A stretch of DNA of 64,000 bases from Paraglaciecola sp. T6c. Lineage in GTDB: Bacteria; Pseudomonadota; Gammaproteobacteria; Enterobacterales; Alteromonadaceae. This document shows, in pieces, positions 1 to 64,000 of this stretch. The translations under genes were made by a program, and so were the position numbers. The notes beneath the pieces are model-generated. The model saw only the letters and a program-made list of their open reading frames with translations, did not search any database and was not told where the DNA came from. The number at the start of each line of letters is the position of its first letter. Positions within the stretch are counted from its first letter, which is position 1. The DNA lies in assembly GCF_000014225.1 (NCBI RefSeq), contig NC_008228.1, forward strand, positions 372,001-436,000, written 5' to 3'.

Positions 1-507
1 CACTTCACCCTGAAAATCAATGAGCACATCTATGCAGTGCAAATACACAAACAGGCGGACCGATACTTAGTTAAAAGTGAGACCCAAGAGACCGAACTTA
101 CCTTAGTAAGTCATGGGGCGAATCAAGCGGTGGTGATTGAAGAGGACATTCGCCAAGGTTTTAGCTATGCGCAGCAAGACACAACACTCTTTTTAGATGA
201 TGGCAGCGGCCATTACCGAATCGACGATATCACCCAGCAGCCAGCAAATGTGAGTGAGCAAAACGCAAGTGGCGAAATCAACGCTGTCATGGACGGAGTG
301 ATAATCGACGTATTAGTAAAAGAGGGAGATGCCGTTGAAACCGGGCAACTTATGGTCGTCATGGAAGCCATGAAAATGGAGCATCAGTTAAAGGCGCTGA
401 GCACGGGGCGCGTCACTGAGGTGCGCGCAACAACGGGCCAGCAGGTGAAATCTAAACAGCTATTGGTCAGTATCAGTAGCAACGACGATACGCACAGCGA
501 TGCGTAA
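1..507 (+). CDS. acyl-CoA carboxylase alpha subunit, biotin-carrier C-terminus (partial)
   Basis: This is the C-terminal end of the biotin-bearing alpha subunit of an acyl-CoA carboxylase. The frame is open from the first base, so the start lies outside the window. The last ~75 residues form a biotinyl-carrier domain with the signature EAMKM; the lysine that carries biotin is coded at 373-375. Upstream is the linker typical of geranyl-CoA and 3-methylcrotonyl-CoA carboxylases. Only 12 bases separate its stop from the AtuA-like gene, so both are likely on one transcript. The neighbouring genes resemble the Pseudomonas atu set, where atuF encodes this subunit, so a geranyl-CoA-type carboxylase is the favoured reading. 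The substrate cannot be read from this fragment, and methylcrotonyl- or propionyl-CoA carboxylase remain possible. Confidence 0.85.
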   Translation, partial: HFTLKINEHIYAVQIHKQADRYLVKSETQETELTLVSHGANQAVVIEEDIRQGFSYAQQDTTLFLDDGSGHYRIDDITQQPANVSEQNASGEINAVMDGVIIDVLVKEGDAVETGQLMVVMEAMKMEHQLKALSTGRVTEVRATTGQQVKSKQLLVSISSNDDTHSDA

Positions 508-519
508 TCAAGGACGTTT

Positions 520-2331
520 ATGAGCAACAAAACAGTAAGAATTGGCGGTGCATCGGCCTTTTATGGCGACAGTCAACTATCGGCTCGCCAGCTGGTGGAC
601 GATGGCAATATTGACTACTTGGTATTTGATTATTTAGCCGAAGTCACTATGGCTATTTTGTCTCAAGCCAAAGCCAAAAACAGCGATTACGGCTACGCCG
701 TGGATTTCGTCACCGTGGCGATGAAAGACGTGCTGGCCGATTGCGCCCTAAAGGGCATAAAAGTGATCGCCAATGCCGGTGGTATGAATGTACCGAGCTG
801 CATAAGGGCACTTGAGCAGTTATGCAGCGAGCTTGATATCAGCTTGAATATTGCAGGGGTATACGGTGATGACCTATCCGCCAATCGCCCCAATCTGAAT
901 AGCGACGACCTTGCAGAAATGCAAACTGGGCAGCCTCTACCCGAGCGCTTAGCCAGCATGAACGCCTATTTAGGTGCGCGCCCCATCGCTGACGCCTTAG
1001 CGGCTGGTGCAGATGTGGTGGTAACCGGGCGCGTAGTCGACAGTGCCTTAGTGATAGGGCCGCTTATGCACGAGTTTAATTGGCAAGAAAACGATTACGA
1101 CAAACTGGCCCAAGGCGCATTGGCGGGGCATATTTTAGAGTGCGGCGCCCAATGCACCGGCGGTAACTTCACTGACTGGCATTTGGTGCCTGACTTTTCC
1201 AGCATGAGCTACCCTATTGCCCAAGTGAGCGCCAACGGGGCGTTCGAGGTAGGCATAGTGCCAAACACTGGTGGCATGGTGACTGAGGCCACGATTGGCG
1301 AGCAGGTTTTGTATGAAATAGGCGACCCAGCGAACTATTTATTGCCAGATGTCGCCTGTGACTTTAGCAATATCACCCTGACCCAAACAGGCAAAGATAG
1401 GGTCAGCGTTTCAGGAGCAAAGGGGCGAGCGCCGGGTAATCAGTATAAGGTGTGCGCTACCTACGTTGATGGCTACAAGTTGATAAGCTCTTTCTTTATG
1501 GGGGGCGAGCGAGCAGCAGACAAAGCCAGAGTCAATATAAATGCCCTTGTGAAGCGCACCGAGCGAGCCTTTGCTGCAAAAGGGTTAAGCGGTTATCGGC
1601 GCACCAGTATCGAAATTATGGGTGCAGAAGATACCTACGGCCCCCACGCAAAAGCCCAAAATACTCGGGAGGTCATTGCCAAGTTTGGTTTGCATCACGA
1701 TAACAAGGTGGCATTGCACTTTGCCGCCAGTGAAATTGCCTATTTAGCCACCTCAGCAGCGCCGGGCATGAGTGGTTTTGGGGCTGGGCGGCCCAAACCG
1801 CAACCATTGATTCGCGTACATTCAACGCTGATTGATAAGTCAGACGTACCGGTTACGGTGCAATTAAACAAAACCGTGCTTTTCACCCAATGCTACCTGA
1901 CTCCTGAGTCATCTGCCTCTATCGAGGCTGCGCAATTTTCGCCAGATGCTATTAAAGCTGACGTTACAAGCTCTGATGCTGCAAGCAGTGAGTCGCTAAC
2001 TAGCGTGCCGCTGGTTAAATTGGCTTATGCCCGTAGCGGCGATAAAGGCGATAACGTCAATATTGGGCTTATGGCGCGAGAGGCGAAATTCTTACCTGTG
2101 CTCTACCAACAAGTGACTGAGCAGGCTGTCGCGATCTACTTTGCCCATCAAATTGAAGGGCACGTCTTGCGCTATAACGTGCCAGGCATAAACGGGTTTA
2201 ACTTCTTTATGACCCAAGCGCTGGGCGGTGGCGGCACCGCGTCACTCAGAACCGATACCCAAGGCAAGGCAGCCGCGCAAATGTTGTTGTCGATGCCGGT
2301 TAGGGTGCCAAAAAGCTGGGAAGACATGTGA
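520..2331 (+). CDS. AtuA-like protein (acyclic terpene utilisation family, DUF1446)
   Basis: The 603-residue protein has the N-terminal AtuA/DUF1446 domain (about residues 5-450, beginning VRIGGASAFYGDS and with GRVVDSALVIGPL further in). A separate ~110-residue C-terminal domain (about 490-600) begins LAYARSGDKGDNVNIGL and contains the glycine run GGGGTASL. Length and two-domain layout match AtuA of Pseudomonas, which is needed for growth on citronellol/geraniol but whose exact reaction is not firmly known. It lies between the carboxylase alpha subunit and an SDR, and the gene order suggests an operon for branched acyl-CoA or terpenoid breakdown. The start ATG follows AAGGACGTTT. It is cytoplasmic, with no signal peptide or membrane segment. 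Confidence 0.85.
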   Translation: MSNKTVRIGGASAFYGDSQLSARQLVDDGNIDYLVFDYLAEVTMAILSQAKAKNSDYGYAVDFVTVAMKDVLADCALKGIKVIANAGGMNVPSCIRALEQLCSELDISLNIAGVYGDDLSANRPNLNSDDLAEMQTGQPLPERLASMNAYLGARPIADALAAGADVVVTGRVVDSALVIGPLMHEFNWQENDYDKLAQGALAGHILECGAQCTGGNFTDWHLVPDFSSMSYPIAQVSANGAFEVGIVPNTGGMVTEATIGEQVLYEIGDPANYLLPDVACDFSNITLTQTGKDRVSVSGAKGRAPGNQYKVCATYVDGYKLISSFFMGGERAADKARVNINALVKRTERAFAAKGLSGYRRTSIEIMGAEDTYGPHAKAQNTREVIAKFGLHHDNKVALHFAASEIAYLATSAAPGMSGFGAGRPKPQPLIRVHSTLIDKSDVPVTVQLNKTVLFTQCYLTPESSASIEAAQFSPDAIKADVTSSDAASSESLTSVPLVKLAYARSGDKGDNVNIGLMAREAKFLPVLYQQVTEQAVAIYFAHQIEGHVLRYNVPGINGFNFFMTQALGGGGTASLRTDTQGKAAAQMLLSMPVRVPKSWEDM

Positions 2332-2404
2332 TGAGTTCGCGTGCTAAGAAGATAGCGAAATTGACGCGCTTGACTATGAACAGCTGCGAATTGAGGGGAA
2401 AGCC

Positions 2405-3277
2405 ATGGGCTATCAATCTTGCTTAAGGGCAAACAGCTTTGCTGGGCAAACATACGTCGTCACGGGCGGCGGCAGTGGAATTGGTCGCTGCACCGCCCAT
2501 GAATTGGCAAGTTTAGGGGCGAGCGTAGTTCTGCTTGGGCGCAATCTAGAAAAATTGCAGCGCACCAGTAATGAGATCATCGATGATGGCGGAAGTGCAG
2601 ACTATTTCGCTCTGGATATCCGCGATGAAGAGCAGGTCATCACCACTGTAAGCGCCATTTTAAAAGCCCATGAGCATGTGCATGGCTTGTTGAATATTGC
2701 TGGAGGGCAATTTCGCGCGCCACTAGAGGCCATCAGCAAAAAAGGCTTTGAAAGTGTGGTGCAAACCAACCTTGTGGGCGGCTTTTTGATGGCCAGAGAG
2801 CTGTTCAAACAGCACTTCAAAGCCCATGGCGGCAGCATAGTCAATATCACCGCGGATAACAAAAACGGCATGCCGGGTATGGGGCACTCTGGTGCTGCCC
2901 GCGCAGGTGTCGAAAACCTCACTAAAACGGCCGCGTGGGAATGGGGCCGATATGGCGTGCGAGTGAATACGGTGGCACCGGGTTGGGTGGCCTCTTCTGG
3001 CCTTGATACCTACCCCCAAGAGATGCAGGCCGCGATAAACAATCTAAAATATGCAGTCCCCCTAGGGCGTATTGCTAGCGAAGCAGAAATCTCTGCGCTG
3101 ATTTGTTTTTTAATGAGCCCTGGAGCCAACTTTATCAGTGGCCAATCTATGTGGGTGGACGGCGCAGCCAGTATGGGCTCAGCCCCTGCACTTGCACCAC
3201 TTGGCCAAACCGCACCTGTTAACAGCACAACGTGGGACGGCTTTCATCGCTCAGCGCCGCCCAAGGTTTTGCGCTAA
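2405..3277 (+). CDS. SDR family oxidoreductase (AtuG/dienoyl-CoA-reductase-like)
   Basis: A 290-residue short-chain dehydrogenase/reductase. The Rossmann glycine motif TGGGSGIG is near residue 20, the NAG-like motif reads NIAGGQ, and NTVAPGW follows the active-site helix. The usual catalytic YxxxK is absent: the corresponding stretch reads GHSGAARAGVENLTKT. This resembles the 2,4-dienoyl-CoA reductase (DECR2) branch of the SDRs, which lacks the classical tyrosine, and the SDRs of citronellol clusters. It probably uses NADP(H) on a CoA thioester, which is inferred from that branch and from the neighbouring acyl-CoA synthetase and carboxylase. A Shine-Dalgarno-like GAGGGGAAA precedes the chosen ATG. 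Confidence 0.85.
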   Translation: MGYQSCLRANSFAGQTYVVTGGGSGIGRCTAHELASLGASVVLLGRNLEKLQRTSNEIIDDGGSADYFALDIRDEEQVITTVSAILKAHEHVHGLLNIAGGQFRAPLEAISKKGFESVVQTNLVGGFLMARELFKQHFKAHGGSIVNITADNKNGMPGMGHSGAARAGVENLTKTAAWEWGRYGVRVNTVAPGWVASSGLDTYPQEMQAAINNLKYAVPLGRIASEAEISALICFLMSPGANFISGQSMWVDGAASMGSAPALAPLGQTAPVNSTTWDGFHRSAPPKVLR

Positions 3278-3309
3278 CGCGCAGCACAATATCAACGAAG
3301 GATGTGAAG

Positions 3310-4905
3310 ATGAATAACCACGCATTGAATAGAAACCTGATAGAGCGCGTTGCCTTAGGTGACCTGCTTCGTAAGCGCAGCAGAGACAGTGGCGAGCAGC
3401 ACGCTATTGTGGATTTTCCGGAAGGAATGCGCCGAGCAACCAGTTATAACGAGCTAAACAAACGGGTGAATCAGTTGGCCCACGGCTTGATCGAAAAGGG
3501 CGTTAAACAAGGGGATAAATTAGCGTTATTCTCCACTAATCAGCGCGACATGCTCACCGTGTACTTTGCCTGCTACAAACTTGGTGTCATTGCTGTACCC
3601 ATTAACTTTATGCAAGGCGTGGACGATGTGCGCTACAACCTTGAACACAGCGAAACCTCAGCGGTTATTTACGAAGCGATGTTTACCGAGCTAGTGCACG
3701 CCAGCACCCAAGGTAATCCACACATCAAGCTGACCGTGCAAATGGGCAATACCAAGGGCAAATCTGATTACAGCTTAGAAGCGCTGCTTGATAATCAAAG
3801 TGAGCAAGAGATTAATGATCGTATTATTGAGGACAGAGATACGGCCCACATGATCTACACCTCGGGCACCACATCACGGCCTAAAGCGGTTGAGTCATCC
3901 CATCTGGCCCTGACCATAGCGGCGTTAACCGGTGTCATTGAGCTTGAGCTAAATCGCTATAACCGGATGTTGTTGGTGCTGCCGTTGTTTCATTGTGCGG
4001 CCTTGGCTGTGCTACACCCAGTCATGATGCGCGGGGGCTGTACTGTGCTGCACGCTGCATTTGACCCTAACGTTATTGTGGGCAGCCTTGAGCAGGAAAA
4101 AATCGAAACCGCCGTGTTTATGCCCATGATGTGGCATGCACTGCTCGCCACGCCGAATGTTGAACAGCGCGACTTTCAACATTTCAAATTAGGGGTGTAT
4201 TCCATGGCTGCTATGAATAGTAAAAGCCTAGAAAAAGTGCGCAAAGTCTTTGGTTGCCAGATGCATTTGGGCAGCGGGCAAACCGAGTTCGCCCCTGTTG
4301 CCTGTATGTATCGAGATAAAACTCCAACCGAATTTAGCGAAGGTAATTATTGGGGCGTGCCGGTGTGCACTGGTGAGCAAGCGATTATTGATAAGCAAGG
4401 CAACGAGCTGCCAAACGGCGAAGCAGGGGAGATCGTATGGCGCGGGCCACAAGTTATGCGTGGCTATTATAAGAACGAGCAAGCCACGGCAGAGGCGGGC
4501 AAATTCGGCTGGCATCACACGGGGGATATCGGCTTAATCGATAACCAAGGCCAACTGCTGTTTATTGATCGCATCAAAGACACAATAAAATCCGGTGGCG
4601 AAAATGTCTCATCACAAAAGGTAGAGCAAGCCTTGGAATTACTAGAGGGTATCGAGCGCGCAGCCGCTTTCGGCGTGAGCCACCCCCATTGGGGCGAAGC
4701 CGTGTGTGCCTGCATTATCAGCACAACCTTCAGTGAAGCTGACCTTGCTCTTATCGAAGCGCACTGCAAAGCCCAGCTAGGGCAATTCGAAGTCCCCAAA
4801 GCCATTTTTATCTGCGAAACCCTACCGGTTACAGGCACAGGGAAAGTCAGAAAGGTGGAGTTGCGAGAGCAGTATAAGGATGTGTTTGGTGATGTAAGTG
4901 ACTAG
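3310..4905 (+). CDS. acyl-CoA synthetase (AMP-binding, class I adenylate-forming)
   Basis: A 531-residue AMP-forming acyl-CoA ligase. Visible motifs: P-loop-like YTSGTTSRPKAV (about residue 183), GSGQTEFAP in place of YGxTE (about 321), HTGDIG (about 403), the hinge RIKDTIKSGGENVS, and the C-terminal catalytic lysine in TGTGKVRK (about 510). It probably activates the organic acid degraded by this operon; AtuH of Pseudomonas plays this part. The chosen ATG at 3310 is preceded by AAGGATGTGAAG. An earlier in-frame GTG at 3232 would overlap the SDR gene by 46 bases and lacks a convincing ribosome site. It is the last gene of the operon in this window. Confidence 0.88.
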   Translation: MNNHALNRNLIERVALGDLLRKRSRDSGEQHAIVDFPEGMRRATSYNELNKRVNQLAHGLIEKGVKQGDKLALFSTNQRDMLTVYFACYKLGVIAVPINFMQGVDDVRYNLEHSETSAVIYEAMFTELVHASTQGNPHIKLTVQMGNTKGKSDYSLEALLDNQSEQEINDRIIEDRDTAHMIYTSGTTSRPKAVESSHLALTIAALTGVIELELNRYNRMLLVLPLFHCAALAVLHPVMMRGGCTVLHAAFDPNVIVGSLEQEKIETAVFMPMMWHALLATPNVEQRDFQHFKLGVYSMAAMNSKSLEKVRKVFGCQMHLGSGQTEFAPVACMYRDKTPTEFSEGNYWGVPVCTGEQAIIDKQGNELPNGEAGEIVWRGPQVMRGYYKNEQATAEAGKFGWHHTGDIGLIDNQGQLLFIDRIKDTIKSGGENVSSQKVEQALELLEGIERAAAFGVSHPHWGEAVCACIISTTFSEADLALIEAHCKAQLGQFEVPKAIFICETLPVTGTGKVRKVELREQYKDVFGDVSD

Positions 4906-5375
4906 GTGAGGGTTTGGCGGCTCCTTCAAAGTGCTACATTGAGAAAAGCACTTATAAGTGCTATTTCTAGCGGGATTGCTTCCACCATCCATGGCGGTCG
5001 TCGCTTCGCGACCATGCTACGCATGTCCTAAAACGTTCCCGACGTCTCAGTTGAACGTAACACAGGTTTTTACCTATCGGGTGCTAAGTCGTTTATTCGG
5101 GCAAGTTGGGGTACTAAATATGGGGCTCTGGTAGAGGTATTTGATTTGATAGGTCGTCATTAACGTCGTCAGGCTGTTTAACTCACCTGTGCTAACGGCC
5201 GCTTTCGCCTTACTCACCCAGTAAAAAGTGTCTACAGAGTTAGGGGAAGATCAGACATTTCCAATTGCACAAATCCAAGAGGGTTCAAACACTTAGTTGA
5301 GCCGTGTTAAAACTAACCCCAAAGCGTATAAGAAAGATTTGCGCAATAAACTGTACTTTGCAACAACAGCCCTAC
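4906..5375. other. intergenic, no intact gene; palindrome and repeat
   Basis: No convincing coding sequence lies here on either strand. It holds the perfect palindrome AGCACTTATAAGTGCT (4947-4962), possibly the end of the acyl-CoA synthetase transcript, and a four-hairpin repeat at 4984-5047 listed separately. The stretch at 5229-5257 (TGTCTACAGAGTTAGGGGAA onward) has the look of an insertion-sequence end, but I see no matching partner. Confidence 0.5.
4984..5047 (+). repeat. four-hairpin repeat, copy A
   Basis: One member of a ~65-72 bp family whose loops are conserved while stems vary. Hairpins in order: CCAT-CC-ATGG, GTCGC-TTC-GCGAC, CATGC-TAC-GCATG, ACGT-TCCCG-ACGT. The three other full copies lie inside the transposase pseudogene at 7412-8074. 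The flank after the last hairpin (CAGTTGAACG) resembles that after the partial copy at 7236. Confidence 0.7.
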
Positions 5376-6887
5376 CTACAGGCATTTTGAAATAGGGTTT
5401 CTCAATCTGTTTCTTCTTAAAAGTGTAAGTACTGTTAAAAAAAGAGTCGAGAGTAATGTAAAGGACATCGCTCCACCGACTCGTTCTTCTGATTGTTCGA
5501 GCGTAATTTGGACTTCTTGATAAGCAAGGTTTTCAAAATAAGACACGTCTGGAGATTCGTAAAAGCCGGAAATGTAATAATCAAGATCTCCGTCATTGTC
5601 CCAATCAGCAAATCGCCCATTACCTTCTTCAAGGCCAAGTAATGTTAAGTTAGATTCTGCTAATACCACTTCACCAGCATCATTGACGGAGCTTTCATAA
5701 ATGATGCTTTTTCCATCCACTTTCCCTACAAAGACGTCGAGGTCTCCGTCTAAGTCTGCATCGACAAAACTAGGAATGACCGATTCTAACAAATTGATTT
5801 CGATAAACGGGTTATATTGCGCTTCAAATATAGGGGTGTTTTTATCCCCGACATTGACGTAAAATTCGTACAACCATCCAGGGTCATCATTGCTGCCACA
5901 AGCAATATCGATATCTCCGTCATTATCTAGATCAACAAATTCGATAATAGAAAAATCCGTAAACGTATCACACATCGCTCCTAATTCGCTTAACGGTTTA
6001 GCATTGTCAAAATCATAAACCGGCTCATTAACTGTTCCCTCATTTTTGACGTACATATGGCAACTACTGTACTCATAATCCTCATTGCCTTCGCAAAAAC
6101 TATTGTCTTGATAGGCTAAAACCATGTCTAGATCACGATCTCCGTCCAAATCTGCCATAGTCATTGGCTGTAAAATAGCTGTCACAATACTTGGAACGAG
6201 ATCGAATGTAGTATCCTCCGCCTTTAATTTCAGTGCCGATTCAGAGTCAAGTACGAACCACTCAATCCCATTATCAAAGTAGGTATCAGCTACCAAAAAG
6301 TCATTTTTTAGGTCATTGTCTAAATCTGTAACTAGAACTGGAGTAGTAATTGGTACGCCAAGGGTCTCTTCCAAATTACTTAGAGAAGCGGAAACGGCCT
6401 CATTTTTAGAATAATCAAATTCACTAATTGTAGGGTAGATTTTTCGCTTGTTTTCACTAACAAAGTAGTAGTTAAATTGGTAACTAGTCTGTTCTTCATC
6501 CGTGCTAACACCTATGGCCTGAATCAGACTATTGACTATATTGAGATCCGAGTTTTCATAAAATTGGATAATAAAGTGCTGATCCACTGAGGTTATAACC
6601 TCAGCAACAGACTTTCCTTGATAGTGCACCTCTTCTAAATTTGTCGATATGTCATCGCTCTCAATAATTGTAAGTGAAACAGAATCACTAAAGCTGACCA
6701 CATGAAATCTAGCTCCCGTATAACTGGGCTCATCCGATTCAAGCTGGACACTCGAAAATAGTATGGCCCCACGGCTTCCAGACTCTAAGGTTATAGAATC
6801 TGACAATTGTCCATCGAGTACGGTCTTAGGAAAGCAACTGGAAGAAAAAAGCAGAGCAATTGGCAATACTACTGACAATATTTTCAT
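5376..6887 (-). CDS. secreted FG-GAP/VCBS repeat protein with GlyGly-CTERM-like tail
   Basis: A 503-residue exported protein. It starts with a signal peptide (basic MK, then VVLPIALLFSSSCF). From about residue 185 it carries several calcium-binding-like FG-GAP/VCBS repeats: DLDGDRDLDM, DLDNDGDIDI, DADLDGDLDV and DWDNDGDLDY. These build beta-propeller or integrin-alpha-like domains. The C-terminus is GG, a ~17-residue hydrophobic stretch and the basic cluster RRNR, the layout of GlyGly-CTERM sorting signals cut by rhombosortase and linked to type II secretion in marine gammaproteobacteria. Its ligand is unknown. It stands alone, with decayed DNA on both sides. Confidence 0.75.
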   Translation of the reverse strand: MKILSVVLPIALLFSSSCFPKTVLDGQLSDSITLESGSRGAILFSSVQLESDEPSYTGARFHVVSFSDSVSLTIIESDDISTNLEEVHYQGKSVAEVITSVDQHFIIQFYENSDLNIVNSLIQAIGVSTDEEQTSYQFNYYFVSENKRKIYPTISEFDYSKNEAVSASLSNLEETLGVPITTPVLVTDLDNDLKNDFLVADTYFDNGIEWFVLDSESALKLKAEDTTFDLVPSIVTAILQPMTMADLDGDRDLDMVLAYQDNSFCEGNEDYEYSSCHMYVKNEGTVNEPVYDFDNAKPLSELGAMCDTFTDFSIIEFVDLDNDGDIDIACGSNDDPGWLYEFYVNVGDKNTPIFEAQYNPFIEINLLESVIPSFVDADLDGDLDVFVGKVDGKSIIYESSVNDAGEVVLAESNLTLLGLEEGNGRFADWDNDGDLDYYISGFYESPDVSYFENLAYQEVQITLEQSEERVGGAMSFTLLSTLFLTVLTLLRRNRLRNPISKCL

Positions 6888-6993
6888 GAATACATCCTTA
6901 TATTTAGGAAGTCCCCAAATTGGTTTTATGTTTTCTTACATACAATAAAAGTGCCAAGAAGGCGTTTTTTTTAATTACATTTAAAAATTTAGC

Positions 6994-7243
6994 TCATCCT
7001 GCTTCAGCGTGTAATGCATCTGCTAAAGCTTGTTCTGCCTCGTCAGCATTTACTGTTACTTCAACCTCCTCTTCAATATCACGTCTAGCATGACGTTCTT
7101 GGTGAGAAGAGAAACCAGTGCTAGCTGGAGTTAGTCGACAAACGATTACGTTTTCTTTCAGGCCAAGTAAATCATCACGCTTACCAGAAACTGCCGCTTC
7201 CCTAGGACACGATTTGTTTCTTGGAACGATGGCATTGAAATAA
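6994..7243 (-). pseudogene. rpoC 3'-end fragment (duplicated, decayed)
   Basis: Translated on the minus strand this reads SFQETNRVL, then after a small frameshift [29 protein letters not shown] and HQERHARR, followed by an acidic tail and a TGA at 6994-6996. This is the C-terminal end of the RNA polymerase beta' subunit, normally AASFQETTRVLTEAAV, NVIVGRLIPAGTGF and HQERHARR. Several conserved residues are altered (GRLIPAGTG to CRLTPASTG) and about two bases are lost after VL. It is a non-functional partial copy; the real rpoC must lie elsewhere. Upstream it is cut off by a partial hairpin repeat. Confidence 0.8.
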
Positions 7244-7260
7244 ATGTTCCCGACGTTTTA
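7236..7260 (+). repeat. partial four-hairpin repeat (last hairpin only)
   Basis: The stretch AAATGTTCCCGACGTTTT matches the fourth hairpin (arms around the loop TCCCG) of the repeat family. It is followed by AGCCGAACGCAA, comparable to CAGTTGAACGTAA after copy A. The first three hairpins are missing. It sits at the junction between the rpoC fragment and the transposase element. Confidence 0.5.
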
Positions 7261-7411
7261 GCCGAACGCAAGCGATATAATGACACCCATGATAAAAATG
7301 GTCAATTTTCAGGGCTTAACTAGACTTGATTGGTGTTTCATTTAGTCAGGTAGATGGATTATGCCTCAACCTCGAAAAAGCCAAATCAGTTTAATCGATA
7401 CGCCCTATTTT

Positions 7412-7485
7412 ATTCACAACATCCATGTCGTTCACTTCTTCGAAGCCAGCTAAAGCTGTTCAAATTTTATTCCCGATAAATTTGT
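7412..7485 (+). repeat. four-hairpin repeat, copy I1 (inside transposase)
   Basis: A 74-bp insertion between the codons for DTPYF and HCVSR. Hairpins: ACAT-CC-ATGT, CTTC-TTC-GAAG, CAGCT-AA-AGCTG, then TTTAT-TCCCG-ATAAA. It introduces a stop codon. It begins ATTC like copy I3. Confidence 0.75.
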
Positions 7486-7660
7486 CATTGTGTTTCCCGC
7501 CGTGTGCGGCAGTCTTTTTTGTGCGGAGTCGATGCGCATTCTGGCCAGAGTTACGAGCATCGCCGTGGTTGGGTGGAAGAACGTTTGTCATTTTTATCTA
7601 TGGTATTTGCCATCGATAGCGCGGCTACCGTATTTGTGCTTATGGGGTCATGAATAATCA

Positions 7661-7732
7661 GTGAAAATGTCGGGAACATTTTACAACAGCTTTAGCTGGC
7701 CCGAAGGGCGTAAGGCAGGATGCCTGAAGCAG
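7661..7732 (-). repeat. four-hairpin repeat, copy I2 (inverted, inside HUH motif)
   Basis: Read on the minus strand: GGCA-TCC-TGCC, GCCC-TTC-GGGC, CAGCT-AA-AGCTG, AAAATGT-TCCCG-ACATTTT. It splits the transposase between VMNN and THVVL. CAG occurs at both edges and could be a short target duplication. Confidence 0.75.
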
Positions 7733-8003
7733 ACTCACGTGGTGCTTTGTGTCGATAAAGCCTTGGCCATTGGCTTCGGTACCGATGAAGTGTTGAGGCG
7801 TTATCACAAACTACATAGAGGCACTTTGCTGACTCAGAAGTTTATGAACGGCGATACGCTGAGCCAAGGAGAGCTAATCACCTTTGATGAGACCGTTGAA
7901 ACCTATCGGCAACGTTTGTACGACATAAGCTGGTTTATGCGTGATTTGAATGAGTATATTGCTCGTGAAGCTAACAAAGAGGATGGCTGCACCGGGCGTT
8001 TTT

Positions 8004-8074
8004 ATTCGCCGCCATCCTTGGCGCTCTCCCTTCGGGCCAGCTAAAGCTGTTCTAATTTACTCCTGATAAATTAG
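8004..8074 (+). repeat. four-hairpin repeat, copy I3 (inside transposase)
   Basis: A 71-bp insertion between CTGRF and WEGRF of the transposase. Hairpins: CGCCA-TCCT-TGGCG, CCC-TTC-GGG, CAGCT-AA-AGCTG, CTAATTTA-CTCCTGA-TAAATTAG. It has the same orientation as I1 and creates a premature stop at about 8042. Confidence 0.75.
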
Positions 8075-8843
8075 TGGGAGGGGCGATTTAAATCTCAGGC
8101 CTTATTAGATGAAAGTGCCGTACTGGCGTGCATGGCCTATGTAGATTTAAACCCCATTCGTGCAAAAATGGCAAAAACACCCGAAACGTCAAAGCACACC
8201 AGTATCGAAAAACGTGCGCAGGCGATTAAAAATAAACGAGAGCAACCGAGTGCTTTAATGCCCTTTGTAGGAAATCATCGTGAAAATATGCCTCGAGGTA
8301 TCGCTTACTCACTCAAAGACTATTGTGAATTGGTAGACACGACAGGCCGATGCATTCGTGATGATAAGGCCGGTCATATCGATAATATCCACAGTCCTAT
8401 TCTTCAACGATTGGGATTAGACTCTGCTCAATGGTTAACCTTAACCACGGAGTTCGAAAAACACTTCTGCTACGCTGCTGGCGCTGAGCAAATGATGAAT
8501 GTATTTAAACGCCACACTCATCATCAACGGCTGCGGGGAATGACCAAAGCGAGAGAGTTATTAAGGCGCGCATAAATCAATTTCGAACATTACATATCAT
8601 GCATATCTTGTAGCCTAATCCCTTGCCTGAAAATTGACCTTGCGCTGGATTTTCTCCTTCCACGCTTAATATACCAGTAGAAATCCCTAATCGTTCAAAT
8701 GAAAAGTACTTTAATGCTTGTTGAGGGGTCTTCCCCCCTTCTGAGCAGAAGAGTTTTTTATACGAATCTAAAGATGGGTGTCTATGTAATTAATTACTGA
8801 ACCGCGTGTTTGTCTAGAGAGAAAGGGAATTGACGCTATACAC

Positions 8844-9410
8844 ATGCCAAGTTATACGCGATTTATTTTTGCCAGCAATCATGATCAAGTTTTAAAAGCG
8901 GGGGGAAGGGAGCGACGCTTCCTTGTCCTTGAACCATCTGCTAAATATGCACAGCACAAAGAGTATTTTGATAATTTGTGGAAGTGGATTAATGAAGGAG
9001 GGGCTAATTGTCTGCTTCATTATTTGTCGCAATACGATTTAAACGGCTTTGACTCTAGAAGAGCTCCGGTTACACAAGCACTACTAGACGAAAAACTTCA
9101 AAACCTTTCACCTTACCAACAATTCTTTCGCGCTGAGTTAAGCAATGACCGTCCATTTGGCGGCGCTGTTAGGCTAAGCACAAAAGATTTAGTAAATAAT
9201 TGTCGTATATGGCTAGAAGATAATGGTTATCCGGTTGTAATACCCAAAGTGCGCAGTTCTATCGGTAAGCTGGTTCAGCGGATGGGAATCGATAGGCATG
9301 GTAAACATGGACGTGATGCTATGTATGAGTTTCCATCACGTTCTGAAATGCAGACCAGTTTTGCAAGGCTATTGGGTCATGAAAAAGATGAAATTTTCAA
9401 TTCCGATTAG
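8844..9410 (+). pseudogene. primase-helicase (DUF5906-type) C-terminal fragment
   Basis: 188 residues matching the C-terminal part of mobile-element SF3-type helicase/primase proteins: RFIFASNHDQV, GGRERRFLVLEPSA, YFDNLWKWI and the tail domain HGRDAMYEFPS. The Walker A and B motifs and the primase part that should precede it are missing. An in-frame stop (TAA at 8787-8789) lies shortly upstream, so this is a truncated remnant. Such proteins are carried by prophages and satellite elements, and here the fragment marks an integrated element whose other end is at tRNA-Arg. Whether the short piece is translated is unknown. Confidence 0.7.
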
Positions 9411-9515
9411 ACCTATCACACCTGTACCACCTATATCAAAATTGGGACAGGTGGTATAGGTGGGTTAGGTGTATATGTATTTTTGGTTCTGTTTGGATTA
9501 CTTTAAATAACTGTA

Positions 9516-9950
9516 CTAAGGACAAGAACAAATATATTTATGCATACCTGACTTTAACAAGTACCAAGCTAGATAAGTTAGCGTTGCAATAGGAAAAGAA
9601 GTAAAGATTGCGGTAAGTAAATCAAATAACATGGAAAAAAGCTCTAATCTATCCTTTTCTAGGGCTGCTAGTCGTTTGCAAAAGTCTAGCTCAATGCAAA
9701 TTTTTTGTTTGAAACTCACATTCAAATCATCAATTAAAGAGCGGATATAACGTTTTAATTTAATTGATATTTCTTTTCTTTGCTCGAATGAAAAAAGGCC
9801 TTCAACGTCCCGACCATTCAATGGAGATTCAATAATAGTTCTGTCGTTATTAATTAAAATTTCTGCTCTTGCTTTAAAGGGGATTTGGTCAAGCAGTTCA
9901 ATTTCCAAATCATTTAAGCTAAGATTTTCGATATTTTCAAAATTGGTCAT
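9516..9950 (-). CDS. small membrane protein of the dCTP-deaminase operon (unknown)
   Basis: A 144-residue protein I do not recognise. The N-terminal ~95 residues are charged and helical; one hydrophobic stretch near residues 107-133 (FDLLTAIFTSFPIATLTYLA) suggests a single membrane helix or hairpin close to the C-terminus. The chosen ATG (9950) lies just after the dCTP deaminase stop; an upstream in-frame start at 10055 would overlap that gene by 92 bases and reads as its shadow. As last gene of the four-gene operon, a membrane-bound effector or anchor is conceivable, but this is inference from position only. Confidence 0.6.
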   Translation of the reverse strand: MTNFENIENLSLNDLEIELLDQIPFKARAEILINNDRTIIESPLNGRDVEGLFSFEQRKEISIKLKRYIRSLIDDLNVSFKQKICIELDFCKRLAALEKDRLELFSMLFDLLTAIFTSFPIATLTYLAWYLLKSGMHKYICSCP

Positions 9951-9963
9951 ACTTATGAAATTC

Positions 9964-10518
9964 CTATATTTTGGGGAATTGGGGGCCAACTGGATAGTGG
10001 TATCGGCCTCTATACGTTGCGGTACCCTCGGTGCGCATAAAAATAATTTGCCCAATTAATTGACCCGGAGATACAACAACTGGAATTTCACCTTGATTGA
10101 CTATCTCTAAAGTAATGCAGCCCTTAAAACCAGGCGATACGGCCGTTGCTGTAGCAATAATTAATCCTAGACGGCCTAAAGTTGATTTTCCCTCAACGCT
10201 GGCAAAAATATTATTGGGTAAAGACAGGTATTCAAGTGTTGAAGCTAGAATTAACTCTCCCGGATGCAGAGTAAAAGGTGAATTAATACTAAGTCTAATT
10301 CTTTCCTGAAATTCGTGTATGAGCTTGTTATTCAACTTACTATCCACTAGGGTTAAATCAATACATTGCTTCCTTGATTTCTTAAAGATAATAAATTCTT
10401 TACCTAGCCGCACATCTAGAGACGCTGGTTGAAATTGTTCTTCACTAAGTAACGGTGTTATCCAAAAGTCGTTATCAGCTTTAAGGTCTCTTTTGATTAT
10501 TTCTTTAGTCAGTACCAT
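9964..10518 (-). CDS. dCTP deaminase (dCTP deaminase/dUTPase family)
   Basis: 184 residues with the family motifs: SLDVRLG near residue 33, HPGELILAS, the active-site block EGKSTLGRLGL (serine and arginine of the dCTP site), and the segment SPGFKGCITLEIVN with the catalytic glutamate, followed by PGQLIGQIIF. It converts dCTP to dUTP, and no residue expected for activity is obviously missing. It overlaps the 3' end of the HExxH gene by 14 bases, indicating translational coupling. A dCTP deaminase inside an A+T-rich tRNA island, apart from other nucleotide genes, recalls the dCTP-depleting anti-phage enzymes. A role in an element's own nucleotide metabolism is the alternative. Confidence 0.85.
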   Translation of the reverse strand: MVLTKEIIKRDLKADNDFWITPLLSEEQFQPASLDVRLGKEFIIFKKSRKQCIDLTLVDSKLNNKLIHEFQERIRLSINSPFTLHPGELILASTLEYLSLPNNIFASVEGKSTLGRLGLIIATATAVSPGFKGCITLEIVNQGEIPVVVSPGQLIGQIIFMRTEGTATYRGRYHYPVGPQFPKI

Positions 10519-11959
10519 TGACTGGCCACTCCTTTATAACTTCAGCATCATCCCATGATTTAAAAAGAATATTGCAATCAGTTAGAAATACATTTAGATC
10601 CTCTTCTTTATCAGGTAAAAAATCTCTTCCCAAGTTATTGATCCAAGCAGCTAAACCCAATGCTCCATTTGAAGACGGACTCATAGAAAAGTCTGAAGCG
10701 TTTTTTTTGAATCCTGATGGTGAAAACTTAGAAAAATTGTAAATATGGTCGGAAATTTCAGTTTGCTTTCCAATCCATGATTCTTCAGTATGATCAATTA
10801 CTCCAGTCACAAAGTCGCAAGCTTTATCTATAAATTTATCTACTTCACTTTTTGAAATATGTAATATGTAATAATATAATGACTGCGTAGAATCAACTTT
10901 GCGTTCAGTTTTAATTTCTTTTATACCAGAATTTAATTTGTCAAAAAATCTTAAACCTATTTGACTTATGCGCGCATCATCATTAATTTTCTCTTTAAGT
11001 TCGTTTAAACTTGCAGAAAACAATGGATGTGATTCCATCAGATGAATTAATATTCGCATCCTTTGTTCGAATGGAGGATGATAGTTGTCAGAATTTATAT
11101 TTATACTTCGATCTGTATTGAGTTCATTCAATTGGTGTAAAGCAAGAAATGCTGAAGGACCAAAAATAGCAAAACAACCAATATCACATAATATCTCTTT
11201 TAATGTTGAATTAAATATTTCAACAGTTTTATTAACAATACGTTCTTTATCATCTTCTTTCTTTTTACTCTTTTGCTCTGAGGTGTGATTAAACAATAGC
11301 GTGTTATCTAGTTCGACCTCGCTGTCACTTTTTACCGATATGTTAGAGTGCTTTTTTTGTTGTATCAGTTCATCCCAACATTCTCTTATTGAGTTTAAGG
11401 CTTGCTCCCTTATTGAAGCTAAAAAATCATCAGCTCTAAGATGAAACAGTTCATGAGCAACTAAAATATGCAAAAATGCATTTCGTCTGTAAAGATATGG
11501 TATTTCTAGTATCGAGATAGTATCTGATTTTTGTGCGCCATCTGATTTAATTGGTTTCCATATTCTATAGGTTGATAGGGTAGAAGACGTTACAACTAAT
11601 TCTTCAGCAGGAGCAATAATATTTTTTAAGGAGTGAATCATACCAATAGCACTCCAAGGTATTAGTTCAAATCGAGAACTCCTAACTATATTTGTTCTAT
11701 TACTAATTAAGGCGACCTGTTTTTGTAAAGAACAAATTTGAGGATATACATCATTAATTGGATATAAATCGGGGCAATCTGAAATCATTACCCCTATATC
11801 TTCAAGATCTAAATAACACTCTTCTAAATCTTCCCTAAGTTTATCTATAAATATTTTTTGTGTTAAATAATATGTTGCGGCTTCACATTGGGTCAATAAG
11901 CTATTTACCTCCTGTAACTGCAATTTTATGTTTCGAATCGCATTACTAAAAACTTCCAT
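10505..11959 (-). CDS. HExxH putative zinc metallopeptidase (unknown family)
   Basis: A 484-residue protein. The zinc-peptidase motif HELFH is at 169-173, followed about 80 residues later by EILCD (255-259), a plausible third metal ligand, then GPSAFLAL. The first ~85 residues look helical, possibly coiled-coil; the insert at 205-245 is highly charged and low-complexity; the C-terminal ~200 residues are helical. There is no signal peptide or membrane span, so it is cytoplasmic. Transcription order is orf161, this gene, dCTP deaminase, membrane protein. A peptidase paired with a nucleotide-depleting enzyme suggests a sensor/activator plus effector, but I know of no described system with this pairing. 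Codon use is strongly A/T-biased compared with flanking chromosomal genes. Confidence 0.65.
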   Translation of the reverse strand: MEVFSNAIRNIKLQLQEVNSLLTQCEAATYYLTQKIFIDKLREDLEECYLDLEDIGVMISDCPDLYPINDVYPQICSLQKQVALISNRTNIVRSSRFELIPWSAIGMIHSLKNIIAPAEELVVTSSTLSTYRIWKPIKSDGAQKSDTISILEIPYLYRRNAFLHILVAHELFHLRADDFLASIREQALNSIRECWDELIQQKKHSNISVKSDSEVELDNTLLFNHTSEQKSKKKEDDKERIVNKTVEIFNSTLKEILCDIGCFAIFGPSAFLALHQLNELNTDRSININSDNYHPPFEQRMRILIHLMESHPLFSASLNELKEKINDDARISQIGLRFFDKLNSGIKEIKTERKVDSTQSLYYYILHISKSEVDKFIDKACDFVTGVIDHTEESWIGKQTEISDHIYNFSKFSPSGFKKNASDFSMSPSSNGALGLAAWINNLGRDFLPDKEEDLNVFLTDCNILFKSWDDAEVIKEWPVNGTD

Positions 11960-11969
11960 ATTTTATCTC

Positions 11970-12455
11970 TTAAATTGCTAGATTGTATTCCGTTCGCCTG
12001 TCTGTATTTGTGTCGAAAAGTTTTTCGTCGGCTTTTGAACTCTGTATATCTGCTAAAGCTTTTAAAAATTTAGAAGCCAACTCAGCTTTATCTTGACCAA
12101 TCTCAGAGTGATTATGTTTTTCTTTTAAAACGTCATAAGAAAGATTCAATAATTCAAGAATAAAGTCTTTATTGTTCTTGTTGCCAGAAGCACTTTTTAT
12201 GAAACTCTCGAGATCAGAAACACTATTTAAATCTCTGGCGGGTTGCAGGCTAGCTAAATGTGAATAGTCTACTTTCTCTTTGCTAAAGTATTTTTTTCCT
12301 TCAATAGCTTCTTTTAAATAATTTTCAGTAAATCGAAAAACATTTTCTTCGTCTCTGAACGGATACTTATTATTTTTCACAAGTAAAGCGGCACGAGACA
12401 AGTATTTACTTGCATAAACTGAGTTCCGAATTTCAGAAAGTGTATCTATGCTCAT
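11970..12455 (-). CDS. hypothetical helical protein, first gene of island operon
   Basis: 161 residues, rich in charged residues and leucine, lacking cysteine and membrane segments; probably all-alpha. No family recognised. Only 10 bases separate its stop from the start of the HExxH gene, so it is co-transcribed. The promoter should lie in the 12456-12669 spacer, which is very A+T-rich. It could be a partner or regulator of the peptidase, a guess from position. Confidence 0.6.
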   Translation of the reverse strand: MSIDTLSEIRNSVYASKYLSRAALLVKNNKYPFRDEENVFRFTENYLKEAIEGKKYFSKEKVDYSHLASLQPARDLNSVSDLESFIKSASGNKNNKDFILELLNLSYDVLKEKHNHSEIGQDKAELASKFLKALADIQSSKADEKLFDTNTDRRTEYNLAI

Positions 12456-12669
12456 TTAAATTCCCTCAAATATTAATTAGTGACTATTCGAATATGCGGA
12501 CGATGAACCTTAAAGTTATACTATAACTACTAACATAAAAGCATGCAATTGTACATTATTCACATTGAATCTACGTGGTATCTAAATATTCAATTAGCTA
12601 CATATTTGCTACATGGAATGGTTTTTTGAGATTTTGCTTTTTTGGATTAGGCCTGCAGCCCTTTAAAAA

Positions 12670-12746
12670 TGGTGCACCCGACAGGAGTCGAACCTGTGAC
12701 CTTTGCCTCCGGAGGGCAACGCTCTATCCAGCTGAGCTACGGGTGC
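12670..12746 (-). tRNA. tRNA-Arg (anticodon CCG)
   Basis: On the minus strand the sequence starts GCACCCGTAGCTCAGCTGG and ends CGGGTGCACCA. The acceptor stem GCACCCG/CGGGTGC pairs fully, the D-arm carries AGCTCAGCTGGATAGAGC, and the T-arm carries GGTTCGACTCC. The anticodon stem TTGCC/GGCAA encloses the loop CTCCGGA, giving anticodon CCG (reads CGG). The CCA end is encoded. Its 3' end faces the A+T-rich island at lower coordinates, the usual geometry for tRNA-integrated elements. Confidence 0.95.
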
Positions 12747-12858
12747 ATATTTTGCTGATTGATACATGTTGTATCGGTACTGCTATTCTCAATATAAAGC
12801 TTGGGGTGACTCTTTTTACTATGGCGTAAACACGTCCATGATGATATTCCCCCAGCGC

Positions 12859-12925
12859 GTACATCCTGTACTTCCGTTCGCTCCTCTCGACGTGATGTTA
12901 AATCACTTCTCATCGGCTGCGCCGA
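12859..12925 (+). repeat. hairpin-rich repeat related to the four-hairpin family
   Basis: Starts with GTACA-TCC-TGTAC, the same loop as the first hairpin of the family, followed by GTGAT-GTTAA-ATCAC (12892-12906) and TCGGC-TGC-GCCGA (12913-12925). The second hairpin with loop TTC is not well formed and the last loop differs, so this is either a diverged member or a separate repeat type. Confidence 0.5.
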
Positions 12926-12936
12926 CTGGCGCTTAC

Positions 12937-12955
12937 CCAGCTGAGCTACGGGTGC
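12937..12955 (-). pseudogene. tRNA-Arg 5'-end remnant
   Basis: The 19 bases CCAGCTGAGCTACGGGTGC are identical to 12728-12746, the 5' part (acceptor strand and D-arm) of the adjacent tRNA-Arg(CCG). The remainder of the tRNA is absent; hairpin-repeat sequence abuts it. It may be the stump of a second tandem tRNA-Arg or a scar of recombination at the tRNA. Confidence 0.65.
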
Positions 12956-13209
12956 TTCATTTTGTGAGCGCTGATTCTAATGAAATACAGCGTATTTTCC
13001 ACTGTTATTTGGTTTTATTGTTGGGGATGTTTGCTCACAGCCAATTTTTGTCTTTTATCGTGCCTTGGTAATAAAACCACGTTGTCATATTGCTGTGGTA
13101 TTTGCCTTTTATAATCACGCTTTAACAGCATTAACGAACAATTCAAATAATATTATGTGATAACATAACATTTTGTGTTTGATTTCATTTCAACGGTTTA
13201 GGCAAGATT

Positions 13210-14595
13210 ATGGTAACAAGAAGACAGTTTACTTTGGGTGCAAGTGCATTGGCGTTTGGTGGTTTAACGGCAAGTTATTTTGGAAAAGTGAACGCGGCTT
13301 CTGCATTAGCCAGTACGCATGGGTTTGGCCCGTTATTGGCTGATCCCAAACAGGTTTTGGATTTGCCAGCTGGCTTTAATTATCAGGTTATTTCTCAGTT
13401 AGGTGAAAAAATGTCTGATGGTTTCACCGTGCCGGATAGAGCCGACGGCATGGGCTGTTTCCCATTGGACGAAGAGCGCGTGGCGCTTATTCGTAACCAT
13501 GAGTTGCATCCACGCGACTTAATCAAAGCTGAGCAGAGCATTCAGCAGCATAAGAGCACCATGGCTTATGATCAGACCGATAATGGCGTGGCGCTACCTG
13601 GGGGTACCAGTAAATTGGTGTACAACCTGAAAACCCAAACCCTTGAAGAGCAGTTTTTAACCTTGGTTGGCACGGTGCGTAATTGCGCAGGTGGTGCGAC
13701 CCCTTGGAATACGTGGTTAACCTGTGAAGAGTCAGTGCTTAAAGCAGGTGTAGGTGTCGCCAAGTCCCATGGTTATATTTTTGAAGTGCCAGCCACGGCA
13801 AACGGCTTAATTGAGCCAAAGCCGTTAACCGCCATGGGGCGCTTTAACCATGAAGCCGCTGCGGTAGACCCACGCACGGGGATTGTGTATTTGACAGAGG
13901 ATCGCGGCGACAGTTTGTTCTATCGATTTATCCCTCATCAGCGCGGGCAGCTCGACCAAGGCGGCCAACTGCAAGCTCTAGTGCTCAACGGTACTAACGG
14001 CGTTAAAGGCAGCCAAGGTTACGATACGCGCAATTGGGAAGCTCAGCAGATGCCGCTACAAGAATGGGTAGATGCCCATTGGGTAAACTTAGATAACCCC
14101 GAAAGCCCTGAAGACGACTTGCGTGCTCGAGGTTATAAAGACGGGGCCGCTTTGTTTGCTCGTGGTGAGGGGATCCACTGGGGAGACAACGAATTGTATT
14201 TTTGCTGCACCAATGGCGGTAGCAAGCAGTTGGGGCAGATTATGCGCTATCAGCCATCGGCTTTCGAGGGCCAGCCACAAGAGGCTGATGCGCCGGGCAG
14301 GTTGCAGTTGTTCTTACAAAGCGAGGATGAATCGTTGTACAACTTCGGCGATAACCTGACCGTTACGCCTTACGGCCATCTTTTGGTGTGCGAAGACCAA
14401 TATACTGACGTGGTAGAAAACCACTTACGCGGTGTTACCCCGAAAGGTGAAGCATACGATTTTGCGCGTTTACATATGCAAACCGAATTGGCTGGAGCGT
14501 GTTTCTCGCCTGATGGTTCAGTCTTGTTTGTTAATTTGTATTCACCTACCAGAACCCTAGCCATCAGAGGGCCTTGGGATAAGTTCGCTGGTTAA
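13210..14595 (+). CDS. PhoX-like protein (DUF839), Tat-exported
   Basis: A 461-residue protein with a twin-arginine signal (TRRQFTLGASALAFGG, cleavage probably near VNA). The mature part belongs to the PhoX/DUF839 family: PDRADGMGCFP, RNHE, WNTWLTCEES, GRFNHEAAAVD, LTEDRGDSLFYRF and GDNLTVTPYGHLLVCED. Family members include Ca/Fe-dependent alkaline phosphatase PhoX, but many DUF839 proteins have no proven activity. It acts in the periplasm. It stands alone, converging on the AGE-family gene with a terminator between them. Confidence 0.82.
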   Translation: MVTRRQFTLGASALAFGGLTASYFGKVNAASALASTHGFGPLLADPKQVLDLPAGFNYQVISQLGEKMSDGFTVPDRADGMGCFPLDEERVALIRNHELHPRDLIKAEQSIQQHKSTMAYDQTDNGVALPGGTSKLVYNLKTQTLEEQFLTLVGTVRNCAGGATPWNTWLTCEESVLKAGVGVAKSHGYIFEVPATANGLIEPKPLTAMGRFNHEAAAVDPRTGIVYLTEDRGDSLFYRFIPHQRGQLDQGGQLQALVLNGTNGVKGSQGYDTRNWEAQQMPLQEWVDAHWVNLDNPESPEDDLRARGYKDGAALFARGEGIHWGDNELYFCCTNGGSKQLGQIMRYQPSAFEGQPQEADAPGRLQLFLQSEDESLYNFGDNLTVTPYGHLLVCEDQYTDVVENHLRGVTPKGEAYDFARLHMQTELAGACFSPDGSVLFVNLYSPTRTLAIRGPWDKFAG

Positions 14596-14642
14596 TACCA
14601 ATGTTATGTGCAGGCGAGTCATTGCACTGACAAGCAAACAAT

Positions 14643-14688
14643 AAAAAGCCCGCATGAAACCAAGGGGGACACAGTGTTTCATGCAGGC
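14643..14688 (-). terminator. rho-independent terminator (minus strand; convergent genes)
   Basis: Stem GCCCGCATGAAAC (14648-14660) pairs with GTTTCATGCAGGC (14676-14688), with one mismatch. On the minus strand it is followed by a run of T, so it ends the hydrolase/isomerase operon; it may also help stop the PhoX-like transcript. Confidence 0.8.
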
Positions 14689-14769
14689 TAGTACTACCTG
14701 TTACCTTTTTGCCGGGCTGGCATTGCTTATTGTGTTTACAAGCGTTGCGACAGCTAAGCGTGGTGTTAT

Positions 14770-15990
14770 TTACGCCATTGGGTGGCGGCGCACTAGTTCG
14801 AGTACGTCGTAGCAAGCACCCATGGTGTGGTAGTCGGTTTTACCGATTGGGCTTTTCAGCTGATCAATTTTTTGGTTGTCGTGGGTCAGTATCCTGAACC
14901 AAGCGCCGTATTGGTGATCAACCATATGCTGCCACGAGTATTGCCAAATTTTGTTGTACCAATCCGCGTAGGTAGCGTCACCAGTATGGTGGTACAAATA
15001 TGCGGCGCAGCACATAGATTCAGCCTGAACCCAAAAGTATTTTTCGTTATCACAAATACTCATATCTGGGGCGAACCCATAGAATATCCCGCCGTGCTCT
15101 TTGTCCCATGCGACAGCAAGTGATTCATCGAACAAGGCTTTAGCGCGCTCGACTAACCAAGGCTGCGGGTCGTGCCTAGCGATAAACAACAATAGCTTTG
15201 ACCATTCTGTTTGGTGGCCCGGTTGAAAACCCCAAGGACGAAACAGGTTTTTCGGATCGTCTTTGTTGTATTCAAGGTCCACTTGCCAGTTGAGGTTGTA
15301 ATGTTCCCAAATCAAACCACCCATAAGGGCAGCTTGTTGGTTGGTCATTTTATCTGCTAGGGCGATGGCGCGATCAAGAAAGTGGCGCTCACCGCTGGCT
15401 TCATACGCTGCTATCAACGCTTCACAGGTGTGCATGTTGGCATTTTGCCCGCGGTAGCTATCGCACACGCTAAAATCGGCGTTGCATTGGTCTTTGTATA
15501 AACCGGCTTGTGCATCCCAGAAGTGTTGCTCCATGGTATTCCATGTTTCGTTCAGGTACTCGCGAGCTTCTATAACACCCACCCGCAGCGCCCAGCTGTA
15601 GGCCAGGATCACAAACGCGAAACCATAGCAGTGATTGGTTTGGTCTTGCACCGTCACGTCACCGCTTTGCACAGTTAATAACCAATTATAGCCACCCGTT
15701 TCAGGTACATAATGGGCATTACGAATGAATTCGATACCTGACTTGACCCGCTCAAGGTATTTCGGAGTGCGAAATTCTTGGTACGCACGGGCGTAATTAA
15801 ACACAAAACGGGTTGAGCTGACTAAGTGACGAGTGCCTTTGTCGAACACCTCGCCATTGTCTAAAAAGTTTTGGTAAAAACCGCCATGGGGGTCGTCTAC
15901 GTTAGTTTCATAAAATTTAAGCGTGTCATTAATATGCTCAACCAAAAACGCTGGAGCATGAAACGATGGGGCGTTATTCGTGATATTCAT
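14770..15990 (-). CDS. AGE family epimerase/isomerase (probable aldose-ketose isomerase)
   Basis: 406 residues of the N-acylglucosamine 2-epimerase (AGE) superfamily, an (alpha/alpha)6 barrel. Conserved segments: STRFVFNYARAY, DQTNHCYGFAFVILAY, NMHTCEALIAAYE, QPGHQTEWSKLL and KYFWVQAESM. The histidines in the H-C-Y, H-T-C and P-G-H motifs are those used for proton transfer. Members include mannose isomerase (mannose/fructose), YihS-type isomerases and cellobiose 2-epimerase. Beside a glycosylglycerate hydrolase, mannose-to-fructose isomerisation is the most sensible role, but substrate is inferred. It is the second gene after the GH63 gene, 12 bases apart, with AAGGTAGC ahead of the start. 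Confidence 0.82.
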   Translation of the reverse strand: MNITNNAPSFHAPAFLVEHINDTLKFYETNVDDPHGGFYQNFLDNGEVFDKGTRHLVSSTRFVFNYARAYQEFRTPKYLERVKSGIEFIRNAHYVPETGGYNWLLTVQSGDVTVQDQTNHCYGFAFVILAYSWALRVGVIEAREYLNETWNTMEQHFWDAQAGLYKDQCNADFSVCDSYRGQNANMHTCEALIAAYEASGERHFLDRAIALADKMTNQQAALMGGLIWEHYNLNWQVDLEYNKDDPKNLFRPWGFQPGHQTEWSKLLLFIARHDPQPWLVERAKALFDESLAVAWDKEHGGIFYGFAPDMSICDNEKYFWVQAESMCCAAYLYHHTGDATYADWYNKIWQYSWQHMVDHQYGAWFRILTHDNQKIDQLKSPIGKTDYHTMGACYDVLELVRRHPMA

Positions 15991-16002
15991 CTGCTTGCTA
16001 CC

Positions 16003-17298
16003 TTACAGTAACCAATGCAAGGCGATGGCGGCTGTCCATGAAAAGTCTTTACCGCCACAACCTTCGCCTGTTTCAGGGTTGAAGTATTCGTAATAGCCTG
16101 ACAAGTCAACGAGGGCACGGCAGTCATTGCGTAATTTATCTGCGGTTTGTTGGTAACCTTCAGCTTCAAAGCCCAGAGCGATCATCCAGTTAATGTGTAA
16201 CCAGATAGGCCCGCGCCAGTAACGCTGAGGTTCGTAGCGGCTTTCTTCGGGGTGAGTTGACGCCATACAATACTGGCTGGTTTCGTTCCATTGTTTGGCT
16301 TTGCTGTTCAAAATGTCTTTTTGCTTGGCATCAGCCAAACCTGCAAACACGGTTAACATCCCGGCAGAGGTACGCACTTTACATAGGGTGTCAGTGAGTA
16401 CGTTTCGGCAATAGAAGTATTCTGCTTCAGGACACCACAGGGTATTAATGGCACTTTCAGTGAGGGCAATACGTTGAGCGATAACGTCTAAGCGCTCGTC
16501 TTTAATACCTAAGGTTTCACCCAAAGCGAGTATATCTTTACTGCCTCTGTGCAATATCGAAATGATACCGATGTCGTTCACTTTATAGGGGCACTCATTG
16601 AAGATCACTTTGCTGTCGAATTTGTGCTTTTTAAAGAAGTCGACCAAGAACAAGAAGCGGTCATATTCGCTTTTATGGGGGCGCTGGGCTGAGTTGACAT
16701 GACCTAAGTCGCGGCGCTCGTAGGCCCAATCTACGCAAGGTACATCGTGCAAGGCTTCATCCCATGCTGGGCTGTTGTCCATGCCTGATTCCCACGGGTG
16801 GTAGCTTACCACTAAGCCAGTATTTAGCGGGTCACGCTCGTTATACCACCATAAGTGATAGTCCACTAAGCTCGAAAACAGTGACTCAACTTTACTCAAA
16901 GCAAAGGCTTTATCGTCCGCCGTATCTAACATGTCTTTCATGACAGTGGCCACCACCGGCGGCTGGGAAATAGAAGTACTTTTCACGCGTTTGTCAGAGC
17001 CCCAAATGTCTGGACCAGGAAAGTACGTGGTGGAGTCTTGATGAAATAGTATGTGCGGCACCATGCCGTTATCCCACTGGCCGTCGAACAAAACTTCGAT
17101 TTCTTGCCAAGCACGTGGTTCGTCGAAATGCTTCCAACCTAATGCAGTAATAGCGGAGTCCCAGTTCCATTGAAAAGGGTATAGACCGTGTGTTGGTACG
17201 GTGTAGCCACCTAAGTCATTGGCAACTAGCGTCTCTTGGGCTTTCTTAATTAATGCTGCAGTCTCTAAAGAATGTACTTTATTAACGTTGGTAGTCAT
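16003..17298 (-). CDS. GH63-type mannosyl-/glucosylglycerate hydrolase
   Basis: 431 residues resembling bacterial mannosylglycerate hydrolase (MgH) and mycobacterial glucosylglycerate hydrolase (GgH) along the length: LYPFQWNWDSA, GQWDNGMVPHI, TSISQPPV, HPWESGMDNSPAWDEA, RPHKSEYDRFLFLV, YWRGPIW, EYFNPETGE and FSWTAA. The aspartate in SGMDNSP and the glutamate in FNPETGE fit the catalytic acid and base positions of the family (recalled, not verified here). There is no signal peptide, so it cleaves imported substrate to hexose and glycerate in the cytoplasm. The ATG at 17298 is chosen because the 35 residues before it resemble no family N-terminus. Trehalase-like activity is the alternative, but glycerate kinase nearby argues for glycosylglycerate. 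Confidence 0.8.
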   Translation of the reverse strand: MTTNVNKVHSLETAALIKKAQETLVANDLGGYTVPTHGLYPFQWNWDSAITALGWKHFDEPRAWQEIEVLFDGQWDNGMVPHILFHQDSTTYFPGPDIWGSDKRVKSTSISQPPVVATVMKDMLDTADDKAFALSKVESLFSSLVDYHLWWYNERDPLNTGLVVSYHPWESGMDNSPAWDEALHDVPCVDWAYERRDLGHVNSAQRPHKSEYDRFLFLVDFFKKHKFDSKVIFNECPYKVNDIGIISILHRGSKDILALGETLGIKDERLDVIAQRIALTESAINTLWCPEAEYFYCRNVLTDTLCKVRTSAGMLTVFAGLADAKQKDILNSKAKQWNETSQYCMASTHPEESRYEPQRYWRGPIWLHINWMIALGFEAEGYQQTADKLRNDCRALVDLSGYYEYFNPETGEGCGGKDFSWTAAIALHWLL

Positions 17299-17501
17299 AA
17301 CGGGTGCTCTTTTTGGGTTATCAGACGATAATTGAATCTTAAAGCACTCATTATGGGTTGTAAATGTTTTTTTCGTGTGTTTTAATCCGTTTTGAAGTAA
17401 CAAATTAATAACATTAAATGAACGTTCGCCACATTAATAACGAATAAGTGACGAATACACACCATTGACATTGACCATCTTAAAAAGAGTTGGAGAACAC
17501 C
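17299..17501. promoter_or_regulatory. divergent promoter region, hydrolase operon / TonB receptor
   Basis: The A+T-rich spacer between two divergent transcripts contains two direct copies of ATTAATAAC (17404-17412 and 17433-17441) 29 bp apart, and TTGACATTGACC at 17466. These are candidate operator and promoter parts, perhaps for the ROK regulator of this locus. The TonB receptor start is set by GGAG eight bases before its ATG. Confidence 0.4.
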
Positions 17502-19949
17502 ATGAAAATGACACCTATTGCCTGTGCAGTTTCGATACTTTTTGCCACCCCATTAATGGCCCAAGAAGCAAATACGGAAACCCCTGACAATGATGAGTAT
17601 GAAAATATTATTGTTACCGGTTCTAGTGTTGCACGTACTGAAGCAGACACCCCAGCCAAAACGACCTTGATTGGTAAAGACCAAATCGCCAACACAGGGT
17701 TTTCGAGTCAAGCTGACATACTCATGAGTGTTCCCGGTATTAAAGTAGAGGGGGGCGGGGGTGAAGTCGCAACCAACGCATTCGTTCGTGGTTTACCTTC
17801 TGGTGGTCAATTTCAGTTTACTCCCCTTAATTACGACGGCATGCCGGCATTCCAATCTGGCATGACATCGTCAGCACAAGATGTTTACTACCGTCCTGAC
17901 ATCGGCATAGAAAGAGTCGAGTACGTGGGTGGTGGTGTGTCTAACTTGTTTGGCCCAGGTTCAGTGGCCGGCATTATCAACTATATTTCGCGTACGGGCA
18001 GTGACGATCCAGAAACCACAGTGCAGGTCGAAATCGCCGAAGAAGGCCGAGTTAGAACAGACTTCTATAATAGCGGCGCGTTATCCAGTGATGAAAACTT
18101 GTATTACGCGATCTCTGGTTTCTATCGTTACGATGAAGGCCCGTTAGAAACAGGCTTAGAAACCAAGGGTTACCAGCTTAGAGGTAACATTCGTAAAGAA
18201 TTCGACGATGGCCATATTACCTTCCACGGTCAAATGATTGATGACCAAGTGCAGTTTTTCCTTCCTTTACCCCTTGAAGGTGACAGCCGCGAGCGTTTAA
18301 CCGGTAATGATGGCGAAACCGTCTATGTGGCACAAACCGTTGCCGCAGCCGATTTACGTTACGACACAGCCGATGGCACCTATGAATCACCTATTCGAAA
18401 TGGTGTGCTCACAGAGGGTGGTTCATTCGGTGTTGATTTTGAGAAAGAGTTAACTGACAACTGGCGCTTAGCGGGTAAGGCAAAAGTCGCCAGCTATGAC
18501 CACCAGTTCAACCTATTCTTGGATGGCGACGGCATTGCCAACACGCCAGAGACGCAAGAAGGTTACGCGAATAACCTAGGTCGCACCGCAAACGGTGACG
18601 TTTTAAGCTCACTAGGCAGCGCTAACTATACATGGTCTGAAACCGGCAATGCGTTACCAGAAGATTACTTGTTATTCGGTAACCGCTTATTAGATCGCCA
18701 GCGCGACGGTGATTTCTTCAGTACTGAATTCAACTTAACAGGTGACATAGAGGCAGGCGGATTCGACCATACCGTGAATATCGGTACCTTCTTCATCAAC
18801 TCATCGCAGATGGATTACAACATTATCTCCAGCTATTTAGCCGATTTTAGCAATGGCGACAGCGCGCGCTTGGTTGACTTGTCTTTCACCAATGAAGCGG
18901 GTGATACAGTGCAATATTCGAAAAACGGTATTGTCGGGCCAGGCACAAGTTACACCAATAAAGATTTAACCAGTAAGCGTATGGCGTTTTACGTAACGGA
19001 CCAGATGGAAAATGACCAATGGGCACTCGACGTCGGTATGCGTGTTGAACGTGCTGAAGGGACAACTAAATCTGAAGGCAGTGAAGTGGTTGTGGTAAAT
19101 GACGACCCATCATTAGCACCGAACTTACAAGTTAACACCACAGGTAACGGGCGTTTTACTTACGGTGAAGTGGCTACAACCGAAGCGGCATTCTCGGCGG
19201 CTGTGTTGTACAAAATGGATGATCAAGACCTGAACCTATACGCGAATGCGTCAACCGGTTATTTCTTCCCGCAAATCAGAAGTATCACGTTTAACGAAAA
19301 CGGTGAGCCACAAAGCTACGAGGGCGAAGATATTACCCTGGGCGCGATTGGTTTTAAGTATTTCCCAGAAGATTTATACATAGATGCGTCATTGTTCATA
19401 GCGAACTTGGATAATCGCCGTTCAGTGGACTTCGAAAATGATGGCTCAGGCGGATTACTAGAAGTGGTGAAGCAGCAATCAACGGAAACCACAGGCGCTG
19501 AAGTGATTACTCGCTGGAATATGACAGACGAAGTGATCCTTGAAGGTAACGTGACCTATCAAGACGCTGAATTTAGCGAAGGCGGTAACGTAGGTAAGCA
19601 ACCAAGAAGACAGCCTGAGTTCTCGGGTAATCTTGCGGTTTCTTATAACAATGGCTTTGTTGATGCGCGCTTAGGTTTGAGTTACTTCGGTGATGCTTAC
19701 GCGAACGACGATAACTCAGTCGAACTGGATAGCCACACTATTGCGACCTTAAGTGCCGGTTATTCTTGGGAGCTAAATAACGATCAGCAAATTCGTGTCG
19801 GCGTCAGTGTGTGGAACTTGTTCGACACTGACGGCATTACCGAAGGCTCACCTCGTCAAGGTAACAGCCAAGTGTCGGGTGGCGAGTTCTTCGTGGGCCG
19901 CCCAGTGCTACCACGCAGAGTGAGCTTAACAGCACGATATGATTTCTAA
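17502..19949 (+). CDS. TonB-dependent outer-membrane receptor (substrate: probably glycosylglycerate)
   Basis: 815 residues. A signal peptide (MKMTPIACAVSILFATPLMAQ) is followed by a TonB-box-like ENIIVTG, a plug domain (about 45-165, with MSVPGIKVEGGGG and FVRGLP), and a 22-strand-type beta barrel ending in aromatic F (SLTARYDF). It imports a ligand across the outer membrane using TonB energy. Its place between the GH63 gene and the sodium symporter suggests it brings in the same osmolyte, although small osmolytes often pass through porins, so larger conjugates are possible. The ATG at 17502 follows GTTGGAGAACACC. Confidence 0.88.
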   Translation: MKMTPIACAVSILFATPLMAQEANTETPDNDEYENIIVTGSSVARTEADTPAKTTLIGKDQIANTGFSSQADILMSVPGIKVEGGGGEVATNAFVRGLPSGGQFQFTPLNYDGMPAFQSGMTSSAQDVYYRPDIGIERVEYVGGGVSNLFGPGSVAGIINYISRTGSDDPETTVQVEIAEEGRVRTDFYNSGALSSDENLYYAISGFYRYDEGPLETGLETKGYQLRGNIRKEFDDGHITFHGQMIDDQVQFFLPLPLEGDSRERLTGNDGETVYVAQTVAAADLRYDTADGTYESPIRNGVLTEGGSFGVDFEKELTDNWRLAGKAKVASYDHQFNLFLDGDGIANTPETQEGYANNLGRTANGDVLSSLGSANYTWSETGNALPEDYLLFGNRLLDRQRDGDFFSTEFNLTGDIEAGGFDHTVNIGTFFINSSQMDYNIISSYLADFSNGDSARLVDLSFTNEAGDTVQYSKNGIVGPGTSYTNKDLTSKRMAFYVTDQMENDQWALDVGMRVERAEGTTKSEGSEVVVVNDDPSLAPNLQVNTTGNGRFTYGEVATTEAAFSAAVLYKMDDQDLNLYANASTGYFFPQIRSITFNENGEPQSYEGEDITLGAIGFKYFPEDLYIDASLFIANLDNRRSVDFENDGSGGLLEVVKQQSTETTGAEVITRWNMTDEVILEGNVTYQDAEFSEGGNVGKQPRRQPEFSGNLAVSYNNGFVDARLGLSYFGDAYANDDNSVELDSHTIATLSAGYSWELNNDQQIRVGVSVWNLFDTDGITEGSPRQGNSQVSGGEFFVGRPVLPRRVSLTARYDF

Positions 19950-19992
19950 AGTAAGTTTGTGTGTACTGGCGCTTCCTTGCGCCATTTAGGTT

Positions 19993-20035
19993 GAATAGCT
20001 TGCTCACTGAAAGGTATCTCAGTGAGCAACTATTC
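19993..20035. terminator. long intercistronic hairpin
   Basis: GAATAG-C-TTGCTCACTGA pairs with TCAGTGAGCAA-CTATTC, a 17-bp stem with one bulge and an 8-base loop, between the receptor and symporter genes. No T-run follows, so it may act as a partial terminator or protect the 3' end of the receptor mRNA rather than stop transcription fully. Confidence 0.5.
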
Positions 20036-20101
20036 ACCGTTCTTTCAATTTAGTAGCACCAGCGGTATGGTTTACGTTCGTGCAGATATGTGAATAAAAT
20101 T

Positions 20102-21682
20102 ATGAATACTCTAGATTTTTTGGTTGTTGCATTGTATTTGGTGGCTTTGTTAGTCATGGGATTTATGTTGCGAGAACAGACAAATAAAAGTGACTATTTT
20201 CTGGGTGGGAAAAGTCTAGGTTGGAAACCCTTGGCGTTGTCGGTCATGGCCACTCAGTTATCAGCAATTAGTTTTATCTCTGCTCCCGCCTTTGTGGGAT
20301 TACGTGAAGGTGGCGGCATGCAGTGGCTGTCGTACGAATTAGGTGTGCCTTTGGCCATGATCCTTATTCTGGCGACTATTCTGCCCAAGCTTTACCGCGC
20401 TGGCATTGTCAGTATTTACGATTATTTAGAAATGCGCTTTGGTCGCTCCACTCGTGTGTTGATCAGTATCGTGTTTCAGTTTAGCCGGGCCTTTGCGACC
20501 GGTATTATGATTTACGCCGTATCGCTTATTCTGCAAGGCACCATGGGTATCGAAGCATGGCAAGCCATTCTATTAACCGGTGTCATTACCGTGCTTTATT
20601 CGCTGCAAGGCGGTATGAAAGCGGTGGTCTACGGCGATGCCATTCAAATGGTTATCATCATCTTAGGCACTGTGGCCTGTATCGGGTACGGCTTGTATTA
20701 CCTAGGTGGCGTGGATTCATTTGTTGCCAATGTTGATGCAGATCGCCTGCAAGCGGTTAAGTTTGATTCGTTCGGCTTTAGCGGCGACGGTTTTGGCTTC
20801 TGGCCAATGATATTCGGTGGTGTGGTACTTTACGCGTCATATTATGGCTGTGACCAAACCCAAGCCCAGCGTGCGTTGTCAGCAAAAGATCCTGACAACC
20901 TGCGCTATATGATTTTAGCCAATGGCGTTATTCGTTTTCCTATCACAATTTTGTATTGTTTCTCGGGTTTGATTGTGGGCACTTTAGCCATGACTGAGCC
21001 TAGCTTTATGGCTAAGATCCCGACGGATAATCCGGATTGGATGATGCCGATGTTCATTTTAAATTACTTACCTCATGGACTTATCGGCTTATTGGTTGTC
21101 GCAATATTGGCTGCCGCTATGTCATCGCTCAGCTCCGCAATTAACTCGCTGTCTGCGGTCACCATAGAAGATTACTGCCGTATAACCAATAAAGAATTGA
21201 GCCAAGGCGGCTACTTGAAATTGGCTAAATACATGGGCTTAGTGTGGGGCGCGATTACTTTGGTGCTATCTCTTTATGCTGGCAACATCGCGCCAACGAT
21301 TATTGAGGCGATTAACAAGGTCGGCTCTTTGTTCTACGGGCCAATTCTTGCCGTGTTCTTGTTAGCAGTGTTAACCAAAAGCACGTCAGGTTTACACGTT
21401 AACATTGGGCTTATTAGCGGGGTGCTATTTAACTTGCTTATCTCGATGATAGCGCCTGAAATCTTCTGGTTCTGGTGGAACTTTATCGGCTTCGTCGTCA
21501 CGATTGTGATGGCAATGATGATGAGCAAAGTCAAACCTTTTACTTACCAGCCAAGCGAAGAAGAAGCCGCAGCTGCGCCCGTGTCTCTGTCAATTTTGAC
21601 CACCAAAGACATCGTCCTGTTACTGGGTATGTTCGCTGCTATGATCGCCTTTTGTTTATATATCCCCACCGCGTTTGTTTAA
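20102..21682 (+). CDS. sodium:solute symporter (SSS family)
   Basis: About 526 residues with 13-14 hydrophobic helices, beginning FLVVALYLVALLVMGFML. It has the SSS family features: a sodium-site-like ATQLSAISFI in helix 1, the YDYLEMRFGRSTR segment and GLYYLGG. It moves a solute with Na+ across the inner membrane; sugars and organic acids are typical. Gene context points to mannosyl- or glucosylglycerate or a released sugar. The ATG at 20102 is chosen on the family N-terminus; a GTG four codons earlier is equally possible, and neither has a clear ribosome site. The glycerate kinase follows after 9 bases. Confidence 0.88.
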   Translation: MNTLDFLVVALYLVALLVMGFMLREQTNKSDYFLGGKSLGWKPLALSVMATQLSAISFISAPAFVGLREGGGMQWLSYELGVPLAMILILATILPKLYRAGIVSIYDYLEMRFGRSTRVLISIVFQFSRAFATGIMIYAVSLILQGTMGIEAWQAILLTGVITVLYSLQGGMKAVVYGDAIQMVIIILGTVACIGYGLYYLGGVDSFVANVDADRLQAVKFDSFGFSGDGFGFWPMIFGGVVLYASYYGCDQTQAQRALSAKDPDNLRYMILANGVIRFPITILYCFSGLIVGTLAMTEPSFMAKIPTDNPDWMMPMFILNYLPHGLIGLLVVAILAAAMSSLSSAINSLSAVTIEDYCRITNKELSQGGYLKLAKYMGLVWGAITLVLSLYAGNIAPTIIEAINKVGSLFYGPILAVFLLAVLTKSTSGLHVNIGLISGVLFNLLISMIAPEIFWFWWNFIGFVVTIVMAMMMSKVKPFTYQPSEEEAAAAPVSLSILTTKDIVLLLGMFAAMIAFCLYIPTAFV

Positions 21683-21691
21683 GGTTAAAGA

Positions 21692-22930
21692 ATGAAATAT
21701 CACGCTTTTCTACTCGAGTTATTCAACACCGCTGTTGCGGCCTGTAAGCCCAGTGCTTGCATGGCCGAGCAGTTAAGCAAGCTTGATACAAGCAATGGCA
21801 TTTGTGTTGTGGGGGCGGGTAAAGCTGCAGCTGAAATGGCCGCCGAAACCTATCGAGTGTTAGGTGACAAGTGCTACGGCGCGGTTGTGACCCGCTACGG
21901 ATATGAAAGTGCAGGTGACACGGGAAAAATTGAAGTGCTCACGGCAAATCATCCCACACCAGATAATAACAGCTTGGTGGCAGGTAAAGCGTTACTCGAT
22001 TTAGTGCGCGAGACACCCGCGACAACCCCGATTTTGTTTCTGATTTCTGGTGGCGGCTCGTCATTGATGTGTTTACCTGTGGATGACGTACCGTTCGCGG
22101 ATAAGCAGCAACTAAATCAGTTTTTACTGCGCAGCGGTGCCAGCATTGATGAAATAAACACAGTGCGTAAACAGCTGTCTTTGGTTAAAGGTGGCAGGCT
22201 CGCCCAAGCGGCGAAATCAAAACACGTAACCTTGATGATCTCGGACGTGGTGGGTGACAACGCGGCGGATATCGCTTCTGGCCCAACCATTTCAGACCCT
22301 TCAACCAAGGCACAAGCGGCCGCTATCTTGCAAAAATACCATTGGACACCGGTAGGCAGTATTGCCAACTACTTGGCTAAACCTGAAGTGGCGCCAAAAC
22401 ATAGCGCGCCGAGTGAGTATCATATTGTGGCCAACGCTCAGCATGCAATTGATGCCGCCATTGCGGTAGCACAGCAACAAGGTTGGCAAACCAAAGTGCT
22501 CGGGTACGAAATTCAAGGGGAAGCTCGTGACGTGGCTAAAGCTCATGCTCAGCAAGCATTAGCATGCAGAGCGAATGGCGAGCGAGTGATGTTATTTTCA
22601 GGCGGTGAGCTAACGGTTACCGTTGGCAAAGAGTATGGCGACGGTGGGCCTAATCAAGAGTATTTGATGGCATTAGCACTAGAGCTTGACGGCATTGAGG
22701 GGATATCTGCTATGGCCTGCGACACTGACGGTGTGGATGGCAGTAAGGATGTTGCAGGTGCGTACATTGATAGCTCTACCTTAAATCGTGCAGCTGCTGC
22801 GGGCGTCAGTGCTGCTGAGTTATTAGCCTCGCATAACAGCCATAAATTTTTCGGGGCCATCGACGATTTGGTTATTACCGGTCCAACGAACACCAACGTT
22901 AATGACTTTAGAGCGATTATTATCGAATAG
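21692..22930 (+). CDS. glycerate 2-kinase (MOFRL/GckA-TtuD type)
   Basis: 412 residues with the DUF4147/MOFRL architecture: VVGAGKAAAEMA near the start, NHPTPDNNS, LISGGGSSLM, a long segment ISDVVGDNAADIASGPTISD, then the C-terminal MOFRL domain with FSGGELTVTV, GDGGPNQEYLMALA and ACDTDGVDGSKDVAGA. The enzyme phosphorylates glycerate to 2-phosphoglycerate, which enters lower glycolysis. This is the expected fate of the glycerate released by the GH63 enzyme, and strengthens that assignment. It is co-transcribed with the symporter; AAGGTTAAAGA precedes the ATG. A hairpin after the stop (22963-22985) likely ends the transcript. Confidence 0.9.
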   Translation: MKYHAFLLELFNTAVAACKPSACMAEQLSKLDTSNGICVVGAGKAAAEMAAETYRVLGDKCYGAVVTRYGYESAGDTGKIEVLTANHPTPDNNSLVAGKALLDLVRETPATTPILFLISGGGSSLMCLPVDDVPFADKQQLNQFLLRSGASIDEINTVRKQLSLVKGGRLAQAAKSKHVTLMISDVVGDNAADIASGPTISDPSTKAQAAAILQKYHWTPVGSIANYLAKPEVAPKHSAPSEYHIVANAQHAIDAAIAVAQQQGWQTKVLGYEIQGEARDVAKAHAQQALACRANGERVMLFSGGELTVTVGKEYGDGGPNQEYLMALALELDGIEGISAMACDTDGVDGSKDVAGAYIDSSTLNRAAAAGVSAAELLASHNSHKFFGAIDDLVITGPTNTNVNDFRAIIIE

Positions 22931-22962
22931 CCTGAGTGTAAATTAGTTAGATGCTGACACTA

Positions 22963-22985
22963 AGCGCCCTAACTAGGGGGCTTTA
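22963..22985 (+). terminator. terminator after glycerate kinase
   Basis: AGCGCCCT-AACT-AGGGGGCT forms an eight-base stem with one mismatch, followed by TTACTTAT. It probably ends the receptor-symporter-kinase transcript. Confidence 0.5.
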
Positions 22986-23087
22986 CTTATCTTAGGCATT
23001 GAAATATAACGCTTTAAAAATAACACTGCTTGTTCTTATTTGAGCTTTCAAATAGGCTATAGCAATTTTAAGGTAGATGTATTACTT

Positions 23088-24245
23088 ATGTTCTCAATCG
23101 ACAACAGTCAATATTTGCGTTCTGGTTTTAAACTCGGAAAAGGCAGTAAGCTTTTCCAAGATATTGAGCGCGATATTATCAAAATTGTCTTTTGGGAACA
23201 GCGTGTCACCCAGAGCCAATTGGTGTCTGCCACCAAAATTCCTCAGCAAACCGTATCCCGCTTATTAAAAGGCCTGACCCAATCAAAGGTGCTGCGTCAA
23301 ACCGAAGAGATGATCCCTAATCCTAAAGGTAAACCGGGTTTTGGCATTGAGCTAAACCCTGACTATGCCTGCACCTTTGGCGTATCGATATTATTAGATG
23401 CTGTTGGTGTGGCGGTGATGGACTTTGCCGGCAATGTCATGGCCACAGAGTTCCGCGAAATGGACGACATGAGCATTGCACATGTGCTTGAGGCGACGGA
23501 ACAACTTATCGCTGAACTAAGTGCGCGCTGTAAACTCGATGAGTCGCGCGTACTAGGAATTGGGGTTGGAATTTCAGGTTTCTTTAGCTCCATGGATGGC
23601 AAAATGAACACCCACCATATGCTTGAAGAATGGTCACAAGTGGATATTGTGCAGATTATCTCAAGTCACTTTACATTGCCTACTTGGGTGGTGAATGACG
23701 GCACAGGCGCGGCCGCAGGTGAGGGTGTAGCGGGCGTGGGTCGCCAATATAAGAACTTTGTTTACTTATTTGTTTCATCAGCTTTTGGTGGCGGCGTTGT
23801 GACCAACACGGAGGTGCTGCGAGGCACCTATGGTAATGCCGGTGAGTTGGGCGATATGTTGCCATCAAAAATTTACGCTCATCCCAATTTAGAATTACTG
23901 AAGCGGATCTTGAAGAAAAATGGTGTGAAATTCAGCTCCATTTATAACTTGCATGAAGAGTTTGATCCGAACTGGCCAGGTGTAGAAGAATGGATTTTCA
24001 AGGTGCAAGATTCGTTTGATTTAGTCGCCACCTGTTGCTCTGCTTTATTGGATGCAGAAGCGATTATCATCGGCGGGCATATCCCTAAAGAGTTGGCTGA
24101 AATGGTCATTCCGCGTATCGACGTGTATGCACAATTTCGCCGAGGTGCGAAGCGCCCGATGCCTAAAATTGTGGTATCGGGCATAGAGAAGCACCCTGTT
24201 TCAATTGGTGCAGCAACCATTCCCTTGCGCGAGCTCTGCTTGTAG
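23088..24245 (+). CDS. ROK family transcriptional regulator
   Basis: 385 residues with an N-terminal winged helix-turn-helix (about 30-65, VTQSQLVSATKIPQQTVSRL) and a ROK sugar-kinase-like domain (GVGISGFFSS, VVNDGTGAAAGEG, VSSAFGGGV). The zinc-binding cysteine cluster that normally follows the GH motif in ROK proteins is absent: the stretch reads GNAGELGDMLPSKIYAHPNL. It probably represses the glycosylglycerate genes until a sugar or sugar derivative is bound, as Mlc and NagC do in their systems. The ATG at 23088 is preferred to an upstream TTG at 23040. It forms its own transcript, ended by a strong bidirectional terminator. Confidence 0.85.
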   Translation: MFSIDNSQYLRSGFKLGKGSKLFQDIERDIIKIVFWEQRVTQSQLVSATKIPQQTVSRLLKGLTQSKVLRQTEEMIPNPKGKPGFGIELNPDYACTFGVSILLDAVGVAVMDFAGNVMATEFREMDDMSIAHVLEATEQLIAELSARCKLDESRVLGIGVGISGFFSSMDGKMNTHHMLEEWSQVDIVQIISSHFTLPTWVVNDGTGAAAGEGVAGVGRQYKNFVYLFVSSAFGGGVVTNTEVLRGTYGNAGELGDMLPSKIYAHPNLELLKRILKKNGVKFSSIYNLHEEFDPNWPGVEEWIFKVQDSFDLVATCCSALLDAEAIIIGGHIPKELAEMVIPRIDVYAQFRRGAKRPMPKIVVSGIEKHPVSIGAATIPLRELCL

Positions 24246-24267
24246 CCTGAGGTCATATACGAATATC

Positions 24268-24304
24268 AAAAAAGCGTATTGAATTGTATTCAATACGCTT
24301 TTTT
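24268..24304. terminator. bidirectional rho-independent terminator
   Basis: A perfect 17-bp stem, AAAAAAGCGTATTGAAT and its complement around the loop TGT, with A-run and T-run on either side. It separates the convergent ROK and phosphodiesterase genes and can serve both strands. Confidence 0.9.
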
Positions 24305-24333
24305 GTGGGGCCATCATCACTTACTCATTTAGG

Positions 24334-25353
24334 CTAAAACTGCAGCTTCTGACCTTGCTGTGGAATAATGATGTTAAGGCCTAAGTTGTTTGCTTCATCC
24401 AGTTGTTGTTTGATGTTAGCCCTAGGGTCGACGTTTTTTGCCAAAGTATATTTGATATGGCTGATCACCACATTCAGACCCTTAAGGGGTTTTTCACCAC
24501 CTATTTTAGCGGCGAAGCTCTCGAGCTCATTCATCAGCAACTCGGGCGTTAAATGGCCAAACAATAAGTTATGGGGGCGGTCATTTTCAAACGAGGTTTC
24601 GATAATCATGCCTCGCAGCTTTTTGTGCTTTATCTGTTTAGCGAGATATGTCCAGATGGCGTCTAACTTACCTTGTTTTTCCACTATGTCTGGGCCGGTG
24701 TCACCGAAGTAAACGAATATATCGTCCCCGTGCTCAATCACAAACGCGCTGGACTCTACTGGGTGGCTCAAGCTAAAAGCAGTGACATTTAGCGCAGTGT
24801 CGGCGATTGCTGCTTTTTTGCCTGGTAGCAAGTCCACTACTTGGTATTTGCTTAGCATAGGAGGAATACCTCGGTCGCTAAAATTAGCCCAAGCTTTGCC
24901 GTTAAAGTAGGTTTCACCGATCATGGTGTTCACTGAGGGAATCGCGTAAATGCTTTTTTTGCTGTCCTCTGGAGATGCCACTAGCATGCCATTGATGTGA
25001 TCGAGATGAGCATGGCTTATTAAGTAACCTTTAACATGATGACGCAAAATGCTACCCGCTTTACCCCACTTATCATCATCCACTATGGCCAATTCGTCGA
25101 ACGCGCCATGCTCAACGCTTTGATTTATCCCATTGACCAAGGTGCCTGCATCTAATGCCACATAGTTAGGCTCGGTGACAGAGCGCAGCAAAAAGGCGCT
25201 CAAGTTTCCGTCTTGTATGCCGCCACTGTCGCCTAGCACGATAAGTTCAAACGCTGGAGAGGTGCGATCTGTTTCGGCTTGCAGGCCTGTACTGATTACA
25301 AAAAAAAGCGAAATGGTCAGTAGCCATTTCGCTTTTGTAATAATATGTCGCAT
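24334..25353 (-). CDS. class II 3',5'-cyclic-nucleotide phosphodiesterase, exported
   Basis: 339 residues with a signal peptide (WLLTISLFFVISTGLQAE) and a metallo-beta-lactamase fold of the class II cyclic phosphodiesterase family. The metal-binding motif SHAHLDHINGM lies near residue 113, followed by SLSHPVESSAFVIE, FGDTGPD, ETSFEN and NVVISHIKY. It should hydrolyse cAMP in the periplasm, as the Vibrio fischeri CpdP enzyme does. Its start is one base after the hemY stop, so it belongs to the hemCDXY transcript. Other MBL-fold hydrolases are possible, but the overall motif set is specific. Confidence 0.8.
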   Translation of the reverse strand: MRHIITKAKWLLTISLFFVISTGLQAETDRTSPAFELIVLGDSGGIQDGNLSAFLLRSVTEPNYVALDAGTLVNGINQSVEHGAFDELAIVDDDKWGKAGSILRHHVKGYLISHAHLDHINGMLVASPEDSKKSIYAIPSVNTMIGETYFNGKAWANFSDRGIPPMLSKYQVVDLLPGKKAAIADTALNVTAFSLSHPVESSAFVIEHGDDIFVYFGDTGPDIVEKQGKLDAIWTYLAKQIKHKKLRGMIIETSFENDRPHNLLFGHLTPELLMNELESFAAKIGGEKPLKGLNVVISHIKYTLAKNVDPRANIKQQLDEANNLGLNIIIPQQGQKLQF

Positions 25354-25354
25354 C

Positions 25355-26536
25355 TTATTCCGCTTTAGTCAGTTCATTGGGTTGGGCCAAGCTTTGTTTG
25401 TAAAGAGCCAAGGCTTGCTGATTGTCTTGTTGCGATTCTTTTATCTTTGCTAACAGCAATATGTCTTGCTGACGATTACCCAGCTTAATGGCTTTGCTTA
25501 AGGCTTTTTCGGCCAAACTAAAATCCTTGGCGTTATAGGCAACTGCACCTAAGGTCGAGAGTAGCTCGACATTCATGTCGTCTGCTTTTAACCATTGTTC
25601 TAGCTGTTTCAGCGACGTGGTTGGCTGAGACAGTTTTAACTCTTTATAAAGAGGTAACAACATAGGATGGGGTTTGTTTTTATGATACTCGCCCAGTGCT
25701 GCTTCGGCATCGATATGCATACCTTGGTCAATGAGCTGCTTAACGTACGCTGCTTGTAAAGCAGGGTCGCGTCTTGTCGACTTAGGCAGTGAATGCCAAT
25801 TTTCTTTCAGCTGGTTTGCCCCCTCTTTACTGGCGATTTCGGCAAAGTTACCTTTTGATGCTAACTGCATATAGTGTTCGTAATGTTCGCCTAGGGCTTT
25901 TTTCCAAGAGGGTAAGCGGTCTTTTAATTCTTGCCATTTACCCGCTTGAACCAATGCTTGTGCTCGCAGAGTCAGGACTGAACGTTGGCGTTTTTGTTTG
26001 TCGTCGAGCTCATCCAAAATGTCGAGGGCTTTGACTGGGTGCTGATTTTGCAAGTGATCGCGTACCAGACATAACCGGGCAGCAAAGGCTGACTTAGGGT
26101 AAGACGTGGCTAAGCGCCAGTATTCTTGCGCACCTGCTGGGTTTTGCAGTTGTAGCTCTGCTTCGGCGGCAGCAAGCAAGTTTAAGCCATCGAAATCTTC
26201 TTGCTCGATACTGGCAAGTTGCTTGCGAGCTTCAAGGAAGTTTTGCTCGGCCAATGCGATAAGTCCATTGGTGAATGCGCGTTTCTTTTTACGTGAACCC
26301 CAGTTGCCTAGCCAGTTTTTTGAGCCTGAGATGATCATGATTAACTTTTTGATTAACCATGAAAAAAGTAGCAAACCTACGATAACCAGGATCGTCATTA
26401 TCGCCATGGAAAACACGTTCATTTCAACAACGTAGCCAGCGAAATCAATAAATACATAGCCCTTGTCGTCGAATATTAAAGAGCCAACCAACACGGCAAT
26501 AAGCAAGGCCACGAAGACCATTAAAATTCTTATCAT
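25355..26536 (-). CDS. hemY: HemY, inner-membrane TPR protein of the hem operon
   Basis: 393 residues. Two N-terminal hydrophobic helices (about 3-21 and 42-68, ending LLFSWLIKKLI) anchor it in the inner membrane; the remainder is TPR-like helical repeats (EAELQLQNPAGAQEYW, AEKALSKAIKLGN). In enterobacteria hemY follows hemX and is proposed to assist late tetrapyrrole steps; no enzymatic activity is established. It overlaps hemX by 4 bases, showing tight coupling. Confidence 0.9.
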   Translation of the reverse strand: MIRILMVFVALLIAVLVGSLIFDDKGYVFIDFAGYVVEMNVFSMAIMTILVIVGLLLFSWLIKKLIMIISGSKNWLGNWGSRKKKRAFTNGLIALAEQNFLEARKQLASIEQEDFDGLNLLAAAEAELQLQNPAGAQEYWRLATSYPKSAFAARLCLVRDHLQNQHPVKALDILDELDDKQKRQRSVLTLRAQALVQAGKWQELKDRLPSWKKALGEHYEHYMQLASKGNFAEIASKEGANQLKENWHSLPKSTRRDPALQAAYVKQLIDQGMHIDAEAALGEYHKNKPHPMLLPLYKELKLSQPTTSLKQLEQWLKADDMNVELLSTLGAVAYNAKDFSLAEKALSKAIKLGNRQQDILLLAKIKESQQDNQQALALYKQSLAQPNELTKAE

Positions 26537-27909
26537 GGTTGGCTAGCTCCGTTAACGAAGACATTGTCGATACGTTGCTGAATGATGTCTTGCAGCGCCG
26601 GGGCTGCATTAAACTGACTTGGATAGACGCGCTCAATATCGGTTTCAGCCAATTCTTCAATACGTTGGTCAAATTGCACTACTGCGCTCTCGTCAACAGC
26701 GAAGCTTTCGTCTAGCACCCGTTGCGCGTTTTGCAATGACTGTTGATAAAGCTCAACACTCTCTTTCAACACGGCGCTTTGGGCTTGTAGCAAAGAAAGC
26801 TTTAGTTGCTCAGTCGCCAGCCATTGTTGCTGTGCTGACATGTAAGGCTGAACTTCGATTTCCTTCTTTTTATAGCTAAAGAAGTCTTTGGTGAATGCTG
26901 CCCATGCGCGAGATAAGTTGGCTTTCCAATCATCGACAGAATCGGACACGTCCTCACCGCCTTGGGGCGCGATATCAGGGCGTTCGAAGGTATTAAGTGG
27001 TAACTGGTCAACTTGGGACAGCAGCGCACTGATTTGCAATGCGATAGACGATAACGACACAGGATTGACTTGAGCCAAAGTTTGAATGTCATTCGCTAAG
27101 CGTTCTCGTACGGGCAATAAGCTTGGGTCGTCTAAGTCTTGTAGGCGACTATCAGCTGACTGCAGCATGGCTATCGCGGTCTTTAGGTCATGCTCTAACC
27201 ACAACTTACGACCCGCCATGCGGACTAAAAAGTCTGCTTCAGCAAGTAACCAATCAGCAGGGCGACGACCGGCGATACTGCTTAGCATCTGCTTATTGGC
27301 CTGAGATTGATTGTTCGCAGCCTCCGCCTCTTCAAGAGCGCTTTGTAGCTCTTTGTTGACACTACGTAGCTGTGATTCAAGACGACTATTTTGCTCTTTC
27401 ACTTCATCAGTAATAGACAGATTTTGCTGCGCTTGGCGCGTTAGAATGTCTTGTTGCTCACTTTGGGTCGACTGTTGAGTCTGCTTTTGCTGCTCCCACT
27501 GTGTCCAGCCCCAATAAGCACCGGCCACAATCAATAATAAAATCAGCAGATTGACGATAGTAACAAACCACAAAACACCGGTTTTGGCCGGCTTCTGATT
27601 TTTTTGATTTTTGGTGGGGGAAGTGGCACTAGGTGTACCCGAACTATCGCTTGCACTGGTCGTTTTTTTCACGTTGTTGTCGCTTTTCAAAGGAGCTGTA
27701 GGATTCTTTTTCGTGCCATGATCAGCCGACTCCGCTTTTGGCGCAGCAGGTGTTATTACCGCTGTGGACGCTGTGCTCGTTGCTGGACTCGAGGGCGCAT
27801 TTGAAGGTGCGCTACTGGACTTATCTTTCGGTTGTTCTGGCTTATTTTGAGGCGTGTCGCTCTTTGGCTTGCCGCCTGATGAATTATTTGTATCTGATTG
27901 GTTTGCCAT
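26533..27909 (-). CDS. hemX: HemX, membrane-anchored hem operon protein
   Basis: 458 residues. The first ~105 are low-complexity (Pro/Ser/Ala/Lys-rich), then comes one membrane helix (about 109-131, VTIVNLLILLLIVAGAYWGW), followed by a long coiled coil (QSTQSEQQDILTRQAQ onward) and the HemX periplasmic domain with RRPADWLLAEADFLVRMA. The family is often labelled uroporphyrinogen-III methyltransferase-like, but lacks that enzyme's domain here. It starts directly after the hemD stop. Role in tetrapyrrole synthesis is by association. Confidence 0.9.
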   Translation of the reverse strand: MANQSDTNNSSGGKPKSDTPQNKPEQPKDKSSSAPSNAPSSPATSTASTAVITPAAPKAESADHGTKKNPTAPLKSDNNVKKTTSASDSSGTPSATSPTKNQKNQKPAKTGVLWFVTIVNLLILLLIVAGAYWGWTQWEQQKQTQQSTQSEQQDILTRQAQQNLSITDEVKEQNSRLESQLRSVNKELQSALEEAEAANNQSQANKQMLSSIAGRRPADWLLAEADFLVRMAGRKLWLEHDLKTAIAMLQSADSRLQDLDDPSLLPVRERLANDIQTLAQVNPVSLSSIALQISALLSQVDQLPLNTFERPDIAPQGGEDVSDSVDDWKANLSRAWAAFTKDFFSYKKKEIEVQPYMSAQQQWLATEQLKLSLLQAQSAVLKESVELYQQSLQNAQRVLDESFAVDESAVVQFDQRIEELAETDIERVYPSQFNAAPALQDIIQQRIDNVFVNGASQP

Positions 27910-28632
27910 TTAATGCTCCAAAAATTCCTTGGCACGGCGAATAAGTGCCTGGTCGCTAGCGTCATCGCTGACAAATATTGTCTTTATACCTTGTTTTACG
28001 GCAATTTGTTCAGTTCGTGGGCTTACCACAATCCAAGGTAAAGATTGTAGCCACTTAGCATCGAAATGCTCAAACGCCGTATCTATTATTTCACCACTGG
28101 TAGCAATGATGCATCTAATCTGCTCTGCTTGCCACTCTTGTGTGGCTTTAGGCGTGGCAATTTTTATCCTTTGATAAATATCTGCTAGCAAAACAGTAGC
28201 GCCGCGCTGGGTAAGTTGTTGGGCTAAATCTTCACGGCCGCCTTGGCCTTTTAAAATCACGACTGTATGCCCAGCGATTTCTTTTAGGGGGGAGAGCGCT
28301 AACAAGCCTTCGGTGGTAGGCACGAGAGGCACAGTCACGTCGTAACCTTGTGCCCGTAGACCTTGGGCAGTACTGCTACCAACGGCAAAAATTGTCGCTG
28401 AATTTGGTAGTTCAATGCGCTGCTGCGCCAATAGTTGACTGACTACCGTACTGGTTACAATAATACCGTCACCAGAGGATAGAGAGCCAAGTGCGCTCGG
28501 CAATGAGCTCAGAGCTTCTTGACTGGCTTGTGTACTAATCAGGCCGACGCCAACCGCAGGTAAACCCGCAGTAATAAAGCGCGCTGCGCTTGGGGCGCAT
28601 TTTTGCTCTGGGCGGAATATCAGCACAGTCAT
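27910..28632 (-). CDS. hemD: uroporphyrinogen-III synthase
   Basis: 240 residues with the two-domain HemD fold. The sequence is weakly conserved, as usual for this enzyme, but shows TVLIFRPEQ at the start, the central ATIFAVGSSTAQGLRAQGYDV, and VVILKGQGGREDLAQQL. It closes and inverts ring D of hydroxymethylbilane to give uroporphyrinogen III. Position between hemC (3 bases away) and hemX settles the identity. Confidence 0.9.
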   Translation of the reverse strand: MTVLIFRPEQKCAPSAARFITAGLPAVGVGLISTQASQEALSSLPSALGSLSSGDGIIVTSTVVSQLLAQQRIELPNSATIFAVGSSTAQGLRAQGYDVTVPLVPTTEGLLALSPLKEIAGHTVVILKGQGGREDLAQQLTQRGATVLLADIYQRIKIATPKATQEWQAEQIRCIIATSGEIIDTAFEHFDAKWLQSLPWIVVSPRTEQIAVKQGIKTIFVSDDASDQALIRRAKEFLEH

Positions 28633-28635
28633 GGT

Positions 28636-29565
28636 TTAATCTTTATATAGTGCCTGAAGAATGTCACCCGCGCCTTTTTCAAGCAATTGCTCAGCCACAT
28701 CAACGCCGATGCTAAGCGCATCATTCACATTGCCACGTTTCTCAGCCTGCAAAAGTACGCTGCCATCGGGTGAGCCGACTAATCCACGTAGATACAGTTC
28801 GTCACCGTTTAAGACGGCATAACTGCCGATAGGCACTTGGCACCCGCCATTTAATTTGGCGTTCATGGCGCGTTCGGCTTTAACGCGTGATTCGGTGTCG
28901 CTGTGATTTAGCGGCTTGAGTAATTCGATTAGCTCAGCGTCATCGTTACGACATTCAATGCCTACAGCACCTTGGCCAACAGCGGGCAGGGACACAGTAG
29001 GTTCGATATAGGTTTTGATGCGATCTTGCATTTCAAGGCGGATCAAGCCAGCAGCGGCCAGAATAATGGCATCGTATTGGCCGTCATCTAATTTGGCTAA
29101 ACGCGTGTTAACGTTACCGCGCAGGTCACGAATGGTTAAATCTGGGCGGGCGCTGCGAATCTGGCACTGACGGCGCAAACTTGAAGTACCGACTATTGCG
29201 CCTTGCGGCAATTCTTCGATGCTGGCATAGGTGTTTGATACAAATGCGTCATAGGGGTTTTCCCGTTCGCATATGCAATGCAAGCCAAAGCCTGCTGGGA
29301 AATCAACGGGTACGTCCTTCATTGAATGCACCGCTATATCTGCGCGGCCTTCGCTCATGGCGACTTCGAGCTCTTTAATAAACAGGCCTTTGCCGCCAAT
29401 TTTGGCTAATGGCGTATCCAAAATCCGGTCGCCCTGTGTCGACATAGGCACCAATTCCACCTTAAGTTGGGGATGAGCTTCAAGTAATTTGGCTTGAACA
29501 TATTCTGCTTGCCACATGGCTAAAGCACTTTTGCGCGTAGCAATTCGAATAACGCGATCTGACAT
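28636..29565 (-). CDS. hemC: hydroxymethylbilane synthase (porphobilinogen deaminase)
   Basis: 309 residues, normal length. Motifs: [59 protein letters not shown] and [10 protein letters not shown]. The cysteine in [13 protein letters not shown] binds the dipyrromethane cofactor. It polymerises four porphobilinogen units in heme synthesis. First gene of the hemC-hemD-hemX-hemY-phosphodiesterase operon; the promoter should lie within 29566-29751. Confidence 0.97.
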
Positions 29566-29751
29566 GAAAAATTCACTGTTAACGGACGAGTTTATACCGC
29601 GATATTATCAGAATTTACGCTCACTTTGAGTAGGCAAAGCCCTAGTTTTGCTGAAAAAAGCGCAATACCGCACGCCAAACTACACATAACACATAAAAAT
29701 AGATGTTGAATGCCATGAAGTACTCACAGATCAAATCAGCCTAAGAGCTCG

Positions 29752-30234
29752 TTACAACTGTATCTGGTAAACCGGTAGCTCACGGCCTGCGATACTACCT
29801 GAAGGCTGCGTGCCTACTCGTCTAGCGCCATTTTTTGCATAGAAGGCGGCGGCATTTGGGTCGCTGTAGATCACGAGCGAAGTGAAATGCTGTGATTTTG
29901 CCGCACTTATTGCATGTTGCAGTAACGCTTGCCCTAAACCGCAACCAATTTGAGTTGGGCAAACAAACAACGCCAATAATTCTGCTTCTTCACGGGAAAT
30001 ACGCTGAAGTGCATAGAAGCCTAAGGGTGATGAGTTTTGATTGATAAAAGAGGAAAACGCCCCAACAAAGTGAAAATCGTTGTGGGCGATTTGTTGTGCA
30101 GAATAAGTCAGTTCGTGCGCGCACTGCTGCATAAATGCCGGCGAATATCCCCAATAAGCCTTTGACCTCATGGCCAGCGCAGAAATATCTACGCTGTGTT
30201 CTTCGCCCAAAGGGATCAGGTTAATTTGCATCAC
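29752..30234 (-). CDS. GNAT family N-acetyltransferase
   Basis: 160 residues with the acetyl-CoA binding pattern AELLALFVCPTQIGCGLGQALL (V-x-P-x-x-x-G-x-G) near residue 87 and the later beta-strand pattern LVIYSDPNAAAFYAKNGARRVG. This is a GNAT acetyltransferase of unknown substrate. It lies downstream of the YHS-domain gene on the same strand, 24 bases away, and may share its transcript. Confidence 0.85.
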   Translation of the reverse strand: MMQINLIPLGEEHSVDISALAMRSKAYWGYSPAFMQQCAHELTYSAQQIAHNDFHFVGAFSSFINQNSSPLGFYALQRISREEAELLALFVCPTQIGCGLGQALLQHAISAAKSQHFTSLVIYSDPNAAAFYAKNGARRVGTQPSGSIAGRELPVYQIQL

Positions 30235-30258
30235 GAACGTATCTTTTCGCTATCAAGA

Positions 30259-30738
30259 TTACTTGCTTGCGGGGTATTGCATAAGGTACTGGGCATCGGC
30301 TTGCTCAATATATTGGGCTTTATTCGCCAGCCATTTTTGTTGCACGCTGGCACTGTAGTTTAAGTAAAGCTTACCATTATCAATAACGAAAGCGTCTTCA
30401 TCTATCCCAACAAAATCACCCGTGGCCATCGCATAGGCGCAGTAACCACCGTATTGCGGGGCGTATTTTTCAGGTTCATTTTTAAATAAATCTAAATGTG
30501 CTTGCGAGCTAAAAAACCAGTCGGCTCCGCGCCACTGTGTGGTAAATGCACCGTCGCCTTTTACTGCTTTATTCGAAGTGAAGTAAGCGACCGTATCGTA
30601 ACCGTAAATTGCTTTATTATTAAAAAAGCCTGTTTCGATGGGGTCTTGTGCAAAGGCAAAATGACTAACACTAAGCATGATGAAGAGGACGGTAATCTTC
30701 GCTGTGCGGTGGGCAATGACAAAGGGATTGATGGTCAT
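30259..30738 (-). CDS. YHS domain-containing exported protein
   Basis: 159 residues with an N-terminal signal (ITVLFIMLSVSHFAFA) and a YHS domain: YGYDTVAYF, WFFSSQAHLDLF, PEKYAPQYGGYCAYAMATG, then a lysine/tyrosine-rich tail. YHS domains are small metal-associated folds; members of this exported group are linked to redox or copper stress in some bacteria, but function is not settled. No operon partner beyond the GNAT gene. Confidence 0.85.
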   Translation of the reverse strand: MTINPFVIAHRTAKITVLFIMLSVSHFAFAQDPIETGFFNNKAIYGYDTVAYFTSNKAVKGDGAFTTQWRGADWFFSSQAHLDLFKNEPEKYAPQYGGYCAYAMATGDFVGIDEDAFVIDNGKLYLNYSASVQQKWLANKAQYIEQADAQYLMQYPASK

Positions 30739-30828
30739 GATAATTCCTGTGGTAGCTGATGCTACATATTAGATAAAGGGCTTATCTAATAAAACCGAGG
30801 GCACAGGAATTTTATTTCATCACATTTC

Positions 30829-30856
30829 TATCCCAAAGCAGTTCTGCTTTGGGATA
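30829..30856. terminator. perfect hairpin downstream of esterase gene
   Basis: TATCCCAAAGCAG-TT-CTGCTTTGGGATA, a 13-bp perfect stem with a 2-base loop, between the esterase stop and the YHS start. There is no long T-run on either strand, so termination efficiency is uncertain. Confidence 0.5.
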
Positions 30857-30900
30857 GCGCAATAAGAGCGAAATAAGAGCGCAACAAGAACGCAATAAGG
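30857..30900 (+). repeat. 11-bp tandem repeat, four units
   Basis: GCGCAATAAGA, GCGAAATAAGA, GCGCAACAAGA, ACGCAATAAGG: four imperfect 11-bp units directly after the hairpin and 11 bases from the esterase stop. Purpose unknown. Confidence 0.7.
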
Positions 30901-30911
30901 AACCAATTGAA

Positions 30912-31583
30912 CTAGCTAAAACGTGCTTGTAACCAAGCAGAGATATGATTAATTTCTTCCAAACACACGCTGTGTTGCATAGGGTAATCTTGCCAAGTGA
31001 CAGGATAACCGTTTTCTTCTAACACTTTGTACGCAGCGTTACCCATAAACACAGGCACCACATTATCTTGCTGACCATGAGCCATTAAAATAGGCGTGCT
31101 TTTATTGGCATCGCTCGCTTCACTGGCAAGGGTTTCGGGTTCACACATGTAGGTTGATAACGCCATGATGCCAGCGAGCTTCTTATTGATGCGCGTGCCC
31201 AAGTGCAGCGCAATCACGCCGCCTTGTGAAAAGCCTGCCAATACAATGCGCTCAGCTGGTGTGCCATTGGCAATTTCAGCATCGATTAGTGCTTCCACTT
31301 GCTTAGCGGACTCTTCAACACCTACGCGATCTGCTCTGTGGTTAAAATCTAAGCTAGCGATGTCGTACCAAGCACGCATTTCCATGTTGTTGTTTACCGT
31401 AATAGGACGCACAGGAGCATGAGGGAATACAAAGCGAATAGGCAAGGCGTCGGGTATTTTTAGTTCGGGCACGATTGGCGCGAAGCCATTACCAGAATCC
31501 CCTAGGCCGTGTAACCAAATCACCACGGCACTGTGGGGTTGGCTTGGGTTCACTTCTACATACTCTAAATTGTTATCACTCAT
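30912..31583 (-). CDS. carboxylesterase/phospholipase (alpha/beta hydrolase, EstB type)
   Basis: 223 residues, cytoplasmic, no signal peptide. The alpha/beta hydrolase features are complete: oxyanion region WLHGLGDSGNGF, nucleophile elbow GFSQGG, acid AHGQQDNVVPV and histidine in QHSVCLEEI. The family (carboxylesterase II, related to YpfH and eukaryotic acyl-protein thioesterases) hydrolyses short-chain esters. It is monocistronic. Confidence 0.88.
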   Translation of the reverse strand: MSDNNLEYVEVNPSQPHSAVVIWLHGLGDSGNGFAPIVPELKIPDALPIRFVFPHAPVRPITVNNNMEMRAWYDIASLDFNHRADRVGVEESAKQVEALIDAEIANGTPAERIVLAGFSQGGVIALHLGTRINKKLAGIMALSTYMCEPETLASEASDANKSTPILMAHGQQDNVVPVFMGNAAYKVLEENGYPVTWQDYPMQHSVCLEEINHISAWLQARFS

Positions 31584-31629
31584 AGGGTTACCACTCTTTG
31601 GTTCGTTCTAATACGTTTTTAATTAATGC

Positions 31630-31956
31630 TTATTCGGTCGGTCGCGGAAAAGACACTGGCACTTCGGCTTGCTTGCTAGCTGCATCATTCATGAATTGCC
31701 AAAACTCAACGCCGGTGCGCTCGTCAATCCACAAACCATCTTGGTAGTTAAAATGATGGCCGTTAAATTTGGTGGCTACCCACAGCTGGTGCAACGGTGG
31801 CTGTTTGTTGATGATGATCTTACTGCCATTAACAAAAATCAGGGTAAGGATACTGCTAGCGGATTCGTAATCGATATCGGCTTCTACATCATCGAGCATC
31901 TCTTCTAAGTTAATTAGTAGGTCGTCGATGAGTTGGTGATATTGGCTGTCGTTCAT
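31630..31956 (-). CDS. cyaY: CyaY, bacterial frataxin
   Basis: 108 residues, the normal frataxin length. Starts [14 protein letters not shown], has the acidic helix [13 protein letters not shown] that binds iron, then the beta sheet [15 protein letters not shown] and GHHFNY. It regulates or supplies iron for Fe-S cluster assembly. The ATG at 31956 is chosen because AAGGTGACG precedes it and the family N-terminus begins there; an upstream in-frame start would add 22 unrelated residues. Confidence 0.93.
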
Positions 31957-32075
31957 TATTGCGTCACCTTTTGTGAACAGTTTTGATGCATTAGCACCAT
32001 TACAAAGGGAATATGCTAACATTGCATAGAAATCTCAACACTCACTTTATCTACTTACTTGACTGAAAATCTTCT

Positions 32076-32723
32076 ATGCCACAATCACTCGGAAATTTAT
32101 TTATACTTGCCGCGCCTTCAGGGGCAGGTAAATCTAGCTTAATCAAAGCGTTACTGCAAAACCATGATGCGACAGAAATTCATAACAATGAAATGCAGGT
32201 CTCGGTTTCACACACCACGCGAGCACCGCGCCCGGGTGAAATAGACGGTGTACATTATCATTTTGTCAGCCGAAAGGTATTTCAAGAGCTGATCACTCAA
32301 GATGAATTCTTCGAATGGGCAGAAGTATTTGGCAATTATTATGGCACCTCTAAAGTGGTCATTGAGCAAACCTTGCGCAAGGGGATAGATGTGTTTTTGG
32401 ATATTGATTGGCAAGGCGCGCGCCAAGTCAAAGCACAAATCCCTGACACCGCGACGATTTTCGTTGCTCCGCCTTCACGAGAGGAATTAATGCGCCGTTT
32501 GACCGAAAGAGGCCAAGACACCCCTGAGGTGATTCAAGATCGTATGAACAAAGCGGTCTCAGAGATATCGCACTACCATGAGTTTGATTATATTGTGGTC
32601 AACGACGACTTTACTGCTGCATTAGCAGAGCTGGACGCGATTGTCTCGAGTCGCCGTTTACGCAAAGAAAAGCAGGTTATGCGTCACCAAAGTTTGTTTG
32701 AAAATTTACTGGCAAGCGACTAG
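32076..32723 (+). CDS. gmk: guanylate kinase
   Basis: 215 residues. P-loop [11 protein letters not shown] at the N-terminus, then [21 protein letters not shown] (GMP binding; quoted in part), [15 protein letters not shown] and [11 protein letters not shown]. Converts GMP to GDP. Divergent from cyaY; rpoZ and spoT follow, the classical gmk-rpoZ-spoT order. Confidence 0.97.
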
Positions 32724-32827
32724 CACAAAAATTCAACGCTTAGATCGTGAAAGATCTTTGCTAATGACAGGTTTGCAAGTACACTATGCGACCTTTTTTA
32801 AAACATAGCTACACGACGGAGATCAAA

Positions 32828-33100
32828 ATGGCTCGCGTAACAGTTGAAGATGCCGTAGATAAAATTGGCAATCGGTTTGATTTGGTTTTAGTCGCAGCAC
32901 GCCGCGCAAGACAACTTGCGATTGAAGGTAAAGTTGCACATGTATCAGTAGGTACTGATAAGCCTACAGTTGTAGCATTACGTGAAATCGAAGAAGGTCA
33001 CGTAACCGCATCTACTCTAGATGCAGAAAACTTGCGTGACCAACATGCACAAGACCAAGCTCAGTTTGAGTCTGTAGCAAATATCCTTCAAGAACAGTAG
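32828..33100 (+). CDS. rpoZ: RNA polymerase omega subunit
   Basis: 90 residues starting [20 protein letters not shown], with [10 protein letters not shown] and [10 protein letters not shown]. It stabilises beta' in RNA polymerase and helps bind ppGpp. The in-frame ATG at 32786 is rejected because the ~14 extra residues are not part of the family; AGATCAAA and the family N-terminus support 32828. Confidence 0.96.
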
Positions 33101-33240
33101 TCCTAGGGCATAAGTCCGCGGACACTCACCGAAGAAAAGCCTGATCCTAGCGGCAGAACATCAAATTGATGTTTTAGCCGTTGGCTTAGCGCCCATTTCA
33201 CCGTATCCTTAAACTTTTCACCGTTTGAGACTAACAGCAC

Positions 33241-35370
33241 TTGTATCTTTTTGAGGGTTTAAAACAAAAGCTTGAGGCCTACCTCCCACCGGACAAGGTA
33301 GCGGAAACTCAACGTGCGTTTGTGGTAGCCCAAGAAGCCCATGATGGGCAGATGCGTTCCAGTGGCGACCCATACATTACTCACCCCGTAGCCGTGGCTG
33401 GCATTTTGGCGGACATGCGTCTTGACCATGAAACGCTAATGGCTGCATTGCTGCACGATGTCATCGAAGACACCCATCACAACAAAGAATCCCTGAGCGA
33501 ACAGTTTGGTGAGACGGTTGGTGAGTTAGTCGAGGGCGTTAGTAAGCTCGAAAAGATTCATTTTAGTAGTAAGCAAGAAGCACAAATCGAGAACTTTCGT
33601 AAGATGCTCATGGCTATGGTGCAAGATATTCGCGTTATCTTGATCAAGCTAGCAGACCGCACACACAACATGCGCACCCTCGGTTCATTACGTCCTGACA
33701 AACGTCGTCGTATTGCCCGTGAAACACTCGAAATTTACTCGCCTATTGCCCACCGTTTGGGTATCCACGATATCAAAAATGAGCTTGAAGATTTAGGGTT
33801 TCAGGCTATGTATCCCATGCGCCACCGCGCATTGAAAGCAGCGGTTAAACAGGCGAGGGGTAATCGTAAAGAAATTATCGAAAATATTCATAAAGAAGTG
33901 GAAACCCGCTTAGCGGCATTCGGCATGAACGCGTTGACCATTGGCCGTGAAAAACACCTGTACTCAATTTATCGCAAGATGAAAAACAAAGAGTTGATGT
34001 TCAACGAAGTCATGGATATCTATGCATTTCGCGTAGTGGTTGACAGTGCTGATAATTGCTATCGAGCGCTGGGCGCTATGCATGGCTTGTATAAACCCAT
34101 TGAAGGGCGCTTTAAAGATTACGTGGCTATACCGCGTACCAATGGTTATCAGTCATTGCATACGTCTTTGATTGGCCCTCACGGTATTCCAGTAGAAATT
34201 CAGATTCGCACCGCCGAAATGGACAAAATGGCCGATATCGGAGTGGCTGCGCATTGGATGTACAAAGACGATTCGGAGTCCAGCGATACCACAGCACAAG
34301 TGCGCGCCCGTAAATGGATGCAGTCACTTATTGAGTTACAACAAAGTGCTAGCTCTTCGTTTGAATTTATCGAAAACGTAAAAACTGATTTATTCCCAGA
34401 TGAGATTTACGTGTTTACCCCAGATGGGCGCATCATTGAACTTCCGCTCGGCGCAACCGCGGTTGACTTTGCTTATGCAGTGCACACCGGTGTAGGCAAT
34501 ACCTGCGTTGGGGTGAAAGTCGAAAGACGTACATACTCGTTAAGTAAACCACTTGAAAACGGCCAGACCGTCGAAATCATTACCTCACCAAGAGCGAAGC
34601 CCAACGCAAGTTGGCTGAACTTTGTGGTCAGTGCTAGAGCGCGCTCGCATATTCGCCATTACCTAAAACATCAGCGCTCCGAAGAAGCATTCAGCATGGG
34701 AAATCGTTTATTACGCCATGCGCTGGGTAAAACCAAATTAGATGAAATTCCGCAAGCGGACATCGACCGAGTGGTAGAGGAAACAAAACACGCTGATTTT
34801 AACGCTTTGGTGGCGGATATCGGCCTAGGCAATGAACTCAGCGCCATCGTCGCTAGGCGTTTACTCGGTGAAGCGGCAGAAATTCCAGACAGTGGTCGCA
34901 ACGTTGCTATTCGAGGCACTGAAGGGCTATTGGTATCTTATTCACGCTGTTGTCACCCCATCCCAGGGGATGAAATTGTGGCTGTGCTTAGCCCAGGTCG
35001 CGGCATGATGATTCACCAAGCGGGTTGCAGTAACATTCGTAAACTGAGTAAAGAAGAGCCCCAGCGGGTGCTTGTTATGAAGTGGGATGATGAACCTCAA
35101 GGTGAATTTAAAGCTGCGCTACGAATCGAATTAATAAATCATCAAGGGACGCTCGCCAATTTAACCAATAATGTGGCTTCGTGTGGCTCTAATATCGTCG
35201 GTTTACAAACCGAAGAAAAAGAAAGCGGTATCTATTACATTGATATAGAACTGACCATCACAGATCGTATTCAGCTCGCTGATGTCATGCGAAAAATTCG
35301 CATCATGCCCGAAGTTCAAAGGGTTTCAAGGCACAGCCAATCTAAGCAGAATAAATCACCTAACGTATAA
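33241..35370 (+). CDS. spoT: bifunctional (p)ppGpp synthetase/hydrolase SpoT
   Basis: 709 residues. The HD hydrolase domain (about 25-200) has THPVAVAGIL, LLHDVIEDT and KLADRTHNMRTL. The RelA/SpoT synthetase domain (about 230-350) contains GREKHLYSIYRKM, YAFRVVV and GYQSLHTS. The TGS domain (about 385-445) has DEIYVFTPDGRI, and a C-terminal ACT domain follows. It balances the stringent-response alarmone. The TTG start gives MYLFEGLKQKLEAYLP, matching E. coli SpoT, which also uses TTG. It follows rpoZ after 140 bases. Confidence 0.96.
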   Translation: MYLFEGLKQKLEAYLPPDKVAETQRAFVVAQEAHDGQMRSSGDPYITHPVAVAGILADMRLDHETLMAALLHDVIEDTHHNKESLSEQFGETVGELVEGVSKLEKIHFSSKQEAQIENFRKMLMAMVQDIRVILIKLADRTHNMRTLGSLRPDKRRRIARETLEIYSPIAHRLGIHDIKNELEDLGFQAMYPMRHRALKAAVKQARGNRKEIIENIHKEVETRLAAFGMNALTIGREKHLYSIYRKMKNKELMFNEVMDIYAFRVVVDSADNCYRALGAMHGLYKPIEGRFKDYVAIPRTNGYQSLHTSLIGPHGIPVEIQIRTAEMDKMADIGVAAHWMYKDDSESSDTTAQVRARKWMQSLIELQQSASSSFEFIENVKTDLFPDEIYVFTPDGRIIELPLGATAVDFAYAVHTGVGNTCVGVKVERRTYSLSKPLENGQTVEIITSPRAKPNASWLNFVVSARARSHIRHYLKHQRSEEAFSMGNRLLRHALGKTKLDEIPQADIDRVVEETKHADFNALVADIGLGNELSAIVARRLLGEAAEIPDSGRNVAIRGTEGLLVSYSRCCHPIPGDEIVAVLSPGRGMMIHQAGCSNIRKLSKEEPQRVLVMKWDDEPQGEFKAALRIELINHQGTLANLTNNVASCGSNIVGLQTEEKESGIYYIDIELTITDRIQLADVMRKIRIMPEVQRVSRHSQSKQNKSPNV

Positions 35371-35391
35371 ACTTTAAAAGGTAAGCATATT

Positions 35392-35778
35392 ATGTCTAAG
35401 TCTGTTATTCATACTGACAAGGCTCCACAAGCTATTGGTACTTACAGCCAAGCGATTAAATCTGGCACTACTGTGTATTTGTCTGGGCAAATCCCTCTTG
35501 TGGCGGAAACCATGGAAATGATCTCTGACGATTTCGCCGAGCAAGCTGAACAAGTATTTAAAAATGTTCAAGCCGTTTGCCAAGCAGCAGGTGGTAGCAC
35601 CAACGATTTGGCTAAAGTGAATATCTTCTTAACGGATTTATCTAACTTCGCTACTGTGAACGAAATCATGAGCAAGCATTTCAAGCAACCTTACCCTGCG
35701 CGCGCTGCTATCGGCGTGAAAGAATTGCCTAAAGGTGCTCAAATTGAAATCGATGGTGTGATGGAATTACCTGAGTAA
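35392..35778 (+). CDS. ridA: RidA family reactive-intermediate deaminase
   Basis: 128 residues: [15 protein letters not shown] at the N-terminus, YLSGQIPLV, then [19 protein letters not shown] and [20 protein letters not shown] with the conserved arginine. It hydrolyses enamine/imine intermediates from amino acid enzymes. It follows spoT by 21 bases with AAAAGGTAAGC before the ATG; this spoT-ridA pairing is common in gammaproteobacteria. Confidence 0.95.
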
Positions 35779-35840
35779 TATCAGGTATTACCTACAGCAA
35801 CATTCACCCTAAAATACAGTTGGCGTTGTAGCGCCGCATT

Positions 35841-35869
35841 GCGCACGGGGAGTCCAAATGGCCGTGCGC
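35841..35869. terminator. hairpin between ridA and trmH
   Basis: GCGCACGG (35841-35848) pairs perfectly with CCGTGCGC (35862-35869) around a 13-base loop. No T-run, so it may be an intercistronic RNA structure rather than a terminator. Confidence 0.4.
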
Positions 35870-35953
35870 TGATCAAAAGATGCTAGCCTACTCGGCACGC
35901 TTCGTCGCGGGCAACAGGGCTATATAACATCAATAAGAAAAAGAATATAAACC

Positions 35954-36724
35954 ATGACTGCTATAGCCCCCATGTCAGTAGAGCGTTATCAGCGCATTCG
36001 TAAGTTATTAAGTACCCGCCAGCCATCCTTAACGGTTTGTTTAGAACAAGTTCATAAACCACACAATGTATCTGCTGTTTTGCGCAGCTGTGACGCAGTG
36101 GGGATCAACCGTATTCATGGCGTATGGGATCAAAAAACCAAGATACGCAAAGGCACCGCTATGGGGTCAGAGCATTGGGTTAAAACCGAGATGCACACCA
36201 GTATTGGCGATGCTGTCAGCGTGTTAAAACAACAAAACATGCAAGTGTTGGTCACTCATTTATCTGATGATTCAGTGGATTTCAGGGACATAGACTACAC
36301 CCAGCCCACGGCCATTATTCTTGGCCAAGAGAAGCACGGTGCTACCGAAGAAGCGATTGCCGTAGCTGACAAAAACATCGTCATTCCCATGGTCGGTATG
36401 GTGCAGTCATTGAACGTTTCGGTGGCTGCTGCTGTGGTGTTATACGAAGCTCAGCGTCAGCGAGAAGTGGCTGGTATGTACAACAGCCTTCAACTGAGCG
36501 AAGAAGAGTGTCAGCGTGTTCTATTTGAAGGCGGATTTCCTGTATTATCAAACGTGTGTCGAAACAAAGGCCTCGATTACCCACATATTGATGAAGGCGG
36601 TAACATAGTGGCTGATGCAAGCTGGTGGCAGAAAATGCAAACCACCGCAAAAGCGATGCGCCAACTAGAACAAGAAGCCATTAGCGAGATAGAATACGAG
36701 AAAAGCCATAGAGGTAATCGTTAA
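35954..36724 (+). CDS. trmH: tRNA (guanosine(18)-2'-O)-methyltransferase
   Basis: 256 residues with the SPOUT trefoil-knot motifs: LEQVHKPHNVSAVLRSCDAVG at the N-terminus (quoted in part), AIILGQEKHGATEEA, and IPMVGMVQSLNVSVAAAVV. It methylates the ribose of G18 in tRNA. The extended C-terminus, with FEGGFPVLSNV, matches E. coli TrmH/SpoU. The order spoT-trmH-recG also matches E. coli. A second ATG six codons in (35972) gives MSVERYQ and is an alternative start. Confidence 0.94.
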   Translation: MTAIAPMSVERYQRIRKLLSTRQPSLTVCLEQVHKPHNVSAVLRSCDAVGINRIHGVWDQKTKIRKGTAMGSEHWVKTEMHTSIGDAVSVLKQQNMQVLVTHLSDDSVDFRDIDYTQPTAIILGQEKHGATEEAIAVADKNIVIPMVGMVQSLNVSVAAAVVLYEAQRQREVAGMYNSLQLSEEECQRVLFEGGFPVLSNVCRNKGLDYPHIDEGGNIVADASWWQKMQTTAKAMRQLEQEAISEIEYEKSHRGNR

Positions 36725-36760
36725 GTACACGCGATTGTTACCCCGACAAAGGATTTCAAA

Positions 36761-37405
36761 ATGATGACTAACGTAAAAGCGACAATCGGTTGTTTACTTC
36801 TTTTACTCGCTGTTCTTTCCTCGACTGTGTTAGCGTTTGAGCGCACTACCATTGCTGAAGATGCCCAAGATGTCACCCCATTGCTAGTCGGCCATTTTGC
36901 CCCGAACACCAAATTGCAAACCGCTGATGGCGCGCCAGTCAGCTTGAAAGCCATCACTATGCAAAAGCCCACTGTGTTAATTTTTTATCGTGGTGGCTGG
37001 TGTCCTTACTGTAATCGTCAGTTGGCTGGACTGAAAGACATTGAAAAATCTCTGGATGATTTGGGTTATCAAATATTAGCGATATCCCCTGAAACGCCAG
37101 CGCAACTGCAAGCTCAAAAACTGCAAAGCAAATTTACCGTACAGTTACTTTCTGATAGCAAGCTAGAGACCATACGCGGTTTTGGTATTGGTTATTATGT
37201 GCCTGAAGACAAAACCGCTCAGTACAAAGAAAAGAAAGGCATAGAGTTAAATGCATCAGCTGAAGCAGGGCGGGGTGTATTACCAGCACCAGCTGTGTTT
37301 ATTCTAGATGAACAGGGGGTGATCAAATTCAGTTACGTGAACCCTGACTACAAACAACGATTATCGCCTGAATTCCTTTATCAAGCGGCTAAGTATTCGC
37401 TTTAA
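36761..37405 (+). CDS. exported AhpC/TSA-type peroxiredoxin-like protein
   Basis: 214 residues with a signal peptide (CLLLLLAVLSSTVLAFE) and a thioredoxin/peroxiredoxin fold. The motif YRGGWCPYCNRQL holds two cysteines in CxxC arrangement, unlike a typical 2-Cys peroxiredoxin. Later segments ILAISPETPAQLQ and LPAPAVFILDEQGVI are typical of the AhpC/TSA family. Probably a periplasmic thiol reductase or peroxidase. AAGGATTTCAAA precedes the tandem ATGATG start. Confidence 0.83.
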   Translation: MMTNVKATIGCLLLLLAVLSSTVLAFERTTIAEDAQDVTPLLVGHFAPNTKLQTADGAPVSLKAITMQKPTVLIFYRGGWCPYCNRQLAGLKDIEKSLDDLGYQILAISPETPAQLQAQKLQSKFTVQLLSDSKLETIRGFGIGYYVPEDKTAQYKEKKGIELNASAEAGRGVLPAPAVFILDEQGVIKFSYVNPDYKQRLSPEFLYQAAKYSL

Positions 37406-37607
37406 CACTCGATGCGCGAAATGCGGAGTAAAGATAGGCACAAATGGTGTTAAGTTCTTGCCCCGATTGAGTAAATCGTGAAGTATAATAAACAACTCAG
37501 TGATATTTTGTATCTGATTTACTTGAAGGGCAGGCGGCTATTTCTTTGTTATCTATTGTGCTTTTAATCACTTTCCCTAATCGGCTCGCGCAAGGTTCGG
37601 ACTCTCG

Positions 37608-39683
37608 ATGTTAGGGCTAGCCCAGACGCCAGTCACCCAGCTAAAAGGGGTTGGCAGCAAAGTCGCTGAAAAGTTGGTTAAGCTTGGCCTGCAATCAGTG
37701 CAGGACTTGTTATTTCACTTGCCCCATCGTTATGAAGATCGGACCCGCATTTATCCCATCGCTGAGCTAATGCCGCATTTGCATACCAGTGTCGAAGGCG
37801 AAGTCATGTCTAGCGATGTGCAGTTTGGCCGTAAACGCATGCTAATAGTGCGGATCAGCGACGGCACAGGCACCATCACATTACGCTTTTTTCATTTTTC
37901 AGCGGCGCAAAAAAACAGCTTAGAAAACGGTACACGCATTCGTTGTTTCGGTGAGGTACGTGCGGGCAAATATGGCCTAGAGATCATGCACCCAGAATAT
38001 AAAACCATTAGTGCAGATTCCAACGCCCAGTTGGCTGAATCTTTAACGCCAGTTTATCCCTCTACTGAGGGCGTCAAACAAATTACCTTGCGTAATTTGA
38101 CCGAGCAAGCCCTCACATTGCTTGATAAAGGCGGTTTAGCTGAATTGCTACCTGAGGATGTTTATCAGCAGCAAGTCGGTTTAATTGAAGCTTTACATTT
38201 AGTACACAGGCCTCCTCCTGATGTGACGCTGGCTTTACTTGAGGAAGGTAAGCACCCCGCTCAGCAGCGCTTAGCGCTAGAAGAGCTATTGGCCCATCAC
38301 TTAAGTGTGCTTAAAGTACGCCAGCAAAGTCAGTTGCAAAAAGGCTTTGCTATCACCCCAAGTGAGCCCCTGCTGAAACAGCTACTCGATAGCTTGCCAT
38401 TTGATTTAACGGGTGCCCAGCAACGTGTTATCAACGACATTCAACACGATATGCAGCGCCCAACCCCCATGATGCGTTTAGTGCAAGGGGACGTAGGGTC
38501 AGGTAAAACACTGGTCGCTGCCATGGCTGCGCTATCAGCGATCAGTGCAGGCTACCAAGTGGTTATGATGGCGCCTACTGAGCTGCTGGCAGAACAACAT
38601 ATGAACAATTTTCAAGGTTGGTTTGCTCCCCTAGGTATCGAGGTCGGCTGGCTGGCCGGTAAGTTAAAAGGTAAAGCTCGTAACGAAACCCTAGAAAATT
38701 TAGCCAGCGGCAAGCTGCAGTTACTGGTAGGCACTCACGCTGTGTTTCAAGAGACCGTACAATACCAATCCTTGGCACTGGTCATTGTGGACGAGCAACA
38801 CAGATTCGGGGTGCATCAGCGCTTGGCATTGCGTGAAAAAGGCGTGCAGCAGGGGGCGTTTCCTCATCAGTTGATCATGACTGCAACGCCCATTCCACGC
38901 ACACTAGCGATGACAGCCTATGCAGATCTAGACACTTCGGTAATCGACGAGCTACCGCCCGGACGCAGGCCTATTACCACTGTGGTATTGCCCGAAACGA
39001 GACGCATAGAAGTGGTTGAACGGGTGCGCTTGGCGACTGTAGAGCAAGGCAGGCAAACCTATTGGGTATGCACCCTGATTGAAGAATCAGAAGTGTTGCA
39101 GTCTCAAGCGGCAGAAGAAACCGCTATTGCCTTAGCAACAGCCTTGCCTGAACTAAAGGTTGGTTTAGTGCACGGGCGCCTTAAAGCCGATGAAAAGCAG
39201 CGTTTAATGCAGCAATTTAAAGACGGCGAGATGGACTTATTGGTGGCTACCACCGTAATCGAGGTCGGGGTCGATGTGCCCAACGCCAGTTTGATGATCA
39301 TCGAAAACCCAGAACGTTTAGGTTTAGCGCAATTACATCAACTTCGCGGGCGAGTTGGGCGAGGCTCAGTAGAAAGCCACTGCGTGTTGATGTATCAAAG
39401 CCCTTTGTCAAAGACGGCAGCAAAGCGATTAGCTGTGCTGCGTGAATCCCATGATGGTTTTTATATTGCCCAACAAGATTTAGAGATACGTGGCCCAGGT
39501 GAACTGTTGGGTACCAAGCAAACCGGCTTGGCTGACTTGCGTATCGCCGATTTGGTGCGTGACGCCGAGCTTATTCCTCAGGTACAAACCTTGTCTGTAA
39601 AATTATGGGAACAACATCCTGCAAATGCACAAGCCATTATTAATCGCTGGTTAGGTCACAAAGAGCATTTTGGTCATGCCTGA
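37608..39683 (+). CDS. recG: ATP-dependent DNA helicase RecG
   Basis: 691 residues. N-terminal wedge domain with helix-hairpin-helix-like LKGVGSKVAEKL, OB fold (about 55-160), and a helicase core with Walker A GDVGSGKT, Walker B variant VDEQHRFGVHQR, TATPIPRTLAMTAY and motif VI QLRGRVGRG; the TRG region follows. It drives fork reversal and branch migration. rsmJ overlaps its last 8 bases. Confidence 0.96.
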   Translation: MLGLAQTPVTQLKGVGSKVAEKLVKLGLQSVQDLLFHLPHRYEDRTRIYPIAELMPHLHTSVEGEVMSSDVQFGRKRMLIVRISDGTGTITLRFFHFSAAQKNSLENGTRIRCFGEVRAGKYGLEIMHPEYKTISADSNAQLAESLTPVYPSTEGVKQITLRNLTEQALTLLDKGGLAELLPEDVYQQQVGLIEALHLVHRPPPDVTLALLEEGKHPAQQRLALEELLAHHLSVLKVRQQSQLQKGFAITPSEPLLKQLLDSLPFDLTGAQQRVINDIQHDMQRPTPMMRLVQGDVGSGKTLVAAMAALSAISAGYQVVMMAPTELLAEQHMNNFQGWFAPLGIEVGWLAGKLKGKARNETLENLASGKLQLLVGTHAVFQETVQYQSLALVIVDEQHRFGVHQRLALREKGVQQGAFPHQLIMTATPIPRTLAMTAYADLDTSVIDELPPGRRPITTVVLPETRRIEVVERVRLATVEQGRQTYWVCTLIEESEVLQSQAAEETAIALATALPELKVGLVHGRLKADEKQRLMQQFKDGEMDLLVATTVIEVGVDVPNASLMIIENPERLGLAQLHQLRGRVGRGSVESHCVLMYQSPLSKTAAKRLAVLRESHDGFYIAQQDLEIRGPGELLGTKQTGLADLRIADLVRDAELIPQVQTLSVKLWEQHPANAQAIINRWLGHKEHFGHA

Positions 39684-40524
39684 TAATTCTTACATCAACG
39701 CGGTGACACATACCGTTGCAAAATCGCCAGCCACAGCACCTGTAAAGATGGCTCCTGTAGTCACTGTGCCAGAAAACGCCAGCCCCGAACTTGTTGAAAA
39801 AGCTAAAAACTTAGCATCTGTGTGGCAATTGAACTTCGATGGTAATGTCAGACATGGCTTAGTGTTGATGCAAAGCGAAGCGCATTTAGCGTTAAAGCAA
39901 TTAGATGAGCCAAAAGTAGGCGAGGTACTAGTGGACTTTGCCTCTGACGCCCTGACGTTTAGGCGACTGCACGGTGGTGGTAAAAAAGAAGCCGTCGCCA
40001 AAGCGGTTGGTTTAAAAGGGCAGAGCGAATGGAGAGTTTTAGATGCCACAGCAGGCCTTGGGCGAGATGCGTTCGTGCTCGCAAGCCTAGGCTGCAGGGT
40101 TGATATGATTGAGCGCTCCCCAGTGGTAGCCGCCTTGTTAGCAGATGGACTTGAGCGAGCACACCACAGTGCAGAGCTAAGTGCTTGGCTGCCCCAACGA
40201 ATGCGCTTACATCATGGCATCGCCGTTGATTTAATGGCGAACTGGTGTAACGAACCAGCAAATCTTGCTCCCGATGTGGTGTACCTTGACCCTATGTTCC
40301 CGCATCGTAAAAAAAGTGCTGCAGTGAAAAAAGAAATGCGCCTTTTTCAGCAATTGCTTGGTCCTGACGAAGACGCCGATGGGCTGCTCGCCCCCGCACT
40401 CGCGTTAGCCAAAAAGCGCGTGGTGGTAAAACGCCCAGCCGGTGCCCCTTTTTTAGCACAGCAAAAGCCCCATATCGAAATGCAAGGCAAGGCGAATCGC
40501 TTTGATGTATATCTGATTAATTAG
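39676..40524 (+). CDS. rsmJ: 16S rRNA (guanine(1516)-N(2))-methyltransferase
   Basis: 282 residues. The SAM site reads DATAGLGRDAFVLASLG and MIERSP; the N2-guanine methyltransferase catalytic motif is the DPMF in YLDPMFPHRKKS. The N-terminal part carries LSAxx-like LASVWQLNF and DALTFRRLHGGGKKE, typical of RsmJ/YhiQ. ATG at 39676 overlaps the recG end by 8 bases, suggesting coupled translation. Confidence 0.92.
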   Translation: MPDNSYINAVTHTVAKSPATAPVKMAPVVTVPENASPELVEKAKNLASVWQLNFDGNVRHGLVLMQSEAHLALKQLDEPKVGEVLVDFASDALTFRRLHGGGKKEAVAKAVGLKGQSEWRVLDATAGLGRDAFVLASLGCRVDMIERSPVVAALLADGLERAHHSAELSAWLPQRMRLHHGIAVDLMANWCNEPANLAPDVVYLDPMFPHRKKSAAVKKEMRLFQQLLGPDEDADGLLAPALALAKKRVVVKRPAGAPFLAQQKPHIEMQGKANRFDVYLIN

Positions 40525-40574
40525 CGCCGAAACCGCTGTTCCTCATTTATTGGGTTTTACTTAAAAGGAATAAC

Positions 40575-40970
40575 ATGCAACAAAGCGTATGTAACGTAAG
40601 TGTATTGGTCGACGATTACGATAAAGGCATTGAGTTTTACACCCAGTCATTGGGTTTCACTTTGCTTGAGGATATTAAAAACGGCCCAGATTCTCGCTGG
40701 GTGCGGATTGCTCCAAACAATGATGCTGGCCAAATAGGTGCCGCTTTAGTGCTGATGAAAGCGGCTGTTAACCAGCAGCAATGGGTGGGCAATCAAACAG
40801 GTGGTAGTGTGTCGTTTTTCCTGCAAACGGATGACTTTCACCGTGATTATCAAAACATGCTGCAACGCGAAGTGGTCTTTTTAGAAGAGCCAAGAGATGA
40901 GCCCTACGCCACAGTGGCAATATTCCAAGACTGTTTTGGCAACAAGTGGGATTTGCTGCAACCTAAGTAA
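40575..40970 (+). CDS. VOC family (glyoxalase/bleomycin-resistance fold) protein
   Basis: 131 residues of vicinal-oxygen-chelate fold: VSVLVDDYDKGIEFYTQSLG at the N-terminus, WVRIAPN, a middle segment QTDDFHRDYQNML, and the C-terminal IFQDCFGNKWDLLQPK. Such proteins bind a metal and act as isomerases, dioxygenases or resistance proteins; no substrate can be given. AAAAGGAATAAC precedes the ATG. Confidence 0.85.
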   Translation: MQQSVCNVSVLVDDYDKGIEFYTQSLGFTLLEDIKNGPDSRWVRIAPNNDAGQIGAALVLMKAAVNQQQWVGNQTGGSVSFFLQTDDFHRDYQNMLQREVVFLEEPRDEPYATVAIFQDCFGNKWDLLQPK

Positions 40971-41006
40971 TGTCATGTCTATTACTCATTTAACCAAGGA
41001 AATATT

Positions 41007-41486
41007 ATGATCAACGTTGGCGATACCTTACCCGAAGTGACTTTTAGCTTGCGCGAAAATGGCGAAGCTAGTAACCCCACAACCGTTGACTTATTTGCGG
41101 ATAAGAAAGTGGTGTTGTTTGCTGTTCCTGGCGCATTTACACCAACTTGTTCGAATACCCATTTGCCAGGCTATATTGCTTTGGCTGACAAACTAGCGGC
41201 AAAAGGCGTTGATAGCATTATCTGTTTATCGGTGAACGATGCATTTGTGATGGAAGCCTGGGGCAAGTCACAAAACGCAGAGAACGTGACTATGCTCGCT
41301 GATGGCGGTGCTGCGTTTAGCCAAGCCATTGGCCTTGCTAAAGACACAGGCACCTTCGGTGGCTTACGCTCTGGCCGTTATTCTATGCTAGTGGAAAACG
41401 GTGTCGTTAAGGCACTAAACATCGAAGCCCCTGGCAAGTTTGAAGTCAGTGACGCGCAGACTATGTTGGCGGCATTAAACGGCTAA
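41007..41486 (+). CDS. peroxiredoxin (Prx5/AhpE-like)
   Basis: 159 residues. The peroxidatic cysteine is in VPGAFTPTCSNTHLPGY, the signature of the Prx5 family; DAFVMEAWGKSQ and YSMLVENGVV are also typical. It reduces hydroperoxides in the cytoplasm, with glutaredoxin or thioredoxin as likely partner. Monocistronic; convergent with the ABC transporter operon. AAGGAAATATT precedes the ATG. Confidence 0.93.
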   Translation: MINVGDTLPEVTFSLRENGEASNPTTVDLFADKKVVLFAVPGAFTPTCSNTHLPGYIALADKLAAKGVDSIICLSVNDAFVMEAWGKSQNAENVTMLADGGAAFSQAIGLAKDTGTFGGLRSGRYSMLVENGVVKALNIEAPGKFEVSDAQTMLAALNG

Positions 41487-41525
41487 ATTCAGCTAGGTAA
41501 TTGGCGCGGTGCAATAGAATTTAAT

Positions 41526-43112
41526 CTAATTAGCACCGCTTCTTACCTCTTCAACCACTGCTTTTTTGCTTTTTCCATACAAGAAGTTGCATCGCATGGT
41601 AAAAGGATTGGCATGATATCCAATGAGCAGGATAAATAGGGTTAAATTAGCCATCCATGTCGTGCTAAAGCCTTGACTGCTGGCTGTCACACCAATCAGA
41701 TCACTATAAGGGGCGTGGTTGACCACACTGGTTATCCAGCAGAACAAAAAAATCAATTGAAACATCTTTTGCGAATGTAAAATCATGCTGCTCGTGACTG
41801 ATCCCAATGGGAGTAGTAAGCAGTATCCCAGAAGATGAAGTACCGCAATAAAATCCCCTTCTATTGCAAACCTGATTAACGCACCCAAGCAACATAGGCC
41901 TGTAAATATGCTTGCCCCAAGCACTCGTGTCAGCTTTAAGGTGAGTTGATTTCGGTAGGCTGATAAAAGCCCCACGGTGTCAGAGCGCTCATCGCATATA
42001 CTTAATTGGCAAACTGTGACCACAGGAAGGAGCCAGATAATAGCTAATATGACTGCGCGTAGAGTATCGAGTGAAACCAATAAAGAAACTGAAAATAAGC
42101 ACGTAGCAATCACCCAAAAGCGGCGGTTTAAAAGAGTGCTCAGCATCCCTAATTCCGCGCTTAACAGTGGGTAACGTGTATTTAGAGTAAAGAGATAATT
42201 AGTGAGCGCGAAGGAACTTGATGACGTTTTTTTCGAAGTAGAACCTGTGGTGGAACGAGTTGATTTACTCTGATATAGCAGGTGACACGAACCATTTGCT
42301 AGCTTCAACGTGATTGCGAAAACTACTAAGCCTGATAATAGCTGTAAAATAACGGGTATGAAAACAAAGGTGTCATAATTGACCCCTTGCCAATCAAATG
42401 TTTCTTGAATGCGATTCAGCTTCGATATTCCTATCGATATATGTTGGGCTTGCCCTGCGGTTAGTGAGGGGGCGGCTTGCTCCATTTGCCGGGTAAATTC
42501 GCTGTGAGCGGATAATCCAAAAATATTTAAAGTACTGAGTGACGCCCAAACGAAAAAGTAGATTAGGTTGCTATATTTACGTATTTTTTCAGGGAGAATA
42601 TCAAATAATAATGCAAAGCAACTTGCCAAAATAGTGACTGGGAGTATGAGCACTAGGTAGGGCAAGAGGTACGCAGTAACATATATGGTAGTTTGCTCTT
42701 GAGCGATTAACTGTTGCAACATGGCAGCTGCTATCATCAAAGTGCCAATGATATTTAGCAGTAAAACATTGACTACAAACTTAGTGCTTAAGTACTGATT
42801 GATGGTGAAGGAAGAAGAGAGTAGTAAGCTTTGCATTTGAGATGTTTTTTCTTGGGCAACAATACCTGATAGTAAGTAATACCCAAACAGCAGCAGGAAC
42901 GAAGAACTGACTAATGCTACCGACTCCCCCATCCACGCCGAATTGTATATTCCCCGATAGCCATTAATATCTAAGACGGCGTATCCAGCGCTCGCATCAG
43001 GAAAAAGAAACAATGTCGTTGCTATCATGCAAAGACAAGCTAACCACCAGTTAGTTTTGTGGATCCTGTTGTATAAGTCTAATCGAACAATTCGCCAGAA
43101 ATACCAGTTCAT
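41526..43112 (-). CDS. ABC-2 type transporter permease
   Basis: 528 residues with about 11-12 hydrophobic helices, including ALVSSSFLLLFGYYLLSG, LVLILPVTILASCFALLF and a C-terminal LTLFILLIGYHANPF. This is the membrane half of an exporter whose ATPase is encoded one base upstream. The sequence is divergent, with a large non-membrane insert (about 270-310, Ser/Thr/Lys-rich). It may export the small peptides encoded in the tandem array, by proximity to the lux genes. Immunity or a lipid/drug substrate are alternatives. Confidence 0.75.
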   Translation of the reverse strand: MNWYFWRIVRLDLYNRIHKTNWWLACLCMIATTLFLFPDASAGYAVLDINGYRGIYNSAWMGESVALVSSSFLLLFGYYLLSGIVAQEKTSQMQSLLLSSSFTINQYLSTKFVVNVLLLNIIGTLMIAAAMLQQLIAQEQTTIYVTAYLLPYLVLILPVTILASCFALLFDILPEKIRKYSNLIYFFVWASLSTLNIFGLSAHSEFTRQMEQAAPSLTAGQAQHISIGISKLNRIQETFDWQGVNYDTFVFIPVILQLLSGLVVFAITLKLANGSCHLLYQSKSTRSTTGSTSKKTSSSSFALTNYLFTLNTRYPLLSAELGMLSTLLNRRFWVIATCLFSVSLLVSLDTLRAVILAIIWLLPVVTVCQLSICDERSDTVGLLSAYRNQLTLKLTRVLGASIFTGLCCLGALIRFAIEGDFIAVLHLLGYCLLLPLGSVTSSMILHSQKMFQLIFLFCWITSVVNHAPYSDLIGVTASSQGFSTTWMANLTLFILLIGYHANPFTMRCNFLYGKSKKAVVEEVRSGAN

Positions 43113-43113
43113 T

Positions 43114-44025
43114 TTAGTGCTCCTGCAAAGGGCAAGGGGCTGTAAAAAATAGATACGCGTCTTCTAAATTGGGGGCGATAGAACTGGCACATTCATTAGG
43201 GGGAGTGTCGTGAATAACCCTTAATCGCGTTTTCTCGTCAAAAGATTGTGTATCACAAACTTTAAACAGGGTCTCAATTTGCCTCACTTCTGAGTTTTCC
43301 ACCATGATGTCCCACACCTTTCCCTTCATATGCTGAAGTAAATTTTCAGGTGTGTTGAAGGCACAAACCTCTCCCCTAGCGAGTACTAAGATATTATCTG
43401 ATATCGAGGCGAGGTCAGAAATGATATGGCTAGATAAAATAATAATTTTGTCTTTGGCTAATTTCTTTAGCAGGCTGCGAAAGGCAACTCGTTCATGGGG
43501 GTCTAACCCAACGGTAGGCTCATCAAAAATCAGTATGTCGGGTGCTCCAAGCAGCGCTTGTGCGATACCGATTCGTTGACGCATGCCACCTGAAAACGTT
43601 GAAATTTTTTGGTTTTCAAATTCATGTAAGTTGAGCGCATGTAACAATTCAGAGATATCTTGCTCTACATGCGTTCTGGCCACCTGTTTAACCGCGGCTA
43701 AATACTGCAAAAATTGTTTTGCCGTTAAATTTTCATAGACAGCAAAGTGTTGCGGGAGCAGGCCTAATCGTTGCCTGATTAAGTGCGGGCAATCTGCCAC
43801 ATCTTGGCCATTTAATTGGATGCTGCCAGAGCTGGGACGCTCCAACTGCGCAATTAACTTAAGCAGAGTCGATTTGCCGGCACCGTTTGATCCGACTAAT
43901 CCAATTATGCCAGGAGTTAACGTTAAGCTTATGTTATTGAGCGCTGTTTGATTTTCGTCGTACGACTTGCTTAATTTTTGTATTTCCAGCTGAACTTGTT
44001 TTTTTGGAAACCTTGCGTTTAACAT
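43114..44025 (-). CDS. ABC transporter ATP-binding protein
   Basis: 303 residues. Walker A GSNGAGKSTLLKL (near 49), Q-loop LLPQHFAVYENLTAKQFL, signature FSGGMRQRIGIAQALLG, Walker B ILIFDEPTVGLDP, and the H-loop SSHIISDL. It belongs to the CcmA/DrrA group that pairs with ABC-2 permeases for export of peptides, antibiotics or lipids. Co-transcribed with the permease, divergent from luxR, with a lux-box-like site in the shared spacer. Confidence 0.92.
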   Translation of the reverse strand: MLNARFPKKQVQLEIQKLSKSYDENQTALNNISLTLTPGIIGLVGSNGAGKSTLLKLIAQLERPSSGSIQLNGQDVADCPHLIRQRLGLLPQHFAVYENLTAKQFLQYLAAVKQVARTHVEQDISELLHALNLHEFENQKISTFSGGMRQRIGIAQALLGAPDILIFDEPTVGLDPHERVAFRSLLKKLAKDKIIILSSHIISDLASISDNILVLARGEVCAFNTPENLLQHMKGKVWDIMVENSEVRQIETLFKVCDTQSFDEKTRLRVIHDTPPNECASSIAPNLEDAYLFFTAPCPLQEH

Positions 44026-44036
44026 ATTGCGTGACC

Positions 44037-44051
44037 TCTGTAGGTTACAGA
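44037..44051. promoter_or_regulatory. palindrome TCTGTA-GGT-TACAGA ahead of ABC operon
   Basis: A perfect 15-bp palindrome 12 bases upstream of the ATPase start. It resembles lux-box half sites (CTGT/ACAG) but with 5 rather than 8 intervening bases. It could be an operator or part of the leader. Confidence 0.4.
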
Positions 44052-44086
44052 ACCCCTATTGTAGGAGCTTATGTGCTACTTCCTAC

Positions 44087-44102
44087 TTGTTACTTTTGAC
44101 AG
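44087..44102. promoter_or_regulatory. lux-box-like site between ABC operon and luxR
   Basis: TTGT-TACTTTTG-ACAG matches the lux-box pattern CTGT-N8-ACAG with one change. It lies in the divergent spacer, so it could serve either the exporter operon or luxR. Confidence 0.45.
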
Positions 44103-44248
44103 GTTTGCAGATTAATAGTGTGATCTTTTGGTAGTTTTACTTACCATTTTTTGCTAGCTTGGTTATTAAATGAACGAGTGCTACATGCTTAATGACGCAA
44201 ATGCACTCTTCGTGACTAAAATCTAAAAACATTTCCAGCAAGGAAGGG

Positions 44249-44995
44249 ATGATGCAAGTCGAAGAATTCTACGAATTACTAGAAAGTGTAGACGAAAGTA
44301 GCTCAATTGATGCTCTAAAGGAAACTTGCGAAAGGTTCTGTCAGCTAATTGATATCCCGTTTTATTTATTGGGCGTCATCGGGCAAACATCCTCATACTC
44401 ACCGACGATTAGAGTTATTTCGAATTATCCAGAGAAATGGCTCGAGTTTTACTTTAAGGAAAGTGAACAACAAAACGACCCTGTTGTTAAATACATCTTT
44501 GAAAAGCAATCTCCTATCCGCTGGGACAAACTCGTTGAGTACCAAGACTTTTCTTCTACTAAAGGTTTGCTCGTTTTCGAAAAAGCAGCGGCATATGGCT
44601 TGTACAATGGGCTAAGCATCCCTATTCGATCTACTTCTGAGAATATCGCCGTATTCAGTGTAGCGATAGATGAACGTTCCGATGCGAATAGAGTATTAGA
44701 TAACGCTCAGATGTTTTGCCACACATTTGCAACGCACTTATTCGAGCGATACGTTCTGCTTGAGATAAGTGCAAGCGACGAAACAGATAGACGGGAGCTA
44801 ACGAAAAGAGAACTTGAATGCCTGTTTTGGGCTTGTGAAGGTAAAACTGCCTGGGAAATTTCGCAGATAATAAATGTTTCTGAGCGAACAGTTTTATTTC
44901 ACTTAGGTAACTCAAACACCAAGCTAGGCGCTATTAATCGACAGCATGCTGTCGCGCTAGCGATTAAGAAGGGCATTATTAAACCAAATATCTAA
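44249..44995 (+). CDS. luxR: LuxR-type autoinducer-binding transcriptional regulator
   Basis: 248 residues. The N-terminal domain (about 20-165) has the acyl-homoserine-lactone pocket pattern WLEFYFKESEQQNDPVVKY followed by a conserved tryptophan (IRWDKL). The C-terminal LuxR helix-turn-helix (about 185-245) has LTKRELECLFWACEGKTAWEIS and NVSERTVLFHL. It binds the signal made by LuxI (about 1.2 kb downstream) and activates from lux boxes. AGGAAGGG lies directly before the ATG. Its 3' end overlaps the convergent RibD-like gene by 4 bases. Confidence 0.92.
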   Translation: MMQVEEFYELLESVDESSSIDALKETCERFCQLIDIPFYLLGVIGQTSSYSPTIRVISNYPEKWLEFYFKESEQQNDPVVKYIFEKQSPIRWDKLVEYQDFSSTKGLLVFEKAAAYGLYNGLSIPIRSTSENIAVFSVAIDERSDANRVLDNAQMFCHTFATHLFERYVLLEISASDETDRRELTKRELECLFWACEGKTAWEISQIINVSERTVLFHLGNSNTKLGAINRQHAVALAIKKGIIKPNI

Positions 44996-45951
44996 TTTAG
45001 GTATAAACGATGCTCACTGTTAAATTGTTGTTTAGTCATATCAGATTCAGGACGAGCGTTAAACCTTATCCCCTTACTGAAGTGATAGCTGCTGGATATT
45101 TTCCAATCGTTATTCAGTAAGTTTATCGGTTGAGTATTTTCGAGTTCGGTCTGGTGTAAGCATAGATAATAAATCATTTCGTCGACGAGGCCACTCACGA
45201 TCATTTCTTTAGCTAAATCAGTGTGAACAATGATCAGTCCACAGGTCATCTTATGTTCGCACGCGTGTGCTAAAAGTTTCTTCACGTCCAGTAAACTATT
45301 GACAGTGTGATGTTGAACAGCTTGGTTAGCATTATTTTTTGTGTTGCTGACATTGAATGGCAAACAACCGGGCTCTTCAGCTACAAACTCCATATTGCCA
45401 ACCAACCTTTTTATATAGTTGATCGCTTCTATATCCCCATCAAACGTAGAGAAATCCGCTTTTCTGCCCGACAGATCAGCACACGTGATACAACTTATCC
45501 AAGGCCTTTTCTTTTGTTCGTTGGTCTGCATGGTTATAACCGTCCCGAGATCCATCAAGGCATTGTTGATAGCAATAACGTTGATATTATTAGAAAGAAA
45601 ATTGGTTTTATGATTGTCACTAAACCTAAAATGAGCAGGTATACGCGGATACAGAATGTTGACGATACCTGCGTCGGTGGCACTTTTAACCAGTGCGTTA
45701 CTATCCTTAATCAAAGCATTTGGAGGCAAGGACAAGTAAAGGTCTGCCCCGGCACCACTTGCCTTTATCTGACTCAGTAGCAGAGCTTCAGATTCCAGCT
45801 GAGTGCTTCCTTGAAGCTTTAGTATCTTGCCCTTAAGACAAAATAACCAAGCTGCGCCACAATAATGTGAAATAGACGCTGCTTTATCTATTACTAACGA
45901 CAAACAGCGAGAACGTAAGGCAAAAATATTGTTGTTCATTGCGGTATCCAC
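44992..45951 (-). CDS. degenerate RibD-like protein (deaminase-reductase fold, active site lost)
   Basis: 319 residues that I align by eye with RibD. The N-terminal half follows the deaminase pattern (SEALLLSQIKASGAGADLYL ... ALVKSATDAGIVNILYP). However, the zinc ligands H-A-E and P-C-x(n)-P-P-C are replaced (LESEA; LPPNALIKDSNALV). The second half follows the reductase domain: KRPWISCITCADLSGRKAD, INYIKRLVGN, and the C-terminal LVDEMIYYLCLHQ. A catalytic deaminase is therefore unlikely; a reductase-only or binding role remains possible. It sits tail to tail with luxR and head to head with luxI, with two lux boxes in the luxI spacer, so its expression is probably signal-dependent. Confidence 0.6.
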   Translation of the reverse strand: MDTAMNNNIFALRSRCLSLVIDKAASISHYCGAAWLFCLKGKILKLQGSTQLESEALLLSQIKASGAGADLYLSLPPNALIKDSNALVKSATDAGIVNILYPRIPAHFRFSDNHKTNFLSNNINVIAINNALMDLGTVITMQTNEQKKRPWISCITCADLSGRKADFSTFDGDIEAINYIKRLVGNMEFVAEEPGCLPFNVSNTKNNANQAVQHHTVNSLLDVKKLLAHACEHKMTCGLIIVHTDLAKEMIVSGLVDEMIYYLCLHQTELENTQPINLLNNDWKISSSYHFSKGIRFNARPESDMTKQQFNSEHRLYLN

Positions 45952-45996
45952 TTAACTCCATTTCGATATTTTAGCTGCTTTAAATTTTTATATATC

Positions 45997-46012
45997 CTGT
46001 TAGATCTGACGG
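45997..46012. promoter_or_regulatory. lux-box-like site 1 in the luxI/ribD-like spacer
   Basis: CTGT-TAGATCTG-ACGG fits CTGT-N8-ACAG with one change and has the palindromic core AGATCT, which is shared with the box at 50258-50277. Centre is 31 bp from box 2, about three helical turns. Confidence 0.6.
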
Positions 46013-46027
46013 TGTTTTATAAAAATA

Positions 46028-46043
46028 CTGTCAGATACTACAG
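46028..46043. promoter_or_regulatory. lux-box-like site 2 in the luxI/ribD-like spacer
   Basis: CTGT-CAGATACT-ACAG matches the conserved half sites and the 8-base spacing exactly. It lies 125 bases before luxI and 77 bases before the divergent RibD-like start. Autoinduction of luxI from such a site is the usual arrangement. Confidence 0.65.
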
Positions 46044-46167
46044 GAGAAAATTATTGGAATTAGGCTAGGGACAATGATTAAAACCCTACTGTAAAATGTG
46101 ATAGCTGAATTTATTGAATTTCGTTGAATATGCTTAGTTGCAAGTTAACTAAACTAGGTTCAACGCA

Positions 46168-46761
46168 ATGAGACAAATAAAAGTAATAGATAAAAACAAT
46201 AATGAATTTGGACGTAATCCAGAGTTAATTAATGATATGTTCAAATTAAGATCTGAAGTCTTTAAAGGGCGATTAGGTTGGGATGTCGAATCTGATAAAG
46301 GCTTGGAAAAAGACTTTTTTGATAACCAGCAGCCAAGTTATATTGCTATGTTGAATGAGAGCGATGATATTGTTGGTGGATGGCGTGCAATACCAACAAC
46401 AAAAAGTTATATGCTAAAAGATATATTCCCAGAGTTATTGAGAGGGGAGTTAGCACCTGAGGAAAAAAATATTTGGGAAATAAGTCGCTTTGCTATTAGT
46501 AAAAATAGAACAGGGAAATCTGCTCGAGTCGCAAGCGAAGATACAGCTGCTTTAGTAAGTTCATTTTATTCATTTGCGATTAAAAATGGCATTACAGATT
46601 ATGTACTGGTAACCACCACGGCCTGTGAGCGAATTCTTCGGTATTTGGGCGTAAATATGCGCAGAATGGGAGATGGTCAGGCGATGCAAATTGGGGTAGA
46701 GAAATCTGTCGCCCTATGGGTTAAAGTGGACAACAATTTAAATATTAATCCTATTCATTAA
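46168..46761 (+). CDS. luxI: acyl-homoserine-lactone synthase (LuxI family)
   Basis: 197 residues. All the invariant LuxI residues are visible: R and F in LRSEVFKG, W in LGWDVE, D-x-x-D in EKDFFD, R in GGWRAIP, F in LKDIFPELL, and the E-x-x-R of IWEISRFAI. It joins S-adenosylmethionine with an acyl-ACP to make the signal. The acyl chain cannot be read from sequence. The gene stands alone, driven by the promoter with two lux boxes. A possible hairpin (GGGCG/CGCCC, about 46784-46808) follows. Confidence 0.93.
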   Translation: MRQIKVIDKNNNEFGRNPELINDMFKLRSEVFKGRLGWDVESDKGLEKDFFDNQQPSYIAMLNESDDIVGGWRAIPTTKSYMLKDIFPELLRGELAPEEKNIWEISRFAISKNRTGKSARVASEDTAALVSSFYSFAIKNGITDYVLVTTTACERILRYLGVNMRRMGDGQAMQIGVEKSVALWVKVDNNLNINPIH

Positions 46762-47160
46762 CAATATATTCCTATACTATTGGGCGCTCGTTTTTTGTAC
46801 GTCGCCCGAACATTCATCTTTTTTACTTCCCAACTGTTTTCTCATTTTCCCCGAAATAGATATCAAATATCTTAATAAATATAATCTATTGAAATGGTGT
46901 TTTAGATCATTTCTCAAACGCTCTTATGCCTTATAAAAAGGGATAGGTGAACAGTGTTGTCTGTATCCTGTTAAGCGCTTGTATTGTCATTTTAAACAGG
47001 TTAATGCAGTTCCCTAGGCTATTTTAACTAATCTACAGCTGCGCAAGCGAAGCTCGACTTCATGAACATAAGCTACTGCATACAAAAAGGTGACTGAGTT
47101 AGGTACGCCTATATCATTGAAGTAACTGTGGTTTTTTTAGTAAGTGAGCGTTTACTTTTT

Positions 47161-47188
47161 CAGCCTTCAGCCTTCAGCCTTCAGCCTT
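47161..47188 (+). repeat. 7-bp tandem repeat CAGCCTT x4
   Basis: Four exact copies of CAGCCTT followed by TAGC. It lies between luxI and the peptide array and outside any gene I can support. Seven-base units are prone to slippage. Confidence 0.85.
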
Positions 47189-47315
47189 TAGCGAATGATG
47201 ATAAGTCAGGGTGCTGATATGTGTTTCAAAATTGAGGTGGCACGAAATATTAAAAATTATCGTTTGCTGATATACATTCGGTGGGGAAAATAAGCGTGAT
47301 GATGAGTGAAAGACT

Positions 47316-47343
47316 GCGCCAGGATTCAAATTACCACTGGCGC
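47316..47343 (-). terminator. hairpin after the peptide gene array
   Basis: GCGCCAG and CTGGCGC pair perfectly around a 14-base loop, 8 bases beyond the last array gene's stop; on the minus strand AGTCTTTC follows. A plausible terminator with a weak T-run. Confidence 0.55.
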
Positions 47344-47351
47344 CGTATATG

Positions 47352-47558
47352 CTAAGCCAAAGTACTTGAACTAATCAAATCAGAAGCTTGTGTAGCAGCA
47401 TCCATAATTTGCGGATCGATTTTGTCATAGAGTTGATTTAACAAATCGGAGTTTGCAATCGCTGTTATATTTTCTACTTCATCTGTTTTTACAATGAAGT
47501 AATAGTTTGTCATTGAATAAAAGTGTACACCGTTTACTGAAAATGCCGAGCCTTTCAT
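47352..47558 (-). CDS. diverged 68-residue paralogue of the array peptides
   Basis: It aligns end to end with the 71-residue peptides: GVHFYSMTNYY against GVNFIAFTDYA, ITAIANSDLLNQLYDKIDP against LTAAVNTDLMNVLADKVDP, and MDAATQAS against LDAATHAA. So it is a sixth, older copy with the conserved pattern T-A-x-x-N-x-D-L-x-N-x-L-x-D-K-x-D-P. AAAAGGATTCTTT precedes its ATG. A hairpin GGCGG-TGCAAG-CCGCC lies between it and the array. It may be a specialised partner, such as an immunity or nucleator subunit, or simply a divergent product; function unknown. Confidence 0.7.
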   Translation of the reverse strand: MKGSAFSVNGVHFYSMTNYYFIVKTDEVENITAIANSDLLNQLYDKIDPQIMDAATQASDLISSSTLA

Positions 47559-47606
47559 AAAGAATCCTTTTTAAATTAAGGGCGGCTTGCACCGCCAGGT
47601 CACTTA

Positions 47607-47822
47607 TTAGCTAACAGAAACTTTGCTAGCGATGTCGTTAATGCTATTGGCTGCATGTGTCGCTGCATCAAGTAATGCAGGGTCCACTTTGTCAGCGAGT
47701 ACGTTCATAAGGTCGGTGTTTACTGCAGCAGTTAAGTCACCTAGTTCTTTTGCGTCATATACCAGCGCATAGTCAGTAAATGCGATGAAATTTACGCCTT
47801 GGGTTGCGAAGTTAAGTTGCAT
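47607..47822 (-). CDS. array peptide, copy 1 (71 residues)
   Basis: One of five near-identical 71-residue proteins: N-terminal MQLNFATQGVNFIAF, then LTAAVNTDLMNVLADKVDP and DAAT, with a C-terminal VSVS. There is no cysteine, no classical signal peptide and no membrane helix. It is acidic and rich in Ala, Asn, Asp and Val. This copy differs from the others at K25 and K67 and has D17. Each copy has its own AAGGAGAAACACC site. No family recognised. Candidate roles: secreted peptide, ribosomally made precursor, or assembling structural subunit. Confidence 0.75.
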   Translation of the reverse strand: MQLNFATQGVNFIAFTDYALVYDAKELGDLTAAVNTDLMNVLADKVDPALLDAATHAANSINDIASKVSVS

Positions 47823-47848
47823 GGTGTTTCTCCTTTTTTAGTGTGTGA

Positions 47849-48064
47849 TTAGCTAACAGATACGTTGCTAGCGATGTCGTTAATGCTATTGGCTACTTGT
47901 GTCGCTGCATCAAGTAATGCAGGGTCCACTTTGTCAGCGAGTACGTTCATAAGGTCGGTGTTTACTGCAGCAGTTAAGTCACCTAGTTCTTGCGCGTCAT
48001 ATACCAGCGCATAGTCAGTGAATGCGATGAAATTTACGCCTTGGGTTGCGAAGTTAAGTTGCAT
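47849..48064 (-). CDS. array peptide, copy 2 (71 residues)
   Basis: Same protein as copy 1 apart from Q25, Q56, V57 and N67; it keeps D17. It lies 26 bases upstream (in transcription) of copy 1 with an identical ribosome binding site, so all copies should be made at similar rates from one mRNA. Function unknown. Confidence 0.75.
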   Translation of the reverse strand: MQLNFATQGVNFIAFTDYALVYDAQELGDLTAAVNTDLMNVLADKVDPALLDAATQVANSINDIASNVSVS

Positions 48065-48090
48065 GGTGTTTCTCCTTTTTTAGTGTGTTA

Positions 48091-48306
48091 TTAGCTAACA
48101 GATACGTTGCTAGCGAGGTCGTTAATGCTATTGGCTGCATGTGTCGCTGCATCAAGTAATGCAGGGTCCACTTTGTCAGCGAGTACATTCATAAGATCGG
48201 TGTTTACTGCGGCAGTTAAGTCACCTAGTTCTTGCGCGTCATATACCAGTGCATAGCCAGTGAATGCGATGAAATTTACGCCTTGGGTTGCGAAGTTAAG
48301 TTGCAT
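48091..48306 (-). CDS. array peptide, copy 3 (71 residues)
   Basis: Differs from copy 2 by G17, H56, A57 and L64. The G17 form is shared with copies 4 and 5, the D17 form with copies 1 and 2, suggesting block duplication. Function unknown. Confidence 0.75.
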   Translation of the reverse strand: MQLNFATQGVNFIAFTGYALVYDAQELGDLTAAVNTDLMNVLADKVDPALLDAATHAANSINDLASNVSVS

Positions 48307-48332
48307 GGTGTTTCTCCTTTTTTAGTGTGTGA

Positions 48333-48548
48333 TTAGCTAACAGATACGTTGCTAGCGAGGTCGTTAATGCTATTGGCTGCTTGTGTCGCTGCATCAAGTA
48401 ATGCAGGGTCCACTTTGTCAGCGAGTACATTCATAAGATCGGTGTTTACTGCGGCAGTTAAGTCACCTAGTTCTTGTGCGTCATATACCAGTGCATAGCC
48501 AGTGAATGCGATGAAATTTACGCCTTGCGTTGCGAAGTTAAGTTGCAT
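48333..48548 (-). CDS. array peptide, copy 4 (71 residues)
   Basis: Identical to copy 3 except Q56. Same spacer and ribosome binding site as the other units. Function unknown. Confidence 0.75.
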   Translation of the reverse strand: MQLNFATQGVNFIAFTGYALVYDAQELGDLTAAVNTDLMNVLADKVDPALLDAATQAANSINDLASNVSVS

Positions 48549-48574
48549 GGTGTTTCTCCTTTTTTAGTGTGTGA

Positions 48575-48790
48575 TTAGCTAACTGATACGTTGCTAGCGA
48601 TGTCGTTAATGCTATTGGCTGCATGTGTCGCTGCATCAAGTAATGCAGGGTCCACTTTGTCAGCGAGTACGTTCATAAGATCGGTGTTTACTGCGGCAGT
48701 TAAGTCACCTAGTTCTTGCGCGTCATATACCAGTGCATAGCCAGTGAATGCGATGAAATTTACGCCTTGGGTTGCGAAGTTAAGTTGCAT
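48575..48790 (-). CDS. array peptide, copy 5 (71 residues), first in transcription
   Basis: Promoter-proximal unit with G17, Q25, H56, A57, I64 and N67. Its leader keeps GGAGAAACACC but the sequence further upstream leaves the repeat and enters the 48791-48896 promoter spacer. Function unknown. Confidence 0.75.
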   Translation of the reverse strand: MQLNFATQGVNFIAFTGYALVYDAQELGDLTAAVNTDLMNVLADKVDPALLDAATHAANSINDIASNVSVS

Positions 48791-48816
48791 GGTGTTTCTC
48801 CTTTCGTTTTATATAC

Positions 48817-48849
48817 GTTATCGAACGAACTAATTTTTGTTGCGATAAC
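48817..48849. promoter_or_regulatory. inverted repeat upstream of the peptide array
   Basis: GTTATCG (48817-48823) and CGATAAC (48843-48849) form a perfect 7-bp inverted repeat with 19 bases between, starting 27 bases before the first array gene. A hairpin CTAACGCA-AATAAG-TGCGTTAG lies beyond it. No lux-box half sites are seen in this spacer, so the array may be read through from the upstream DUF6895-like gene or use another regulator. Confidence 0.4.
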
Positions 48850-48896
48850 AAGTTATGAATGACTAACGCAAATAAGTGCGTTAGCTATCCAATTTT

Positions 48897-50156
48897 TTAA
48901 GCAATTGCTAGTTTCTTCCAGTCGATACAGTCATCAATCTTTTTAATCGTGTTGTGGACTGAAGTTTCGAAGCAGTTACTTTTATTCTTCATTTTTTCGT
49001 CATGAAAATAGCCAATAGAGCCGCGCTCATTCCGTTGTGAATTAACAAATTGAATTGTGTTATCAATGACATGGCCCAAACCGACTGTCTCAATTGCTTC
49101 ACGATCAGTTTCAAGTGATTTGAGAACGGTCAGTAGAAGGGGAAGGTTGTACTCGTCGGCTAATCTTAGGGAGTGACCCAGGGAATATATGAGCTTTAAA
49201 TCGACAGGATCCGCGTCAACAAAAATGTCGTCTAATTGATCATAAATAATTCGCAAGCACATCGCTGCGACCAGCATGGTGTGATAATTTTTAGCCCACG
49301 TTTGGAACTTTTCTCCGTGGCGCTGCTTAACATCATCACCCATTCGCCCTACCGGACCTGGAATGATTGTGTCGTTTTGTATCACCTTGGCGATTTCACA
49401 AAAAACCAAGTCCAAATGCCATTCTTTGCAATGCCCAGTTAAGGCGAGGGACGCAAGTAACTCTAGCGATACGTCGAGATCTTGCTTTGCAATATATTTT
49501 ATTAGCAGGGCCTCTAGAGAGCCGGCAATCCCATGGTCGAAACGCAGCCCAACATCTAAAAAGTCATGGCATTTGCGCATGCCGGTCAGATAAAACACGT
49601 TATGCGTTAAAGCGTATGCCTGGGACTCATCAGTGTGAATAGGGTCGGGTAAACGGGTGAAGTTTGACATGGCATATAGACTTTTTACTGGGAATATATG
49701 TGCTAAGTCGCCGTGGATCTGCGTAGCAAAAATATAATCCATCATACGAAAGGGCACTAACTCCAACGAACGTGCATGTTGTGAATAAAGCTCGTCCGTA
49801 AAATAGTTTTCGTGTTCTGTGTTGTTAACCCCAAGGTGCTTCGCGACTGCAATGGGTAATCCAAAGGCGAGGAAAAGTTCGCGATTTGCTTTAGCTAATT
49901 GAAGAAATTTTTCATCTTTCAGTTGATCAAAGAATTGTTTTTCAACGATTTTGCTTTTTGATTTAATTGTATGGTTATTACACACTAGTAAATACAGAGA
50001 ATATTCGCAAAATGACTTTCTATGTAAAAATGTAGTTTCACTATCTGAAATTCTATATAAATCAAAATATTCTTTATTTTCATCTATCCAAATGTCTATG
50101 TTTTTAATTTTGTTTTCTATGTCTTTCCTAAATGATTCACTTTTCAATTTATTCAT
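48897..50156 (-). CDS. DUF6895-like protein 1
   Basis: 419 residues, soluble, mainly helical, probably an alpha/alpha-toroid like the DUF6895 family of actinobacterial gene clusters. The shared core is SQAYALTHNVFYLTGM (about 179-194) and the later KNYHTMLVAAM. Paralogous to the divergently transcribed gene at 50332: both have RLPDPI, QAYALTHN, CKEWHL or CKRWHL, TIxPGP, and FQTWxKxYHTMLVA. The conserved histidines in LTHNVF and YHTML could be catalytic or metal-binding. The peptide array follows on the same strand after 106 bases, suggesting it acts on or with the peptides. AGGGGAAACAAA precedes the ATG. No known reaction. Confidence 0.65.
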   Translation of the reverse strand: MNKLKSESFRKDIENKIKNIDIWIDENKEYFDLYRISDSETTFLHRKSFCEYSLYLLVCNNHTIKSKSKIVEKQFFDQLKDEKFLQLAKANRELFLAFGLPIAVAKHLGVNNTEHENYFTDELYSQHARSLELVPFRMMDYIFATQIHGDLAHIFPVKSLYAMSNFTRLPDPIHTDESQAYALTHNVFYLTGMRKCHDFLDVGLRFDHGIAGSLEALLIKYIAKQDLDVSLELLASLALTGHCKEWHLDLVFCEIAKVIQNDTIIPGPVGRMGDDVKQRHGEKFQTWAKNYHTMLVAAMCLRIIYDQLDDIFVDADPVDLKLIYSLGHSLRLADEYNLPLLLTVLKSLETDREAIETVGLGHVIDNTIQFVNSQRNERGSIGYFHDEKMKNKSNCFETSVHNTIKKIDDCIDWKKLAIA

Positions 50157-50212
50157 TTTGTTTCCCCTGAAATTGATGGGGTAATAATTGTTTGTTTTTT
50201 TGATTTGGGAAA

Positions 50213-50228
50213 CTGTAAAAAGTATCAG
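50213..50228. promoter_or_regulatory. lux-box-like site in divergent DUF6895 spacer (left)
   Basis: CTGT-AAAAAGTA-TCAG has the 8-base spacing and one changed base in the right half site. It lies 57 bases before the left DUF6895-like gene. Confidence 0.45.
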
Positions 50229-50257
50229 GTTATTATTTTTAGTGTTTAATTGAGGTT

Positions 50258-50277
50258 AACTGATAGATCTTACAGTT
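50258..50277. promoter_or_regulatory. lux-box-like palindrome in divergent DUF6895 spacer (right)
   Basis: AACTGATAGATCTTACAGTT is a 20-bp near-perfect palindrome with the lux-box layout CTG(A/T)-N8-ACAG and the same TAGATCT core as the box upstream of luxI (45997-46012). It lies 54 bases before the right DUF6895-like gene, a typical activator distance. Confidence 0.65.
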
Positions 50278-50331
50278 CGCTTAATGTTGTCTTTGATTAC
50301 TATTAACGAACTTAAATAAGGAATGACTATC

Positions 50332-51621
50332 ATGAATAATCAAAATTTTGCAGAAAGTAGTACGACGTTAAAATACTTAGAAAAAAGAATTAATAAAATT
50401 GATAACTGGGTAGATAGAAACTTGTCATGCTTCCAACCGCTAGTCGCTGACTGCCCCAAAGGGACTGATTATCGCCGTAAAGCGTTCGGCGAAGCTGGCT
50501 TGTACATATATGTAGCCGCACAATATGAAGCATTTGGATCACCAACAGCATTAGTTGAGAGCTATTGGGAAACCATCTCTTGCAACGACTACCTGGATTT
50601 AGCTAGGCGGAATCTCTCCACATATGGTCTTTATGCATTCCCTGTCGCTGTGGCAAACAGCTTGGGCAAAAGTACTGAAAAACTAGATGCTTATTTCGAA
50701 GATACTTACCTATCTACTCATTTACGATCTATAGAACTCCCCCCTTTTCGACTGATGGATAACCTGTTTTTCGCAAAAATGTATGGGTTATCTGAAATGC
50801 CGTATTCAGTTGAAGAGGTGAATAGGTTGACCAACATGAATCGTCTGCCAGATCCGATTCAATGTGATGAAGCGCAAGCTTATGCTTTAACGCATAATAT
50901 TTTTTACTTGACTGGTATGAAGGTCAATCATGACTTTCTTGGGCTTGAGCCTACGTACGGACACCTTCAGTTACAAGCTCTAGAAGCTCTTTTCGTGCGC
51001 TATATGGCAAATAATAATTTAGATTTGGCGTTAGAGTTATTGATGTGTTTGATTTTGACAGGACTTTGCAAGCGTTGGCATTTACAGTATGCATTAGACT
51101 TGGTAGACAAGAATTTAATAGATCACACTATAGTACCGGGCCCAGGTGAGCCAGAAGGTTTCGAAAAGCTAAGTGAAACCAGTGATGAATTTCAAACGTG
51201 GGTCAAGCATTACCACACAATGCTTGTGGCGGGCATGACATTTAGACTCGCCGCGACCCATATAGATAGCATATGGGCAAGAGGCCCCTCATTATCTTAC
51301 TTCGCAGCATATGCTTCAGGACAGTTGGTTAGACTGCTTAATGATTACAACTTGCCATTAGCACTGACGGTGCTCAAGACTTTAGAAGAGCAAATACCAG
51401 ATATTCGGCGTTTAGATATAGAGTATATCCTCACCTTTTCTCTGCGTTTTATCGAGCAACAATGCCAAGCAGACGGCAAAGTTGGCTTTTACTATGATCA
51501 ATACCACGCGTTAACGACAACGGGGAAAACTTGGGAAGAAGCCGTTGATACGATTCAAGTGCCTTTATTGAATATTCACCGCCAAATCAATTGGCAACAA
51601 TTCGATGCTTTAGCAAGCTAA
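50332..51621 (+). CDS. DUF6895-like protein 2
   Basis: 429 residues, paralogue of the divergent 48897-50156 gene, sharing about a third of residues by eye. Conserved blocks: NRLPDPIQCDEAQAYALTHN, CKRWHLQYA, TIVPGPGEPEG, FQTWVKHYHTMLVAGM and YNLPLALTVLKTLE. ATG at 50332 is chosen over 50323 because AAGGA at 50318-50322 is correctly spaced only for the later one. The CPBP-like gene follows after 10 bases, so the two form an operon under the lux-box-like promoter. Function unknown; maturation of the array peptides is a hypothesis. Confidence 0.65.
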   Translation: MNNQNFAESSTTLKYLEKRINKIDNWVDRNLSCFQPLVADCPKGTDYRRKAFGEAGLYIYVAAQYEAFGSPTALVESYWETISCNDYLDLARRNLSTYGLYAFPVAVANSLGKSTEKLDAYFEDTYLSTHLRSIELPPFRLMDNLFFAKMYGLSEMPYSVEEVNRLTNMNRLPDPIQCDEAQAYALTHNIFYLTGMKVNHDFLGLEPTYGHLQLQALEALFVRYMANNNLDLALELLMCLILTGLCKRWHLQYALDLVDKNLIDHTIVPGPGEPEGFEKLSETSDEFQTWVKHYHTMLVAGMTFRLAATHIDSIWARGPSLSYFAAYASGQLVRLLNDYNLPLALTVLKTLEEQIPDIRRLDIEYILTFSLRFIEQQCQADGKVGFYYDQYHALTTTGKTWEEAVDTIQVPLLNIHRQINWQQFDALAS

Positions 51622-51631
51622 GGAGGCGTAC

Positions 51632-52531
51632 ATGCAACTCACCATAAAAAAGTTTAACTTTCTTATTGCCGTTATTTTTTTCACCAGTATCTCAGTGCAA
51701 TGTTTATTTGCCTATATCGACATTATTAGCTTTGGGGGAGTGCTAATAGTGAGCTTAATGTGGATCCCCTTATTGGCGTGTTTATTAAGTGGAAAAAAAT
51801 GCATTCACTTGATGCTAAACAGTGTGAAACGTATCGATATTAAATGGATGGGGATAGGTATTTTTACTGGCTTCGTATTATTGTTCGCAGAGCAAGGCTC
51901 TTTGTATTTTGGGCGACTGGGACATCTAAACGATCAAGTGTATTTTTTAGATACAGTACGCCAACAAATCCACATAACTAATGTCGCGTTGTTGTTAGGT
52001 AACGAGCCTCAATCCTACGCTTTCTTTGCCTTTAACTTGTGTCTTACGATCACTGTTGTTGGGGTGCTAATGGCTATTTTAGTTGTGTTTCCCTTCGAGG
52101 CTTGCTGGAGAGGAGTTATCTTTCAAGAGCTATCCAATTTGGTCGGGATCCATAAGGCTCCAATCTTTGTAGGTCTGTTGATTGGACTGTGTGCCATGCC
52201 TTTAAGCCTTTTTGGTTACATTAACCCGAACTCTCCCTTACTAAGTGCTTTTATTTACATGCCGCTGTTATCCGTAGGCCTGAGTTACGTGTTAGCGGGA
52301 TTAGCAATAAATACAGTCAGTGCTTGGCCTACCGCCATTGCGTTAGGTATTTATTTCATTGGTAGTCGTAACTTGTTCTTGCTGCCCGATGATGCCGGCG
52401 CAAGTATGGCGGCTAAAGGGGTTGTTCTAGCTATAGCAACACTTTGGATCAGAAGTGCATTGATCAGCCGATTTGAACAAGCGGAGCAACAAAAAGAAGA
52501 TATAACCCACCAAGCGCAAGCTTGCTCCTAG
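51632..52531 (+). CDS. CPBP-like intramembrane protein
   Basis: 299 residues with about eight hydrophobic helices. The segment FEACWRGVIFQEL (about 151-163) resembles motif 1 of CPBP (CAAX-protease/bacteriocin-processing) proteins, normally EExxxRG; here the first glutamate is F, leaving a single E-x-x-x-R. The later histidine motifs are not evident. It could be a CPBP homologue that handles or confers immunity to the array peptides, or an inactive relative. AAGGAGGCGTAC before the ATG is one of the strongest ribosome sites in the window. Operonic with DUF6895-like protein 2. Confidence 0.55.
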   Translation: MQLTIKKFNFLIAVIFFTSISVQCLFAYIDIISFGGVLIVSLMWIPLLACLLSGKKCIHLMLNSVKRIDIKWMGIGIFTGFVLLFAEQGSLYFGRLGHLNDQVYFLDTVRQQIHITNVALLLGNEPQSYAFFAFNLCLTITVVGVLMAILVVFPFEACWRGVIFQELSNLVGIHKAPIFVGLLIGLCAMPLSLFGYINPNSPLLSAFIYMPLLSVGLSYVLAGLAINTVSAWPTAIALGIYFIGSRNLFLLPDDAGASMAAKGVVLAIATLWIRSALISRFEQAEQQKEDITHQAQACS

Positions 52532-52586
52532 CGCAAAATAAGTGGCGGGTGTGGGTATTTCAATCGGATATGTATTTTTTACGGCA

Positions 52587-52615
52587 CAACTGTCACCTGC
52601 TACTGGTGACAGTTG
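52587..52615 (+). terminator. hairpin ending the DUF6895/CPBP operon
   Basis: CAACTGTCACC-TGCTACT-GGTGACAGTTG, a perfect 11-bp stem about 55 bases after the stop. It lacks a T-run, so termination is probable rather than certain. Confidence 0.55.
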
Positions 52616-52815
52616 TCTGTGTTGCCACGCTTTCTACTTATTCATAATCTGTCTACGGCGACAAACCGGCACTCTAGTTCACCTCCAATCAGCTTTTTTA
52701 TCTGCCGCTGTATTCAGTATGATAATGCAAACTCAAAGGTTACAAATTGTGAGGTCTGGTTGATCCCGCCAAGGTTGAACTGTTAGGTTAGAGGTGAATT
52801 CTTGATGGAGGACAC

Positions 52816-53034
52816 ATGATGACATCTCATAAACAGGATCAAAATGAACATGGTATCGCGCACTTTGCCGCTTTAAAAACCGCGATTGCCAATGGCGAAG
52901 AGCAAACCGTGAAAGAGTTACTGCCCAATGGGCCGATGCAAAGTCTTGAGAAAGATTACTTGGTCGAACTGGCGGAATTAAATAATAACCGCACTATTAT
53001 CAAGCTACTGCAGGATATGCCTGCAAAAGACTAA
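52816..53034 (+). CDS. small conserved-looking protein (unknown)
   Basis: 72 residues, acidic and helical: GIAHFAALKTAIANGEEQTV, LLPNGPMQSLEKDYLVELAE and IIKLLQDMPAKD. The helix-turn-helix spacing recalls a single ankyrin-type repeat pair, but this is weak. TGGAGGACAC precedes tandem ATGs (52816 and 52819). It lies outside the peptide locus and has no partner. Probably a real gene, given the strong ribosome site and codon pattern. Confidence 0.55.
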   Translation: MMTSHKQDQNEHGIAHFAALKTAIANGEEQTVKELLPNGPMQSLEKDYLVELAELNNNRTIIKLLQDMPAKD

Positions 53035-53165
53035 CTCTGAGTACTGCACTCATGCATTTGGGTGCAGGTGTCCACTGCCTCTAATCACCAGATTAACAAA
53101 GTTGACCCACAGGCGTGAAATACTCATACTCGTTGACTTAAAGTCGCTTAGTAAAGGAGTTTCGT

Positions 53166-53966
53166 TTGACGCTAGTGCGCTTGTGTAGACTTGCCATAAT
53201 ACTTCTTGTGTTACCGCTTAACGCGAAGTTGGCGAAAGCTACCGAACTCTATGAACTTACCTTTGCGGTCAACACTCCCGGTTCTTTTCCCTATTTATAT
53301 TACGACGACCCTTCACAAACGTATAAAGGGATCGTGCCGGACTTTTTTGCAAATTTAAAACGTCGAGAACGAGTAGACGTTACCTTCGTGGATTCAAACC
53401 AACAGCGAAGTGAAACATTTGTAAAAGAAGGTAAAGTCGATTTATATCTTGCGAATGTGGGCTGGGTATCTGAGCCTAACAAGGTCATTACCAGCATACC
53501 GATTATTCAGCATAAGACCTTTTTATATAGTCTCACGCCGTTTGATGACAATTTTGACTTCGCTGTCGTTGATAGTAAGCGTGTGTGTACCCAACAAGGG
53601 TATGTTTATACTGGTTTACAAGCCTCAATCGACGCTGGGAGATTGGTCCGTTTTGAATCCTCTAGTAAAGTTACGCTGGGTTCGATGTTGGCAAAGGGCC
53701 GTTGTGATTACGCGGTGCTCAACAATTACAGTGCTAAACTGGTTTTTTCTCGCCCCGAATTCTGTGGTGTAACAATTTATCAGTCCCCAAAAGCAACTAG
53801 CACGATCCCGTTGAATATTATTATGCGCCCTGCACTACACAAGGTGAAAGCTCTCATTGATGCTGAGCTCACAGGGTTTAAAGCAAGTGGTAAGGCGACT
53901 CAATCTTTAGCAGCACATTCTTCGATTCCTCGCTTTCCAATGCAGGGTCAATGTAGCTCTGTCTAA
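53166..53966 (+). CDS. periplasmic solute-binding-like protein (SBP family 3)
   Basis: 266 residues. A signal peptide (LCRLAIILLVLPLNAKLAKA) is followed by a family-3-like binding fold: YELTFAVNTPGSFPYLYY, YKGIVPDFFANL, KEGKVDLYLANVGWV and LAKGRCDYAVLNNYSA. Such lone proteins in Alteromonadales may sense or bind amino-acid-like ligands without a cognate ABC transporter. A TTG start is chosen because AAAGGAG lies 5 bases before it and the signal peptide begins there. Confidence 0.75.
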   Translation: MTLVRLCRLAIILLVLPLNAKLAKATELYELTFAVNTPGSFPYLYYDDPSQTYKGIVPDFFANLKRRERVDVTFVDSNQQRSETFVKEGKVDLYLANVGWVSEPNKVITSIPIIQHKTFLYSLTPFDDNFDFAVVDSKRVCTQQGYVYTGLQASIDAGRLVRFESSSKVTLGSMLAKGRCDYAVLNNYSAKLVFSRPEFCGVTIYQSPKATSTIPLNIIMRPALHKVKALIDAELTGFKASGKATQSLAAHSSIPRFPMQGQCSSV

Positions 53967-54067
53967 CGAAGCCATATTTTTTAATAAATATTGAAACTGC
54001 GCACCTTTGCTATTGCGCTACGCAAGCATTGGCCACATATTAAGCATTCTAATTTGGAGTGTGAAAT

Positions 54068-54940
54068 ATGTTTCGAATACTAATGTTTTTAGCCACTAAC
54101 ATTGCCGTTATGGTATTGATTAGTTTGGTCTTTAGCCTGTTTGGTTTTCAAGGTTTGTTAGCACAAAACGGGGTTGATTTAGACTTGCAGGCTCTGCTTG
54201 TTTACTCGGCCGTTATTGGCTTTAGTGGCTCGATCATCTCCTTGTTAATCTCAAAGTTTATGGCCAAGCGCAGTATGAATGTGCATGTGCTTGAGCATCC
54301 TGAAAATGACACTGAACGTTGGTTACTACGCACGGTTGAGCGCCAAGCAGAACAAGCGAATATCGGCATGCCTGAGGTGGGTATATTCGTGCACGCAAGC
54401 CCCAATGCCTTTGCCACTGGGTGGAACAAAAACAATGCATTAGTGGCAGTCAGTACCGGCTTACTTGAAAACATGACCCAAAGCGAAGTTGAAGCTGTGC
54501 TAGCTCACGAAATTAGCCATGTTGCCAACGGCGATATGGTAACCATGACCCTAATCCAGGGCGTGCTGAATACCTTTGTGGTGTTTTTGTCGCGGGTTAT
54601 CGGCCATGTGGTAGACCGAGTCGTGTTTAAAGTCGAACGGGGTCACGGGCCAGCGTTTTGGATAGTGTCGATTATCAGCCAAGTAATACTCGGCATCTTA
54701 GCATCGATGATCGTAATGTGGTTTTCACGTTACCGTGAATTTAGAGCCGATGCTGGCGGTGCAAGTATCGCGGGGCGCAACAATATGATTGCTGCACTTA
54801 AGCGTTTAAAGCAAAACCAAGATGCGCCGCCCATGCCAGAGGAAATGGCTGCGTTTGCCATTAGTGCAGGCAAGGTGCAAAAGTTGTTTTCCAGCCACCC
54901 TCCGCTGGACAAACGCATAGAGGCACTGCAGAAAGGTTAG
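54068..54940 (+). CDS. htpX: membrane zinc protease HtpX
   Basis: 290 residues. Two N-terminal helices (FRILMFLATNIAVMVLI; LLVYSAVIGFSGSIISLLI), the M48 zinc motif VLAHEISHVANGDM, two more helices, and the third ligand in REFRADAGGA. It degrades misfolded inner-membrane proteins and is heat/envelope-stress regulated in E. coli. The C-terminal SSHPPLDKRIEAL is typical. Its stop overlaps the convergent cyclase gene by 4 bases. Confidence 0.96.
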   Translation: MFRILMFLATNIAVMVLISLVFSLFGFQGLLAQNGVDLDLQALLVYSAVIGFSGSIISLLISKFMAKRSMNVHVLEHPENDTERWLLRTVERQAEQANIGMPEVGIFVHASPNAFATGWNKNNALVAVSTGLLENMTQSEVEAVLAHEISHVANGDMVTMTLIQGVLNTFVVFLSRVIGHVVDRVVFKVERGHGPAFWIVSIISQVILGILASMIVMWFSRYREFRADAGGASIAGRNNMIAALKRLKQNQDAPPMPEEMAAFAISAGKVQKLFSSHPPLDKRIEALQKG

Positions 54941-55623
54941 TTATTACTCTTTTCAATTTGCACAAATGCCCTAACAGGAAAGGTGCCGACACCGGTTATT
55001 TTAGGCGGCACCGCATAAAAACGTGCACCCTGGGTGGGCACTTTATCCAAATTGGTAAGGTGCTCGCAAATCAGTACGTTATTCGCCAATAGCAAGCTGT
55101 GTACTGGGCGTTTTCGGCCGCGGGTATCATCAATATTGTGTGAATCAATGCCCACCAATTTGGCGCCGTTATCAAGTAGCCACTGCGCAGCTTCTTCAGT
55201 CAAATAAGCATGGTTTTCAAAGTATTGCTCGCTGTTCCAATGCTTGCTCCAATTGGTATTAATAAGCACGGCCTTATCTGCCACATCTGTCTCTTTGAAA
55301 AAGTGCAGGCCAATCTCGATGTTATCTTTTGCATCAATCACCACGGTGGGTAAATCAGCCAACAGCGCTAACGACACTTGTGCAAGGTCGTCACCATCAG
55401 CGGCAAAATGAAAAGGTGTGTCGATATAGGTGCCGGTATTACTAACCATTTCGATTTTGCCGATTTGCACTTGATAGTCATCACCGTAAACCTTTTTCGA
55501 TTCTTCGCGGCTTAGGTAGTCGCACATAATGGGCGCAGGTAAACCTTTGTACGTGATTAAGCCGTCGTATATGCGATGGCTCAAATCGATAAAGGTACGT
55601 TTGTTAGATCGAGGGTCAGTCAA
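54937..55623 (-). CDS. cyclase family (kynurenine-formamidase-like) protein
   Basis: 228 residues. DLSHRIYDGLITYKG at the N-terminus, NTGTYIDTPFHFAADG, ALLADLPTVVIDA, then YLTEEAAQWLLDNGAKLVGIDSHNID and VLICEHLTNLDKVP. The usual metal motif HxGTHxDxPxH is altered here to NTGTYIDTPFH, losing two histidines, as in a branch of the family whose activity is unknown. Possible metal-dependent amide or lactone hydrolase. Monocistronic. Confidence 0.8.
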   Translation of the reverse strand: MTDPRSNKRTFIDLSHRIYDGLITYKGLPAPIMCDYLSREESKKVYGDDYQVQIGKIEMVSNTGTYIDTPFHFAADGDDLAQVSLALLADLPTVVIDAKDNIEIGLHFFKETDVADKAVLINTNWSKHWNSEQYFENHAYLTEEAAQWLLDNGAKLVGIDSHNIDDTRGRKRPVHSLLLANNVLICEHLTNLDKVPTQGARFYAVPPKITGVGTFPVRAFVQIEKSNN

Positions 55624-55749
55624 TGAGACTCCTTAGGCGGGCTAAAACCGGAAATGACAAAGTGTTCAACTTAGCATTAATTTGGGTTTTTAAAGCAAAA
55701 TTCTTTATACTCCGCGCGAAATACATCCCCTAAAATAACAGGCAGTAAC

Positions 55750-56931
55750 GTGAAGAAAGTAGACGTAGTCGTCATAGGTGCAGGTGCCGCAGGTTTATTT
55801 TGCGCAGCGCAAGCGGGCAAACGTGGGCGTAGTGTGGCAGTACTCGACCATGCTAAGCGCATCGGTGGCAAAATTCTAATGTCTGGCGGTGGTCGCTGTA
55901 ACTTCACCAATATGTATGCCTCCCATGAGAACTTTCTTTGTGATAACAAGCACTTCTGTAAATCAGCCTTGAGCCAATATACTCAATGGGATTTTATCAG
56001 TCTGGTGGCCGAATACGGCATTGCCTACCATGAAAAAACCTTGGGTCAGTTGTTTTGTGATGACAGCGCTAAAGACATTCTCAACATGCTATTGAGCGAG
56101 TGTGATAAAGCAGGCGCGACAGTCACCAATCAATGTGATGTGCTGCAAATCGATAAAACAGATGCTGGCTTTACCTTGCAAACCAGTAAAGGTGAATACC
56201 AATGTGAATCGCTGGTTATTGCCACCGGCGGACTTTCTATGCCGAAGCTGGGTGCCAGTCCTTTTGGATACAAAGTCGCTGAGCAATTTGGTTTAGCCGT
56301 TAAACCGACTCGCGCTGGCTTGGTGCCGTTCACGTTGCATGAACAAGATAAGAGTGTACTCGCCGAGCTAAGCGGTATTTCCCTTGATGCTAGCGCTAGT
56401 TGTAATGACTCTAGCTTTAATGAAAATATCTTATTTACCCACAGAGGCTTAAGTGGCCCAGCCGTGCTGCAAATATCCTCTTTTTGGGAGCCAGGCCAAG
56501 CCGTAGATTTCGACTTGTACCCCAACGGCGACCTGCATGAGGAGCTGCAAAAAGCTCAACAAAGTCAGCCGGATGTGCTGCTTAGTAATGCCCTAGCGGC
56601 GTTTTACCCCAAACGTTATGTACAAACTGTGCTGCCGTACTTAAGCATTGAGAATAAGCCCCTAAAACAGTACCAAGGTAAGAGCCTAAATGACGTTGCA
56701 CAAGCCTTTCATCAATGGCAGTTAAAACCCAATGGCACTGAAGGCTATCGCACCGCAGAAGTTACGCTCGGCGGCGTAGACACCGATTCTCTATCATCAA
56801 AAACCATGGAAGCTAAAGATGTGAAAGGCCTGTACTTCATCGGCGAAGTCATGGACGTTACAGGCTGGTTAGGGGGCTATAACTTCCAATGGGCTTGGTC
56901 GTCAGGTTTTGTGGCAGGGCAGGTGGTTTGA
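55750..56931 (+). CDS. HI0933/YhiN-type NAD(P)/FAD-dependent oxidoreductase
   Basis: 393 residues. FAD-binding start VVVIGAGAAGLFCAAQAG, GGKILMSGGGRCNFTNM (the family signature), LVIATGGLSMPKLGASPFGY, LFTHRGLSGPAVLQIS, and the C-terminal FIGEVMDVTGWLGGYNFQWA. A conserved flavoprotein of unknown substrate. It starts with GTG at 55750, the only start ahead of the FAD motif. Stands alone. Confidence 0.92.
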   Translation: MKKVDVVVIGAGAAGLFCAAQAGKRGRSVAVLDHAKRIGGKILMSGGGRCNFTNMYASHENFLCDNKHFCKSALSQYTQWDFISLVAEYGIAYHEKTLGQLFCDDSAKDILNMLLSECDKAGATVTNQCDVLQIDKTDAGFTLQTSKGEYQCESLVIATGGLSMPKLGASPFGYKVAEQFGLAVKPTRAGLVPFTLHEQDKSVLAELSGISLDASASCNDSSFNENILFTHRGLSGPAVLQISSFWEPGQAVDFDLYPNGDLHEELQKAQQSQPDVLLSNALAAFYPKRYVQTVLPYLSIENKPLKQYQGKSLNDVAQAFHQWQLKPNGTEGYRTAEVTLGGVDTDSLSSKTMEAKDVKGLYFIGEVMDVTGWLGGYNFQWAWSSGFVAGQVV

Positions 56932-57708
56932 TGTTTTCAAGCGATGTTTAAAATTGGGTTAGCTGAGATGCCTTTGTTACTAACCCATTTTAGCCAACCA
57001 TAATGACGCATCTTTTTTGTTGTTGAAGCGTCGTATAACAACATCGTTTTTTACCGTCTAAACTGATTTGTTGAGTAAGTACTCTTTAAGTACATTGGTA
57101 CTGAGTGCTTCTGCAGCGGCGCATATCCCTTGGCTTACACACCAACCAATGACACGTTTTACTTTAGATTCAACCGATGGCATGCTGATCTCTCAATGTT
57201 CAAATCATAGTAGTTTGGCAAATTTATCACTCTCAATATTAGGAATGACTTTGTGTATCTCCCTTTCGAATTTTAGAGCTGTTTGTTCTGACCACTGACC
57301 TAGATTGTCTATTTTTACTACATTTCCATTTGTTCTTATCCAAAAATTTGCCGCCATAAATCCCAACGTCAATTAACTTCCTATCGGACTATAAGACAAT
57401 ATCCTTAATCACTCAGGTGCTTCAACAAACTCCTTCACACATAAAACTGTGCGGTTTCATTTTTCTTCACTAATAAACGTTTCACAGAAAAAATTAAACA
57501 CTCGACTGTTTCACAATACGAAACGAGTGTATTGATTGGCGGTTGAAGCCAGCGTAATGTCCGTTTGTGAATTTTATGTAACTCAGCTGTAATTTTTTTG
57601 GTTGAGGAAAACGGTAGCGCCAAATTGGGTGAGTCACTTGGACGCTATTTTAAGAATGAATAAAAAATTGATCTTCAACTTAATAATAAAATCCAAGGAG
57701 AACACACG
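56932..57708. other. intergenic region with small pseudogene
   Basis: About 780 bases without an intact gene. It contains the broken minus-strand gene at 57058-57357, a hairpin with arms CACTC/GAGTG and GTTTC/GAAAC (57501-57531), and the A+T-rich leader of the TonB receptor. A plus-strand open frame at 57068-57298 is the shadow of the pseudogene. Confidence 0.55.
57058..57357 (-). pseudogene. small STAS/DUF-like gene with two in-frame TGA codons
   Basis: Read as 100 codons it gives MAANFWIRTNGNVVKIDNLG, QWSEQTALKFEREIHKVI and FAKLL, TGA, FEH, TGA, EISMPSVESKVKRVIGWC, and a C-terminal ALSTNVLKEYLLNKSV. The whole resembles a family of ~100-120-residue marine proteins (W near the N-terminus, a P-x-V-E helix, W-C-x-x-x-G) that I cannot name with confidence. 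The two stops (57205-57207 and 57193-57195) are in frame and four codons apart, the second where tryptophan is expected. Most simply a pseudogene; no SECIS-like structure was recognised. Confidence 0.55.
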
Positions 57709-60060
57709 GTGAAAGCCCAATTTAAATTATTATTGTTAGCTACATCTATAGCCAGCGTTTTTAATCCTTTATCCCTTAATGCGCAAGAAAAAAGCACGGA
57801 TACTAAACAAGAAATAACTGAAACAGAAGAGTCACAAGGCATTGAAGTGATAATGGTTTCTGCGACTAAGCGGTCTGAGAGCGTGCAAGATATTCCACTT
57901 TCAGTCACCGCTTTTTCGCAGCAACAACTTGATATCAAAGGTGCTTCATCGCTTACGGGCATTCAAGAGTCTACACCCAATCTAAATTTCTCGGTGCAAT
58001 CAGCTGGGCAAAACGTGGCGCGCGTTACATTGCGTGGTGTCGGTACTGAAACCTTAGTCGGTGGCGGAGACCCCGGCGTTGCGCTGCACATTGACGGCAT
58101 TTACGTTGGGCGAAATTCAGCGGCTGCCGCTGACGTATTTGATGTAGACAGACTAGAAGTGTTGCGCGGTCCGCAGGGCACTCTATATGGACGAAATGCC
58201 ACGGGTGGCTCTGTCAATATCATTACTAAAAAGCCAACTGACGAGCTTGAAGGCTCAGCTGATTTAACCTACGGCAACTACAACGAAGCGCGCGTACGCG
58301 GCGTAATCAATGTGCCCTTGAGTGACAACCTGTATTCGCGCATAACTATGCTGTCAGAGAGTCACGATGGTTATATTAAAAATTTATATGAAGGCGGCCG
58401 AGATGTGGACGATAAAGACAGCCAGAGCGGTCGCGCACAGCTACTTTATTTAGCCGACTCTGGGGATGAATATTTACTTAGAGGCTACTACTCAAAAACT
58501 GGAGGCGCAGGCCCAGGTTCGCAATATTTAGGCACGGATATAAACACAGAAAACGGCTATCCCTCGGCGTATCTAATTGGGGTGTCTAGTGCAGGAGTCG
58601 GTGGTGCTGTATTAGCGGACGCATTTGGATTGGCGACCACGGCGACAGGAGACTCAGTTTTACCATTACCTACAGATCTTCACGAAGTCAGAAAAGATGC
58701 TCCTGAGTTTACTGATACCTTAATTCAGGGGATTGATTTTGATGCTAGCATCAATCTTTCCGACACCTTATTGCTTAAATCTATTACCTCTTATCAAACC
58801 AATGATAATCAGATATTAGTAGATGCGGACAGCTCAGAGTTACCCCTTGAAACTCGTAACCGTAACAACATGGCTAAACAATACAGCCAAGAATTCAATT
58901 TAATTTCTCAAACTCTTGGCCCTTTTCAATGGATATTAGGTGCCTACTATTACCATGAAGAATTAACCGAGCGCTTTGAAGTCATTACCCCTTCTGGGCT
59001 AGTGCCTATCGATACACAATTAGGCGAAGGGGCTGTCGCTGGAGGGGGCGGCATAACACAGTTACGTATTGCCAGCCATGAGGTTGATTCAACAGCGTTA
59101 TTTGCTCAGCTTTCTTATGAGTTAAATGATGAGTGGTCGGTAACAGGCGGGCTACGCTACACCCGCGACGAAAAAACACAATCCAGGGAAATAGGCGGCC
59201 AGGTCGATATTACTAACAATGTTCAGTTTTTGAGCGGTGATATCGGGCCATTAGGGCCTGACAGCGGGACCACTTCTTTTACCGAACCGACGTATCGTAT
59301 CAGTACTGATTATGAACTGAGCCCAGACAATTTGTTATTTGCTAGCTATGCCCATGGTTATAAATCGGGAGGTTATGATCTCAACGGTGGTGAGGTTACA
59401 GATGAAGGTGAGCAAGTGCCTTACGAGCCTGAGTTTGTTAACGCGATTGAAATAGGCTCGAAGAACAAGTTCTTCAATAACAAGATGATACTCAACTTAA
59501 CGGCTTTTCGTTATGACTATGAAGACTTACAGGTGTTTCGACTGTTAGCAACCGGGCCGGTTACCGATAACGCAGCCCAGTCAACGATCCAAGGTGTTGA
59601 GCTGGAGCTCAAAATTGAGCCCACAGATAATGTTAAGTTTGATGGCTCAGTAGGCTATTTGGATGCCACATACGATGAGTATTCTATTGATATCCCGCCA
59701 ACTGACTTTTCCGGTAATCGCTTGAACTACGCCCCTGAATGGACCGGCCACATGGGCGCAGAATATGTAAAAACCATAGGTGAGGGCGACCTAATTACTC
59801 GAGTTGATTGGTCATACCGTTCAGACACTTACTTCGACCGTGCAAACACGGACCTAGACATGCAAGAAGCTTATAGCTTGTTCAACGCGCGCGTACGTTA
59901 TGACACCGAGAAATACTACATCGATCTGTGGGCTAAAAACCTAACCAACGAAGACTACGTGACGGGTCAGGTGATCAACCCGCCATTTACCTGTGGTTGT
60001 CGTACGGTGAACGTGGGGGCGCCTAGAACGTATGGGGTCACAGTCGGCGCGCGTTTCTAG
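57709..60060 (+). CDS. TonB-dependent outer-membrane receptor
   Basis: 783 residues. Signal peptide (LLLLATSIASVFNPLSLNAQ), TonB box GIEVIMVSATKR, and a plug domain with QDIPLSVTAFSQQQL, VTLRGVGTE, DRLEVLRGPQGTLYGRNATGG (quoted in part) and SVNIITKKP; the barrel ends in YGVTVGARF. It belongs to the large marine/sphingomonad type of receptor whose ligands range from siderophores to sugars and aromatics. GTG start after AAGGAGAACACACG. The ferric-reductase-like gene follows after ~130 bases, so it probably supplies the substrate of this operon. Confidence 0.9.
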   Translation: MKAQFKLLLLATSIASVFNPLSLNAQEKSTDTKQEITETEESQGIEVIMVSATKRSESVQDIPLSVTAFSQQQLDIKGASSLTGIQESTPNLNFSVQSAGQNVARVTLRGVGTETLVGGGDPGVALHIDGIYVGRNSAAAADVFDVDRLEVLRGPQGTLYGRNATGGSVNIITKKPTDELEGSADLTYGNYNEARVRGVINVPLSDNLYSRITMLSESHDGYIKNLYEGGRDVDDKDSQSGRAQLLYLADSGDEYLLRGYYSKTGGAGPGSQYLGTDINTENGYPSAYLIGVSSAGVGGAVLADAFGLATTATGDSVLPLPTDLHEVRKDAPEFTDTLIQGIDFDASINLSDTLLLKSITSYQTNDNQILVDADSSELPLETRNRNNMAKQYSQEFNLISQTLGPFQWILGAYYYHEELTERFEVITPSGLVPIDTQLGEGAVAGGGGITQLRIASHEVDSTALFAQLSYELNDEWSVTGGLRYTRDEKTQSREIGGQVDITNNVQFLSGDIGPLGPDSGTTSFTEPTYRISTDYELSPDNLLFASYAHGYKSGGYDLNGGEVTDEGEQVPYEPEFVNAIEIGSKNKFFNNKMILNLTAFRYDYEDLQVFRLLATGPVTDNAAQSTIQGVELELKIEPTDNVKFDGSVGYLDATYDEYSIDIPPTDFSGNRLNYAPEWTGHMGAEYVKTIGEGDLITRVDWSYRSDTYFDRANTDLDMQEAYSLFNARVRYDTEKYYIDLWAKNLTNEDYVTGQVINPPFTCGCRTVNVGAPRTYGVTVGARF

Positions 60061-60192
60061 CTCGGCATGAATTAGGTTTAGCGGGCGTTTCATTGCGCTA
60101 GCGGGTTACAGTCTATTTACCTTTAGGACTGTGCTCGCCTTAATAAATTGCCAAATCCGATGTTAAAAACACCTTTGAAAATAGGTATTCAA

Positions 60193-61590
60193 ATGAACAG
60201 CAAACTTTTATCAAGGGCTGTAGGGCAGCTACCTGCAGTAAAACGCTCACCTATGAGTTTTTACTCATTGGTGGCGATTTACATCATATTAATTCTTGCC
60301 CCATGGGCATTGTCGTACATTGAGGGGCTGCAAATCCGTGGTTGGTATGAAGAGCTCGTTACCTTACTCAGCATCAGCGGTATGGCTATGATGTTGTGTC
60401 AATTTACCTTACTTAATGGCCGAGTAGATGCTATCAACAGCCGAATCGGTGTCGATAACTCCATGCGCGTGCACAATAAGGCAGGTGAATACCTCGCAAT
60501 TTTGTTTTTCCTACATCCTTTTTTGATTGGATTACCGCGCTTTATTGTTGCGCCATCTTTTGCTTTGGACAATTTGTGGATCATGTTCACCAGCGCCGAG
60601 TCTGCTACGGGCGTATATGCTTGGTCATTGCTGATTGTGTTGGTGTTGATGGCGATTAAAAAGAACAAAGTTGGCTTGTCTTACGAGGCTTGGCGCTACA
60701 CTCATAGTGTGGGGTTTGTAGCCGTTATTATTTTAGCTACCCATCATGCAGTCACGGTTGGGCGACATGGCAGATATAACTTATGGTTTGACGTGTTATG
60801 GATTGCCCTTTGCGCAGTCGCTGTTAGCGTGGTGGGTTATGTCTATTTCATTCGTCCTCGCTCTGTATCGAAAAGACCTTTCACTGTAGTCGACTGTCAA
60901 AAAGGCAGCGCCGATGACTGGTACTTGACCATTAAAAAAGATGCTGATTTTCAATTTGAGTTTGATGCAGGCCAGTTTGTATGGATCAACACTTCAGGGA
61001 GTGCGTTTAAGCGCAATGAACATCCGTTTTCAATTGCATCAAGCCCTCGCTCGCTACCGGAACTAAGCTTCGTTATTCGTAACCTAGGGGATTACACCAA
61101 GCAATTAGGAAAATTACAGTTTGGTCAGCGTGTATGGGTTGATGGACCTCACGGTGTATTTACCTTAAACGCTAGAAATGCCCAAGGCATAGTGTTGCTC
61201 GCTGGTGGCGCAGGCATCGGCCCTATCATTGGAATATTGCGTGGCCTTAATGATCGCGGCGATACCCGACCTATTCGGTTGATCTATGGTAACCGCAATA
61301 TGGCGCAAATGATGTTTTTGGATGAGCTTATCGACATGACAAAAAACATGAACCTAGTAACGACCTTAGTACTTAATGACGCGCCAGATGACTTCCCCCC
61401 AACTGGTTTTCAAGGGCATAAAGGCTTTATTAACCAAAGTGTAATCGAAGCGACTGGGCAGGGCTACAACACCCAAAATTGGGACTATTACATTTGTGGC
61501 CCCCAGCCAATGGTTAAAGCCGTTGAGAGGACGTTGCAGCAGCTTGAGATACCGCAATCGCGAATTCTATATGAACAGTTGGGGTTCTGA
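60193..61590 (+). CDS. ferric-reductase-like membrane flavoprotein
   Basis: About 465 residues. The N-terminal half has six hydrophobic helices with histidine pairs suited to heme (VHNKAGEYLAILFFLHPFL; YTHSVGFVAVIILATHH). The C-terminal half is a ferredoxin-reductase module: FAD motif HPFSIASSP, then GGAGIGPIIGILRG and the NAD-binding CGPQPMVKAVE. It could pass electrons from NAD(P)H through heme to the periplasm, for the Tat-exported flavoprotein encoded next. ATG at 60193 is chosen for the AGG seven bases ahead and because helix 1 follows; ATG 60160 and TTG 60148 are alternatives. Confidence 0.8.
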   Translation: MNSKLLSRAVGQLPAVKRSPMSFYSLVAIYIILILAPWALSYIEGLQIRGWYEELVTLLSISGMAMMLCQFTLLNGRVDAINSRIGVDNSMRVHNKAGEYLAILFFLHPFLIGLPRFIVAPSFALDNLWIMFTSAESATGVYAWSLLIVLVLMAIKKNKVGLSYEAWRYTHSVGFVAVIILATHHAVTVGRHGRYNLWFDVLWIALCAVAVSVVGYVYFIRPRSVSKRPFTVVDCQKGSADDWYLTIKKDADFQFEFDAGQFVWINTSGSAFKRNEHPFSIASSPRSLPELSFVIRNLGDYTKQLGKLQFGQRVWVDGPHGVFTLNARNAQGIVLLAGGAGIGPIIGILRGLNDRGDTRPIRLIYGNRNMAQMMFLDELIDMTKNMNLVTTLVLNDAPDDFPPTGFQGHKGFINQSVIEATGQGYNTQNWDYYICGPQPMVKAVERTLQQLEIPQSRILYEQLGF

Positions 61591-61656
61591 TAAGGGACTA
61601 CAGATACCGAAAAACCTTAGTGTTTAATGCATAGCGAAAAGTAGAAGGTCTATCTT

Positions 61657-63582
61657 ATGACTGATGAAAAAGATATCAAATACCAGAAAAGCAGCAGTAA
61701 AAGTGTCAATCAAAATGAAAGTGCATCAGAAAAAATTAAAGAAGGCGTCACCCGGCGTGATGTTTTAAGAGCAGGGGCATATACGGCAGCGGCCTTAGCT
61801 GCGCCTTTTATTGTCAACACCGGCGCGAGGGTGGAAGCCTCTACCACAGAGCCGGTACGCAAAGCCGACTTGATTGTGATAGGGAGCGGTTTTGCTGGCA
61901 CCTTTGCCGCGCTAGAAGCTCGCAAACAAGGACTAAGTGTTGTGATGGTGGATAAAGGCGTGGTGGGCTGGTCAGGCATGTCACCATGGGCATCCGATAG
62001 CCGCCCCTTCGACCCAGACATTTATGACAGAGACGAATGGCAACAAAACATGGCCATGAACACCGAATATGTTAACGACCGAAAATGGTTAGACATCTTT
62101 ATGGACGAGTCACTAGATATCTTTAATATCTTGCATGAAATGGGAGCCCACAATACGCGACCATTTGAGCGTGGCTCAGTGGTGTTTCGTAAAGAATTAG
62201 AAGACGCAGGAGTATCACTTGTCGAACGCACCATGATAACGAGTTTGCTGCAAGAAGATGGGGGCAAAGTGTGTGGTGCCGTGGGTTTCACTTACGACGA
62301 TACTGCTGAGCCGTCAAAAGCGGTGGTGCTCAGAGCTGACGCAGTATTGCTTTGCACAGGTGCAGGTTCCTATAAAAGCCCAGGGTTTCCAATTTGGGGG
62401 CAAACCTTTGATGGCGATGCGCTCGCGTTTAATGCTGGGGCCAAAATTGTTGGTAAAGAATACAATGACACACACCCTACGTTCGCCTTTGCCCCTGCCG
62501 CTGCCTATGAGGGCTGGCGCTGGGCACAAAGTGTTAAAGGGGCGTACGTAATGGTAGGCCCGCCAGATAAGCTAGACGGGGGCTTAACCCTTGGCAGTGC
62601 GTTAGGTGTTTATCAAAATGGGGTAAACCGCCAATTAGGCGTGGGCCCTGGTGGGGAGCCACCCCCACCAAAAGACGGCCCAAGGCCTGAATCGCTCATA
62701 GTAAAAGACAACCGTAAATATTTAGGAAAGGGTTACTTAACACAGCCAGATTTAATATTGGACTTAGGTGGGCCGCCTGAAGGTGCGGGTGAAGACGCCG
62801 GCTTTGGCCACCGAGTGGGTGGGGCGACTGCAGGTATGGGCGTGCATAAAAGTGAAGGTGTTTTCTGTTCCGATTACAGCGGAGCAGCTGATAGTGTTGA
62901 AGGTTTGTATGCTGCTGGTGATGCATTGGGCTCGATGCTGTGTGGTTCACTATACCCAGGGCGAGGATTTTCCTCTTACGGTTCTGCTATTCAGGGGCGA
63001 ATAGCCGCTCGAAATGCAGTGAAATACGTAAAATCTTTAGCGAGGCGTCCGAAAATCAGCCAACAACAAATTCAAGCCAAGTTAGCCGAAATGTGGGCTC
63101 CGCGTAATGTCGAACAAGGTTACAGCCCTGAATGGATAACCGCGACACTGCAAAACACCATGACCCCGATACATATTTTGTATATCAAAGAACCGCGCAG
63201 ATTAGATGGCGCGCTGGCTTCAATCGAATTCTTACGTACCCAATGTATACCCAAGATGATTGCCAGAGATGGCCACGAGCTGCGTATGGCCCATGAGGTT
63301 AAAAGCATGTTGTTGAATGCGGAAATGAAATTGCGTACTGGCTTATATAGAGAGGAAAGCCGTGGCACGCATTTTCGAGAAGATTTTCCAGCTAGGAATG
63401 ATAACGACTGGCATTGCTGGGTGACGGTACAAAAACAAAAAGACGGAATGTTGATGGGCAAGCACATGTTGCCTGAATCGTGGAAGCCGGACCAGAGCAA
63501 AAGTTACCGGGAAAACTATCCTCGGGAGTTCCCAGGAGAAATGGATTTCCTCGCTAATAATCCACAGTTTACCCGCCGATGA
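61657..63582 (+). CDS. Tat-exported FAD flavoprotein (fumarate-reductase/AprA-like)
   Basis: 641 residues. A twin-arginine signal (VTRRDVLRAGAYTAAALAAP, about 26-45) precedes a flavoprotein of the succinate dehydrogenase/fumarate reductase/APS-reductase alpha superfamily: ADLIVIGSGFAGTFAALEA, GWSGMSPWA, and the C-terminal FAD segment AAGDALGSMLCGSLYPGRG. A charged helical tail follows. A small ferredoxin gene comes next, the AprA-AprB type of pairing. The substrate is not readable. Export and the preceding reductase suggest a periplasmic reduction or oxidation of an organic compound. Confidence 0.82.
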   Translation: MTDEKDIKYQKSSSKSVNQNESASEKIKEGVTRRDVLRAGAYTAAALAAPFIVNTGARVEASTTEPVRKADLIVIGSGFAGTFAALEARKQGLSVVMVDKGVVGWSGMSPWASDSRPFDPDIYDRDEWQQNMAMNTEYVNDRKWLDIFMDESLDIFNILHEMGAHNTRPFERGSVVFRKELEDAGVSLVERTMITSLLQEDGGKVCGAVGFTYDDTAEPSKAVVLRADAVLLCTGAGSYKSPGFPIWGQTFDGDALAFNAGAKIVGKEYNDTHPTFAFAPAAAYEGWRWAQSVKGAYVMVGPPDKLDGGLTLGSALGVYQNGVNRQLGVGPGGEPPPPKDGPRPESLIVKDNRKYLGKGYLTQPDLILDLGGPPEGAGEDAGFGHRVGGATAGMGVHKSEGVFCSDYSGAADSVEGLYAAGDALGSMLCGSLYPGRGFSSYGSAIQGRIAARNAVKYVKSLARRPKISQQQIQAKLAEMWAPRNVEQGYSPEWITATLQNTMTPIHILYIKEPRRLDGALASIEFLRTQCIPKMIARDGHELRMAHEVKSMLLNAEMKLRTGLYREESRGTHFREDFPARNDNDWHCWVTVQKQKDGMLMGKHMLPESWKPDQSKSYRENYPREFPGEMDFLANNPQFTRR

Positions 63583-63637
63583 GTAGTGAACGATTAGTCA
63601 AATATGTTAACCATAAAAATAGAAGAGGTGTGAAGTT

Positions 63638-63853
63638 ATGCCAATTGAAAAAATACATGGCTGTATAGGGTGTGAAAAGTGCGTTCAAGCGTGCCCAACT
63701 GACGTGATAAGAATGGATCCTGAATCGGGGCAGGCGTTTATTGCTTATCAACAAGATTGCCAAATTTGTCATTTGTGTCGCTTAAGTTGCCCAGTGGATG
63801 CCATTACTTTAACGCCAGATAAGGCGATGCTGCCCACCACGTCCTGGGGCTAA
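63638..63853 (+). CDS. 2[4Fe-4S] ferredoxin (AprB-like small subunit)
   Basis: 71 residues with two cluster motifs, CIGCEKCVQACP and CQICHLCRLSCP, giving eight cysteines for two [4Fe-4S] clusters. No signal peptide, so if it partners the exported flavoprotein it must be co-exported in folded form by the Tat route. It follows that gene by 55 bases; AAGAGGTGTGAAGTT precedes the ATG. Confidence 0.9.
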   Translation: MPIEKIHGCIGCEKCVQACPTDVIRMDPESGQAFIAYQQDCQICHLCRLSCPVDAITLTPDKAMLPTTSWG

Positions 63854-63870
63854 CCAAAAGGAATTTTTTA

Positions 63871-64000
63871 ATGCACATTTACCCAATTCGTAGGTACATT
63901 AGACAAGTGAACCGAGTGCTTGTAGCCACGGTAGTCCTGTTTGCTAATACGGCGTGTGATATTGTTCCCCAAGGGATTAAGTTTAGGCCGGCACAAGCGA
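63871..64000 (+). CDS. lipoprotein or exported protein, N-terminus (partial)
   Basis: 43 residues to the end of the window: basic MHIYPIRRYIRQVNR, hydrophobic VLVATVVLFANTAC, with cysteine where a lipobox could be. Probably the lipoprotein signal of a substrate-binding protein, but only the start is visible. AAAAGGAATTTTTTA precedes the ATG. It follows the ferredoxin gene by 17 bases, so belongs to the same operon. Confidence 0.6.
   Translation, partial: MHIYPIRRYIRQVNRVLVATVVLFANTACDIVPQGIKFRPAQA

Follow-up and report, generated by a model that had tools for sequence, protein, structure and literature searches.

The window, as we call the whole 64,000-nucleotide stretch analysed here, contains between positions 41526 and 52531 an ABC ATPase and a permease gene, luxR, a degenerate RibD homologue, luxI, six ORFs for small peptides, two DUF6895 genes (hereafter A and B) and a membrane protein gene (Table 1). 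These genes had been named in an earlier note made from the sequence, and they lie where it placed them: the ORF check agreed for all, and Pfam for LuxR, LuxI, the ABC ATPase and both DUF6895 proteins. LuxI has an autoinducer synthase domain and is the only match to PF00765 in the genome, and LuxR has autoinducer-binding and GerE domains; the Shewanella counterparts described below have the same domains. The GC content is 38-44% over the locus, compared with 45-49% in the preceding 5 kb and 45-47% in the following 4 kb. The only known RNA family in the window is a tRNA outside the locus, and scans for promoters (15 found, 23.4 expected) and terminators (8 found, 6.8 expected) stayed at chance level.

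Table 1. Features of the locus, with positions in the window and supporting evidence.
Feature	Position	Strand	Evidence
ABC-2-type permease (export or immunity)	41526..43112	-	PF12698 E 5.8e-4, below its cut-off
ABC ATPase	43114..44025	-	PF00005 3.2e-35
Weak lux-box-like site before ABC genes	44085..44104		15.9 bits, within null range (max 17.2)
LuxR-type regulator	44249..44995	+	PF03472 3.7e-27, PF00196 6e-16
Degenerate RibD homologue	44992..45951	-	hhalign 95.4% to 20 RibD proteins
Lux-box-like site between RibD-like gene and luxI	46026..46045		13 scored consensus positions
LuxI AHL synthase	46168..46761	+	PF00765 3.3e-34
Putative diverged precursor, 68 aa	47352..47558	-	counterparts in P. 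mesophila and Shewanella
Putative precursor copy 5, 71 aa	47607..47822	-	ORF, 242-nt repeat, motif scan
Putative precursor copy 4, 71 aa	47849..48064	-	ORF, 242-nt repeat, motif scan
Putative precursor copy 3, 71 aa	48091..48306	-	ORF, 242-nt repeat, motif scan
Putative precursor copy 2, 71 aa	48333..48548	-	ORF, 242-nt repeat, motif scan
Putative precursor copy 1, 71 aa	48575..48790	-	ORF, 242-nt repeat, motif scan
Structured spacer, enzyme A to array	48791..48896	-	-24.4 kcal/mol, z -3.1
DUF6895 putative enzyme A	48897..50156	-	PF21836 1.4e-32; conserved residues kept
Lux-box-like site facing enzyme A	50211..50230		21.1 vs null max 17.2; second best in 64 kb
Lux-box-like site facing enzyme B	50258..50277		25.4 vs null max 17.2; best in 64 kb
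DUF6895 putative enzyme B	50323..51621	+	PF21836 5.7e-40; AlphaFold pLDDT 94.5
Membrane protein with FEACWRG motif, CPBP membership unproven	51632..52531	+	46% identity to Shewanella counterpart

The ORF list and the repeat comparison reproduced the five near-identical 71-codon ORFs and the diverged 68-codon sixth. The five ORFs, of 216 nt each, form an array (47607-48790) with a spacing of exactly 242 nt. Compared in 300-nt segments, four of the five repeats are 95-100% identical; the value for the fifth segment, which extends beyond the array end, is 79%. Every array copy is preceded by a strong and similar AAAGGAGAAACACC-like ribosome-binding site, and the diverged gene, whose product is 41% identical to that of the first array copy, has a ribosome-binding site of its own. 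The peptides of the window had no match above cut-off in Pfam or NCBIfam.

Two further labels gave opposite outcomes. The RibD-like protein had no Pfam, NCBIfam or usable PDB sequence match, and its designation as a degenerate RibD is backed by profile-profile comparison: hhalign against 20 RibD proteins gave a probability of 95.4% (E 1.9e-8) over 250 columns spanning both domains, when four control runs gave 0.0-0.5%. The zinc ligands of the RibD deaminase are an HAE motif and two cysteines, and these are replaced in our protein according to the RibD profile alignment. An AlphaFold model built from two sequences had a pLDDT of 47.9 and was set aside. In contrast, the label of CPBP-like for the membrane protein went unconfirmed. 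It had no Pfam match at E 1, and hhalign gave an overall probability of 0.2% against six CPBP proteins taken from the 15 of 16 genomic loci that were retrieved. The motifs of CPBP proteins (PF02517) are EExxxR and FxxxH, and the single local match aligned FEACWRG to the EExxxR stretch.

Distribution and origin of the locus

Among the 22 genomes of the genus that we examined, DUF6895 is present in two: that of the window and that of Paraglaciecola mesophila (strain KMM 241, NZ_BAEP01000055.1; G002). The latter has the same gene order, with identities of 85% for the permease, 89% for the ABC ATPase and 97% for enzyme B, and its array is broken by contig ends that leave one 71-aa copy visible. 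A third locus, in Shewanella salipaludis SHSM-M6 (L048), encodes three 72-aa copies, the diverged copy, both enzymes, the membrane protein (46% identity), LuxI, the RibD-like protein, LuxR and the ABC ATPase (55%); its enzyme B is 64% identical to that of the window. There the lux half is inverted, the array adjoins enzyme A as in the window, and the contig ends before any permease would be visible. These three are the known loci with this type of array, and the parts travel together in all of them.

We compared the left flank of the locus in seven of the other 20 genomes of the genus. At this site, none of the seven has the genes for the permease, LuxR, RibD-like protein, LuxI, peptides, DUF6895 proteins or membrane protein, and all have one ABC ATPase somewhere in the stretch that is merely 25-31% identical. 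The flanking peroxiredoxin and 72-aa genes are 0.7 kb apart in one genome (G006) and about 4 kb apart in two (G007, G008), with an unrelated ABC gene in between. In three others (G012, G005, G010) pairing within the stretch was possible for peroxiredoxin and HtpX only, and the sequence compared for the last (G015) covered just the left flank. We read the locus, missing at this site in the seven relatives, as an acquired insertion.

A scan of 84,980 species genomes, which detects only the loci matching its short patterns, gave 187 pattern matches and 43 confirmed DUF6895 loci. Besides those of P. mesophila and Shewanella, the proteins of the other 41 are 22-40% identical to enzyme B over the matched part, the cases at 40% spanning 60 residues only. 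Other affiliations of the locus were considered and rejected: PADLOC had no match to anti-phage defence for the five proteins tested, none of the 56 pattern matches to DUF6895 in viral contigs (viral_contigs) was confirmed, and a plasmid search with enzyme B did not find the family.

The relatives also inform on the evolution of the peptides. Copy 1 differs from the P. mesophila copy by 10 synonymous changes and 1 non-synonymous change (Ks 0.24), and the peptides are under purifying selection. The Ks between copies is 0.04-0.16 in the window and 0.06-0.33 in Shewanella, and it is saturated or nearly so between genera. The copies are thus more alike within than between genomes, which suggests that gene conversion within arrays keeps them so. 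The sixth gene is a separate lineage, with counterparts in P. mesophila (96% identity) and in Shewanella (59%).

DUF6895 proteins and their partner peptides

Proteins A and B score 113.7 and 137.9 bits against PF21836, whose curated cut-off is 23.8. An alignment of 40 DUF6895 proteins, A and B included, has nine invariant columns (E57, Y187, T190, H191, F194, Y195, D234, E238 and H298 in the numbering of B), and such invariance across phyla suggests catalysis. The AlphaFold model of B (pLDDT 94.5, pTM 0.94) is nearly all helical. Foldseek found no PDB match to it at E 0.001 or better. Among the best 50 of 398 matches at E 10, importin and armadillo repeats lead by E-value with a TM near 0.2, and better overlaps are given by the squalene-hopene cyclase 8pak (probability 0.91, TM 0.37/0.45) and the glycoside hydrolase 3k11 (probability 0.90, TM 0.33). 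As the best overlaps are toroidal and none reaches E 0.001, a toroidal fold is a suggestion drawn from the model. A PDB sequence search with the DUF6895 profile returned nothing usable. Shi et al. (ACS Catal. 2026; cited by PMC13352647) name one member of the family a lasso-peptide epimerase in their title, and it is from this one title that we take epimerisation as the most likely activity of A and B. The earlier interpretation, which had the peptide mass-produced, handled and exported, lacked this link from DUF6895 to peptide modification and is supported in part.

Many of the small ORFs beside DUF6895 genes share, by eye, an aromatic/hydrophobic motif of the YVLAWERYVLVV type: a run of hydrophobic residues is followed by two or three that are small or polar, and then by Y/W/F-V-L-V-V/W. 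The five array peptides bear it (GVNFIAFTGYALVYDA). We built a matrix, with the register set by hand, from 17 stretches of DUF6895 partners, none of them from Paraglaciecola or Shewanella. In a scan of the 570 ORFs of the window, the array copies rank 3 to 7, behind two longer ORFs of which one is the membrane protein, and the sixth peptide is outside the top 20. We then excluded each locus's own clade from the matrix and ranked its 35-174 small ORFs. In 21 of 42 loci, when 2.9 were expected, the top-scoring one is the immediate upstream neighbour of the DUF6895 gene. Eleven of these 21 are from actinomycetes with near-identical peptides; the other 18 loci have 10 such cases, with 1.1 expected. 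The rule failed in the remaining half of the 42 loci. Of these 21 failures, one has the array itself as top ORF (L048) and three have a top ORF overlapping the beginning of the DUF6895 frame (L057, L063, L089); in the remaining 17 it lies elsewhere, the adjacent ORF being second in L055 and L073. Ten partner peptides from beyond the window had no NCBIfam match, nine had no Pfam match above cut-off (three had weak sub-threshold matches), and six short core strings were not found in the literature text searched. A family without assigned function is in this way tied, in distant bacteria, to recognisable small partner genes that lie outside the searched Pfam and NCBIfam models.

The motif of the array, the adjacency to DUF6895 in other loci and the conservation of the parts together indicate that the array peptides most probably serve as precursors of a RiPP modified by DUF6895, and epimerisation is our best guess for its chemistry. 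The cluster might encode a RiPP on which DUF6895 does something else, such as cyclisation, crosslinking or simply binding or chaperoning the peptide. The better structural overlaps, none of them at E 0.001, are with toroidal enzymes of different chemistry, and the cores of these peptides are unlike lasso peptides. Yet epimerase is the only function named for the family, if only in a title, and the nine invariant residues are suggestive of catalysis, so that we hold this alternative to be unlikely, if the most serious one. It is less probable still that the peptides are bacteriocin-like toxins or signals active as translated, with DUF6895 in immunity or handling. Their proximity to the ABC pair and to the membrane protein would fit such a role, but the motif accompanies DUF6895 in distant groups and the invariant residues of the family are enzyme-like.

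Lux-box-like sites

The earlier note had placed lux-box-like sites before at least three transcripts. This stands for the region between the two DUF6895 genes and is weaker before luxI, the RibD-like gene and the ABC genes. Candidate sites were chosen with the generic lux-box consensus, which is weak evidence alone because 15 places in the 64 kb, 46026..46045 among them, score 13 or more. We also used matrices across genera. The one made from three sites of the window, including 46026..46045, was run on the 15.5-kb Shewanella locus, where five matches exceed 15.3, the highest score reached in 40 Markov sequences: one between luxI and the RibD-like gene (22.0), three between A and B (19.7, 17.8 and 16.5), and one within enzyme A (16.7). 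Conversely, a matrix made from four Shewanella sites picked by the generic consensus (15 null sequences, maximum 17.2) ranks the sites at 50258 (25.4) and 50211 (21.1) as the top two of the window. Those at 46087, before luxI, and at 44085, before the ABC genes, are inside the null range, and the one at 45995 scores lower. Because the sites at 50258 and 50211 exceed the null and sites between A and B recur in Shewanella, lux control of both enzyme transcripts is well supported by sequence comparison; that of luxI, the RibD-like gene and the ABC genes is less so. The consensus scan found no lux-type site proper to the array. Since the array is downstream of enzyme A in the same orientation, with the structured spacer in between, we infer that the two share one transcript.

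We searched 56 other loci by tblastn with the LuxI and LuxR of the window, and only the Shewanella locus matched. The earlier note had singled out occurrence without lux genes as a point against its reading: this type of array is found only with them, whereas at the other loci searched DUF6895 occurs without them. With lux genes at one of the 56 loci, quorum control seems to belong to this lineage and not to the enzyme family. For the lineage itself, the joint travel of the parts in three loci and the recurrence of lux-type sites before both enzyme transcripts make signal-driven production of the peptide a well-founded deduction. The mass production and export of the peptide, as the earlier note had it, are plausible, and the ABC pair could equally serve immunity. 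Two independent units, the lux genes on one side and the peptide cluster on the other, might have become neighbours by chance, which the rarity of lux genes at DUF6895 loci would fit. We hold this to be very improbable, given that both halves occur together in Shewanella despite the changed order and that a matrix drawing on sites from the two halves of the locus in the window detects sites in each half of the Shewanella locus.

A putative quorum-controlled RiPP cluster

We favour, with a probability of around 0.6, a reading in which the locus is a RiPP cluster, acquired and regulated by quorum sensing, whose DUF6895 enzymes modify the peptides, most likely by epimerisation. LuxI would produce an AHL that, with LuxR, would bind the lux-box-like sites between A and B, and probably also near luxI. 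Binding would turn on enzyme A and the precursor array on the minus strand, and enzyme B and the membrane protein on the plus strand. The five 71-aa peptides and the 68-aa peptide would be the precursors, their aromatic/hydrophobic stretch (FIAFTGYALVYD; FYSMTNYYFIVKT) being the modified core, and the five-fold gene dosage would ensure the supply of substrate. The two stand-alone DUF6895 enzymes, with their conserved E/Y/H/D/E/Y-H set, may act on the two precursor types, most likely by converting L to D residues. The membrane protein and the ABC pair could be involved in processing, export or immunity, and the predicted product would probably act on neighbouring cells.

Short putative precursor genes adjoin the gene of a putative modifying enzyme in the window and in Shewanella, which is the layout of a RiPP cluster, and we counted in favour of this reading the presence of the same parts in Shewanella despite rearrangement. 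We counted against it the failures of the adjacency rule, the hand-set register and the rank of the sixth peptide, as well as the fact that the epimerase paper concerns lasso peptides and no lasso family turned up among the ten proteins of the locus that were scanned. A clear leader peptidase was not found in the locus, and the model assigns no part to the RibD homologue.

The closest known systems differ in several respects. The epimerase of Shi et al. is of the same Pfam family and, by its title, acts on a peptide; the title specifies a lasso peptide, whereas our locus has small precursors of the YVLVV type in five-plus-one copies, two enzymes and lux genes, and a Pfam scan of ten of its proteins found neither a lasso cyclase nor a leader peptidase family. 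The epipeptide locus yydFGHIJ of Bacillus subtilis has a similar layout, with a precursor, an epimerase, a putative membrane protease and an ABC pair (PMC7026026), but its epimerase is a radical SAM enzyme instead of a DUF6895 protein, it has one precursor, and lux genes go unmentioned in the parts of that article that we consulted. As the same Pfam scan found no radical SAM family among the ten proteins, membership in the epipeptides (YydF type) fails. The locus would offer a compact system of a marine bacterium in which to test whether stand-alone enzymes epimerise a peptide by a route other than radical SAM chemistry. AHL-linked induction of a RiPP is the subject of the work on Nostoc microviridins and the quorum signals of epibionts (PMC8386392), where the signal comes, by the title, from another organism, whereas luxI and luxR are here inside the cluster. 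Among the matches listed by our literature search, no title describes a RiPP cluster carrying its own luxI and luxR; if our reading is true, this locus would be one.

We would also give even odds to a broader proposal, in which DUF6895 and its relative DUF6902 (PF21843) form a broad and largely undescribed class of RiPPs, the short aromatic/hydrophobic core being epimerised by a helical enzyme that acts alone. The variant under quorum control would be the island shared by Paraglaciecola and Shewanella, where enzymes and precursor types come in pairs and gene conversion would keep the copies of the tandem array similar. The DUF6902 enzymes of four loci (L039, L041, L042, L045) likewise match DUF6895 and have an upstream small ORF with repeated motifs. 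These loci differ in having no lux genes by tblastn and motifs of the GDGxxLFSSGL kind.

Probable small precursor ORFs beside DUF6895 and DUF6902 genes

The four DUF6902 (PF21843) genes tested also match DUF6895, and in front of each of the four lies a small ORF that contains at least three repeats. With repeats such as GDGAELFSSGL, GDGVDMFTTSC and GEGTQFSTSSF, these ORFs look like multi-core precursors in proteobacteria. In three further loci (L055, L073 and L037), a single DUF6895 gene is preceded by two tandem partner peptides, small ORFs that we read as precursors. Small precursor arrays are thus found outside the Paraglaciecola/Shewanella lineage.

The Streptococcus and Gemella loci have a common gene order: a gene for a WSGWALVW-type small peptide, two ORFs, DUF6895, and two more, unassigned ORFs, followed in both Streptococcus loci by a larger transporter-like ORF. 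In L058, the one locus run against Pfam, the first pair is an ABC ATPase plus an ORF of permease size with no assignment, and Pfam identifies the larger ORF as an ABC exporter.

Coordinates of the loci (in each locus) and of features of the window
Feature	Locus	Position
Streptococcus/Gemella DUF6895 locus	L058	6886-12454
Streptococcus/Gemella DUF6895 locus	L069	731-6284
Streptococcus/Gemella DUF6895 locus	L075	459-4253
Tandem partner peptides	L055	8409-8934
Tandem partner peptides	L073	2700-3004
Tandem partner peptides	L037	about 8100-8703
DUF6902 locus	L039	7748-9196
DUF6902 locus	L041	7350-8600
DUF6902 locus	L042	7544-9078
DUF6902 locus	L045	7695-9300
RibD-like protein	window	44992-45951
LuxI	window	46168-46761
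CAGCCTT repeat	window	47165-47192
Low-GC stretch	window	9000-13000
tRNA gene	window	12673-12746

Divergence within the island and other features of the window

Divergence from Paraglaciecola mesophila is uneven within this single island: LuxI and LuxR are 99.5% and 97% identical to their counterparts, versus 87% for the RibD-like protein and 85% for the permease. The interval from luxI to the array end contains a short tandem repeat of CAGCCTT. Elsewhere in the window, a low-GC stretch (33-36%) with a tRNA gene at its edge is possibly another insertion.
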